Of a stretch of 32,931 nucleotides of DNA, positions 1-32,931 are shown piece after piece (position 1 is the stretch's first letter; the number at the start of each line of letters is the position of its first letter). The notes under the pieces were generated by a model. The model had not been told where the DNA came from, searched no databases, and saw only the letters and a list, made by a program, of their open reading frames with translations. The stretch comes from Flavobacteriia bacterium. Lineage in GTDB: Bacteria; Bacteroidota; Bacteroidia; Flavobacteriales_D; Crocinitomicaceae. The stretch is from NCBI GenBank assembly GCA_947453545.1, contig CANGHE010000006.1, positions 1 through 32,931 of the forward strand, in the 5' to 3' direction. Made by a program: the position numbers and the translations under genes.

Positions 1-260
1 AGAAGTAATCCAAGAAATTTTGCATTATGGAAAATTAATTCATCTGAGAAAATGCTATAGCAAATAAATGAAAATAGAAAAACGATGTAAAAACTAACTC
101 CACCGAGCGATGGTTTAGATTGATTACTCCATCTTACAACAACATCATTTTTGTTTCTGATCCCTAAGGATTCTGAAAAGTTTAATAGTAATTTATTGGT
201 TAGAAGTGATATAAGCACTCCTCCAATAAAGAAGCTGATATAGTATATGTAGTTTTCCAA
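1..260 (-). CDS. MraY/WecA-family undecaprenyl-phosphate sugar-1-phosphate transferase (5' part only)
   Basis: Partial gene running off the left edge; about 86 N-terminal residues are visible. They begin with a hydrophobic segment (YIYYISFFIGGVLISLL), followed by a cytoplasmic loop with NKNDVVVRWSNQSKPSLGG and then a second membrane segment. The R...KPSLGG loop is typical of polyprenyl-phosphate N-acetylhexosamine-1-phosphate transferases (glycosyltransferase family 4, WecA/MraY/TagO). These start lipid-linked glycan synthesis at the inner membrane. The start is taken as TTG at 260-258, because no in-frame ATG lies between it and the upstream stop at 296-294; this start is uncertain. It begins 11 bases after the rmlC stop, so it is probably the last visible gene of the exopolysaccharide operon. 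The catalytic Asp residues lie outside the window, so WecA-like versus MraY-like cannot be settled; the operon favours the WecA side. Confidence 0.7.
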   Translation of the reverse strand, partial: MENYIYYISFFIGGVLISLLTNKLLLNFSESLGIRNKNDVVVRWSNQSKPSLGGVSFYIVFLFSFICYSIFSDELIFHNAKFLGLL

Positions 261-271
261 TTTTTTTTCGC

Positions 272-817
272 TTAAAATGGGCTCACAAAAGTACTAAATT
301 CTTGTGCAAGTTGGTCTTTTTCAGAAATTATAGGATTATTAGAGTTCCAATCGATTTTCAAGTTTTTATCGTTCCAAAGAATTGCATCTTCAGATTCTTT
401 ATTGTAATAATTGGTACATTTGTAAGATAACAATGAATTTTCTTGTAGTGATATGAATCCATGGGCAAATCCTTCTGGGATCCAAAGTTGCTTCCCGGTT
501 TCTTGTGAAAGTTCGATTGTGAAAGTTTTTCCATAGGTAATGGAGTTCTTTCTAATGTCTACTACGACATCTAACACCTTACCAAAGGGCACACGCACAA
601 GTTTTCCTTGTGCAAATGGTGGTTTTTGAAAGTGAAGTCCTCTAACAACATTTTTAATTGAACATGATTCGTTTTCTTGAACAAATATTGTCTTTCTACC
701 TATATAATCGTCAAATTTTTCCTGTTGAAAGCTTTCAAAAAAGAATCCTCTCTCATCAAAGAATTTTTTTGTTTCAATGATTACTAGACCTTCTATTTCT
801 GCATTATGAAATGTCAT
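272..817 (-). CDS. rfbC: dTDP-4-dehydrorhamnose 3,5-epimerase (RmlC)
   Basis: 181 aa, the usual length for RmlC cupin epimerases, which convert dTDP-4-keto-6-deoxyglucose to dTDP-4-keto-L-rhamnose in the cytoplasm. Family motifs are all present: FDERGFFFESF near residues 20-30, the catalytic His62 in VVRGLHFQ, Lys72 in QGKLVRV, IPEGFAHGF around 113-121, and Tyr132 in LLSYKCTNYY. Its ATG overlaps the stop of the upstream autokinase gene by four bases (ATGA, 814-817), implying coupled translation. rmlA, rmlB and rmlD are not in the window, so they would have to lie elsewhere, perhaps beyond the left edge. Some homologues make other 6-deoxysugars, so L-rhamnose is likely but not proven. Confidence 0.93.
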   Translation of the reverse strand: MTFHNAEIEGLVIIETKKFFDERGFFFESFQQEKFDDYIGRKTIFVQENESCSIKNVVRGLHFQKPPFAQGKLVRVPFGKVLDVVVDIRKNSITYGKTFTIELSQETGKQLWIPEGFAHGFISLQENSLLSYKCTNYYNKESEDAILWNDKNLKIDWNSNNPIISEKDQLAQEFSTFVSPF

Positions 818-3267
818 TTGTTAAAAATTTTGTTTTTTATTCGAGTAATAAATTTAACTTCTGTTTTTACTTGTTCGTCATAATAACCTGAATTACTTCC
901 GTATCCGTATCCGTATCCGTATCCGTATCCGTATCCGTACCCGTATCCGTACCCGTACCCGTATCCGTACCCGTACCCATATCCATACCCACTTTTCTTA
1001 GAATCAATACCATTTAATATGATGTTTAGCGATTTAATGTGTTGTATTTCTAAGATTTCTGCAACTTTATATGCAGATATTCGCTTAGAGTAATGTGCTT
1101 TAAATACATAGATAGGAATATCAGCATTAGCAAGTAATTGTATACCATCAGAAACCAGACCAACAGGTGGGTTATCTATAATCACAATATCGTATTTAAC
1201 TTTTAAAACAGAAAGAATATTTTGGAATTCTTTACTTAGAATTAATTCCGATGGATTAGGAGGAATAGGTCCAGCAGTAATAAAATCTAAATTGTTAAAT
1301 TTTGATTTTTGAATAGCTTCGTCTAATGTTATTTGATTTACAATAAGATTACTCATACCGTTTTCATTAGTTGAATTGAATCCAAGATGTACCTTAGGTT
1401 TACGTAAGTCTAAGTCAAGAACGATAGTTTTCTTACCTGACATAGCTAATATACCTGCTAAGTTTAAAGCAATGAATGTTTTTCCTTCACCAGAGATGGA
1501 TGAACTAATTACGATAGTTTGAGCATTTTTATTGATAAATGCCATATTAGAACGTATATTTCTGAGAGATTCAGCCAACATAGATTTTGGAGATTCTTGA
1601 ACAACTAGTTGTGAGAATTCCATACTCTGTTTTGTAAGAGGAACTCCACCTAATATGTTTACTTTTTCAGGTAACAAGTTTTTTAGTTCTTCAACGTTAT
1701 TTATTTCATTGAATGTTAGGTATTTAAAAGTTAGAAAAGCTAATCCAATCGCTAATCCAACAAGTAGAAAGGATATGTATATAGTTCTTCCATTAGGACT
1801 AAACGGGTCTGTTGGATTTGTAGGGTAACTTAATATCCTATTTGCGGGCACATAACCTGCATTTGAAATTGCATAAGTGAATTTCTTTTCTTCAAATAAT
1901 TTGTAATATTTTTCGTTTACATCGATTAAACTTTTCAATTTTGCAAATCTAATTTTCATCTGTGGAAAAAAGTTAGATTCTTTTTCTAGTTCATATATAG
2001 AATCTTGAAGATTAGAAAGGTTGTCTTTAATTACATTTTCTATTAGGTTGAAATTCTTTCTAATTGATTGTAATGAAGTTTTTATTCGTTTATTAATTTG
2101 TTTTATTTCTCTTGTTTCTTCTGTAAATGTGTAAAGTAATTCTTCACGTTTTGAAATATAATTTAACAGGACATTGATATTTTTTTCCAAAGTCAGAGTT
2201 AAATTTTTTTGATTAATATCTGGAATTTGTTTATACAATTCAACCCGGTTAGGCTCATTATTCATTTTAGCTTCAATTGTTTGTATCAATAATAAATCTG
2301 CTTTAAGTTTTTTTATTTCATCTTTTAATCTGCTGTTTTTATTTGATATATCTAACTCTTTATCTTCAGGAGTTATCATTTTATTCATTTTTTGATAGTA
2401 TAATATACTATCGTTGGCCATTGATTTTTCTCTTGTCAAAGAGTCTAATTGCTTTTCTATAAATAGTAGACTATTTTTCGCTCCTTGTGTCCTTATTTCT
2501 TCATCATAATCGAAAAATGAGGTAGTAACACCATCAACGATGTCATGACATAGCATAGGGTTGTGACCTGAATAACTTACTTGTATAGTTTTTGCATTTG
2601 GGTCTAATGGTGTTACTAAAAGACTAGGTAAAAGTTTGCTAAGTAATGTTTTCTTGTTATTAAACTGAAAGTACACCTTGTTTCCCTCTATTGATGAAAT
2701 AAACTTGTTAAAATCTGGAACTTGTATGAAAATTGAAAATTTATTTGCATTTATTAATTGATTTATTGTACCATATTTTTTAAATTTTTTTCCTTGAAAA
2801 AGATATTCTAAATATATTTTTGAACCCTTATCATGTTTTATCAGAATAGGTATATCACATAAACTCGAATCAATTAATTTTTCTGGTATAATTTTGAATG
2901 AACTTTTTTTGTATAAATCTTCTGTTAATATTTTTCCTTCTGAAAATAAACTTAATCTTAGATCTAATTTTGAAATTGCTTTTTCAAAAAGAAATGGTGA
3001 ACTTAAGAATTGAATTTCTGCAGAAATGTCATTCTTCGCATTTGTGTTTTCGACTCCAATAATTTCTTTACTTTGATCTAAATCTGCAATTTGGATAACT
3101 GAATTGGATTCATAGACTGCTTTAGTATATCTTAAATAAAAGAAACCTATTATATAGAATATACCTAATGTCAATACTGGTACATACCAATATCTTCTTA
3201 TGATATTTCGAAGTATATGGGGATAGAATCCTTTATTGACGATAATACTTTTAGGGGCCTGTATCAC
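814..3267 (-). CDS. Wzc-like polysaccharide biosynthesis tyrosine autokinase with a Gly-Tyr repeat tail
   Basis: 817 aa, a fused chain-length regulator and BY-kinase of the inner membrane. A Wzz-type region starts with a membrane helix at about 28-46, followed by a long periplasmic part with coiled coil (about 265-465) and a second helix near 495-515 preceded by the Pro-rich PTNPTDPFSPNGR. The cytoplasmic kinase domain has Walker A SGEGKT (592-597), Walker A' TIVLDLDLRKP (614-624) and Walker B IVIIDNPP (694-701). The C-terminus carries 15 consecutive Gly-Tyr dipeptides (about 759-789), then GYYDEQ and a basic end. The tyrosine cluster of Wzc kinases is autophosphorylated in trans and controls polymer assembly; here it is encoded by a hexanucleotide tandem repeat. 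The gene overlaps wza and rmlC by four bases each. Assignment is firm; the polymer made is unknown. Confidence 0.92.
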   Translation of the reverse strand: MIQAPKSIIVNKGFYPHILRNIIRRYWYVPVLTLGIFYIIGFFYLRYTKAVYESNSVIQIADLDQSKEIIGVENTNAKNDISAEIQFLSSPFLFEKAISKLDLRLSLFSEGKILTEDLYKKSSFKIIPEKLIDSSLCDIPILIKHDKGSKIYLEYLFQGKKFKKYGTINQLINANKFSIFIQVPDFNKFISSIEGNKVYFQFNNKKTLLSKLLPSLLVTPLDPNAKTIQVSYSGHNPMLCHDIVDGVTTSFFDYDEEIRTQGAKNSLLFIEKQLDSLTREKSMANDSILYYQKMNKMITPEDKELDISNKNSRLKDEIKKLKADLLLIQTIEAKMNNEPNRVELYKQIPDINQKNLTLTLEKNINVLLNYISKREELLYTFTEETREIKQINKRIKTSLQSIRKNFNLIENVIKDNLSNLQDSIYELEKESNFFPQMKIRFAKLKSLIDVNEKYYKLFEEKKFTYAISNAGYVPANRILSYPTNPTDPFSPNGRTIYISFLLVGLAIGLAFLTFKYLTFNEINNVEELKNLLPEKVNILGGVPLTKQSMEFSQLVVQESPKSMLAESLRNIRSNMAFINKNAQTIVISSSISGEGKTFIALNLAGILAMSGKKTIVLDLDLRKPKVHLGFNSTNENGMSNLIVNQITLDEAIQKSKFNNLDFITAGPIPPNPSELILSKEFQNILSVLKVKYDIVIIDNPPVGLVSDGIQLLANADIPIYVFKAHYSKRISAYKVAEILEIQHIKSLNIILNGIDSKKSGYGYGYGYGYGYGYGYGYGYGYGYGYGYGYGSNSGYYDEQVKTEVKFITRIKNKIFNK
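901..990. repeat. Hexanucleotide tandem repeat (15 units) encoding (Gly-Tyr)15
   Basis: Fifteen back-to-back six-base units fill 901-990. On the plus strand they read gtatcc or gtaccc, with atatcc and ataccc as the last two. On the coding minus strand each unit is GGA/GGG TAC/TAT, always Gly-Tyr. The first six units (901-936) are identical, while the later ones carry synonymous changes. A unit gain or loss keeps the reading frame, so slippage would change the number of tyrosines in the kinase tail and not switch the gene off. Confidence 0.97.
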
Positions 3268-4016
3268 TTTGTGAAGATTTTATATAAAGAATATGTACTT
3301 ACTGTAAAAGAAAGGAGTGTAAGGTAAGGGGTGATCTCTCTAGTAATTTCTTGAGGATAGTTAGGTCTTTCTTCTATGAAGATATAATCATTAGCTTGCA
3401 CCATCATTTCTCCAACTTCAAGTTTATCAATTGTTGATAAATCTACCAAAAACACTTTTCTTTTACCTTCAACTGTTCTTACAATTTTTATGTTACTAGA
3501 ATTACCTCGATCTGGTATTCCTCCGGACTGAGCAATTACTTCTAGTAATGAAGTTTTGGCATTGTTTAATGTAATGATACTTGCATTTTTACCACTCCCT
3601 TTAAATACTACGACTCTTGAATTAGATACAGTTAACTTTATGTAAGGGTCATTAATATATTTTGATAATTCTTTTATAAGTAAGCTTTCACATTGTTTCA
3701 CAGTTAAGCCGAGTAAATATACATCACCCAATAAAGGGATGTATGTATATCCATCTTTACGTATTGTAAAATCTCCAGAACCCAAAGTGTTTTGCCCTCC
3801 TAAGAATAATTTTTCACCATTATTTGCTTGTACACTGAATGTGATTTTATCATCAACAGCTATTTTGTAATCAGGGTATGGTGGCTTAGGCAATGTATCA
3901 TAAACAAAATCTACTCCCTTAGGTATTTTGAAAAGTTTATATTGTTGTAATCCACATGAATTGATTAAACAAATTAATGATAAAAAAATGACTATACTTT
4001 GTAATAATCTACGCAT
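3264..4016 (-). CDS. Wza-like polysaccharide export lipoprotein
   Basis: 250 aa. The N-terminus MRRLLQSIVIFLSLICLINSC is a lipoprotein signal with the acylated Cys at position 21. Next comes a poly_export domain (PPYPDYKIAVDDKITFSVQ, about 46-64; GDFTIRKDGYTYIPLLGDVYLLGLT, about 81-105, with the usual D-G-x-x-x-x-P-L-x-G pattern). One SLBB-like segment follows (VVVFKGSGKNASIITL..LLEVIAQSGGI). A hydrophobic C-terminal stretch (ITPYLTLLSFTVSTYSLYKIF) suits the membrane helix of the outer-membrane export channel. It is shorter than E. coli Wza (about 380 aa), as is usual for Bacteroidota versions with fewer SLBB repeats. It overlaps the downstream autokinase by four bases (ATGA) and the upstream glycosyltransferase by eight, forming an export pair with Wzc. 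Confidence 0.9.
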   Translation of the reverse strand: MRRLLQSIVIFLSLICLINSCGLQQYKLFKIPKGVDFVYDTLPKPPYPDYKIAVDDKITFSVQANNGEKLFLGGQNTLGSGDFTIRKDGYTYIPLLGDVYLLGLTVKQCESLLIKELSKYINDPYIKLTVSNSRVVVFKGSGKNASIITLNNAKTSLLEVIAQSGGIPDRGNSSNIKIVRTVEGKRKVFLVDLSTIDKLEVGEMMVQANDYIFIEERPNYPQEITREITPYLTLLSFTVSTYSLYKIFTK

Positions 4017-5181
4017 TTTTATTTTTTAATAGTTTCATATATAATGTTTCTATATCCTTGACGAGTCTAGTGTAATGGAATTTATCTTTTACAAATCCCC
4101 ATCCATTATTTGAAAATTCCAGACGAAGTTCTTTATTTTTTATTAAAATTCCCAATTTTTCGGCATATTCATTAAGATTTCCTTTCTCAACTATGTACCC
4201 TGTTTTTCCTTCAAGTACAATGTCTTTTACTCCTCCAACATTAGTTGATATTACAGGAACATTACTTGCTTGAGCTTCTATTAGGCTGACAGGAGTTCCT
4301 TCGTTATCAGATGTTAAACAAATTATGTCCATTCCAGCATTGAAAGTAGCAATATCTTTTATCCAAGATGTCAGTATTATATGTTCTCCAAATTTAGAAT
4401 TGATGACACCCGCTCTTTCTTCAATTTCAGTTTTTAACTCACCATCGCCAACAATGAAAAATTTAGCATTTGTTATCTTTGATTCTAAGAGTTTTTCTAC
4501 TACGTCAAGGAAGAAAGTATGATTCTTAATTTTGGTTAATCTTCCGATAATTGCCACAGCAACTTCATTATCATTGATTTTGTATTCGTTTCTAATAGTA
4601 AATCTGTTTTCTGATAGATTTAATTGAAACTTATTTAAATCAAATCCTAACGGAATTGTTTCGATTTTATCTTTTGAACAAATTTTATGTATGTTGCTTA
4701 ATTCATTTTTTTGAATTTCGCTTATCGCAATAATCGCAGTTGATTTTTTTGCGAGTCTTTGCTCTATGTGTTTATATAAACGAGTTTTTAATGGTGAAAA
4801 GTAAGAATGAAATACATGTCCGTGAAATGTATGAACAATGACGGGTACATTACAGGCGTATGCAGCCCTTCTTCCTAAGGCACCTGCTTTTGAAGCGTGG
4901 GTATGTACAATGTCAGGTTTGAATTCTAGGATTATTTCCTTTATTTTCCGATACGCCTCTCGATCAGAAATAAAGTTAGGTTTACGTTTTAATTCTTTAA
5001 TGATAGTTGGGTTAACTCCATATTCTTCTGGTATGTGAAGAGAATCAGATTCACCTTCCTCAGGTAAGCCCCCAATAAGCAATGTCTCGAATTCATTACT
5101 TAAAAATCGAGTCAAAAAGGTTGCGTTATATGTCGGACCACCTATATTAAAGCGATTTATGATGCGAAGTACTTTTGGCAT
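4009..5181 (-). CDS. GT4-family glycosyltransferase
   Basis: About 390 aa with a two-Rossmann GT-B fold. The N-terminal part has the acceptor-side loop IINRFNIGGPTYNA and DIVHTHASKAGALGRRAA. The C-terminal part has AIIGRLTKIKNHTFFLDVVEKL and the nucleotide-sugar signature EGTPVSLIEAQASNVPVISTNVGG, which carries the E-x7-E motif of retaining GT4 enzymes. It transfers a sugar to the lipid-linked repeat unit on the cytoplasmic face; donor and acceptor cannot be read from the sequence. The ATG at 5181-5179 (MPKVLRIINRF) is preferred over an in-frame TTG two codons upstream (5187). It is the first gene of the visible operon and is divergent from the D,D-carboxypeptidase gene across about 140 bases. 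No clear TAnnTTTG box was found there on the minus strand. Confidence 0.88.
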   Translation of the reverse strand: MPKVLRIINRFNIGGPTYNATFLTRFLSNEFETLLIGGLPEEGESDSLHIPEEYGVNPTIIKELKRKPNFISDREAYRKIKEIILEFKPDIVHTHASKAGALGRRAAYACNVPVIVHTFHGHVFHSYFSPLKTRLYKHIEQRLAKKSTAIIAISEIQKNELSNIHKICSKDKIETIPLGFDLNKFQLNLSENRFTIRNEYKINDNEVAVAIIGRLTKIKNHTFFLDVVEKLLESKITNAKFFIVGDGELKTEIEERAGVINSKFGEHIILTSWIKDIATFNAGMDIICLTSDNEGTPVSLIEAQASNVPVISTNVGGVKDIVLEGKTGYIVEKGNLNEYAEKLGILIKNKELRLEFSNNGWGFVKDKFHYTRLVKDIETLYMKLLKNKNA

Positions 5182-5322
5182 ATACAACTTTTTTGAACCA
5201 CTAAATTAACTTTTATAATTGATAAGTATAAATAATGTTTAAGTAGGTTTTCTATGTTTAGGTGTTTAAAAGTTTTTAGCTTCTTATTTTTTCGATTGAC
5301 ATTATAATTCAATTTTGTACTT

Positions 5323-6783
5323 ATGAAGTGGTTTTTATTTTATTTTTCGGCTTTTTTTATTGGTTTTAATGCTTTTAATCAATCTAAATTAGATAGTACT
5401 TTTTTTGATTTTAGGAGGGATAAGTCTTTGCTAAATGCAAATATTAGTTTTCAAGTAATTGATTTGGATAAAGACACACTTTACCAATCATTTAATGATA
5501 CGATTTCTTTACCTGCAGCGTCCACAGTGAAATTATTCTCAACTGCTTCCGCAATAGAAATATTAGGTAAAGAATATAAGCCTAAAACGAAGGTATATAC
5601 AAATGTATTAATTGATAGTTTGGGAGTACTTGATGGAGATTTAATAATTAAAGGAGCAGCAGATATTTCCATCGGAAGCCAATATTTTAATGTTGATGAT
5701 TCATTAAACAGAATCATGGATGTTTGGGCTGATACTTTATATAAACTAGGATTAAGAACAGTTAAGGGTAAACTAATTGGTGATGGTTCAGCTTTTGGTT
5801 ATAAAGGTGCTCCAGATGGTTGGACTTGGGAGGATTTAGGTAATTATTACGGAGCATTTCCTTGTGGTTTATCAATTTATGACAATATGATTCGTTATTA
5901 TTTCTTTGTAGGATCGTCTAGAACAAGACCAATCTTAACAAGTACATTTCCTGTTATTCCTAATTTGATTTTACGTAATAATTTAATTTCTTTGAATGGA
6001 GTAGGTGATAATTCGTTGATTTATGGTGGTCCATATTCTTATGAGCGATCGATAAGAGGTTCTTTGGGGTCTAATAATAAAGCCTTTTTAGTCAAGGGTA
6101 GTATGCCTGATCCAGAAAACCAATTCTTATTTGCTTTGAAAGAAGCATTTTTAAAACGTGGTATATCAATTGAGGGAGAAGTAGTTGGCCTTAGAACAGC
6201 AGGTGATAATGTACAATCACCAATTGATTATACTAATAAATTGGTGTTGTTTGAGCATATTGGTAAGTCAGTTGCTGATGTAGCTTATTGGACTAATATG
6301 AAAAGTGTTAATGTTTTTGCAGAAACATTGACTTCATGGATAGGTAAAGAAAATAATGGTGATGGTTCTGTCGAGAACGGAGTGTCTGTAATTGAGAATT
6401 ATTGGAAAGATAAAATATATGTTAATGGTTTAGATTTAACAGATGGAAGTGGTTTATCACGTTCCAATAGTGTTAATGCGAAAAACTTTTGTTCTTTATT
6501 ACATTATATGTATCATTCAAACAATAAGGACGTATTTTTAAATACCTTGCCTATAGCAGGACAATCAGGTACCCTGTCTTATTTTTGCAAAGGGCAATGT
6601 TCGGAAGGTAAGATTATGGCAAAAAGTGGAACGATGCGTAGGATTAAATCCTATGCAGGGTATGTTAACACTCTTAGTGGGAAACGCTTGGCTTTTGCAT
6701 TAATTGTAACTAATTATTCGTGTTCGAACAATGCAATTATGAAGAAAATGGAAGCTGTAATGAATGCAATGTATCTGCAATAG
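5323..6783 (+). CDS. dacB: D-alanyl-D-alanine carboxypeptidase/endopeptidase, PBP4 type (peptidase S13)
   Basis: 486 aa with an N-terminal signal peptide (MKWFLFYFSAFFIGFNAFNQ), so periplasmic. All three penicillin-binding motifs are present: SxxK as S67-T-V-K70, SxN as S328-V-N330, and KSG at 434-436 followed by Thr. The sequence TDGSGLSRSN (373-382) is characteristic of family S13. These enzymes trim the terminal D-Ala or cut D,D cross-links in peptidoglycan. The gene runs tail to tail with the D-Ala-D-Ala ligase gene with only three bases between the two stops, so enzymes that make and remove the same dipeptide bond are neighbours. Confidence 0.93.
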   Translation: MKWFLFYFSAFFIGFNAFNQSKLDSTFFDFRRDKSLLNANISFQVIDLDKDTLYQSFNDTISLPAASTVKLFSTASAIEILGKEYKPKTKVYTNVLIDSLGVLDGDLIIKGAADISIGSQYFNVDDSLNRIMDVWADTLYKLGLRTVKGKLIGDGSAFGYKGAPDGWTWEDLGNYYGAFPCGLSIYDNMIRYYFFVGSSRTRPILTSTFPVIPNLILRNNLISLNGVGDNSLIYGGPYSYERSIRGSLGSNNKAFLVKGSMPDPENQFLFALKEAFLKRGISIEGEVVGLRTAGDNVQSPIDYTNKLVLFEHIGKSVADVAYWTNMKSVNVFAETLTSWIGKENNGDGSVENGVSVIENYWKDKIYVNGLDLTDGSGLSRSNSVNAKNFCSLLHYMYHSNNKDVFLNTLPIAGQSGTLSYFCKGQCSEGKIMAKSGTMRRIKSYAGYVNTLSGKRLAFALIVTNYSCSNNAIMKKMEAVMNAMYLQ

Positions 6784-6786
6784 AAA

Positions 6787-7752
6787 TTATTTCAATTCAA
6801 ATGCAATAATTTCACTCCAAAATTCACTTAAACTTTTCCCCTCATGTGCTAACATTTGAGGAACTATACTAGCACTTGAAAATCCAGGGGTAGTATTTAC
6901 TTCGATAACAAATGGTTCATTGTTCACGAGCATAAAATCGATTCGTGCTATAGATCTCAAACGTAGCAGTTGATATATTTTTTTAGTAATAACTTCAATT
7001 TTTTCAACTTCCTCTTTACTAATTCTTGCAGGAATTATTTCTTGCGATTTCCCTAAGTACTTTGCTTCAAAATCAAAAAAGTCGTTTTCACTTACTATTT
7101 CTGTGATTGGAAGTGTATGTAATCCATTTTCTGTTTGGTAAATACCGCATGTAACCTCTGTACCTTTTAGAAAAGATTCAATAACTATTGTATTACCCTC
7201 ATTAAATGCTTTCTCTAATGCTGGTTGAAGTTCCTCTCGTGTTGAAACTTTTGAGATACCATAACTAGATCCTGAGTCAGATGGTTTAACAAAACAAGGC
7301 AGTCCTAACGTTTCGATAATATAACTATTTTCGAATTGTTTTTGATTGGTTAATAGTAAGGATTTTGCAACTGGAATATCAAAACTTCTTAGAAATTGGT
7401 TGCAGAACCATTTGTCAAAAGATAATTCTGATGCTAATGCTCCTGAGTTGATATAGGGAATGTTGCGCATTTCCAATAATGCTTGAATTTTCCCATTTTC
7501 TCCTGGATTTCCATGGATGTATACTAAGGCTGCATCTATGCTTATTTTAATTCCTTCATGTATAAAATTTAAATCCCATGGATTAATGTTATAATAATTT
7601 CCCTTGTAAACTGAAGTCCATTTATCGGGTCTAACTTCTATTAAAAATGAATTATATTCTTTAGGGAAATTATTTAAAATAGTAGTTGCGCTTTTAATTG
7701 AGATTTCAAATTCAGATGAAAATCCTCCACATAGAATTGCAATATTTTTCAT
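6787..7752 (-). CDS. ddl: D-alanine--D-alanine ligase
   Basis: 321 aa, typical for Ddl, a cytoplasmic ATP-grasp ligase that makes the D-Ala-D-Ala terminus of peptidoglycan precursors. Seen in order: an N-terminal GGFSSEFEIS loop (9-18), HGNPGENGKIQA (80-91, the family's HGxxGExGxxQ), the ATP-binding CFVKPSDSGSSYGISKV, the FEAKYLG loop whose Tyr marks D-Ala over D-lactate specificity, and the Mg-binding end ARIDFM and EVNTTPGFS. The first loop has Phe where many Ddl proteins have His. It is transcribed towards dacB and divergently from the PASTA gene. In many Bacteroidota ddl, PASTA and rluD genes are neighbours, as here, although ddl is on the opposite strand. Confidence 0.95.
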   Translation of the reverse strand: MKNIAILCGGFSSEFEISIKSATTILNNFPKEYNSFLIEVRPDKWTSVYKGNYYNINPWDLNFIHEGIKISIDAALVYIHGNPGENGKIQALLEMRNIPYINSGALASELSFDKWFCNQFLRSFDIPVAKSLLLTNQKQFENSYIIETLGLPCFVKPSDSGSSYGISKVSTREELQPALEKAFNEGNTIVIESFLKGTEVTCGIYQTENGLHTLPITEIVSENDFFDFEAKYLGKSQEIIPARISKEEVEKIEVITKKIYQLLRLRSIARIDFMLVNNEPFVIEVNTTPGFSSASIVPQMLAHEGKSLSEFWSEIIAFELK

Positions 7753-7921
7753 AAATGCTGTTTAATAGTCAGCCGCTAAATTAAGAAATAAGAAAAGTCT
7801 ATATGGGTTAATATTTGAAAGTTTTGAGCACTATTTTTTTCAAAAGTTAAGTTAAAATCATAATATGTTCAATTCTATCTCTAATTATTTGCTTGAAGCA
7901 ATTCTTTCACTAACTTATTTC

Positions 7922-7929
7922 TATATTTG
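7922..7929 (+). promoter_or_regulatory. Candidate -7 box (TATATTTG) for the PASTA gene
   Basis: A perfect match to the Bacteroidota -7 element TAnnTTTG, 21 bases before the PASTA gene ATG. A TTG at 7893-7895 could be the -33 element, but the spacer would be 26 bases, longer than usual. The match is short and AT-rich, so support is modest. Confidence 0.4.
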
Positions 7930-7950
7930 TTGTAATAATTTTTCAACTAA

Positions 7951-8790
7951 ATGAGCCGTTTTAAAGATATTCTAGCTTTTGTTTCCACGAAGCATTTTGT
8001 TAAACAAGTCGGATTGGTAATTTTATGCTACTTATTGTTAGTTGGTGGAACCCTATTGTACTTGGATATCCGAACACATCATGGAGAGAAAATTGCAGTA
8101 CCTAACATAATTGGAAAACACATTGATAATATAGATGAATTATTAGATGAATCAGGGCTAGACTATATAATTTTGGATTCAGTTTATCGCCCAGATGTTC
8201 CAGCAGGAACAATAGTTAAGCAAAATCCTGAACCAACTTCTAGATCTAAGGTTTTTGTTAAAAGTTCACGAATTGTAGAAATTAGTTTATCAAAGAAAGT
8301 AAGATTGGTTGCAGCTCCTGATTTGTTACATAAGTCTAAACGATACGCTGAAAGTATTCTAAAAAATAGAGGATTAAAATTTATATTTTCATATGAGATT
8401 AGTCCAAATGATATTGATGCTGTTATTTCACAAAAGTTTAATGGGCGAAAAATTCTCGAGGGATATAAGATTCCATATGGATCAATTATTCATCTTACTA
8501 TAGGTAAAGGCTCTAAAGATGATCCTTTCGAAGTTCCAGATTTATATGGTTATACCCTTTCACAAGCAGATTCTGTGGTATATGAACTACCTTCGGTATC
8601 TTTGATTATTGGAGATTGCGTTGGTTGTAAAACAAAAAGAGATAGTTTAAAGGCACGTATCTATGGACAAACTCCTGAATATTTTAAAGATAATATGAGA
8701 CCTCCTGGTTCGGATATTGTTATATTTTTAGAAAAAGACTTCAAAGATAAACGAAGCCAAAAAGAAAATGAAGAATCTGTAACAGAATAA
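7951..8790 (+). CDS. Membrane-anchored PASTA-domain protein
   Basis: 279 aa. One membrane helix at about 20-38 (VGLVILCYLLLVGGTLLYL) is followed by three PASTA-type repeats in the periplasm: about 48-113 (AVPNIIGKHIDNIDELLDESGLDY..AGTIVKQNPEP), 117-187 and 193-260 (EVPDLYGYTLSQADSVV). PASTA repeats bind uncrosslinked peptidoglycan or stabilise envelope proteins. There is no kinase or transpeptidase domain, so this is a stand-alone PASTA protein of the kind found beside ddl and rluD in Bacteroidota. The tail is charged (KDKRSQKENEESVTE). Its role is probably sensing or binding peptidoglycan, but this is inferred from the domain only. Confidence 0.85.
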   Translation: MSRFKDILAFVSTKHFVKQVGLVILCYLLLVGGTLLYLDIRTHHGEKIAVPNIIGKHIDNIDELLDESGLDYIILDSVYRPDVPAGTIVKQNPEPTSRSKVFVKSSRIVEISLSKKVRLVAAPDLLHKSKRYAESILKNRGLKFIFSYEISPNDIDAVISQKFNGRKILEGYKIPYGSIIHLTIGKGSKDDPFEVPDLYGYTLSQADSVVYELPSVSLIIGDCVGCKTKRDSLKARIYGQTPEYFKDNMRPPGSDIVIFLEKDFKDKRSQKENEESVTE

Positions 8791-8828
8791 ATAGCTTTTT
8801 TTTTCGTTTAATAAAGTATTTAAAATCT

Positions 8829-11090
8829 ATGAGGTTAATAATAGTTTTTTTTTGTTTTTGTTCTTACTATGGTTTGTTTGCTCAAGATGAAGTAATATCT
8901 CCGCTAGAAGCCATACGAATTGAATCGATTAATTTAAATGATAAACGTTCCCATTCAATTGATTCAATGTTTGTATATACTTCAGATACTTTATTACTTC
9001 CTGTAGTTGATGATTTTTCAAAAAATCATTTTCAACATTATACAAAAAATATTTCAGGTAATAACACTAAAGTTGATATGGCTTATAAATTATTGAATTT
9101 ATCAGATGATAAACCTTTTCAGAAATTCAAAAATTATACTACGACTTTAACTTACAGAAAAATTTATGATTTAAATAAGAAAAAGGATAGTATAGTACTA
9201 AATAAACCAATTGTAATAAGGGTTGGTGAATTATCAAATTTTCCGATTAATTACACTAACACCATAGCTTATCCTGCATACACTATTTATGACACAATTG
9301 CTGTTGGTATTTCATCGGATACATTGCGATTTGAGAGTTTAGATTTTTTTCAAGATTCAAGTGTAATTGTAAAAATTCAATTGAAAGATAAAAATGCGTA
9401 TTGGATTGATTCTAATGTCTATAGGAATTATACATATCCAATAAATCCTTGGACTTTAGGCGTTGCTACATTTGACGGATTGGATGCTTCAGGCTATCCA
9501 TATTACATTAATACTTCTATTCGCGGTTATGGAGATTATTTAACTTCCAAGCCAATTAATCTGTCAGGATTAAAAATTAAGGATTCTATTTATTTTAGTT
9601 TTTTATTTCAACCTAAGGGTTATGGTGATGCTCCAGAAAATATTACTGTTGGTTCAAGTTCTCAGCATGATTCTTTATGTTTACAATTTTATAATCCTAC
9701 ATATAATATTTGGATGCCAATATGGGCATCAAGTGTTGATTCTGATCCTGTACTATTTGAAAAACAGAGTAAAGAATTTAAAAGAGTACATTTATTATTG
9801 AAGGACACTACCTTTTTTAAGTCTAATTTTCAATTTAGATTTGTTAATTATGGTGATCTATCGGGCAGCCTTGATCATTTTCATTTAGATTATGTAAAAT
9901 TCAGGAAAAATTCAGGCTATCAAGATACTTTATTTAAAGATTTTGCCTTTGTTTATCCGATTGGATCTTTAATTAAAGGATTTACTTCTATTCCTTGGGA
10001 TCATTATTTAGCATCGCAAAAGAAACCTATAAATGATTCTATTGTTATTACATTGCGTAATGGGAGTAATAGTTCTGAAAATAATCAAGATGGGGTAATG
10101 AAAATATATAATACTTCCAATTCTGAAATAAATTCTATTGTTTTAAATGGGAATGATCTTACAGGAAACATAGTTAATTATGCTCCATTTACAACTTACA
10201 TAACATACCATGATTTTTCTAGTTCAATTAATTTAACAGAGACTAATTCTGATGCCGACAGAGCTAAATTTAAGATTAAAGCAAGTGTTTCTGCTCCTTT
10301 CTTGAATATTGCTGAAAATGATACGACTTATAGTGAACAGGTTTTTGAAGATTATTATGCTTACGATGATGGATCAGCAGAAGCTGCTTACGGTTTAAAA
10401 TCGGCACAAGCGCGAGTAGCTTATAAATTTCAACCAATTGTTTCGGATTCATTAGTTGGTGCATATATTCATTTCGTTCCTACTGTAAAGGATAAAACAA
10501 AAAAACAATTTTCTTTAATTGTATGGTCGGAGAAGGATGGAAAACCAGATAAAGTAATTTATGAGGATGATGATTTTAGTTTAAGAGAACCTGTTTATTC
10601 AAAGTATAGAAATGGTTTCACTCCTTATTATTTAAAAGACTTTCTTCGTTTGCCAATTTCAGATGTTTTTTTTATTGGATTACGGCAGGTTGACTCAGAA
10701 AATTTAAATATTGGATATGATAGAAATAACAATAGTCAATTAAAAACTTACTTTACTTCTGACAATATTAATTGGTTACAATCTTATTACCAAGGTTCTT
10801 TAATGATTCGCCCAATTTTTTCTTCTAAAATGAATAGAACATTATCTCTAGTAAATATGAACCAACCAACTGATATTTTAATTTACCCTAATCCAGTTAT
10901 TGATTACCTAACAGTAGAGTTGGTTCAATATTCCAATTATAAAGGGGCTGACTTAACAGATGTAAATGGTAAATTGATAAATTCATTTTCAAAAGAATTG
11001 TATCAAATAAATTTTGAAGGATTACCACAAGGAGTATATTTTTTAACAGAAATTAATACAGGTAAAGTACATAAATTGATCAAACAGTAA
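8829..11090 (+). CDS. Large secreted protein with T9SS type A C-terminal sorting domain
   Basis: 753 aa. An N-terminal Sec signal (MRLIIVFFCFCSYYGLFAQ) and a C-terminal sorting domain of about 75 residues are clear: IYPNPVIDYLTVEL, the middle ADLTDVNGKLI, and the end LPQGVYFLTEINTGKVHKLIKQ. Such proteins cross the inner membrane by Sec, then the outer membrane by the type IX system, and are released or anchored with loss of the tail. The body (about 20-670) is Asp/Ser/Tyr-rich with beta-type sequence and no catalytic motif I recognise; two stretches look like carbohydrate-binding or jellyroll-like folds (about 200-350 and 500-640). The stop shares one base with the rluD start. A structural or adhesive role is possible but unproven. 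Confidence 0.85.
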   Translation: MRLIIVFFCFCSYYGLFAQDEVISPLEAIRIESINLNDKRSHSIDSMFVYTSDTLLLPVVDDFSKNHFQHYTKNISGNNTKVDMAYKLLNLSDDKPFQKFKNYTTTLTYRKIYDLNKKKDSIVLNKPIVIRVGELSNFPINYTNTIAYPAYTIYDTIAVGISSDTLRFESLDFFQDSSVIVKIQLKDKNAYWIDSNVYRNYTYPINPWTLGVATFDGLDASGYPYYINTSIRGYGDYLTSKPINLSGLKIKDSIYFSFLFQPKGYGDAPENITVGSSSQHDSLCLQFYNPTYNIWMPIWASSVDSDPVLFEKQSKEFKRVHLLLKDTTFFKSNFQFRFVNYGDLSGSLDHFHLDYVKFRKNSGYQDTLFKDFAFVYPIGSLIKGFTSIPWDHYLASQKKPINDSIVITLRNGSNSSENNQDGVMKIYNTSNSEINSIVLNGNDLTGNIVNYAPFTTYITYHDFSSSINLTETNSDADRAKFKIKASVSAPFLNIAENDTTYSEQVFEDYYAYDDGSAEAAYGLKSAQARVAYKFQPIVSDSLVGAYIHFVPTVKDKTKKQFSLIVWSEKDGKPDKVIYEDDDFSLREPVYSKYRNGFTPYYLKDFLRLPISDVFFIGLRQVDSENLNIGYDRNNNSQLKTYFTSDNINWLQSYYQGSLMIRPIFSSKMNRTLSLVNMNQPTDILIYPNPVIDYLTVELVQYSNYKGADLTDVNGKLINSFSKELYQINFEGLPQGVYFLTEINTGKVHKLIKQ

Positions 11091-12145
11091 TGGAATATAC
11101 GCAAGAGGAAAATTGGGAAGAAGAAGAAATTAATGTTGGTGATGAATTATTTGAGCATCATAAGTTTGTTGTTGATAGAGGTCAGGAGATAATACGAATA
11201 GATAAGTTTTTATTAGATCGACTACCAAATACTTCTCGAAATAAAATTCAAGTTGCTGCTCGTAACGGTAATGTATTAGCAAATAGAGTCGCAATCAAAC
11301 CTAATTATAAGGTAAAACCAGGTGATGAAATATCAGTTGTTTTTCCTTACCCTGTAAGGGAAATTGAACTAATCCCTCAGGATATACCTATAAAGATAGA
11401 GTTTGAAGATGAATATTTGGCTGTAGTACATAAACCATCAGAAATGGTTGTGCATCCAGGATATGGAAATTACACAGGGACTTTGGTTAATGCTTTAGTG
11501 TATCATTTTGATAATTTACCAGTTAAGACACAAGATTATTCAGGTCGTCCTGGATTAGTACATCGTTTGGATAAGAATACAACTGGATTAATGGTTATTG
11601 CTAAAACTGAATTTGTATTGACACATTTAGCAAAGCAATTTTTTGATCGAACTACTGAAAGAAGATATAATGCACTTGTTTGGGGTGATGTGTCAGAAGG
11701 TGAAGGTACAATTATTGGGAATATAGGTAGATCACTAAAAAATAGAAAAGTAATGGCTGTGTTTCCAGAAGGAGAATATGGAAAGCATGCAGTTACACAT
11801 TATAAAGTATTGAAAAGATACGGTCTAGTTACTTTAGTTGAATGTAAATTAGAAACAGGAAGAACTCATCAGATTCGAGCTCACATGAAACATATTGGTC
11901 ACCCTTTGTTTAATGACAATGAATATGGTGGAGATCAGGTGTTAAGAGGTACAACACATACTAAATATAGACAGTTTATTGATAATTGTTTTAATTTAAT
12001 TCCAGGGCAAGCTTTGCATGCCAAAACATTAGGCTTTGTGCATCCAATTACGGGAGAAAAATTGTTTTTTGATTCAGAATTACCTAAAGGTTTTAATGAA
12101 TTATTGAATAAATGGGATACTTACACAATTGGATCTAGAGAATAA
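11090..12145 (+). CDS. rluD: RluA/RluD-family 23S rRNA pseudouridine synthase
   Basis: 351 aa. An N-terminal S4 RNA-binding domain (IRIDKFLLDRLPNTSRNKIQ, about 36-55, with NGNVLANRVAIKPNYKVKPGDEI) precedes a RluA catalytic domain. That domain has the signature GLVHRLDKNTTGLMVIAKT, whose Asp is the nucleophile, and ETGRTHQIRAHMKHIGHPL. The enzyme isomerises uridines in 23S rRNA, classically helix 69 for RluD. The acidic N-terminal extension (about 20 residues rich in Glu) is common in Bacteroidota homologues. Its ATG overlaps the stop of the T9SS cargo gene by one base (TAATG). The exact rRNA target, and so the gene symbol, is by family resemblance. Confidence 0.88.
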   Translation: MEYTQEENWEEEEINVGDELFEHHKFVVDRGQEIIRIDKFLLDRLPNTSRNKIQVAARNGNVLANRVAIKPNYKVKPGDEISVVFPYPVREIELIPQDIPIKIEFEDEYLAVVHKPSEMVVHPGYGNYTGTLVNALVYHFDNLPVKTQDYSGRPGLVHRLDKNTTGLMVIAKTEFVLTHLAKQFFDRTTERRYNALVWGDVSEGEGTIIGNIGRSLKNRKVMAVFPEGEYGKHAVTHYKVLKRYGLVTLVECKLETGRTHQIRAHMKHIGHPLFNDNEYGGDQVLRGTTHTKYRQFIDNCFNLIPGQALHAKTLGFVHPITGEKLFFDSELPKGFNELLNKWDTYTIGSRE

Positions 12146-12192
12146 TTTTTTTTAAAACTGTGATATATGTATGCCTTAATATAATGCATTTG

Positions 12193-12200
12193 TATATTTG
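12193..12200 (+). promoter_or_regulatory. Candidate -7 box (TATATTTG) upstream of the PorE-like gene
   Basis: A perfect TAnnTTTG match in the 113-base gap after rluD, 58 bases before the first ATG. No good TTG at the expected -33 distance was found, so support is partial. Confidence 0.38.
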
Positions 12201-12258
12201 TAGTAATAATTGTAACTACTTTGATTAGTAGTTTGCTATTAATTTGATTTTGTTTTAT

Positions 12259-14400
12259 ATGATGATGAAAAATATATTTGTGATTCTATTTTTATTAGGT
12301 TGTTTTTATTCCTTTGGTCAAGAACCTAAAGAAATAAGAAAGGCTAATAAGTATTATAATAATGAAAATTATTGTGAGGCACCAAAATATACAATTGAAG
12401 CTTTTGATAAAGTCAATCCCAAAGGAAGAAAAGCAGTAGAGCGTAAAGGTGATATGGCATTTAAAACTGGAGAATGTTATCGTCATACTGAGGATTATAA
12501 AAATGCCTTAGATTGGTATCAGAAAGCATTAATTCTAAATTATCAAAAGATAAATCCAGAGGTTTTGTTTTATTATGCTGAAATGATTAGATATTTAGGT
12601 GATCATAAATTGGCTATAGAAAATTATAATGCTTATAAATTATTGTCTCCAAAAGATTCTAGAGCTGATGCAGGTATACAAGCTTGTAAAATTAGTGCAG
12701 ATTTTATTGCAAATAAAACTAGACATTTAGTGACAAATTTAGGAGTACTAAATAAAGAGGGATTTGATATGGCTCCTATTTTTGGAGATAAAAAGAAAAC
12801 TTCCATTGTTTTTAGTTCTGATAGGCCAAGTGCTAATAACGGAAGTCAAGACCCTAGAACATGTGGATCACATATGGATTTATGGATTACACAACAAGAT
12901 AAAAAGGGAAATTGGGGCGAACCTCAATTGTTAGTTGGAGAGAAAATTAACACTGAATATAATGAAGGTACATTGTGTTTTGATGGAAAATACAAAAAGC
13001 TTTTTTTTACTAGATGTCCTTCCGAAAAAAATAAAAATCTTGGTTGTGAAATCTGGCTTTCTGAAGTTAGAGGGAAAGAGTGGGCTGAGCCTCTTAAATT
13101 ACCACTTAAAAATGCGGATTCTGTATCGATTGGACATCCTTGCGTTACACTTGATGGAAATATGATCATTTTTGTTTCAGATATGCCTGGAGGACAGGGA
13201 GGTAAAGATTTATGGTACTCAACATATTCTAAAAAAGCAGATTTATGGTCACAACCAATTAATATGGGGCCTGAAATTAACACGGCTGGAGATGAGTTAT
13301 TTCCAACATTTAATTCATATGAAGATTTGTATTTTGCTAGTAATGGTCATCCTGGATTGGGAGGTTTAGATATTTTTAAAGCAAACAAAGTTGAGACAGC
13401 TGGTAAATATCAGTGGGAAAGCCCTAAAAACATTGGCTTGCCAAGAAATTCGGAAGCTAATGATTATGGTTTAATAGAAATTAATGAATCAGAGGGATAT
13501 TTTACATCTGAAAGAAAAGGAGGAGTAGGTGGTGTAAAACCTGATTTGTATAAATATCAATTACCTCCTAATGTTTATGATTTAAAAGTTATTGTAAGTA
13601 AACTAGGTCAAATAGATAAGAAAATTGGTAATATTAAAGTCGTTATTACGGGTTCTGACAGTTCTAAAATTGAAGGTTTTACTGACCGTAAAGGTGTTGT
13701 TTATTTTGAGACTAAGCCTAATGGGGAAAGGGTCATAAAAGAAAACACAGATTATTTAATTACAACGTATAAAGTTGGCTCAGAAAAAAACAAAAGTGAA
13801 ACACAATTCACTACTAGAGGATTACGTTTTGATCAAAATTTTATAATAGATGTACCTTTATTGATACCTGAAGAGAAAATCAGAATTCCAGAAGTACGCT
13901 ATGCTTTGGGTAAATGGGAAATATTACAAGATTCAACAATTAGTTCTAAGGATTCATTGAATTTTGTTTACGATGTGTTAATGAAGTATCCTAAAATGAT
14001 TTTAGAGTTAAGTTCACATACGGATTCACGCTCATCAGATGAATTTAACTTGAAGTTGTCTAATAACAGAGCAAAAGAGTGTGTTAAGTACCTTGTTGAA
14101 GAAAAAGGGATTGATGTGCGTAGATTAATACCTGTTGGTAAAGGAGAAAAAGAGCCAGTTAAATGGATTGATGAAAAAGGTAAGACTGTTGTATTAACAG
14201 AGAAGTACATCAATCAGTTTAAAGAAAAAGATCCTGTCAAATTTGAAAAATTACATTCCTTAAATCGTCGTACAGAAGGCTTTGTTAGAGGGATGGATTT
14301 TGATCCAGATTTAGCTCAGCAAAGATTATTAGAGCCAATGGACGATTTGAAAAAAGCCGTGAAGAAAGACAATAAAAAGAAGAAGAAGAAAAAAGTATAA
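12259..14400 (+). CDS. PorE-like OmpA family protein (TPR, PD40 propeller, CRD, OmpA)
   Basis: About 713 aa. Domains in order: signal peptide, TPR region (about 22-140), WD40/PD40-like beta-propeller (about 160-430, with repeats of the FSSDRP..GG.DLW type), a carboxypeptidase-regulatory-like beta-sandwich (about 445-530), and a C-terminal OmpA peptidoglycan-binding domain (ELSSHTDSRSSDEFNLKLSNNRA, about 580-605). This is the architecture of PorE, a peptidoglycan-tethering component of the type IX secretion system, but many Bacteroidota paralogues share it. The signal peptide contains LLGC, a poor lipobox, and also a normal SFGQ cleavage site, so lipidation is unclear. It ends in a Lys-rich tail. 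ATG at 12259 is preferred over an in-frame TTG at 12244; further ATGs lie at 12262 and 12265. Confidence 0.85.
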   Translation: MMMKNIFVILFLLGCFYSFGQEPKEIRKANKYYNNENYCEAPKYTIEAFDKVNPKGRKAVERKGDMAFKTGECYRHTEDYKNALDWYQKALILNYQKINPEVLFYYAEMIRYLGDHKLAIENYNAYKLLSPKDSRADAGIQACKISADFIANKTRHLVTNLGVLNKEGFDMAPIFGDKKKTSIVFSSDRPSANNGSQDPRTCGSHMDLWITQQDKKGNWGEPQLLVGEKINTEYNEGTLCFDGKYKKLFFTRCPSEKNKNLGCEIWLSEVRGKEWAEPLKLPLKNADSVSIGHPCVTLDGNMIIFVSDMPGGQGGKDLWYSTYSKKADLWSQPINMGPEINTAGDELFPTFNSYEDLYFASNGHPGLGGLDIFKANKVETAGKYQWESPKNIGLPRNSEANDYGLIEINESEGYFTSERKGGVGGVKPDLYKYQLPPNVYDLKVIVSKLGQIDKKIGNIKVVITGSDSSKIEGFTDRKGVVYFETKPNGERVIKENTDYLITTYKVGSEKNKSETQFTTRGLRFDQNFIIDVPLLIPEEKIRIPEVRYALGKWEILQDSTISSKDSLNFVYDVLMKYPKMILELSSHTDSRSSDEFNLKLSNNRAKECVKYLVEEKGIDVRRLIPVGKGEKEPVKWIDEKGKTVVLTEKYINQFKEKDPVKFEKLHSLNRRTEGFVRGMDFDPDLAQQRLLEPMDDLKKAVKKDNKKKKKKKV

Positions 14401-14403
14401 ACA

Positions 14404-14433
14404 AAGAGCCGTATTAACGGCTCTTTTATTTTT
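14404..14433 (+). terminator. Rho-independent terminator after the PorE-like gene
   Basis: A nine-base-pair stem AAGAGCCGT / ACGGCTCTT (14404-14412 and 14417-14425) with a four-base ATTA loop is followed by a T-rich tail. It begins four bases after the stop codon and separates the envelope genes from the two-component system. Confidence 0.92.
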
Positions 14434-14443
14434 TCTAATAATA

Positions 14444-15517
14444 ATGCAATTAAAACCATCATCTACTTTATTTATGTTCTTCCTACACCTAGTGTTTTGG
14501 ATAGCATTTTATATGGTGCCTTTTATTGATCCAAGAGGGGTGCATCCAGTAAGTAGATTAAATGCTAGTTTCTTTTTTGATTTTCACTTATTAATTAATC
14601 ATCTTTTTTTTATTTTTTATTTTTATTTTAATAGTAATTATTTAATTCCTCAAATCCTTAGAAAAGGCGATAAGTGGCAATATGCCATCATTATCACATT
14701 GTTATTTCTAATTATATTAATATTCTCTTATTTATTATTTCCTTTAATTCGTTTACCACACGAGCATTTTTTGAAAAAACCACCTCATTTGCCTAGCAGA
14801 GAAGTTATGAGAATGAATCAAACAATTGCATTGTCCATACCATTGTTGTTCGTATTAATAGTTAGTGTAACATATAGATTATTATTAGACAAATTCTTGC
14901 AAGATAAAAAAGTGAAGGAAAAAGAAACGGAACATTTAAAAACTGAATTGTCGTTTTTACGCTCACAAATTAGTCCACATTTTATTTTTAATGCTTTAAA
15001 TAGTAGTATTATTTTAGTGAGAAAAAAATCGGATTTAGCAGAAAATAGTTTGTTGAAGTTAGCATCATTATTGAGGTATATGTTATATGAATCAGACGAA
15101 GACAAGGTTATGATTGAGAATGAAATTCAATATATTTCTGATTATATCGATTTACAAGAAATAAGATTTGGTAGTAGCGTTCATATCGAAAAGATTATAG
15201 ATGTGAATGAACATATTGAAGGATATATTGAACCTATGTTGTTAATTCCATTTATTGAAAATGCATTTAAACATGGGACTTCGGTATTGAATGCACCAGA
15301 GATAAAGATTTATATGAAAGAACATCAAGGTAAATTAATTCTAGAAGTTTCTAATAAATTTGTTAAAAAAGATGATCATAATGATAAGAATCATGGGATT
15401 GGTTTGGTCAATGTAGGGAGAAGATTAGCGCTATTATACCCAGGTAAACACGAATTACGAATCATGAGTGAGAATGATTGGTATTCTGTATATTTGTCTA
15501 TAGATATTGTAATATGA
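14444..15517 (+). CDS. LytS-type sensor histidine kinase (His_kinase family)
   Basis: 357 aa. The N-terminal half has four hydrophobic segments (about 8-26, 43-65, 80-102 and 127-147) and no obvious extracellular sensor domain. A short coiled coil (150-172) follows, then the phosphoacceptor box QISPHFIFNALNS with His179, the N-box IPFIENAFKHG with Asn273, and the G-box NHGIGLVNVGRRL. This is the LytS/YehU class that pairs with LytTR regulators. The stop overlaps the regulator start (ATGA, 15514-15517), so the two are translationally coupled. The signal is unknown; with so little exposed sequence it may sense the membrane or a membrane partner. It lies just upstream of the PqqD/ATP-grasp block on the same strand. 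Confidence 0.93.
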   Translation: MQLKPSSTLFMFFLHLVFWIAFYMVPFIDPRGVHPVSRLNASFFFDFHLLINHLFFIFYFYFNSNYLIPQILRKGDKWQYAIIITLLFLIILIFSYLLFPLIRLPHEHFLKKPPHLPSREVMRMNQTIALSIPLLFVLIVSVTYRLLLDKFLQDKKVKEKETEHLKTELSFLRSQISPHFIFNALNSSIILVRKKSDLAENSLLKLASLLRYMLYESDEDKVMIENEIQYISDYIDLQEIRFGSSVHIEKIIDVNEHIEGYIEPMLLIPFIENAFKHGTSVLNAPEIKIYMKEHQGKLILEVSNKFVKKDDHNDKNHGIGLVNVGRRLALLYPGKHELRIMSENDWYSVYLSIDIVI

Positions 15518-16242
15518 TTCGATGTATTTGTATAGATGACGAGCCGTTAGCGCTAGAAATGATGGGAGATTTCATTCGAAAAGTTCCGTTTTTGCAGTTA
15601 GTTACTTCATGTAAAAATGCACTAGAAGCATATGATATTTTAGACGAAGAAACTATTGATTTGATTTTTGTAGATGTTGAAATGCCTGAAATTAATGGAA
15701 TTCAATTTGTTCAATCGCTTAAGCAAAAACCATATATCATATTTTCTACTGCTTACAAAAAATATGCGCTCGAAGGATTTGAATTAGATGTAATAGACTA
15801 TCTTGTTAAACCCTTTTCGTTTGATCGTTTTTATAAAAGTGTTACAAAAGTCAAAGAAGCACATACCTTGATCAATAGTTCAACGCCATCCGTACTTAGA
15901 CAACTCCCTCCCGATTACATTTTTGTAAATTCTGACTATAGTTTGGTGAAAGTCAATATTCCTGAAATTGCTTACATTGAAGGTCTTAAAGATTATATTA
16001 AAATATATTTGTCAAACGTTTCTAAACCAATTGTTACTCGTATGAGTATGAAATCGATCGAAGAACGTTTAGAATTATTAGGTTTTAAGCGAGTTCATAA
16101 ATCTTTCATCGTTAATTTAGGTAAAATTACATCTATAAAAAAGACGAGGTTAGTAGTTGAAGAAACAGAACTATTTATTGGAGACAACTATAAGTCCCCT
16201 TTATATAAAGCGTTAGGTTTGGATGTATCTGAGGATGCATAA
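15514..16242 (+). CDS. LytTR-family response regulator
   Basis: 242 aa. The receiver domain (1-115) has the acidic pair D8-D9, the phosphorylated D54 in LIFVDVEMPEINGIQF, the Thr-like switch position in FSTAYKKYA, and the conserved Lys in DYLVKPFSF. A LytTR DNA-binding domain follows (about 130-237: VNIPEIAYIEGLKDYIKIYL..MSMKSIEERLELLGFKRVHKSFIVNLGKI). The start is ATG at 15514, inside the stop of the kinase gene; an in-frame upstream start at 15478 would only add 12 residues lying within the kinase frame. It is probably the output partner of the upstream kinase. The nearest downstream candidate target is the block beginning at 16371, which is preceded by a strong dyad. Confidence 0.94.
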   Translation: MIRCICIDDEPLALEMMGDFIRKVPFLQLVTSCKNALEAYDILDEETIDLIFVDVEMPEINGIQFVQSLKQKPYIIFSTAYKKYALEGFELDVIDYLVKPFSFDRFYKSVTKVKEAHTLINSSTPSVLRQLPPDYIFVNSDYSLVKVNIPEIAYIEGLKDYIKIYLSNVSKPIVTRMSMKSIEERLELLGFKRVHKSFIVNLGKITSIKKTRLVVEETELFIGDNYKSPLYKALGLDVSEDA

Positions 16243-16320
16243 AAAAATAGTGCGCTAAAAAACACCTTTTCATCTCTTTTTATCCCTTTTTGGTATCATT
16301 TTTTATTTTGGGATAAATTT

Positions 16321-16345
16321 TATCTACATCTTTGAAGTGTAGATA
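16321..16345. promoter_or_regulatory. Dyad upstream of the PqqD-like gene, possible regulator site or 5' hairpin
   Basis: A perfect inverted repeat with eight-base arms, TATCTACA (16321-16328) and TGTAGATA (16338-16345), around nine bases. If T16329 bulges, three more pairs form (CTT/AAG), giving an 11-pair hairpin with a two-base loop. It ends 25 bases before the ATG. No T-tract follows, so it does not look like a terminator. It covers a weak -7-like CATCTTTG (16327-16334), so it could be an operator or sit in the leader RNA. Confidence 0.55.
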
Positions 16346-16370
16346 ACAATAATATTAAAACATATAAGTC

Positions 16371-16616
16371 ATGAAAATACATTCAAATTTAGCGGTTAGC
16401 GATAGTGGTTTTATCTTTAACCCTTCAAACGGAGATTCTTTCTCAACAAATGCAGTTGGTGCTGATATCATCCGATTATTAAAAGCAGGAAAATCTCTTG
16501 CTGATATTAAAAAAGAAATAAGTGTAAAATATGAAGTAGAACCAACGGTGTTTGAAAAAGATTACGAAGACTTTATTTCACAGTTACAAGACCATTTTTT
16601 AGTAAGCAATGACTAA
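16371..16616 (+). CDS. Stand-alone PqqD-like protein (RRE-type winged helix)
   Basis: 81 aa, cytoplasmic. The pattern DSGFIFNPSNGDSFSTNAVGADIIRLLKAGKSLADIKKEISVKYEVEPTVFEKDYEDFISQLQDHFLV matches the PqqD fold: an N-terminal beta pair, LNxxGxxI-like helix (here TNAVGADIIRLL), the x-s-L-xx-I helix (SLADIKKEI), and a final helix with LxxxFLV. Such domains (RiPP recognition elements) bind a peptide and present it to a modifying enzyme, as PqqD does for PqqA with the radical SAM enzyme PqqE. There is no radical SAM gene here; the gene overlaps an ATP-grasp gene by eight bases, so that is the likely partner. No precursor peptide gene was found next to it. Family call is good; partner and ligand are inferred. 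Confidence 0.82.
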   Translation: MKIHSNLAVSDSGFIFNPSNGDSFSTNAVGADIIRLLKAGKSLADIKKEISVKYEVEPTVFEKDYEDFISQLQDHFLVSND

Positions 16617-17664
16617 TTCTGCCAAACGAAAAATTACAGTTGCAGTTACCGGTTTAAATGCCGTTGACAGTCCTGGGCCAGGAGTAGCTGTAATACGCGG
16701 AATCCGAGATTGTGAGGATTTTGACGTGCGAATCATAGGTCTTTCTTATGAATCGCTTGAGCCAGGGATCTATATGGAGGGAATCGCTGATAAAGTATAT
16801 CAAATTCCTTATCCAGCTGCAGGTACCGAAACATTATTAAGTAGAATAGAATACATCCATGCGATTGAAAAAATCGATGTAATTATTCCAAATTTTGATG
16901 CTGAACTACATAATTTCATTAAAATTTCACCACAATTAAAAGAGTTTGGTATTGCAACTTTTCTTCCTACAAATGAACAATTTGAATCAAGAGATAAGGT
17001 TAATTTATTCAAGTTTGGTGAAAAGCATGGTTTCTTGATTCCAAAAGATAAAACGATCTATGATTTAAGCGAACTTCCAGCAGTAGCAAAAGATTTTGGT
17101 TATCCTTTAGTTGTAAAAGGAAAATATTATGAAGCGACTGTGGCTTATACACTTGAACAAGCTCAAAAAGCTTTTCATAAATTAAATGCAAAATGGGGAT
17201 TACCTATTATTGTTCAAGAATTCATCTCTGGGACTGAAGTGAATATAGCAGCACTTGGAGACGGAGAAGGTAATACAATCTCAGCAGTACCAATGCGTAA
17301 ACTATTTATCACAGATAAAGGGAAAGCATGGGCAGGAATTACGTTGGAAGAACAATCGTTGATCGACTTAGCTGAAAAATTTATAAGCGCGACAAAATGG
17401 AGAGGTGGCTTTGAAATTGAAATCATGCGCACGCAAGATGGAAAGCCCTATATCATGGAAGTAAACCCTCGTTTCCCAGCATGGATTTATTTAACTGTTG
17501 GTGCAGGTCAAAATCAACCAGCTTCACTTGTTAAATTAGCATTAGGAGAAAAAGTTGTACCATACACTTCTTATGAAGTTGGGAAATTATTTATTCGATA
17601 TGCTTGGGATTTAATAACGGATGTCTCAGAATTTCAAAAAATATCTGCATTCGGAGAGCTTTAA
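16609..17664 (+). CDS. ATP-grasp enzyme, carbamoyl-phosphate-synthase (CarB) type
   Basis: 351 aa. An N-terminal Rossmann-like preATP-grasp domain (about 8-115, VAVTGLNAVDSPGPGVAVIRGIRD) is followed by an ATP-grasp domain: the ATP-binding Lys in PLVVKGKYYEA (K170), the hinge IIVQEFISGTE (E204), and the metal-binding residues in FEIEIM (about 268-273) and MEVNPRFPAW (E284, N286). Such enzymes activate a carboxylate or bicarbonate as an acyl phosphate and pass it to an amine, thiol or ammonia. The core resembles one half of CarB, without the allosteric or oligomerisation domains. The overlap with the PqqD-like gene suggests a complex that acts on a bound peptide or carrier. The substrate is unknown. 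It is followed by a 99-base gap before the decarboxylase gene. Confidence 0.88.
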   Translation: MTNSAKRKITVAVTGLNAVDSPGPGVAVIRGIRDCEDFDVRIIGLSYESLEPGIYMEGIADKVYQIPYPAAGTETLLSRIEYIHAIEKIDVIIPNFDAELHNFIKISPQLKEFGIATFLPTNEQFESRDKVNLFKFGEKHGFLIPKDKTIYDLSELPAVAKDFGYPLVVKGKYYEATVAYTLEQAQKAFHKLNAKWGLPIIVQEFISGTEVNIAALGDGEGNTISAVPMRKLFITDKGKAWAGITLEEQSLIDLAEKFISATKWRGGFEIEIMRTQDGKPYIMEVNPRFPAWIYLTVGAGQNQPASLVKLALGEKVVPYTSYEVGKLFIRYAWDLITDVSEFQKISAFGEL

Positions 17665-17720
17665 AAATTAATTAATATCAATTCTAGATAATCGATTTAC
17701 AACTAGTATGACCAAAGCCA

Positions 17721-17740
17721 GACTGAGCGGAGTCGAAGTC
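17721..17740. repeat. REP-like GC-rich element between the ATP-grasp and decarboxylase genes
   Basis: The 20 bases GACTGAGCGGAGTCGAAGTC stand out for GC content in an AT-rich gap and can fold (GACT..AGTC). From memory the sequence CTTCGACTCCGCTCAG, its reverse complement core, recurs as a short dispersed repeat in many bacterial genomes including Bacteroidota. Only one copy is visible here, so its repeat nature is recalled knowledge and not shown by this window. Confidence 0.5.
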
Positions 17741-17763
17741 AAATTCAATAAAAAACTATAACT

Positions 17764-19128
17764 ATGAAAACTGAAAAATTAAAATACGAACGTCCTGCTA
17801 TTCGCAAAATGAATACTGGGTTAATGAACAAATTCGGTACAAGAACTGAATATGCTCCTTTTACACACATTGATGGTGTTTCTGTGAAAGAGTTAATCAA
17901 TAAATATGGATCTCCATGTTTCGTTATCTCTGAAAGAACAATTCGTAAAACCTATCAAAATGCGGTAAGAGCTTTTAAAACGCGTTACCCTAAAGTACAA
18001 TTTGCGTGGAGTTATAAAACGAATTACATCGATGCTGTGTGTAATGTGTTTCACCAAGAAGGTTCATGGGCAGAGGTAGTTTCAATTTTTGAGTACACTA
18101 AAGCGATTCAAAATGGTGTTCCAGGAAATAAAATTATTTTTAATGGTCCAGAAAAAACGAAAGCAGATTTACAAGTGGCATTAGAAAACAATTCATATAT
18201 CCATATAGACCACTTTGATGAATTATATGATTTGATCGAATTGACACAAGAATTGAAAAAAACAGCTAAAGTTGCAATTCGAGTGAACATGGATACGGGT
18301 GTTTATCCAATGTGGGACCGTTTTGGATTCAACTATGAGTCTGGTCAAGCATGGAACGCAATCAATAAAATCATGGCTTCTGAGTATTTAGAAATGGTTG
18401 GTTTACACTGTCATATCGGAACGTTTATGTTAGATACAAATGCATATGCAATTGCTGCTGCAAAACTTTCTGATCTTGCTGTAAATATTAAATATGTATT
18501 TAACAAAACTATTCAATACCTAGATTTAGGTGGAGGTTTCCCTTCTGCTAACACTTTAAGAGGAGCTTATTTACCTGGACCAGATATGATTCCTTCCATT
18601 GACGAATTCGCTGAAGTTATCACGAATACGATCCTAAATTACGGGTTCAAAAAAGAAGATTTACCGTTATTGATCTTAGAAACTGGTCGTGCAATGATTG
18701 ATGATGCAGGTTATTTATTAGGTAGTGTAATTGCAAACAAACGTTTGTCAGATGGAAGAAGAGCTACCATTATGGATTTTGGTGTAAATATTTTATTCAC
18801 AGCATTCTGGTATGAGCATAAAATTACTCCTGCGCAAGAATTCTCTTCTCATACAGAAGATATGGTGTTATACGGACCATTATGTATGAATATTGATGTT
18901 GTTAGATCAAGTGTTACTTTACCAGCTTTAAATCGTGGGGATCATGTTGTAGTTCATAAAGTAGGTGCATATAACATGACACAATGGATGCAATTTATCG
19001 CCATGAGACCTAAGGTGGTATTAATTGACACTAATGGTGAATCACATGTAATTCGTGAAAATGAGACTGTTAAGACTATTACAGATCCAGAAAAAATGCC
19101 AGAACATTTAAAAACGTTTAATTTATAA
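17764..19128 (+). CDS. PLP-dependent group IV decarboxylase (DAP/ornithine/arginine decarboxylase fold)
   Basis: 454 aa. A TIM barrel with the PLP-binding Lys85 in FAWSYKTNY, HCHIGT (215-220, the HxHIGS motif), DLGGGFP (254-260, phosphate-binding glycine loop) and LETGRAM (305-311, EPGR motif). The C-terminal beta domain carries YGPLCMNIDVV with Cys374 and Asp378, the second half of the shared active site, and Tyr403 in GAYNMTQWMQF. All catalytic residues therefore look intact. The layout is closest to diaminopimelate decarboxylase (LysA), but the C-terminus is extended (RENETVKTITDPEKMPEHLKTFNL) and the gene sits in a non-lysine operon, so the substrate is probably another D- or L-amino-acid centre. 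It is cytoplasmic. The start at MKTEKLKYERPAI leaves an N-terminal extension of about 35 residues before the barrel. Confidence 0.88.
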   Translation: MKTEKLKYERPAIRKMNTGLMNKFGTRTEYAPFTHIDGVSVKELINKYGSPCFVISERTIRKTYQNAVRAFKTRYPKVQFAWSYKTNYIDAVCNVFHQEGSWAEVVSIFEYTKAIQNGVPGNKIIFNGPEKTKADLQVALENNSYIHIDHFDELYDLIELTQELKKTAKVAIRVNMDTGVYPMWDRFGFNYESGQAWNAINKIMASEYLEMVGLHCHIGTFMLDTNAYAIAAAKLSDLAVNIKYVFNKTIQYLDLGGGFPSANTLRGAYLPGPDMIPSIDEFAEVITNTILNYGFKKEDLPLLILETGRAMIDDAGYLLGSVIANKRLSDGRRATIMDFGVNILFTAFWYEHKITPAQEFSSHTEDMVLYGPLCMNIDVVRSSVTLPALNRGDHVVVHKVGAYNMTQWMQFIAMRPKVVLIDTNGESHVIRENETVKTITDPEKMPEHLKTFNL

Positions 19129-19137
19129 TATTGACGA

Positions 19138-21360
19138 ATGAATAATTGGCTTGCTATAGCTAAAAAATGGTTACTGTATAGCTTTGACACGATTGTCAAT
19201 AGCTATGCAGTAGTCTTTTTTTCAAATAACATTTGGTTCGGACTCTTATTGCTTTTGGCATCTTTTGTGGATCCTTTAGCTGGTGTATGCGGACTCATCG
19301 GTGTGATCGCTGCAAATGTATTTTCAAGAGTAATCGGATTAAACAAAGAATTCATTCGAAAAGGTTATCATGGTTATGATGCAATGCTTGTTTCCAGCGC
19401 TATAGCTCACTTTTATTCATTTAATCAGACTGTATTATTAGTGATCATTTGTGTAGGGATTTTTTCTACATTAATATCGTTTTTAGTTCATGGGATATTA
19501 CATAAATATAATTTACCCACGTTAAGTTTTCCTTTTTTAATTTCTATTTGGTTAGTTTTCAGTGCATTTCCTTCAATGCATACGATGCAAATTCATCCTG
19601 AACTCATTTATTCGTTGAATGAAAAACATAAAGCGACTGGTTTTACAATAACACATTGGTTGGAATTAATAGATAATATTGAAAGTCAATTGATTTCTTT
19701 TCCAAAAATTGTTTCGGTTTACTTCAAATCGCTCGCATCACTGTTTTTTCAATCTAACATACTTGCTGGATTATTAATCGCAATAGGTCTATTAATCTAT
19801 TCCAGAATTGCTTTTAGTCTATCGATACTTGGTTTTGTATCAGCTTATTTTTTCTATCCGATACTCGGAGGAGATGTAGCTGATTTTTACGAGAAATTTA
19901 TTGGTTTAAATTTTATTTTTCTGGCCATTGCAATTGGAGGAATCTATCTAATTCCAAGTCTCGCTAGTTATTTAATGAGCGTGATTTTAACACCTTTATT
20001 AATTATTGTCTTATTTGGTCTAAATCGAATATTATTTATGATTGGTTTAGCTCCTTATTCGTTGCCTTTTACATTGATTACAATCATGTTTTTGTATTTG
20101 TTAAATTTCAGAGTAACGATTAAGTTTTTACACCGTGTAATTCATCAGGAATTCAGTCCAGAAAAAAATTTATATAATTTTTTAAATGCAAATCACCGAA
20201 CACGTTTATTTAATTATTTTCCAATTCATGTACCTTTTTGGGGGGAGTGGATGGTTTCTCAAGCTCATGATGGTAAAATTACTCATATAGGAGAATGGAG
20301 TAAGGCATTAGACTTTATTATATTAGATCATGAAATGAAGTCGTATCAAAATCCTGGACTTGTCGTAGATGATTTTTATTGTTTTAATAAACCAGTCGTG
20401 GCATGTGCTGATGGTTACGTTGCAGCTATTTCAGATAATATTGAAGATAATGTTATTAATGGCAATAATACACTTCAAAACTGGGGTAATTCAATGGTTA
20501 TTTTTCATGCCGATGGATTGTATAGCCAGGTAAGTCACTTAAAAATGGGTTCTTTTAAATATGCTGTAGGTGATTTTGTGAAAAAAGGAGAAATTATAGC
20601 ATATTGTGGAAATTCAGGTCGATCACCAGAACCTCATATTCATTTTCAATTACAAGCTTCACCAATAATTGGGGCAAAAACACTTGATTTTCCTTTAGCA
20701 TACTATTTAAAAAGAACTTCTGTAGGTTTTGAATTGAAAACATTCTCTAAACCAAAAGATGGGGAATTTATTCAAGCTGTAGAAGGCAATCCTTTATTAA
20801 AATCAGCATTTGAATTTAATCCTGGATCAACTTATAATTGGAAAATAAATGAAAATGGAAAAGATACTCAAAATCAAAATTGGGAAGTTTTCACTGATAG
20901 TATAAATAATTCATATATCTATTGTCATACAACAAAAGCCATAGCATACTTTTATAATGATGGTAATATGCTTGTTTTTACAAGTTTTTATGGTACCAAA
21001 AAATCCTTATTATATCATTTTTATTTAGCACATTATAAATTAGTGTTAGGTTTTTATCAAAATCTGGAAATCGAAGAGAACTATCCAGTCGCTACAATTT
21101 TTTTAAAAGTGTTGAATATAATACAAGATTTTATTGCTCCATTTTACCGTTTTGTAAATTCTTCATTTAAAGTGAAATATACATATATAGATGATGTTAA
21201 CATTACGTCACAAATAACATTAACATCTTCTTCAGAAATTAAAGTAATGGGGTTTAAATCAAAAGCGTTTCAGTATACTACTCATTTGAAATTGAATAAA
21301 TTAGATGAGTTTATAGTTGAAACTTCTAAAACAAAAATTAGTGCATCATGCGTAAAATAA
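19138..21360 (+). CDS. Urea-transporter domain fused to an M23 metallopeptidase domain
   Basis: 740 aa. Residues about 20-330 are a urea-transporter-like membrane domain with roughly ten hydrophobic segments. The paired pore motifs of the two half-repeats can be seen as LPTLSFPFLISIWL (126-139) and APYSLPFTLITIM (305-317), together with RKGYHGYDAMLV (74-85). Residues about 370-525 are an M23 (LytM/lysostaphin type) domain with His383 and Asp392 in THIGEWSKALDF, PVVACADGYVAAI, His467 in VSHL, and the H500-I-H502 pair in EPHIHFQ, so the zinc site looks intact. Residues about 540-740 are of unknown function. M23 enzymes cut peptidoglycan cross-bridges in the periplasm. It starts nine bases after the decarboxylase gene and overlaps the next by 13 bases, so it is part of the operon. 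Confidence 0.85.
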   Translation: MNNWLAIAKKWLLYSFDTIVNSYAVVFFSNNIWFGLLLLLASFVDPLAGVCGLIGVIAANVFSRVIGLNKEFIRKGYHGYDAMLVSSAIAHFYSFNQTVLLVIICVGIFSTLISFLVHGILHKYNLPTLSFPFLISIWLVFSAFPSMHTMQIHPELIYSLNEKHKATGFTITHWLELIDNIESQLISFPKIVSVYFKSLASLFFQSNILAGLLIAIGLLIYSRIAFSLSILGFVSAYFFYPILGGDVADFYEKFIGLNFIFLAIAIGGIYLIPSLASYLMSVILTPLLIIVLFGLNRILFMIGLAPYSLPFTLITIMFLYLLNFRVTIKFLHRVIHQEFSPEKNLYNFLNANHRTRLFNYFPIHVPFWGEWMVSQAHDGKITHIGEWSKALDFIILDHEMKSYQNPGLVVDDFYCFNKPVVACADGYVAAISDNIEDNVINGNNTLQNWGNSMVIFHADGLYSQVSHLKMGSFKYAVGDFVKKGEIIAYCGNSGRSPEPHIHFQLQASPIIGAKTLDFPLAYYLKRTSVGFELKTFSKPKDGEFIQAVEGNPLLKSAFEFNPGSTYNWKINENGKDTQNQNWEVFTDSINNSYIYCHTTKAIAYFYNDGNMLVFTSFYGTKKSLLYHFYLAHYKLVLGFYQNLEIEENYPVATIFLKVLNIIQDFIAPFYRFVNSSFKVKYTYIDDVNITSQITLTSSSEIKVMGFKSKAFQYTTHLKLNKLDEFIVETSKTKISASCVK

Positions 21361-22754
21361 GTGTCTTATATGTAGCGTTATTGTTATCTACTTTGTCATT
21401 AGCACAAAGTAACAGTAAATTAAAAGAATCCTATGTCGATAGTACTTCTTATGTGTATTTTATGAAAGGGCAACATCCAGAGTTAGTCGCGCTGACAAAA
21501 AACGCATTATTATCGGGTATTGATTCGTATTATCTTAGGGTTAGAATTGGTGTTTCTTATTTTAATAAAAATGAATTTTATCTTGCCGCAATTCACTTAA
21601 GAAAGGCAGTAGAATTTTATCCGTCAGATATATACGCAAAAGAATTTTTATTCTATTCTTATCTGTACATGGAAAATATGGAAGAAGCAAAATTAATTAT
21701 TGCTAAAATGCCATTTACTTACCAAGCGGGGTACCGAAAATTGATCAAATTACAAAAATCCGTAGTTTTTGAATCGGGTTATCAGACTACTAGTTATTCA
21801 AATAACCAAGATTCAGCCGTTTTTTTGGCGAAAGATGTTACTGATACATCTTTACATGGAAATGGAGTATATGCTGTATCTGATCGTATGAAGTCTATTC
21901 AATACATTCAAATCGGAGGTGGTTATCCGATTTCTAAAAGAATGAAAGGTTATTCAGGTCTTTCATTAGTTAGAAATAACCGTGAAGAGCATGTTTATTC
22001 AAAAGATTATATATGGGACAATACAAAATTAGTCTATACCCCAAAAATCAAAGACACTCTTCATACATATACATTATCTCAATATCAAGTCTACTCGGGG
22101 GTTACGATAACATTGCCTCAACATTTTAATATATTAGTTGGCGGACAATATATGTATTACGATCAAAATAAATTGTATGCGAAGTATAATGAAACGTCAT
22201 TCAACTATAGTTATAAAGACAGTACAACATCACGAAGTAATTTTGTGAGTAATGTTTCTTTAACAAAATCATTTGGAAAATTTATTCCAATGTTAAGCTT
22301 TGGAGTAAATCGTATCGATGCTTATACAATAAACCAATATAATGCTCAGTCGAGTTATTTACCATTAGGTAATTTTAATCTCGTTTTAACAGGTGGTTTG
22401 GCTTTGTCAAAAGATAATTCAGGATCTAGAAATGTATATTATATTAAATTAGGAGGTAAGATAACAAATAACTTGTGGTATGATACTTATTTTTATGCTG
22501 GAAACTTGAAGAATTTTACGGAGGGGAATGGGTATGTTGTTTATAATATTTCAGATAAAATCACAATGAAGTCAGGAGTCAACTTAACTTATTACTTGAA
22601 TCAAAAGTTGAATTTTGGCTTGCGATATGATTTGTTAAAACGTGAATCATTGTATGATCGCTATTTTACATCAAACGGAATTTCAAAAGTAAAATCATAT
22701 TCTGATAATTATTTAAATCATTCATTAATTTTTAATGTTTTATGGAAGTTTTAG
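21348..22754 (+). CDS. Outer-membrane beta-barrel protein with N-terminal TPR region (YaiO-like)
   Basis: 468 aa. Signal peptide MRKISVLYVALLLSTLSLAQ, then about 110 residues of TPR-type helices (YLRVRIGVSYFNKNEFYLAAIHLRKAVEFYPSDIYAKEFLFYSYLYMENMEEAKLII), then from about residue 170 alternating aromatic and polar beta strands (QYIQIGGGYPISKRMKGYSGLSLV, FNILVGGQYMYYD) ending in LIFNVLWKF with the terminal Phe expected of an outer-membrane barrel. The arrangement resembles the YaiO family. It overlaps the upstream fusion gene and the downstream TPR gene by 13 bases each, so all three should be made in step. It would place a pore or docking barrel over the inner-membrane transporter and peptidase; this is inference. 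Confidence 0.78.
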   Translation: MRKISVLYVALLLSTLSLAQSNSKLKESYVDSTSYVYFMKGQHPELVALTKNALLSGIDSYYLRVRIGVSYFNKNEFYLAAIHLRKAVEFYPSDIYAKEFLFYSYLYMENMEEAKLIIAKMPFTYQAGYRKLIKLQKSVVFESGYQTTSYSNNQDSAVFLAKDVTDTSLHGNGVYAVSDRMKSIQYIQIGGGYPISKRMKGYSGLSLVRNNREEHVYSKDYIWDNTKLVYTPKIKDTLHTYTLSQYQVYSGVTITLPQHFNILVGGQYMYYDQNKLYAKYNETSFNYSYKDSTTSRSNFVSNVSLTKSFGKFIPMLSFGVNRIDAYTINQYNAQSSYLPLGNFNLVLTGGLALSKDNSGSRNVYYIKLGGKITNNLWYDTYFYAGNLKNFTEGNGYVVYNISDKITMKSGVNLTYYLNQKLNFGLRYDLLKRESLYDRYFTSNGISKVKSYSDNYLNHSLIFNVLWKF

Positions 22755-23362
22755 GAAAAAAAAGTGTCATAATATTAACATTTATTTTCATAGCATTCAG
22801 TCTATATTCACAATCAGATAATGCTATTCGAGATGCATTAAAAAAAAGTTATGATTCCGAATATCAGTTGAAATATCAGAAATCAATGGAAGATTTAATG
22901 GGAGTGTATGAGCCTACTTCCTATGAGTTGAATTTGAGGTTGGGTTGGTTAGCTTATAAAGCGGGTAAGTACACTGAATCTATTAGTTATTATAAAAAAT
23001 CTATTGCCAAAATGCCCTTAAGTATTGAAGCTAAATTAGGGGTTGTTTACCCACTAGGAGCATTGGAAAAATGGGATCAGGTTGTTGATAATTATTTAGC
23101 GATAGTTAAAATTGATACATATAACGCAACTGCAAATTATCGACTTGCTTTGATTTATTACAACAGAGGTGATTATGGTAATTCTTGGAAGTACATCCAA
23201 AAATATATCAATTTGTATCCTTTCGATTATGATGGTAATAGTTTGGCAGGTTGGATTAAATATAATGTAGGTAAAAAAGAGGAAGCATATGTTTTTTTTA
23301 AGAAAGCTATAATGGTAAACCCTTATGATACAAGCTTTAATAAAGTGCTAGGAGTAAAATAA
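22742..23362 (+). CDS. Periplasmic TPR protein, copy 1
   Basis: 206 aa. An N-terminal signal peptide (GKKSVIILTFIFIAFSLYSQ) and about five TPR motifs (e.g. LRLGWLAYKAGKYTESISYYKKSIAKMP, NYRLALIYYNRGDYGNSWKYIQKYINLYP, LAGWIKYNVGKKEEAYVFFKKAIMVNP). It is a clear paralogue of the next gene: both share the start (A/L)R.A.K.SY..EY.LKY, the central EKWD.V...Y.A...ID....A.NY/FRLA, and the YPF(D/N)(Y/F)DG..LAGWIKYN segment. TPR proteins dock partners; here probably the barrel protein encoded just upstream, whose gene it overlaps by 13 bases. No enzymatic motif is present. Confidence 0.83.
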   Translation: MEVLGKKSVIILTFIFIAFSLYSQSDNAIRDALKKSYDSEYQLKYQKSMEDLMGVYEPTSYELNLRLGWLAYKAGKYTESISYYKKSIAKMPLSIEAKLGVVYPLGALEKWDQVVDNYLAIVKIDTYNATANYRLALIYYNRGDYGNSWKYIQKYINLYPFDYDGNSLAGWIKYNVGKKEEAYVFFKKAIMVNPYDTSFNKVLGVK

Positions 23363-23394
23363 ATTAAATTAAATAATAATTAAAATCGAAAAGT

Positions 23395-24012
23395 ATGAAA
23401 AATGGAGTAAAAAAAATCGCAACAGTAGGTTTGTTTTCATTGGTTACAATTTTCTCATTCTCACAAAATGAAGCTGAATTGCGAAATGCATTCAAGCAAA
23501 GTTATGTTGATGAATATAATTTAAAATATGCTAAAGCTATTGAGGCACTGACCCCATATGCCAGTCTAAAAAGATATGAAATTCATGTTCGAATGGCTTG
23601 GCTATACTATTGTAATGCAAAATTTAGTGATGCAGCGGTGCATTATAAAAAAGCAGTAGAACTTTCGCCTAAAAGTTTAGAGGCAAGAATGGGGTATGTA
23701 TACACGCTAGCTTCTCAAGAAAAATGGGATTTAGTAATAGAACAATATAAAGCAGTTTTGGGGATAGACCCTACACATGCTGTTGCAAATTTTAATTTAG
23801 CTTCTATATACTTTAATCGCGCAGATTATAAATCGGCTTTACCTTATATCACTACATACATTAATTGTTACCCTTTTAATTTCGATGGTGTAAATTTAGC
23901 AGGTTGGATTAAGTATAATTTAGGAAGTAAAGATGAAGCTGTTTCTTATTTTAATAAAGCATTATTATTAGATCCAAGTTCAAAGTTATATGATTCTATA
24001 ATTAAAAGGTAA
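23395..24012 (+). CDS. Periplasmic TPR protein, copy 2 (paralogue of copy 1)
   Basis: 205 aa. A signal peptide (MKNGVKKIATVGLFSLVTIFSFSQ) is followed by TPR repeats (RMAWLYYCNAKFSDAAVHYKKAVELSP, NFNLASIYFNRADYKSALPYITTYINCYP, LAGWIKYNLGSKDEAVSYFNKALLLDP). Length and repeat order match copy 1, so the pair came from a tandem duplication that has since diverged. It is separated from copy 1 by 32 bases and is the last gene before the strong terminator at 24037. The function is presumably a protein-protein scaffold in the periplasm; the partner is unknown. Confidence 0.85.
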   Translation: MKNGVKKIATVGLFSLVTIFSFSQNEAELRNAFKQSYVDEYNLKYAKAIEALTPYASLKRYEIHVRMAWLYYCNAKFSDAAVHYKKAVELSPKSLEARMGYVYTLASQEKWDLVIEQYKAVLGIDPTHAVANFNLASIYFNRADYKSALPYITTYINCYPFNFDGVNLAGWIKYNLGSKDEAVSYFNKALLLDPSSKLYDSIIKR

Positions 24013-24036
24013 ATAGAAAATTTAAATTGATTATTC

Positions 24037-24066
24037 AAAGCTATCCAAATTTGGATAGCTTTTTTC
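24037..24066 (+). terminator. Rho-independent terminator closing the PqqD/ATP-grasp operon
   Basis: A perfect 26-base palindrome with arms AAAGCTATCCAAA and TTTGGATAGCTTT (24037-24062), followed by a T-rich run (TTTTCTTTT). It lies 24 bases after the last TPR gene. The symmetric stem could work on both strands. Confidence 0.92.
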
Positions 24067-24102
24067 TTTTTAAATTATGCCAAATTTATGCATAGTCCCC
24101 AA

Positions 24103-24144
24103 CTTTTGGTATTGATCCCTTTTGGTATTGATCCGTTATGATCC
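24103..24144. repeat. Short tandem repeat, 16-base unit (two exact copies plus a partial third)
   Basis: CTTTTGGTATTGATCC occurs at 24103-24118 and again at 24119-24134 with no mismatch, followed by GTTATGATCC (24135-24144), a degenerate partial copy. It lies between the operon terminator and the tRNA-Phe terminator, in about 100 bases with no gene. No function is assigned. Confidence 0.85.
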
Positions 24145-24166
24145 TTAATTAGAGGAAAATATTATC

Positions 24167-24199
24167 AAAAAAAAAAGGAAGACTTTTAATCTTCCTTTT
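24167..24199 (-). terminator. Terminator downstream of tRNA-Phe
   Basis: On the minus strand the arms AAAAGGAAGA (24199-24190) and TCTTCCTTTT (24182-24173) form a ten-pair stem around a seven-base loop, followed by a run of T (24172-24167 and beyond). It starts two bases after the tRNA 3' end. Confidence 0.88.
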
Positions 24200-24200
24200 G

Positions 24201-24273
24201 TGGGAGCGGAGGGAATCGAACCCCCGACACAAGGATTTTCAGTCCTTTGCTCTACCGACTGAGCTACGCTCCC
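24201..24273 (-). tRNA. tRNA-Phe (GAA anticodon)
   Basis: 73 bases on the minus strand. The acceptor stem GGGAGCG pairs with CGCTCCC, discriminator A; the D-arm has AGCTCAGTCGGTAGAGC; the anticodon arm is GGACTGAAAATCC with anticodon GAA; the T-arm is GGGGGTTCGATTCCC. CCA is not encoded (ACA follows), so it must be added after transcription. A promoter upstream and a hairpin terminator downstream make it a single-gene transcription unit. Confidence 0.98.
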
Positions 24274-24287
24274 CCGTTATCTGAGTG

Positions 24288-24317
24288 CAAATATACAAAT
24301 AAATTTAAATTGAGCAA
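24288..24317 (-). promoter_or_regulatory. Promoter of tRNA-Phe (TTG-N19-TATATTTG)
   Basis: On the minus strand, TTG (24317-24315) and TATATTTG (24295-24288) are separated by exactly 19 bases, the Bacteroidota primary sigma consensus. The mature tRNA starts 14 bases after the -7 box. This is the best promoter in the window. Confidence 0.82.
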
Positions 24318-24321
24318 TAAC

Positions 24322-24354
24322 TTTGATATTTTTTTGAAAATAAAAGTACTTTTG
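24322..24354 (+). promoter_or_regulatory. Promoter of coaX (TTTG-N21-TACTTTTG)
   Basis: TTTG (24322-24325), a 21-base spacer and TACTTTTG (24347-24354) fit the Bacteroidota -33/-7 pattern. The coaX ATG is 22 bases downstream. It is divergent from, and nearly abuts, the tRNA-Phe promoter. Confidence 0.65.
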
Positions 24355-24376
24355 TTAAAAGTAACTAAAATTCGAT

Positions 24377-25084
24377 ATGGATAGTTCTATAGTTATTGAT
24401 GCTGGTAATACACGCATTAAAGTAGGGGTTTTTAAAGGAGATAGAATTCAAGAAGTAATATATTTTGGTAATGAAGATTGGAATGCTTTAAAGGCATTTC
24501 TTTTAGATCATCAATTTAATAATGCAATAGTATCTTCCGTAAGATCTGAAAAAGATACAAAGTGGATTTTGCAATTATTACCTAATCCGATGCGTTTTAC
24601 GTCTTCATTGGATTTACCTTTAAAAAACACATATACAACTCCTGATACTTTAGGTTCAGATCGATTGGCTAATGTTGTAGCCGCTGCAACTTTGGCTAAA
24701 TCATGTGCTTTAGTTATTGATATAGGAACATGTGTTAAATTCGATATTATTGATGTGAATAAAACATATTTAGGTGGTTCAATATCTCCTGGTATTTCGT
24801 TGCGCTATAAATCACTATTTGAGTATACAGGTTCGTTACCATTGGTAAATGATTTTTCTAATCCAAATAATTACGGTGATTCAACTGTTTCGTGTATTCA
24901 TAGTGGTGTTATGAAAGGAATTCAGGCAGAAATAGATTATTTTATAAATTACTACTCTTCTAATTTTGAGGGCTTAACAATTTTTGTGACCGGAGGTGAT
25001 GCGCATTGCTTTGATTTTCAATCAAAAAACGACATCTTTGTGGAGCAAAATTTAACGCTTTTTGGTTTGTTTTATTCAATCTAA
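24377..25084 (+). CDS. coaX: Type III pantothenate kinase
   Basis: 235 aa, slightly short but within the usual range. It phosphorylates pantothenate in the first step of coenzyme A synthesis. The ASKHA-fold motifs are clear: VIDAGNTRIKVGVF (6-19, phosphate 1), DTLGSDRLANVVAA (about 94-107), VIDIGTCVKFDIID (phosphate 2) and YLGGSISPGISLRYKSLFEYTGSLP (substrate site). It has its own promoter and is followed eight bases later by a predicted outer-membrane protein gene; coaX, a barrel gene and lptC are often neighbours in Bacteroidota. Confidence 0.95.
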   Translation: MDSSIVIDAGNTRIKVGVFKGDRIQEVIYFGNEDWNALKAFLLDHQFNNAIVSSVRSEKDTKWILQLLPNPMRFTSSLDLPLKNTYTTPDTLGSDRLANVVAAATLAKSCALVIDIGTCVKFDIIDVNKTYLGGSISPGISLRYKSLFEYTGSLPLVNDFSNPNNYGDSTVSCIHSGVMKGIQAEIDYFINYYSSNFEGLTIFVTGGDAHCFDFQSKNDIFVEQNLTLFGLFYSI

Positions 25085-25091
25085 TTATTTC

Positions 25092-26426
25092 ATGCAGTCT
25101 AGAGTTTTATTTATATTGTTTACTTTCTGCTTTCTTGCCCTTAAGGCTCAGAAATATGCAACTTCTCCATTTAGTGCGCATGGTTTTGGTGAAACTGAAA
25201 ATCTTTATAATGCTACATTTTCAGGTTTAGGTAATGCATACGTGGCTATGATTGACTCTACTGCGCTAAATTATCTAAATCCTTCTTCGTATTCTTTTTT
25301 GGGTGAAGGTCAACCTGTATTTTCAGCAGGTATTTCTACCCAGTCATCTGTGTACACTGACAGTGATACTAAGTCAAAAAATAGTTTTGTAGCTTTGAAC
25401 CACTTTGCATTTGGGCTTTCATTTAGCAAATACTTTGGATTTTCGGCAGGGTTGAAACCATATGCGAGTACAGGTTATGATGTGAAAAAAGTTGTTGTTT
25501 ATGGCTTGGATACACTAACAAATTTATATAATGGGTCAGGTAATTTTTCAAATGCATTTTTAGGGTTTTCTATAAAATTACTAAATCAAAAAAAACATAT
25601 CATTTCAATAGGAATTAATGAAGGTTATGTATTTGGGACTAACTTAAATAAACAGTCTTCTTATTTATCTTCAGAGATTATTGGAGGTGTTAGGCAGCAA
25701 ACTTTAAAAATTAAAGATTTCATTCCTGAATATGGCCTAACTTATTGTTATTTACCTAGTAAAGCTCATTCTTTATATTTGTCTGGAGTATATAATCCAT
25801 CAACATCAATAAAATCTGAGTACAAATCAGCTTTAATTTCAGCTCAAGACATTACAAATTCTAATTCTTTTGATACTTTAAATTTTACTTTCAAATCAGG
25901 TAGTTATACATCTCCATCGATTATGCATTTAGGGTTTAAATATGATTTTATTAACATCAATAATCCTTTTAGAACTTCTCCTCGAGTTTCACAATTACAG
26001 TTGTTAGGGTCCTTCAAGTATACTATTTGGTCTCAATACACAACTAATTATACAAATTCTGATATATTATTAAATACGATTAATTATTCTCTCGGATTAC
26101 AATTTTCTCCACATTACGATTTCTTAGATAGATCTAAAAGTATATCTTATATTAGTAAATTAAAGTATCGCATTGGATTTCAGTACAATACTCTTCCGTG
26201 GTCTTCTGATTCTAAACAATATATTAATAAAAGTTTAACATTTGGAGTTGGTATACCTATAATTAGCCAACGCTCACTATCCTCCGTTAATATTGCTTGT
26301 ATTTTAGGTAAACGTGGGAACAATACTTTAAGTTCGATTGATGAGAATTATGTTTCTTTTAATGTTGGAATTGTAATTGCTCCAGCTATTTATGATCGTT
26401 GGTTTAGAAAAGGTAAGATTGATTAA
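25092..26426 (+). CDS. Outer-membrane beta-barrel protein (OmpP1/FadL- or PorV-like)
   Basis: 444 aa starting at ATG 25092 (MQSRVLFILFTFCFLALKAQ, signal peptide); the longer in-frame form would overlap coaX and add an unlikely N-terminus. The region ENLYNATFSGLGNAYVAMIDSTALNYLNPSSYSFL is the N-terminal hatch-like motif of FadL/PorV-type barrels (SMGGAxxAxxxDxxAxxxNPA). The rest shows regular amphipathic strands (HFAFGLSFSKYFGFSAGLKPYAS, LYLSGVYNP, LTFGVGIPI). The substrate is unknown; a hydrophobic-compound channel or T9SS-linked role are both possible. It comes directly before lptC. Confidence 0.78.
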   Translation: MQSRVLFILFTFCFLALKAQKYATSPFSAHGFGETENLYNATFSGLGNAYVAMIDSTALNYLNPSSYSFLGEGQPVFSAGISTQSSVYTDSDTKSKNSFVALNHFAFGLSFSKYFGFSAGLKPYASTGYDVKKVVVYGLDTLTNLYNGSGNFSNAFLGFSIKLLNQKKHIISIGINEGYVFGTNLNKQSSYLSSEIIGGVRQQTLKIKDFIPEYGLTYCYLPSKAHSLYLSGVYNPSTSIKSEYKSALISAQDITNSNSFDTLNFTFKSGSYTSPSIMHLGFKYDFININNPFRTSPRVSQLQLLGSFKYTIWSQYTTNYTNSDILLNTINYSLGLQFSPHYDFLDRSKSISYISKLKYRIGFQYNTLPWSSDSKQYINKSLTFGVGIPIISQRSLSSVNIACILGKRGNNTLSSIDENYVSFNVGIVIAPAIYDRWFRKGKID

Positions 26427-26435
26427 ATTTTTTTA

Positions 26436-26969
26436 ATGAAAACATTCTTTTTTTTTGGAATTTGTTTGTTGATTTTATTGTTTTCTTGTGAAAATGATTT
26501 AGAAACTATTCGAAAAGTAACCTATAAATCATCAGATCCGGTTGAGAGGACAACTGGTCTTAAACTGCATTATACTGATAGTGGATTTGCAAAGGTTGAA
26601 CTCAATGCTAGATTAGCAGAGTCATACTCTAAACCAATTAAAGTTGTTAAGCTAAAAGATGGTGTTAAAGTTAAATTTTTTAACTCAAGCGGGGAGGTAG
26701 AATCAATTTTAACTTCGCTTTATGGGGAAATTAGGGGAGAAGGTGAAATGATGGTTCGTGATTCTGTTAGATTATTTAATATTAAAATGGGCCAACGTTT
26801 AGAAACCGAAGAGTTATTTTGGAATCAAAAAACAGAGGCTATAAATACTGAGCGTTCTGTTATTGTGCGTTCTAAAGATGGGGTGTTTTTTGGTGATGGA
26901 ATTCGTACAACTCAAGATTTTTTAAAGTATGAGTTTATAAAGCCACGAGGTAAAATTAAATTAAATTAA
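26436..26969 (+). CDS. lptC: LPS export protein LptC (lipoprotein form)
   Basis: 177 aa. Lipoprotein signal MKTFFFFGICLLILLFSC with the acylated Cys at 18. The rest is a short beta-jellyroll: LKLHYTDSGFAKVELNARLAESYSKP, GVKVKFFNSSGEVESILTSLYGEIRGEGEMMVRDSVRLFN, and TEELFWNQKTEAINTERSVIVRSKDGVFFGDGI, the last being the typical LptC/OstA-like ..L.W......I.....V.......G.G. LptC in the LptBFG bridge carries lipopolysaccharide across the periplasm. In Bacteroidota it is usually a lipoprotein, unlike the E. coli version with a membrane anchor. The remaining lpt genes are not in the window. Confidence 0.88.
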   Translation: MKTFFFFGICLLILLFSCENDLETIRKVTYKSSDPVERTTGLKLHYTDSGFAKVELNARLAESYSKPIKVVKLKDGVKVKFFNSSGEVESILTSLYGEIRGEGEMMVRDSVRLFNIKMGQRLETEELFWNQKTEAINTERSVIVRSKDGVFFGDGIRTTQDFLKYEFIKPRGKIKLN

Positions 26970-26980
26970 TAAGTTTAGTT

Positions 26981-27205
26981 ATGAGAATATATAATAAAGT
27001 TATGTTATATTTTTGGATGGCTCTTTTTGTCATATCTATGGTTACAGTGACTTATATGGGTTTTAAAGAAGGCTTTGAACGTTGGGTTTTTTATTATACT
27101 TTTTCTGCGATTGCTTTACTAATGTTTTTTGTAAGAAAGTTTATGATGAAACGTATGGAAAAGCATCTTACTTTTCTTGAAAATCAAAAGAATAAGAATA
27201 ACTAA
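26981..27205 (+). CDS. Small membrane protein with two helices
   Basis: 74 aa. Two membrane segments, VMLYFWMALFVISMVTVTYMG (about 6-26) and YYTFSAIALLMFFVRKFMM (about 38-56), with a short loop KEGFERWVF and a basic C-terminus (KRMEKHLTFLENQKNKNN). No catalytic motif is seen. It starts 11 bases after lptC and ends two bases before the rnhA start, so it is co-transcribed. Similar short proteins follow lptC in other Bacteroidota, from general memory; the role is unknown. Confidence 0.75.
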   Translation: MRIYNKVMLYFWMALFVISMVTVTYMGFKEGFERWVFYYTFSAIALLMFFVRKFMMKRMEKHLTFLENQKNKNN

Positions 27206-27207
27206 AT

Positions 27208-27681
27208 TTGGAATTTATAGAAATTTATACTGATGGCGCTGCCAAAGGCAATCCTGGTAAGGGTGGTTACGGTGTGTATATGCGCTTTAATGGACAGGTA
27301 AAAGAGTTTTCTCAAGGTTACAGGCTAACTACTAATAATAGAATGGAGTTGTTAGCTGTTATAATTGGATTAGAAGCTTTAAAAACAAATGCCTATAAAA
27401 TCCGTGTTATTTCAGATTCTAAATATGTAATTGACGCGATCAATTTAAAATGGGTAGTCGGTTGGCAAAAAAAGGGTTTTAAGGGAAAGAAGAATGAAGA
27501 TTTATGGCGTAGATTTCTGAATGTATATGCGAGGTTTAATATTGAATTTATTTGGGTAAAAGGACACAATGGTCATCCAGAGAATGAAAGATGCGATCTA
27601 TTGGCTGTATCAGCTGCAAATTCAAAGGATTTATTGGTTGATGAAGGGTATGAATTAAGTATAAAAAAAAATCTATTTTAA
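27208..27681 (+). CDS. rnhA: Ribonuclease HI
   Basis: 157 aa, the usual size. It cuts the RNA strand of RNA-DNA hybrids. The catalytic residues are all present: D9 in IYTDGAAKGNPGKGGYG, E47 in NNRMELLAVI, D70 in VISDSKYVIDA, H120 in WVKGHNGHPENERCD, and D130 at the end of that motif. The start is TTG at 27208: no in-frame ATG precedes the first catalytic Asp, and the next ATG would remove it. The stop abuts the stop of the minus-strand gene with no base between. Confidence 0.95.
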   Translation: MEFIEIYTDGAAKGNPGKGGYGVYMRFNGQVKEFSQGYRLTTNNRMELLAVIIGLEALKTNAYKIRVISDSKYVIDAINLKWVVGWQKKGFKGKKNEDLWRRFLNVYARFNIEFIWVKGHNGHPENERCDLLAVSAANSKDLLVDEGYELSIKKNLF

Positions 27682-28362
27682 TTATTTTGTTTTATAAATC
27701 ATACAAGCTTTAACAAATGTGTAAATTAATGGATGAGGTATTTCGCGTGTTGAAGAAATTTGCGGGCAAAAACCACATGCTAAAAAGAAATCTTTATTTA
27801 TTAGGCTTACCACTTCAACTTCTTCAAATTGATTATAAGCCTCTATATTAATAAATTCATCTGTTAGATAACTTATGACTTTGGGATATAGGCTGAAACG
27901 TGATGAAGTAAGTTCTATTGCGTTATGATTGTTGTAGAGTTGAATTAATTCTTTAGAATGTGGAAGAATCTCAATTTGTTCAAATGTTTGTCCTTCTATT
28001 AAGTTGTCTGAGATTAATTTTTCTCCCTTTGAGTTAAGATTATTTCTTGCAATTAATACATCAATCAGTAATTTATATCCATCTCCTGTAATAAATACAG
28101 GTAGGCTTTGTTGTATAAGAAAATCAATAATTCCTCCTAAAAAAAACTCATTTTTATATGGTCCAGGACTAATCCAAATACCATCATAAACTTTTAATTG
28201 ATTAGAAGATAATTGACTAGCTTCTTGTAATTTAATCCAATAATAGTTAATCTCTATATCTAAAAAATGCCCTGCATGATCTAGTGCTAGATTTGTTGCA
28301 TGATGAGAATTATAAGTGAAATTGTAATCTCCTATAATTGCTATTTTAATTGATTGACTCAT
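27682..28362 (-). CDS. CTP-synthase glutaminase-domain homologue without catalytic triad
   Basis: 226 aa from ATG 28362 (an in-frame GTG lies one codon earlier). The fold matches the C-terminal class I amidotransferase domain of CTP synthase: IKIAIIGDYNFTYNSHHATNLALDHAG (5-31), YDGIWISPGPYKNEFFLGGIIDFLIQQSLPVF, and the end IPHPLIYTFVKA (208-219), which matches the PHPLF..F..A end of PyrG. All three catalytic residues are replaced: the nucleophile Cys of GICLGMQ by Gly93 in ITGDGYK, and the His-Pro-Glu by Cys199-Pro-Gln201. No synthetase domain is attached. I recall an NCBI family named CTP synthase C-terminal region-related (seleno)protein, and Cys199 may be its Sec/Cys position; this is memory, not a search result. 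The function is unknown. Confidence 0.8.
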   Translation of the reverse strand: MSQSIKIAIIGDYNFTYNSHHATNLALDHAGHFLDIEINYYWIKLQEASQLSSNQLKVYDGIWISPGPYKNEFFLGGIIDFLIQQSLPVFITGDGYKLLIDVLIARNNLNSKGEKLISDNLIEGQTFEQIEILPHSKELIQLYNNHNAIELTSSRFSLYPKVISYLTDEFINIEAYNQFEEVEVVSLINKDFFLACGFCPQISSTREIPHPLIYTFVKACMIYKTK

Positions 28363-28381
28363 CACAGTATGTAATTGTAAT

Positions 28382-29020
28382 TTATCTTACAAACCACCCT
28401 TTGAATTGTGCTCCATCTATTGGTAATGAATCTTTTAGGGTAACATTGTTTTCTGTGTAAGTACGATAAACGTAACAATTGAATGTTACAATGAATTTGT
28501 TATAATCAAAATCAATATCTGATTCTTGTTTTATTCCTGTAAATTCAAAAGATTCTATTTTTCCACTTTTACTTAATGAATCTGAATACCAAGTTCTTCC
28601 TAATTTATCAGTATATTGTACTTCAAAACCATACGCTGCATCTTTAGAATATTTTCCAGTTAAATTATTTAACATAAATTCATTAAATAATTTTTTTGTT
28701 GGTTCATCTGTTAAGGTATAGTCCCATAATACACTTCCTATTCCAACACGTATAGATCCTTTAATGGTTTCTGATTTCATCTCTGCAAAGTAAGATGCTC
28801 TTGAAGGTTTACCTTTTTCTTGAGTAGTCACTTTAGTTTTAGTCGGAATACATTCATAATCATCGACATTCTGTATCCATTTTACATCAGTTCCATTAAT
28901 AGTTCCTTTAAAAAAAGCTGATAAATCAACTTTTGGTGTAGGTGCGGGAATAACTTCCGGTTTTATGCAACTGTATAAAAATAGGGCTGGAATAATATAA
29001 AAAATAATAATTTTCTTCAT
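28382..29020 (-). CDS. Predicted lipoprotein of unknown function
   Basis: 212 aa. The signal MKKIIIFYIIPALFLYSC gives a lipobox with the acylated Cys at 18, followed by a Pro-rich linker (IKPEVIPAPTPKVD). The mature domain is mostly beta strands: DLSAFFKGTINGTDVKWIQNVDDYECIP, TIKGSIRVGIGSVLWDYTLTDEP, NKFIVTFNCYVYRTYTEN and the end DGAQFKGWFVR. No catalytic motif is recognised. A TATATTTG box lies 42 bases upstream on its strand. It sits between the PyrG-like gene (20 bases downstream) and an orphan gene; it may be co-transcribed with the former. Confidence 0.78.
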   Translation of the reverse strand: MKKIIIFYIIPALFLYSCIKPEVIPAPTPKVDLSAFFKGTINGTDVKWIQNVDDYECIPTKTKVTTQEKGKPSRASYFAEMKSETIKGSIRVGIGSVLWDYTLTDEPTKKLFNEFMLNNLTGKYSKDAAYGFEVQYTDKLGRTWYSDSLSKSGKIESFEFTGIKQESDIDFDYNKFIVTFNCYVYRTYTENNVTLKDSLPIDGAQFKGWFVR

Positions 29021-29061
29021 AACAACTTTAATTTCGAGGCTTGTAACATCCTATAATTAGT

Positions 29062-29069
29062 CAAATATA
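29062..29069 (-). promoter_or_regulatory. Candidate -7 box (TATATTTG) for the lipoprotein gene
   Basis: Perfect TAnnTTTG on the minus strand, 41 bases before the ATG; no clear -33 TTG at the right distance. Confidence 0.4.
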
Positions 29070-29135
29070 TAAAAAATCAATTTAACTTTTTGATAAGACG
29101 TTAACTTTACTTAAATAGTTGTTTCATTTATTTTA

Positions 29136-29456
29136 TTACGCTCTAATTTGTCTGATTGGATTTATATCATAAATTTCATCTAATATCAACGTTTTAAAGT
29201 CTGAGTTCTTTGTTTCTAAACAGTAAATTTCTTCTCCATTATCTAAAGCAGTTTTTTTAAACAATGAAAATATTTCTATATTTTCCATTATTTTTTGTAT
29301 TTTACTTATAAGTCTATTTAAATCACTGAAGTTAATTATTAACTCACTTCTGTAATCAGTTCCATCTTGATTAGATTCGCATAAAACACTGACTTCATTG
29401 ATATTACTTTGAAATTCAATTTTTTCAATTTTCAAATTTTTGATAAGATTTCTCAT
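29136..29456 (-). CDS. Small hypothetical protein
   Basis: 106 aa, no signal peptide and no membrane helix, so cytoplasmic. I do not recognise it. The sequence looks mixed alpha/beta: two strands at the start (KIEKIEFQSNINEVSVLCES, DYRSELIINFSDL), a helix (LNRLISKIQKIMENIEIFSLFK), and a beta-containing end (EEIYCLETKNSDFKTLILDEIYDI). It has its own candidate -7 box and faces pepP divergently. Codon use is like its neighbours. It appears to be a real gene because of the clean AT-rich flanks, but no family evidence supports this. Confidence 0.6.
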   Translation of the reverse strand: MRNLIKNLKIEKIEFQSNINEVSVLCESNQDGTDYRSELIINFSDLNRLISKIQKIMENIEIFSLFKKTALDNGEEIYCLETKNSDFKTLILDEIYDINPIRQIRA

Positions 29457-29475
29457 AGTTTTTTAATTTATACGA

Positions 29476-29483
29476 CAAATCTA
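29476..29483 (-). promoter_or_regulatory. Candidate -7 box (TAGATTTG) for the 106-aa orphan gene
   Basis: Perfect TAnnTTTG on the minus strand, 19 bases before the ATG at 29456. No -33 TTG at the usual distance; an inverted repeat (29494-29512) occupies the spacer region. Confidence 0.42.
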
Positions 29484-29493
29484 CAGCTGTAAC

Positions 29494-29512
29494 TACGTAA
29501 TTTATTTACGTA
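29494..29512. repeat. Inverted repeat TACGTAA-N5-TTACGTA
   Basis: Perfect seven-base arms (29494-29500 and 29506-29512) separated by TTTAT, between the divergent 106-aa orphan and pepP. It overlaps the -33 to -7 region expected for the orphan's promoter, as an operator would. No T-tract, so it is not a terminator. Confidence 0.5.
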
Positions 29513-29575
29513 ATAGTATTTAAACGTTTTCATTGATTTTTTATTAGATTTAAGAAACAAATCTCTCTTAATGTT

Positions 29576-29583
29576 TACTTTTG
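29576..29583 (+). promoter_or_regulatory. Candidate -7 box (TACTTTTG) for pepP
   Basis: Perfect TAnnTTTG, identical to the box of coaX, 31 bases before the pepP ATG. No clear -33 TTG. Confidence 0.38.
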
Positions 29584-29614
29584 AATTTTATTATTTTAAA
29601 TAAATTGTTTTTTC

Positions 29615-30907
29615 ATGAAATACGAAAAATTACAAAAGGAGTTATTTATCAAAAATCGCGATAAATTTACTGCAAAGATGAAAAGTAATTCTCTTGCGGT
29701 CTTTAATTCAAATGATATTTTCCCAATCAGTGCTGATAGTACGATGCCATTTCAACAACACCGTGATATTTTTTACCTTTCGGGTGTTGATCAAGAAGAA
29801 TCAATTTTAGTTTTGTTTCCAGATGCTCAAAATGAAAATCATAGAGAGATTCTTTTTTTGAAAGAAACATCTGAAACTATTGCAATTTGGGAAGGTGAAA
29901 AATTATCCAAGCAACAAGCTTATGAATTGTCTGGTGTCAAGACTGTATATTGGTTACAACAATTCGATACTATTTTAAATCAATTAATGGCTGAGGCAGA
30001 GGGAATATATTTCAATAAAAATGAACATCTGAGAGCTGCAAATGAAGTTGAAACACGTGAAGATAGATTTATTAAAAAATGTAAAAATCAATATCCTGCT
30101 CATGCAGTATATAAGAGTGCCCCTATTTTACATAGTATACGCTCTGTTAAAGAAAGTGAAGAAATTCATTTGATACAACATGCTTGTAATATCACAAAGA
30201 AGGGTATAGAACGCTTACTAAAGTTTGTTACGCCAGGTGTATGGGAATATCAAATTGAGGCTGAATTAGCGCATGAGTTTTTAATGAATCGTTCTAAGGG
30301 ATTTGCCTATACTCCAATTGTTGCTTCAGGGAAGAATGCTTGTGTTTTACACTATATTGAAAATAATAAGGAATGTTTAGCAGGTGATCTTATATTGTTA
30401 GATGTAGGTGCTGAATATGCAAATTATGCTTCAGACCTTACTCGTTGTATTCCTGTAAGTGGTAGGTTTTCACAAAGACAAAAAGAAATATATAATGCTG
30501 TACTTCATGTTAAGAAAGAAGCTCAAAAGATGCTAGTACCAGGGACATTAATTTCTGAATATCAATTGGAGGTTGGTAGAATTATGGAAAATGAATTAGT
30601 TAAATTGAAATTGATTGATACTACTGATATAAAAAATCAAAATCCCGATTGGCCGGCGTATAAAAAATATTTTATGCACGGAACGTCACATTTTTTAGGT
30701 TTAGATACTCATGATGTAGGTCATTTCAATAATCCGATTCAACCTGGTATGGTTTTTACATGTGAGCCAGGGATATATATTCCAGAAGAAGGTATAGGTA
30801 TTAGGTTAGAAGACGACTTAGTTATTACAAATTCAGGTTTACCATTCAATTTAATGTCTAATATTCCTATCGAAATAGAGGAAATAGAAGAGATAATGAA
30901 TGTTTAA
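29615..30907 (+). CDS. pepP: Xaa-Pro aminopeptidase P (peptidase M24B)
   Basis: 430 aa, with the creatinase-like N-terminal domain (residues about 1-165, with FQQHRDIFYLSGVDQEESILVLFP) and the pita-bread catalytic domain. The dinuclear metal ligands are seen in order: Asp in LLDVGAEYANYASDLTR (two Asp), His in FMHGTSHFLGLDTHDVG, Glu in FTCEPGIYIPEEG, and Glu in GIRLEDDLVIT. It removes an N-terminal residue preceding proline in the cytoplasm. The stop overlaps the start of the following hydrolase gene by eight bases, which suggests one transcript. Confidence 0.94.
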   Translation: MKYEKLQKELFIKNRDKFTAKMKSNSLAVFNSNDIFPISADSTMPFQQHRDIFYLSGVDQEESILVLFPDAQNENHREILFLKETSETIAIWEGEKLSKQQAYELSGVKTVYWLQQFDTILNQLMAEAEGIYFNKNEHLRAANEVETREDRFIKKCKNQYPAHAVYKSAPILHSIRSVKESEEIHLIQHACNITKKGIERLLKFVTPGVWEYQIEAELAHEFLMNRSKGFAYTPIVASGKNACVLHYIENNKECLAGDLILLDVGAEYANYASDLTRCIPVSGRFSQRQKEIYNAVLHVKKEAQKMLVPGTLISEYQLEVGRIMENELVKLKLIDTTDIKNQNPDWPAYKKYFMHGTSHFLGLDTHDVGHFNNPIQPGMVFTCEPGIYIPEEGIGIRLEDDLVITNSGLPFNLMSNIPIEIEEIEEIMNV

Positions 30908-31673
30908 TATGTTGAGTTATTCAGTTGAAGGAGAAGGTATTCCTATTGTTCTGTTACATGGATTTTTAGAGTCGTCAACTATGTGGGACTATTTGTCTTT
31001 AAGCAGTTTAAAAATGAAATTTATTCGTATCGATTTACCAGGACATGGAAAATCGATACATTTTTCTAGTGATAACCCAACTATTGATTATTTTGCATCT
31101 TGCGTAATTGATGTGTTAGATGAGTTAAAAATTTATCACTTCCATGTGTTAGGACACTCTATGGGTGGCTATGTGGCATTAAATATTGCTAAGCGATTTC
31201 CTCAGAGAGTATTTACTTGTGGGTTAATGAATTCTAATTTTTGGTCGGATTCAGAAGAAAAGAAGAGAGACAGGACGAGAGTTGTTGAAATTGTTAGAAA
31301 AAATAAAAATATCTTTATTAATGAGGCTATTCCAAGACTTTTTCATAGTCATCATAATTTTCATAGTGAAATAGCTTCTTTAATTCACGATGCTAAAACA
31401 ATGACGAGTGAAGCTATTGCTTTTGCATCTATCGCAATGAGGGATAGAGAAGATAATACAGATTTGGTCAATAAACATAATCAGGTGGAGATTTATATTA
31501 TACAAGGCGATGAAGATAAAACGATTCCGGTTGATGTAATGAATAAAAATTTGTTACTCAAAGATAGATTAACTATCATCCCTAATTCTGGACATATGTC
31601 GCATATTGAGCAATCTAATCGAGTAAGTCAATTATTGATTAATAAATTGAACTATTCTTCTATGTCTAATTGA
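30900..31673 (+). CDS. Alpha/beta hydrolase
   Basis: 257 aa. Typical fold: oxyanion HGFLESSTMWD (20-30), strand RIDLPGHGKS, the nucleophile elbow GHSMGG (Ser87), the acid Asp in IIQGDEDKTIP, and the catalytic His in IPNSGHMSHIEQ. No lid specific to a known subfamily is recognised; it resembles MenH-like or carboxylesterase hydrolases, so the substrate is unknown. It starts at ATG 30900, inside the last codons of pepP; a second ATG at 30909 is possible. It converges with the HEAT-like gene with a 22-base overlap. Confidence 0.88.
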   Translation: MFNMLSYSVEGEGIPIVLLHGFLESSTMWDYLSLSSLKMKFIRIDLPGHGKSIHFSSDNPTIDYFASCVIDVLDELKIYHFHVLGHSMGGYVALNIAKRFPQRVFTCGLMNSNFWSDSEEKKRDRTRVVEIVRKNKNIFINEAIPRLFHSHHNFHSEIASLIHDAKTMTSEAIAFASIAMRDREDNTDLVNKHNQVEIYIIQGDEDKTIPVDVMNKNLLLKDRLTIIPNSGHMSHIEQSNRVSQLLINKLNYSSMSN

Positions 31674-32224
31674 AGTTGAATTGTTCTTAAAATCAATGCT
31701 ATTTCACTTATAAGTTGTTCTTTTTGAGGTAAAGTATTTTGTTTACTTTCAGTGTAGTTATTCAGCAATAATTTTGCTTCCATAATTTGTTCTTCTTCAA
31801 ACGGACCTTCCATATTTTCAATAATAGTTAGACAATCTAATACTTCTATTAGATCGCCTTCACAAGCTATTTTAACGAATAAATCAATATATTCGCTATA
31901 ATCAATCGGACTATTCCAAATTGTTGAAAGAATAATTTGACGATATTGGTTCATTGATGCATCTTCTAGTAATTTGATAATTTCATCTCTACAAGAAGTG
32001 TCTTTAAGACTGCTAAGAAATTCAATAATTAAATTATTTTTTTCGGAATGTGCATCATTAATATTAATAGCAAGTATTATATCTTTGAGAATTGATGGCT
32101 CTCCAAGTATTTGTAGTGCATCTAATGCTGTTTTCACTTTATTAACAGATTCGCTTCTTAAGTCTTCTAAAAGAATTAATACTTTCTCTTGTTTCTTAGT
32201 GTTTTTACTTGCTTTTTCAGCCAT
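31652..32224 (-). CDS. HEAT-repeat-like hypothetical protein
   Basis: 190 aa, no signal peptide. After a Lys-rich start (MAEKASKNTKKQEK) come helix pairs of HEAT-like spacing: VLILLEDLRSESVNKVKTALDALQILGEPSILKDIILAI, NNLIIEFLSSLKDTSCRDEIIKLLEDA, YRQIILSTIWNSPIDYSEYIDLFVKIAC, DLIEVLDCLTIIENMEG. HEAT folds bind proteins; no catalytic motif is present. The last 22 bases overlap antisense with the hydrolase gene. A TAAATTTG -7 match (32238-32245) lies 13 bases before the ATG, close for a promoter. Function unknown; call based on helical pattern only. Confidence 0.62.
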   Translation of the reverse strand: MAEKASKNTKKQEKVLILLEDLRSESVNKVKTALDALQILGEPSILKDIILAININDAHSEKNNLIIEFLSSLKDTSCRDEIIKLLEDASMNQYRQIILSTIWNSPIDYSEYIDLFVKIACEGDLIEVLDCLTIIENMEGPFEEEQIMEAKLLLNNYTESKQNTLPQKEQLISEIALILRTIQLQLDIEE

Positions 32225-32372
32225 AATATTTTTTCTTCAAATTTAAAAAAAATAGTCTTATTATACGATTTTATAGAGCAACGTAAAGACAAAATCTACG
32301 TTTTAAACAATAAAAGAAACTTGTGTGTAACATTTTTTGTTTTTATCGGTATAAGCACTTAAACGTATTTTT

Positions 32373-32810
32373 ATGAATTCTAATAATCAAACGCATATTT
32401 CTACTGAGCTAACAGAGAAGATTAAGTCAACTTATTTTAAAAGTATGATAGTTTTTTTTATATCAATTTCATTGTTATTCGTTGCAATATTTGGGTTAAC
32501 AATTGAATTAATAGCCTCTATTTTTCTTTTCAGTACTATTTCATTAGTTATAAGATATCTAATTAACGATTTGGTTGATGTTTCGTTAATTGAAGATTAT
32601 CTTATTATAAGACAGTCTGTTGGCAAAAATACTATAGCACCTATCGATAAAATAAGAAAATATAAAACAAAACATTTTTTAAATTTTGTTTACACTTCGT
32701 TTGAATTTAATATCGATGGGAGTAAAAAGAAGGTATTCTTTTTCTCCTCCATGGAGCAAAATGAAGTGTTCAATCAATATCGTTCAGGAAGAAGTTTAAG
32801 TGCTGCGTAA
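32373..32810 (+). CDS. Small membrane protein with PH-like C-terminal region
   Basis: 145 aa. Two membrane segments (about 25-41 SMIVFFISISLLFVAIF and 45-64 LIASIFLFSTISLVIRYL), then a beta-rich cytoplasmic part (VSLIEDYLIIRQSVGKNTIAPIDKIRKYKTKH..VYTSFEFNIDGSKKKVFFF) that resembles bacterial PH-like domains placed after two helices. No known family assigned. It faces rnpB tail to tail, with about 12 bases between its stop and the rnpB 3' end. Function unknown. Confidence 0.68.
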   Translation: MNSNNQTHISTELTEKIKSTYFKSMIVFFISISLLFVAIFGLTIELIASIFLFSTISLVIRYLINDLVDVSLIEDYLIIRQSVGKNTIAPIDKIRKYKTKHFLNFVYTSFEFNIDGSKKKVFFFSSMEQNEVFNQYRSGRSLSAA

Positions 32811-32822
32811 ATTAAAATAAAA

Positions 32823-32931
32823 AGCAAGTCATAAGCCGGGTTCTGTTTCGTCATCACTGACTATCTGTCATTTATCTAGTTCTACAATCACTCATAGAAT
32901 CAATCGACCTACCCTCCGAGTTTAGCGAGCA
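32823..32931 (-). ncRNA. rnpB: RNase P RNA (3' part, cut by the window edge)
   Basis: On the minus strand the sequence ends in ACAGAACCCGGCTTATGAC, the conserved 3' end of bacterial class A RNase P RNA, followed by TTGC and a T-run. Upstream the GGGTAGG-type segment (TCGGAGGGTAGGTCGA) and ATAAATGACAG are also as expected. About 109 of roughly 350-400 bases are visible; the rest, with its promoter, lies beyond 32931. The RNA is the catalytic subunit that matures tRNA 5' ends. The exact 3' end is approximate. Confidence 0.93.

Follow-up and report, generated by a model that had tools for sequence, protein, structure and literature searches.

The seven genes at 16371-24012 (+) of the window, a 32,931-nucleotide stretch of DNA from a Flavobacteriia bacterium, form a strictly co-inherited cassette of Bacteroidota genomes, and the explanation favored here, with somewhat less than even confidence, is that they encode a pathway dedicated to the synthesis and export of a small metabolite of the amine or amide type. 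As read from alignments, both of its enzymes and its M23 domain retain their catalytic residues, while the modelled fold of its channel is complete. A small-molecule product, already proposed when the stretch was read from its sequence alone, stays the likeliest theme. Should the cassette indeed make a metabolite, it would add a new family of compounds, widespread in a phylum from which few are known.

We infer the chemistry of the cassette, the order of its steps, its product and a direction of export rather than import as follows. The PqqD/RRE-type protein would present a substrate, perhaps a peptide scaffold, to the ATP-grasp enzyme, or would steer this ligase, which would attach an amino acid by an amide bond. 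The PLP decarboxylase, FigC-like, would then strip the alpha-carboxylate from the elaborated amino acid to give an amine, and the M23 domain, predicted to be cytoplasmic, may cut an intermediate, either trimming or releasing it. The small product would pass into the periplasm through the fused urea-transporter-type channel, and the barrel and its TPR partner or partners may bind it at the outer membrane or move it through. LytTR two-component, AraC-type or other local regulators would switch the cassette on.

Distribution and organization of the cassette

Three independent queries (the channel-peptidase fusion, the ATP-grasp ligase and the decarboxylase) recovered the identical 34 of 395 Bacteroidota genomes, with no lone genes, an arrangement far beyond chance. 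Carriers amount to about 1 in 12 of the sampled Bacteroidota genomes, which set the scope of this distribution, and include culturable isolates (Pedobacter, Mucilaginibacter). Relatives of the decarboxylase were collected from at least 583 loci. Gene order (PqqD, ATP-grasp, decarboxylase, UT-M23, then barrel and TPR) hardly varies across 90 non-redundant loci, and presence at non-redundant loci was 84/85 for PqqD, 84/85 for ATP-grasp, 82/82 for UT-M23, 72/73 for TPR and 70/73 for the barrel. Pairwise distance matrices of the cassette proteins also correlate with each other (r 0.78-0.91).

An ORF check of the window confirmed all seven genes, which lie among the following features:

14444..15517 (+), LytS/His_kinase-type membrane histidine kinase, which opens the upstream two-component pair (Pfam His_kinase, E 5.9e-23)
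15511..16242 (+), LytTR response regulator starting with ATG at 15511, next to PqqD on its upstream side (Pfam Response_reg and LytTR)
16293..16301 (+), GTATC-N-TTT element in the cassette leader, a candidate regulatory site (the same in all ten leaders aligned)
16371..16616 (+), stand-alone protein of the RRE type, PqqD-like, 81 aa (Pfam PqqD, E 2.7e-11)
16609..17664 (+), ATP-grasp amide/peptide ligase, 351 aa (Pfam ATP-grasp; AlphaFold2 model)
17764..19128 (+), decarboxylase, PLP-dependent and of alanine-racemase fold, 454 aa, sister to FigC/FslC (PDB profile 7kh2, tree, active-site residues)
19138..21360 (+), fusion of a urea-transporter-type channel, M23 and a beta-rich C-terminal domain (Pfam UT, E 7.7e-56; M23, E 6.5e-14)
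21348..22754 (+), predicted barrel of the outer membrane, 468 aa, with a signal peptide and a TPR-like N-terminal region (weak TPR matches; barrel inferred)
22742..23362 (+), exported TPR protein with signal peptide, 206 aa (Pfam TPR)
23395..24012 (+), second exported TPR protein (205 aa), an additional lineage-specific copy (Pfam TPR)
24037..24062 (+), terminator-like stem that closes the unit, with 11 pairs, a 4-base loop and a T-tract (stem scan)

Successive genes are separated by an 8-base overlap (16609-16616), a 99-base gap (17665-17763), a 9-base gap, two 13-base overlaps and a 32-base gap, so that positions and spacing agree with those given by the sequence-only reading. Its proposal that the seven genes make up one operon-like unit also stands: it had named rare co-occurrence of the neighborhoods as grounds for refutation, and the gene sets do co-occur across Bacteroidota genomes. 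Regarding its domain calls, PqqD, ATP-grasp, Orn/DAP/Arg decarboxylase, UT-M23 and the TPRs of the last two genes were recovered, the fifth gene (the barrel) having no Pfam match. The same reading knew of no named pathway with this set; none was found in the CC-licensed papers searched, nor did these give any account of the cassette. None of the seven proteins matched a PADLOC profile for anti-phage defense.

The PqqD-like protein and the ATP-grasp ligase

The PqqD-like protein scores 44.1 bits against a Pfam cut-off of 23.4, and its best PDB sequence matches, although weak, are the lasso-peptide RRE proteins TbiB1 and TfuB1. This RRE-like character, together with the overlap of its gene with that of the ligase, makes it plausible that it hands a substrate to the ATP-grasp enzyme. 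The ligase itself was modelled with AlphaFold2 at pLDDT 90; its nearest fold is 2pn1 (Z 30.4 over 302 residues), with PylC and L-amino-acid ligases also among the fold matches, and K170, E269, E271, E284, N286 and R288 are invariant among homologues. By its modelled fold and its Mg/ATP residues the protein is an ATP-grasp enzyme, as the CPSase-type assignment made from the sequence had held.

RRE-dependent RiPP pathways, as those of TbiB1 and TfuB1, similarly place a stand-alone PqqD-fold protein beside a modifying enzyme and include a peptidase in the operon. By contrast, the cassette shows no conserved precursor peptide in its leader or gaps and no radical SAM enzyme or cyclase, and its peptidase is an M23 domain fused to a channel. 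Since no small precursor ORF is conserved in the cassette gaps or leader, a peptide-scaffold role for the PqqD-like protein is unsupported.

In butirosin biosynthesis the ATP-grasp ligase is BtrJ. The working of the BtrI/BtrJ/BtrK system resembles that proposed here, with a ligase loading an amino acid onto a small protein before decarboxylation: BtrI is a small protein of 87 aa, and the AR-fold decarboxylase BtrK works on the amino acid once it is attached (PMC7857480). The small protein of the cassette is, however, PqqD/RRE-like and lacks a conserved carrier serine, its only candidate (in GDS) being Thr (GET) in one lineage; no cassette protein matched an ACP profile, and no phosphopantetheine-serine carrier of the butirosin type was found. 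Neither are glycosyl acceptor enzymes present in the cassette, while butirosin has no counterpart of its channel-peptidase and outer-membrane parts.

The decarboxylase

Conserved residues and Pfam matches above cut-off place the third protein among the alanine-racemase-fold PLP decarboxylases, with the PLP lysine K85, the glycine loop G256-258 and the catalytic C374 invariant among homologues. Its closest PDB profile match is 7kh2 (303 bits), and in the tree the cassette clade is sister to the N-citrylornithine decarboxylase FigC/FslC (local support 0.95), whose clade serves specialized metabolites rather than polyamines (PMC7857480). Alignment positions 346 and 375, whose Arg and Glu in DAPDC bind meso-DAP at its distal carboxylate and amine, hold R and E in eight LysA proteins and in the DAPDC of M. 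jannaschii; cassette members have T at the first (S or N in one sequence each) and M at the second. W349, I377 and Q407 are common to every aligned cassette decarboxylase. Judged by its active site, the enzyme is therefore not a LysA, ODC or ADC, and the function of a LysA-like decarboxylase attributed to it from sequence is not supported, as it groups with FigC and lacks the DAPDC R and E.

That it might nonetheless be the organism's own DAP decarboxylase for lysine synthesis is highly improbable. In the window's genus a separate LysA was not found, the only other decarboxylase match being an arginine decarboxylase, which would suit such a housekeeping role. Against it stand the loss of the DAP-recognizing R and E, a lysA model score of 221 bits, below the curated cut-off of 297.9, and the restriction of the cassette to 34 of 395 genomes. 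Moreover, 10 of the 16 cassette genomes tested carry a distinct LysA that exceeds the curated cut-off. The housekeeping role was thus discarded on the residues and on the presence of LysA in most genomes tested.

The relationship to FigC raises a further alternative, in which ligase and decarboxylase would build a chelator within a metallophore or siderophore pathway comparable to those of rhizoferrin, staphyloferrin B and vibrioferrin. In common with FigC of the Francisella FigA/FigC (FslA/FslC) rhizoferrin pathway, sister to the cassette enzyme (PMC7857480), T (T327), Y (Y331) and M (M355) replace the acidic and basic substrate-recognition residues, which implies an elaborated amino-acid substrate; a ZIP-like or a TonB-receptor-like gene also adjoins the cassette in single lineages (L047 and L046, respectively). 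However, the FigC residues that contact citrate, H357 and R387, correspond to I377 and Q407, and the FslC model score (241.6 bits) falls below its curated cut-off of 500. The NIS synthetase and MFS exporter of the rhizoferrin pathway are likewise absent from the cassette, which has instead an ATP-grasp ligase, a PqqD-like protein and a UT-M23 channel; an IucA/IucC-type NIS synthetase occurs in 0 of 37 cassette genomes, and neither a receptor nor an MFS exporter recurs nearby. A siderophore pathway is consequently considered improbable.

The channel half of the fusion protein

The fusion protein comprises a 10-TM urea-transporter-type channel (~1-322), an M23 domain (~360-525) and a beta-rich C-terminal domain (~540-740). 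Like dvUT-like (SLC14-type) urea transporters, the channel half keeps the full UT fold (Z 37.3 over 316 residues versus 3k3f), the LPxLxxPF motifs and the pore phenylalanine F27. It differs from them in being fused to the M23 and beta-rich domains, in having no linked urease and in the urea-coordinating filter made up of Q24, T130, E187 and T294: with dvUT pore residues placed by motif, E187 is lost in every homologue (A, L or S in most, never an acid), T294 is V, S or A in most, and T130 is S. The E187 position is also a leucine in one vertebrate Ut isoform (PMC5311045). A real urease was found in 12 of 395 genomes and coincided with the cassette in 1 of the 34 cassette genomes, there on a different contig, so that the 34 genomes show no urease partner linked to the cassette, as a urea-use operon would have.

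UT-type channels are bidirectional facilitators. As they are passive, export through the cassette channel would need a gradient. In an alternative reading based on uptake, barrel and channel would admit a small amide or a compound resembling urea, which the cytoplasmic M23 domain would hydrolyze and the ATP-grasp ligase and decarboxylase would process, the two-component system sensing it outside. The bidirectionality of such channels, the fusion of this one to a hydrolase on its predicted cytoplasmic side and the adjoining LytTR pair of several lineages are consistent with uptake. This reading is nevertheless unlikely, considering the single overlap of urease and cassette, the universal loss of E187, an ATP-using ligase and a FigC-type decarboxylase that look biosynthetic, and the lack of any binding protein, TonB receptor or assimilation gene consistently linked to the cassette.

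The peptidase half and its location

Structure comparison of the model gave an M23 fold match of Z 13-14, and the Zn/catalytic residues assigned from sequence, H383, D392, H467, H500 and H502, are invariant among homologues. All 37 of 37 homologues have inside loops richer in K+R than their outside loops, whether or not the tails are counted, and no extra TM segment was found ahead of the M23 domain. A complete 10-TM UT fold and this positive-inside pattern together place both ends of the channel inside, and the M23 domain is therefore predicted to sit in the cytoplasm, for which reason it is probably not a peptidoglycan hydrolase. Such a location would be unusual, since the nearest M23 relatives outside the cassette carry signal peptides and are secreted.

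The sequence-only reading had instead envisaged an inner-membrane transporter carrying a peptidoglycan hydrolase. In this envelope version, a periplasmic M23 domain would cut peptidoglycan so that the channel/barrel complex passes the wall or handles wall fragments. Peptidoglycan is the usual target of an M23 fold whose active site is invariant, and the secretion of the nearest stand-alone relatives also speaks for this envelope role. Its transporter survives as a complete UT fold, but that same fold puts both ends on one side, the K+R-rich loops lie on the side of the N- and C-termini in all 37 homologues, and no extra TM segment was found before the M23 domain; in addition, muropeptides would not fit through UT channels, which are much too narrow. 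The envelope version is thus quite doubtful, and a role in moving peptidoglycan fragments is left without support by the predicted cytoplasmic location.

Within the favored biosynthesis-and-export reading, a more specific and rather speculative version is a "cut-and-channel" exporter, in which the cytoplasmic M23 domain would cut a decarboxylated amino-acid unit off a scaffold, peptide or protein, that the PqqD/RRE protein recognizes, this unit then leaving directly through the fused UT channel. If true, it would be a small-molecule counterpart of peptidase-containing ABC exporters, widespread in Bacteroidota; we know of no previously described cytosolic job for an M23 domain, and this would be the first. 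Whatever its task, the UT-M23 fusion with a predicted cytoplasmic peptidase is an unusual protein architecture, and the automatic names "diaminopimelate decarboxylase", "urea transporter" and "peptidase M23" at the cassette are probably wrong as to job.

A split UT/M23 pair in the single-contig genome of L059 was considered as a natural test of M23 export and rejected, the break lying in a T run and probably being a frameshift; its M23 part has no signal peptide, which gives weak support at most for a cytoplasmic M23 domain.

The barrel and TPR proteins

Weak NCBIfam matches of the fifth-gene protein are TPR-like, and it is predicted from its sequence to be an outer-membrane barrel. It carries, as do the TPR proteins, a signal peptide as read from sequence. 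PgaA/BcsC/YaiO-type exporters likewise combine a TPR region and an outer-membrane barrel encoded with inner-membrane export parts; the cassette barrel differs in matching no family model significantly and in having no linked polysaccharide synthase. The second TPR gene occurs in the window's genus and a few others, most relatives having a single TPR gene.

Upstream region, leader and neighboring genes

The kinase/LytTR pair (14444-16242) lies outside the span covered by the sequence-only reading. Same-strand His_kinase homologues occur upstream of the cassette in 26 loci and, in 18 of 78 non-redundant loci, a LytTR homologue lies immediately upstream on the same strand, the pair adjoining the cassette in several lineages. 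The dyad described ahead of the genes does lie at 16320-16346, but it is not conserved, its left arm differing in nine close relatives. The closing stem at 24037-24062 is real, although such stems are no commoner than in shuffled DNA (3 found versus 4.1 expected), and promoter-like matches are at chance level.

A ZIP-like gene (L047), a TonB-receptor-like gene (L046), both read from sequence and each in a single lineage, and AraC regulators with an HMA-like N-terminus are found among the cassette neighbors; a metal theme drawn from them was dismissed as too rarely recurrent. The RNA search recovered no riboswitch in the window and one tRNA alone, a tRNA-Phe that follows the terminator-like stem on the opposite strand (24200-24273).

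Gene content and conservation of the cassette

16371-24012, forward strand: seven-gene cassette (PqqD-like, ATP-grasp, decarboxylase, UT-M23, barrel and two TPR proteins)
21348-22754, forward strand: fifth protein, predicted outer-membrane barrel

The seven open reading frames were confirmed in the window with the overlaps and gaps first described for them, and Pfam and NCBIfam assigned PqqD, ATP-grasp, alanine-racemase-fold decarboxylase, UT plus M23 and TPR domains, with no good family match in either for the fifth protein. Promoter-like and terminator-like sites occur across the region at chance frequency, so that the single operon proposed in the sequence-only reading must rest on conservation, which supports it strongly.

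Three separate searches of the same 395 Bacteroidota genomes, one with the UT-M23 protein and two with profiles of the ATP-grasp enzyme and of the decarboxylase, returned full-fusion, ATP-grasp and decarboxylase matches in an identical set of 34 genomes, the weakest ATP-grasp match (E 1e-147, reporting limit 1e-40) leaving no grey zone. A common gene order was found in the flanking DNA of 37 loci (from the 34 genomes plus genomes of the same family or order). Scanning 84,980 species genomes yielded at least 583 relatives of the decarboxylase; the best 80 of these carry bin names such as Chitinophaga, Flavobacteriia, Bacteroidales, Paludibacter and Ignavibacteriae, and include isolates of Pedobacter (loci L129, L137) and Mucilaginibacter (L114, L144, L156), while the few oddly named bins (Bifidobacterium, Melainabacteria) are probably mis-binned or mis-named. 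In a non-redundant set of 90 loci, obtained by dropping decarboxylases at ≥90% identity, PqqD was present in 84/85, ATP-grasp in 84/85, UT-M23 in 82/82, TPR in 72/73 and the barrel in 70/73; these loci were retrieved via decarboxylase or fusion, and thus the unbiased co-occurrence figure is 34/34/34. Homologue distances correlate between cassette proteins (r 0.78-0.91), indicating that the gene set is inherited together. There is virtually no doubt that it forms a real unit.

Biosynthetic enzymes

The decarboxylase, initially described as LysA-like, proved nearer to FigC, the N-citrylornithine decarboxylase of the rhizoferrin pathway, in both profile and tree. Among proteins of solved structure it scores highest against N-citrylornithine decarboxylase (7kh2, 303 bits), above DAP decarboxylase (DAPDC; 234 bits). 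In a tree that includes the native LysA and arginine decarboxylases encoded by the same genomes, cassette enzymes form one clade (support 0.91), sister to FigC (0.95), a relation for which the evidence is moderate because few outside sequences were included. Catalytic residues are intact. Among the FigC residues named in PMC7857480, T327, Y331 and M355 are retained and T330, H357 and R387 are changed to W, I and Q, and the R and E of true LysA proteins are replaced in cassette members by T (in rare cases S or N) and M. These replacements make DAP, ornithine, lysine or arginine unlikely substrates, our best guess being an amino acid with a bulky, non-citrate group. FigC-clade members other than DAPDC or D-ODC are considered more likely to act in specialised metabolism (PMC7857480).

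A separate LysA is present in 10 of 16 cassette genomes tested. None was found in the window's genus, whose eight genomes (G000, G395, G397, G399, G401, G402, G404, G406) yielded just one other kind of decarboxylase-family member, an arginine decarboxylase; these bacteria may be lysine auxotrophs or may use a route that was not recognised.

The ATP-grasp enzyme lies nearest, among NCBIfam models, to the PRK12767 'carbamoyl phosphate synthase-like' set, with scores far under the cut-offs. Its well-predicted structure (pLDDT 90) best matches 2pn1, a structural-genomics entry for an uncharacterised protein, with PylC and an L-amino-acid ligase ranking lower, and its active-site residues are invariant among homologues. 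The PqqD protein shows a strongly conserved hairpin and a weak match (E 1.5e-4) to lasso-peptide RRE proteins; no conserved precursor peptide ORF was found in the cassette leader or gaps.

UT-M23 fusion

In the model of this protein, which joins a urea-transporter-type channel, an M23 metallopeptidase domain and a C-terminal beta-rich domain, 316 residues align with urea transporters (Z 37) and ~125-130 with LytM/M23 domains (Z 13-14). The complete 10-TM fold places the C-terminus on the same side as the N-terminus, and in UT proteins whose structure has been solved both termini are cytoplasmic. Inside-assigned loops are richer in K+R (density 0.126) than outside-assigned loops (0.026), and the inside value is the higher in 37/37 homologues with tails included or left out. 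Together, these features predict that the M23 and beta-rich domains are cytoplasmic.

The M23 ligands H383, D392 and H502 and catalytic H467 and H500 are invariant among homologues. The H383-D392 spacing, with H383 assigned from sequence only, is wider than in LytM and similar to that of secreted M23 relatives. At urea-filter position E187, each of the 37 homologues in which the position is occupied has a non-acidic residue (A, L, S or another); T294 is mostly replaced by V, S or A. Since one lungfish Ut also has leucine at E187 (PMC5311045), urea is retained among the candidate substrates. In L059, a locus from a single-contig genome, the fusion gene is broken at a run of T (8990-9030), reflecting a sequencing error, a slippage site or a real split.

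Proposed function

The enzymes of the cassette are members of known families, and its biosynthetic half works like other ATP-grasp/AR-fold-decarboxylase pathways. The cassette likely makes something small, with export more likely than import and a peptide scaffold possible. Real urease is absent from 33/34 cassette genomes and NIS synthetase was found in 0/37; the seven proteins gave no anti-phage defence match. The cassette does not match any of the named systems compared in full, and no precedent was found for the channel-peptidase fusion.

Upstream slot and neighbouring genes

No riboswitch was found. Directly upstream, the window and other lineages carry a histidine kinase/LytTR pair, a LytTR gene lying on the cassette strand in 18/78 non-redundant loci. 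In other lineages this place is taken by an AraC-type regulator (in 8 loci), by a GNAT acetyltransferase (in 12) or by an FG-GAP protein secreted by the type IX system (in most members of a 16-locus family); such a protein, of ~280 aa with a type IX sorting tail, precedes PqqD in L051, L053-L057 and L076 and repeatedly adjoins the cassette in Ignavibacteria-like genomes. In some Flavobacteriales (L109, L111, L116) the LytTR regulator stands without a partner kinase and its receiver, judged from the sequence, looks degenerate, the phospho-acceptor Asp being replaced. The AraC-type regulators of L062, L123, L124, L131, L139, L142, L155 and L157 begin with an HMA-like region, in which most keep one cysteine of the usual pair.

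A tRNA-Phe (24200-24273, reverse strand) lies between the cassette and a type III pantothenate kinase-like gene. At 814-3267 (reverse strand), a Wzc-like exopolysaccharide tyrosine-kinase/chain-length protein ends in a tail of ~16 Gly-Tyr dipeptide repeats.

Follow-up and report, generated by a model that had tools for sequence, protein, structure and literature searches.

A urea-transporter domain joined to an M23 peptidase in a Bacteroidota operon, a possible inner-membrane station of biosynthesis and export

The window, the whole analysed stretch of 32,931 nucleotides from a Flavobacteriia bacterium (Crocinitomicaceae), contains a gene joining a urea transporter (UT) domain, an M23 peptidase domain and a C-terminal domain (Ct), set among the genes of an operon (Table 1). 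The ORF is genuine, with an ATG at 19138, a stop ending at 21360 and 740 encoded amino acids (aa). Pfam matches were found for the UT family at residues 16–321 (E 7.7e-56) and for Peptidase_M23 at residues 417–506 (E 6.5e-14), and the closest solved sequences were dvUT and, separately, M23 enzymes. The AlphaFold model of the whole protein (35 sequences) had a mean pLDDT of 88.9 and a pTM of 0.77. Its residues 1–350 superposed on the UT structures 3k3f and 3k3g (Z 36.8–37.0, rmsd 3.4–3.6, 317 residues aligned), and residues ~350–525 on M23/LytM structures (Z 12–14.7). The sequence-only reading, that a UT domain and an M23 peptidase share one ORF, was thus borne out by Pfam, by the model and by 88 full-length homologues. 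All conservation counts (n = 88) cover only homologues that are 680 aa or longer. In the linker, E342 was present in 88/88.

Table 1 Features of the fusion gene and its operon in the window. Homologues were counted in 91 of the 107 loci L031–L137, those longer than 9 kb, some of which end at contig edges.
Feature	Coordinates	Strand	Evidence	Loci with homologue
LytTR-type sensor kinase (HK) and response regulator (RR)	14444..16242	+		HK 14/91, RR 25/91
PqqD-like (RiPP recognition element type) protein, 81 aa	16371..16616	+	Pfam PF05402, E 2.7e-11	75/91
ATP-grasp ligase, 351 aa	16609..17664	+	profile match; co-occurrence with fusion	77/91
Fold-III PLP decarboxylase	17764..19128	+	profile match; closest solved relative 7kh2	80/91
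UT-M23-Ct fusion gene	19138..21360	+	Pfam, AlphaFold model, full length kept in 88 sequences	
UT domain, residues 16–321, complete ten-helix fold and two pore helices	19183..20100	+	Pfam, model, superposition	
Linker, residues 322–360, basic, conserved P341-E342	20101..20217	+	homologue alignment	
M23 (LytM-type) zinc peptidase domain, residues 361–528	20218..20721	+	Pfam, superposition, conservation	
C-terminal domain, LolA/YmcC-like open barrel (with reserve), residues 529–740	20722..21357	+	isolated model, structure comparison	
Exported beta-barrel-like protein, N-terminal TPR	21348..22754	+	signal sequence	75/91
Exported TPR protein a	22742..23362	+	profile match	86/91
Exported TPR protein b, paralogue of a	23395..24012	+		best match in only 5/91

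The C-terminal 200 residues had been left unassigned in the sequence-only reading. This still holds in that no convincing match was found among Pfam families or solved sequences, but the domain is predicted to fold on its own: modelled in isolation (75 sequences) it reached a pLDDT of 93.1. Foldseek listed LolA proteins first (best E 8.1e-4), with TM-scores of only ~0.3, and VIA-align ranked small outer-membrane porins (Z 9.4) and Bacteroidota lipoproteins (8.2–8.8) above LolA (6.0–7.7); because of this we call the predicted fold LolA-like with reserve. The domain occurred in 33/395 genomes, always within the fusion protein (E 1e-5).

The fusion is no local accident but recurs across Bacteroidota. 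It was present in 34 of the 395 genomes that we sampled from this phylum, to which the window belongs, counting one with a broken frame (G005). At least 577 stretches of a species-level genome collection encoded a relative of the query, and the 80 of these that were kept all came from Bacteroidota or Ignavibacteria groups. One genome (G255) had a 532-aa form that lacked the C-terminal domain. In G005 the UT and M23 parts are apparently split, the frames parting at a run of seven T (L031, 9000–9025), where sequencing error, mutation and slippage are indistinguishable. Since the run may be a sequencing error, we set this split aside as evidence of a signal-less M23 protein. A second apparent split (G124) lies at a contig end and repeats a gene found near the other end of that contig.

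The usual gene order was PqqD-like protein, ATP-grasp ligase, PLP decarboxylase, UT-M23 fusion, outer-membrane barrel and TPR protein. In the window the last nucleotides of the fusion gene are shared with the barrel gene, whose product we take to be YaiO-like. The ATP-grasp ligase, searched for independently, was found in 34/395 genomes, the identical set to those with the fusion; its solved relatives were weak only. Against solved structures, the decarboxylase was nearest to the N-citrylornithine decarboxylase (E 2.1e-61), with BtrK further down, and 118 of its positions were at least 97% conserved (77 sequences). The C-terminus of the PqqD-like protein was variable across 74 sequences, on which ground we rejected a LysW-like carrier loaded at that end. 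Among the 1713 ORFs of the loci we found no conserved small ORF resembling a graspetide-style precursor (≥25 aa, blastp E 1e-3, present in ≥6 loci), a search that short or diverse precursors could escape. Padloc gave no match for six operon proteins.

The sensor kinase and response regulator are likely regulators of the operon, though not universal ones. A protein of ~200 aa with a heavy-metal-associated-like N-terminus (judged by eye) is encoded upstream of the PqqD-like gene in 12/90 loci (e.g., L082, 1379–2005) and is perhaps a further regulator. Beside the operon, at 12244–14400 of the window, lies an OmpA/PorE-like gene (NCBIfam T9SS_PorE, 395 bits, cut-off 600), with a homologue in 6/91 loci.

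The combination of an ATP-grasp enzyme, a fold-III PLP decarboxylase and a small protein is the logic of butirosin side-chain synthesis, where BtrJ is the ATP-grasp enzyme, BtrI the carrier and BtrK the decarboxylase; BtrK also came up as a solved relative of the operon decarboxylase. The operon differs in having a PqqD-like protein in place of the acyl carrier, in a decarboxylase closer to N-citrylornithine decarboxylase, and in the added UT-M23 and outer-membrane parts. Literature search listings showed no description of either the UT-M23 fusion or the operon; urea, M23 and decarboxylase were all absent from the searched passages of PMC8939145.

UT-B has ten helices with intracellular N- and C-termini, according to passages of PMC3869693. 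Such a fold would place the M23 domain in the cytoplasm, a conflict raised by the sequence-only reading, which considered three ways out: an inverted membrane domain, an odd helix count, or a peptidase with some other target. The odd helix count found no support; the other two are both possible. The UT domain is canonical and complete, with ten helices and no extra one, and the AlphaFold model has no membrane helix past residue 322. Hydropathy (KD19) exceeded 1.6 beyond residue 326 in only 2/88 homologues, near residues 656–659 within the folded C-terminal domain. An eleventh helix, with which the conflict would vanish, was therefore found neither in the model and superposition nor by hydropathy in the 88 homologues. 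As the UT fold is complete and no membrane helix follows, the M23 domain and the N-terminus must share one side of the membrane, and the conflict stands.

Positive charges gave an ambiguous picture. A net excess of K + R on the inner side was seen in 14/18 stand-alone UTs, whereas in the fused family the difference, inside minus outside, was above zero in 33 and below zero in 36 of 88. The fused family is charge-balanced because basic residues have shifted into loops that are nominally outside, both tails having kept their basic character (2.62 K + R in the first 14 residues of the C-tail and 1.56 in the N-tail, not different from the 18 stand-alone UTs). For the internal loops the difference was −4.70 in fused vs −1.61 in stand-alone UTs; the shift was marked in T1–T2 (p 2.8e-7) and T2b–T3b (p 5.2e-9), values computed on sequences that are not independent. 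We rejected positive-inside counting as the decider, given the even split in the fused family and a dvUT score that runs against the known orientation of its family. Fused UTs carry basic residues at 26–33 and 220–224, in two nominally outer loops, with S222-R223 invariant in 88/88; these could serve an anionic solute instead of marking orientation.

The amino acid composition of the M23 and C-terminal domains resembled that of cytosolic proteins, with a median P(exported) of 0.30. The M23 domains of 20 paralogues scored 0.51, the two operon enzymes 0.28 and 0.20, and the exported operon proteins 0.62 and 0.72. This test is weak: the same score bin holds 20% of the exported and 35% of the cytosolic training proteins, a likelihood ratio of only ~1.7, and the related sequences are not independent of one another. 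Scattered cysteines amounted to 0.54 per 100 aa, vs 0.26–0.28 in the exported operon proteins.

Together, the family topology, the basic tails, the cytosol-like composition and the cysteine content speak for a peptidase that faces inward, the last three of these only modestly, and we lean towards a cytoplasmic location of the M23 and LolA-like domains. The outer-loop basic charge, the exported M23 relatives and the C-terminal fold point outward. An alternative that we regard as possible, if on the doubtful side, is that the UT domain is inverted or of mixed orientation, with periplasmic M23 and LolA-like domains, and that the peptidase locally opens or remodels peptidoglycan for an envelope-spanning exporter made of the TPR and barrel proteins. 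Seven internal loops have K + R means that differ by at least 0.05 between the fused family and stand-alone UTs, and in all seven the change is the one that an inversion would bring. Of 20 M23 paralogues sampled from Bacteroidota, 17 begin with a hydrophobic signal- or lipoprotein-type stretch (KD15 ≥1.69). A LolA-like fold is usually periplasmic, and the TPR and barrel proteins encoded by the operon are exported. Since the UT fold is built from a pair of inverted repeats, a copy inserted upside down might still make a pore. Against inversion stand tails as basic as those of normal UTs and the cytosol-like composition and cysteine content, and we know of no inverted UT.

The family assignment suggests another possibility, an ordinary urea uptake channel carrying a passenger peptidase domain. 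Like UT/SLC14 proteins (dvUT 3k3f, UT-B, Yut), the fused protein has the complete two-repeat ten-helix fold (Z ~37, residues 1–350) and a strong family score. It differs in its added C-terminal M23 and LolA-like domains, its pore and its lack of a urease link. Besides the threonines, we take Q24 and E187 of dvUT to have filter roles. The two Thr of the UT pore are filter residues, according to passages of PMC12171576. For stand-alone UTs we used eight of ten proteins, leaving out one with an internal stop and one without a locus. The position of dvUT Glu187 held E or Q in 8/8 of these but in 0/88 fused proteins, and Thr130, kept in 8/8, was Ser in 82/88. The equivalent of Q24 (Q in 8/8) was kept in 59/88 and is V in the window protein, and that of T294 (T in 8/8) was Ser in 62/88 and Thr in 11/88. 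The urea-type filter (Q24, T130, E187, T294) was hence not found in the fused family. Compared with the urea transporter equivalog TIGR03441, the fusion scored 117.6 bits, with a cut-off of 274.6.

UT domains occurred in 45/395 genomes, of which 34 had the fused form and 10 a stand-alone UT, the last being a weak match under the cut-off. Urease alpha (E <1e-50) was detected in 12/395 genomes, namely 1/34 with the fusion, on a contig other than that of the fusion, 6/10 with a stand-alone UT and 5/351 of the remainder. With urease rare beside the fused form and the filter altered (Glu187 lost in 88/88), the protein is probably not a urea uptake channel; the exact co-occurrence with an ATP-grasp ligase also speaks against that function, which we regard as improbable.

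The M23 domain shares its fold and all five active-site residues with M23/LytM peptidases (DipM, Csd1–Csd2, LytM, lysostaphin), but has no signal peptide and is joined to a channel. H383, D392, H467, H500 and H502, described in the sequence-only reading as five intact zinc ligands, were invariant in 88/88 homologues, with no degenerate active site seen; by M23 enzyme precedent, however, we take only H383, D392 and H502 to be ligands and H467 and H500 to be catalytic histidines. EnvC and SpoIIQ LytM domains were among the structural matches, but with this invariance a non-catalytic binding or regulatory module, as in EnvC-type LytM domains, is very improbable. The step from H383 to D392 is nine residues in the fused M23 and four at the matching site of LytM; the loop length at H383 also differs in exported and anchored M23s.

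From the intact ligands, the earlier reading had expected activity in the periplasm. This does not follow, as M23 relatives occur in haloarchaea. Haloarchaea have no peptidoglycan, and this M23 branch therefore need not cut cell wall. The haloarchaeal proteins are 36.6–39.4% identical to the M23 domain of the fusion, with hydrophobic segments preceding the domain. They belong to a wider set of plasmid-borne, membrane-anchored M23s (L198–L206; haloarchaea, Thermus, Thermomicrobium, Tropicibacter, Streptomyces), whose M23 domain is 29.6–39.4% identical and follows hydrophobic segments; most also have an R-rich linker with a P-x-PE-like motif before the domain. In these a short anchor replaces the UT domain, and they separate from the fused group in the M23 tree. 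The tree grouped fused, anchored and exported domains by kind and nothing beyond, with four rows covering less than half of the columns (partial domains extracted) and many deep forks open. On the haloarchaeal, Thermus and Thermomicrobium plasmids (L198–L204) the M23 peptidases have one to three hydrophobic segments upstream of the domain. On a Tropicibacter oceani plasmid (L205, 1–5441) the membrane M23 peptidase gene lies together with two radical SAM genes and one for a trypsin-like peptidase, an arrangement that looks like a modified-peptide cluster, and the Streptomyces relative lies near acyl carrier protein and 3-oxoacyl-ACP synthase genes; both settings are biosynthetic-looking.

One conserved chain thus unites a complete UT channel, an M23 domain whose active site is intact and a LolA-like domain. 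An ATP-grasp ligase always accompanies it, and a PqqD-like protein, a PLP decarboxylase and exported barrel and TPR proteins usually do. It is quite possible, and we tentatively propose, that the fusion acts as the inner-membrane station within a biosynthesis and export operon of Bacteroidota, rather than as a urea permease to which a stray cell-wall enzyme is attached. The ATP-grasp ligase and decarboxylase are expected to be cytosolic, export signals mark the TPR and barrel proteins, and the fusion protein would sit in between. The PqqD-like protein may recognise a peptide or carrier, and the ligase and decarboxylase would make a product of amide or amine type. By hydrolysing an amide bond, the M23 domain could trim or release the product or an intermediate, and a small product might leave through the remodelled UT pore toward the TPR and barrel proteins. 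In this specific form, with a cytoplasm-facing M23 domain on a urea channel retuned for a different small solute, the two together releasing and exporting the product of a PqqD-guided ATP-grasp/decarboxylase pathway, the proposal is rather unlikely to hold in full.

The occurrence of the operon in 34/395 sampled genomes of the phylum points to a product of the pathway. If the peptidase faces inward, it would be an M23 enzyme with a biosynthetic role away from peptidoglycan; if outward, the UT domain would sit upside down in the membrane and give a clear example of inversion in an inverted-repeat channel. Should the release-and-export reading be true, the fusion would represent a novel type of machine for biosynthesis and export that is widespread in the Bacteroidota.
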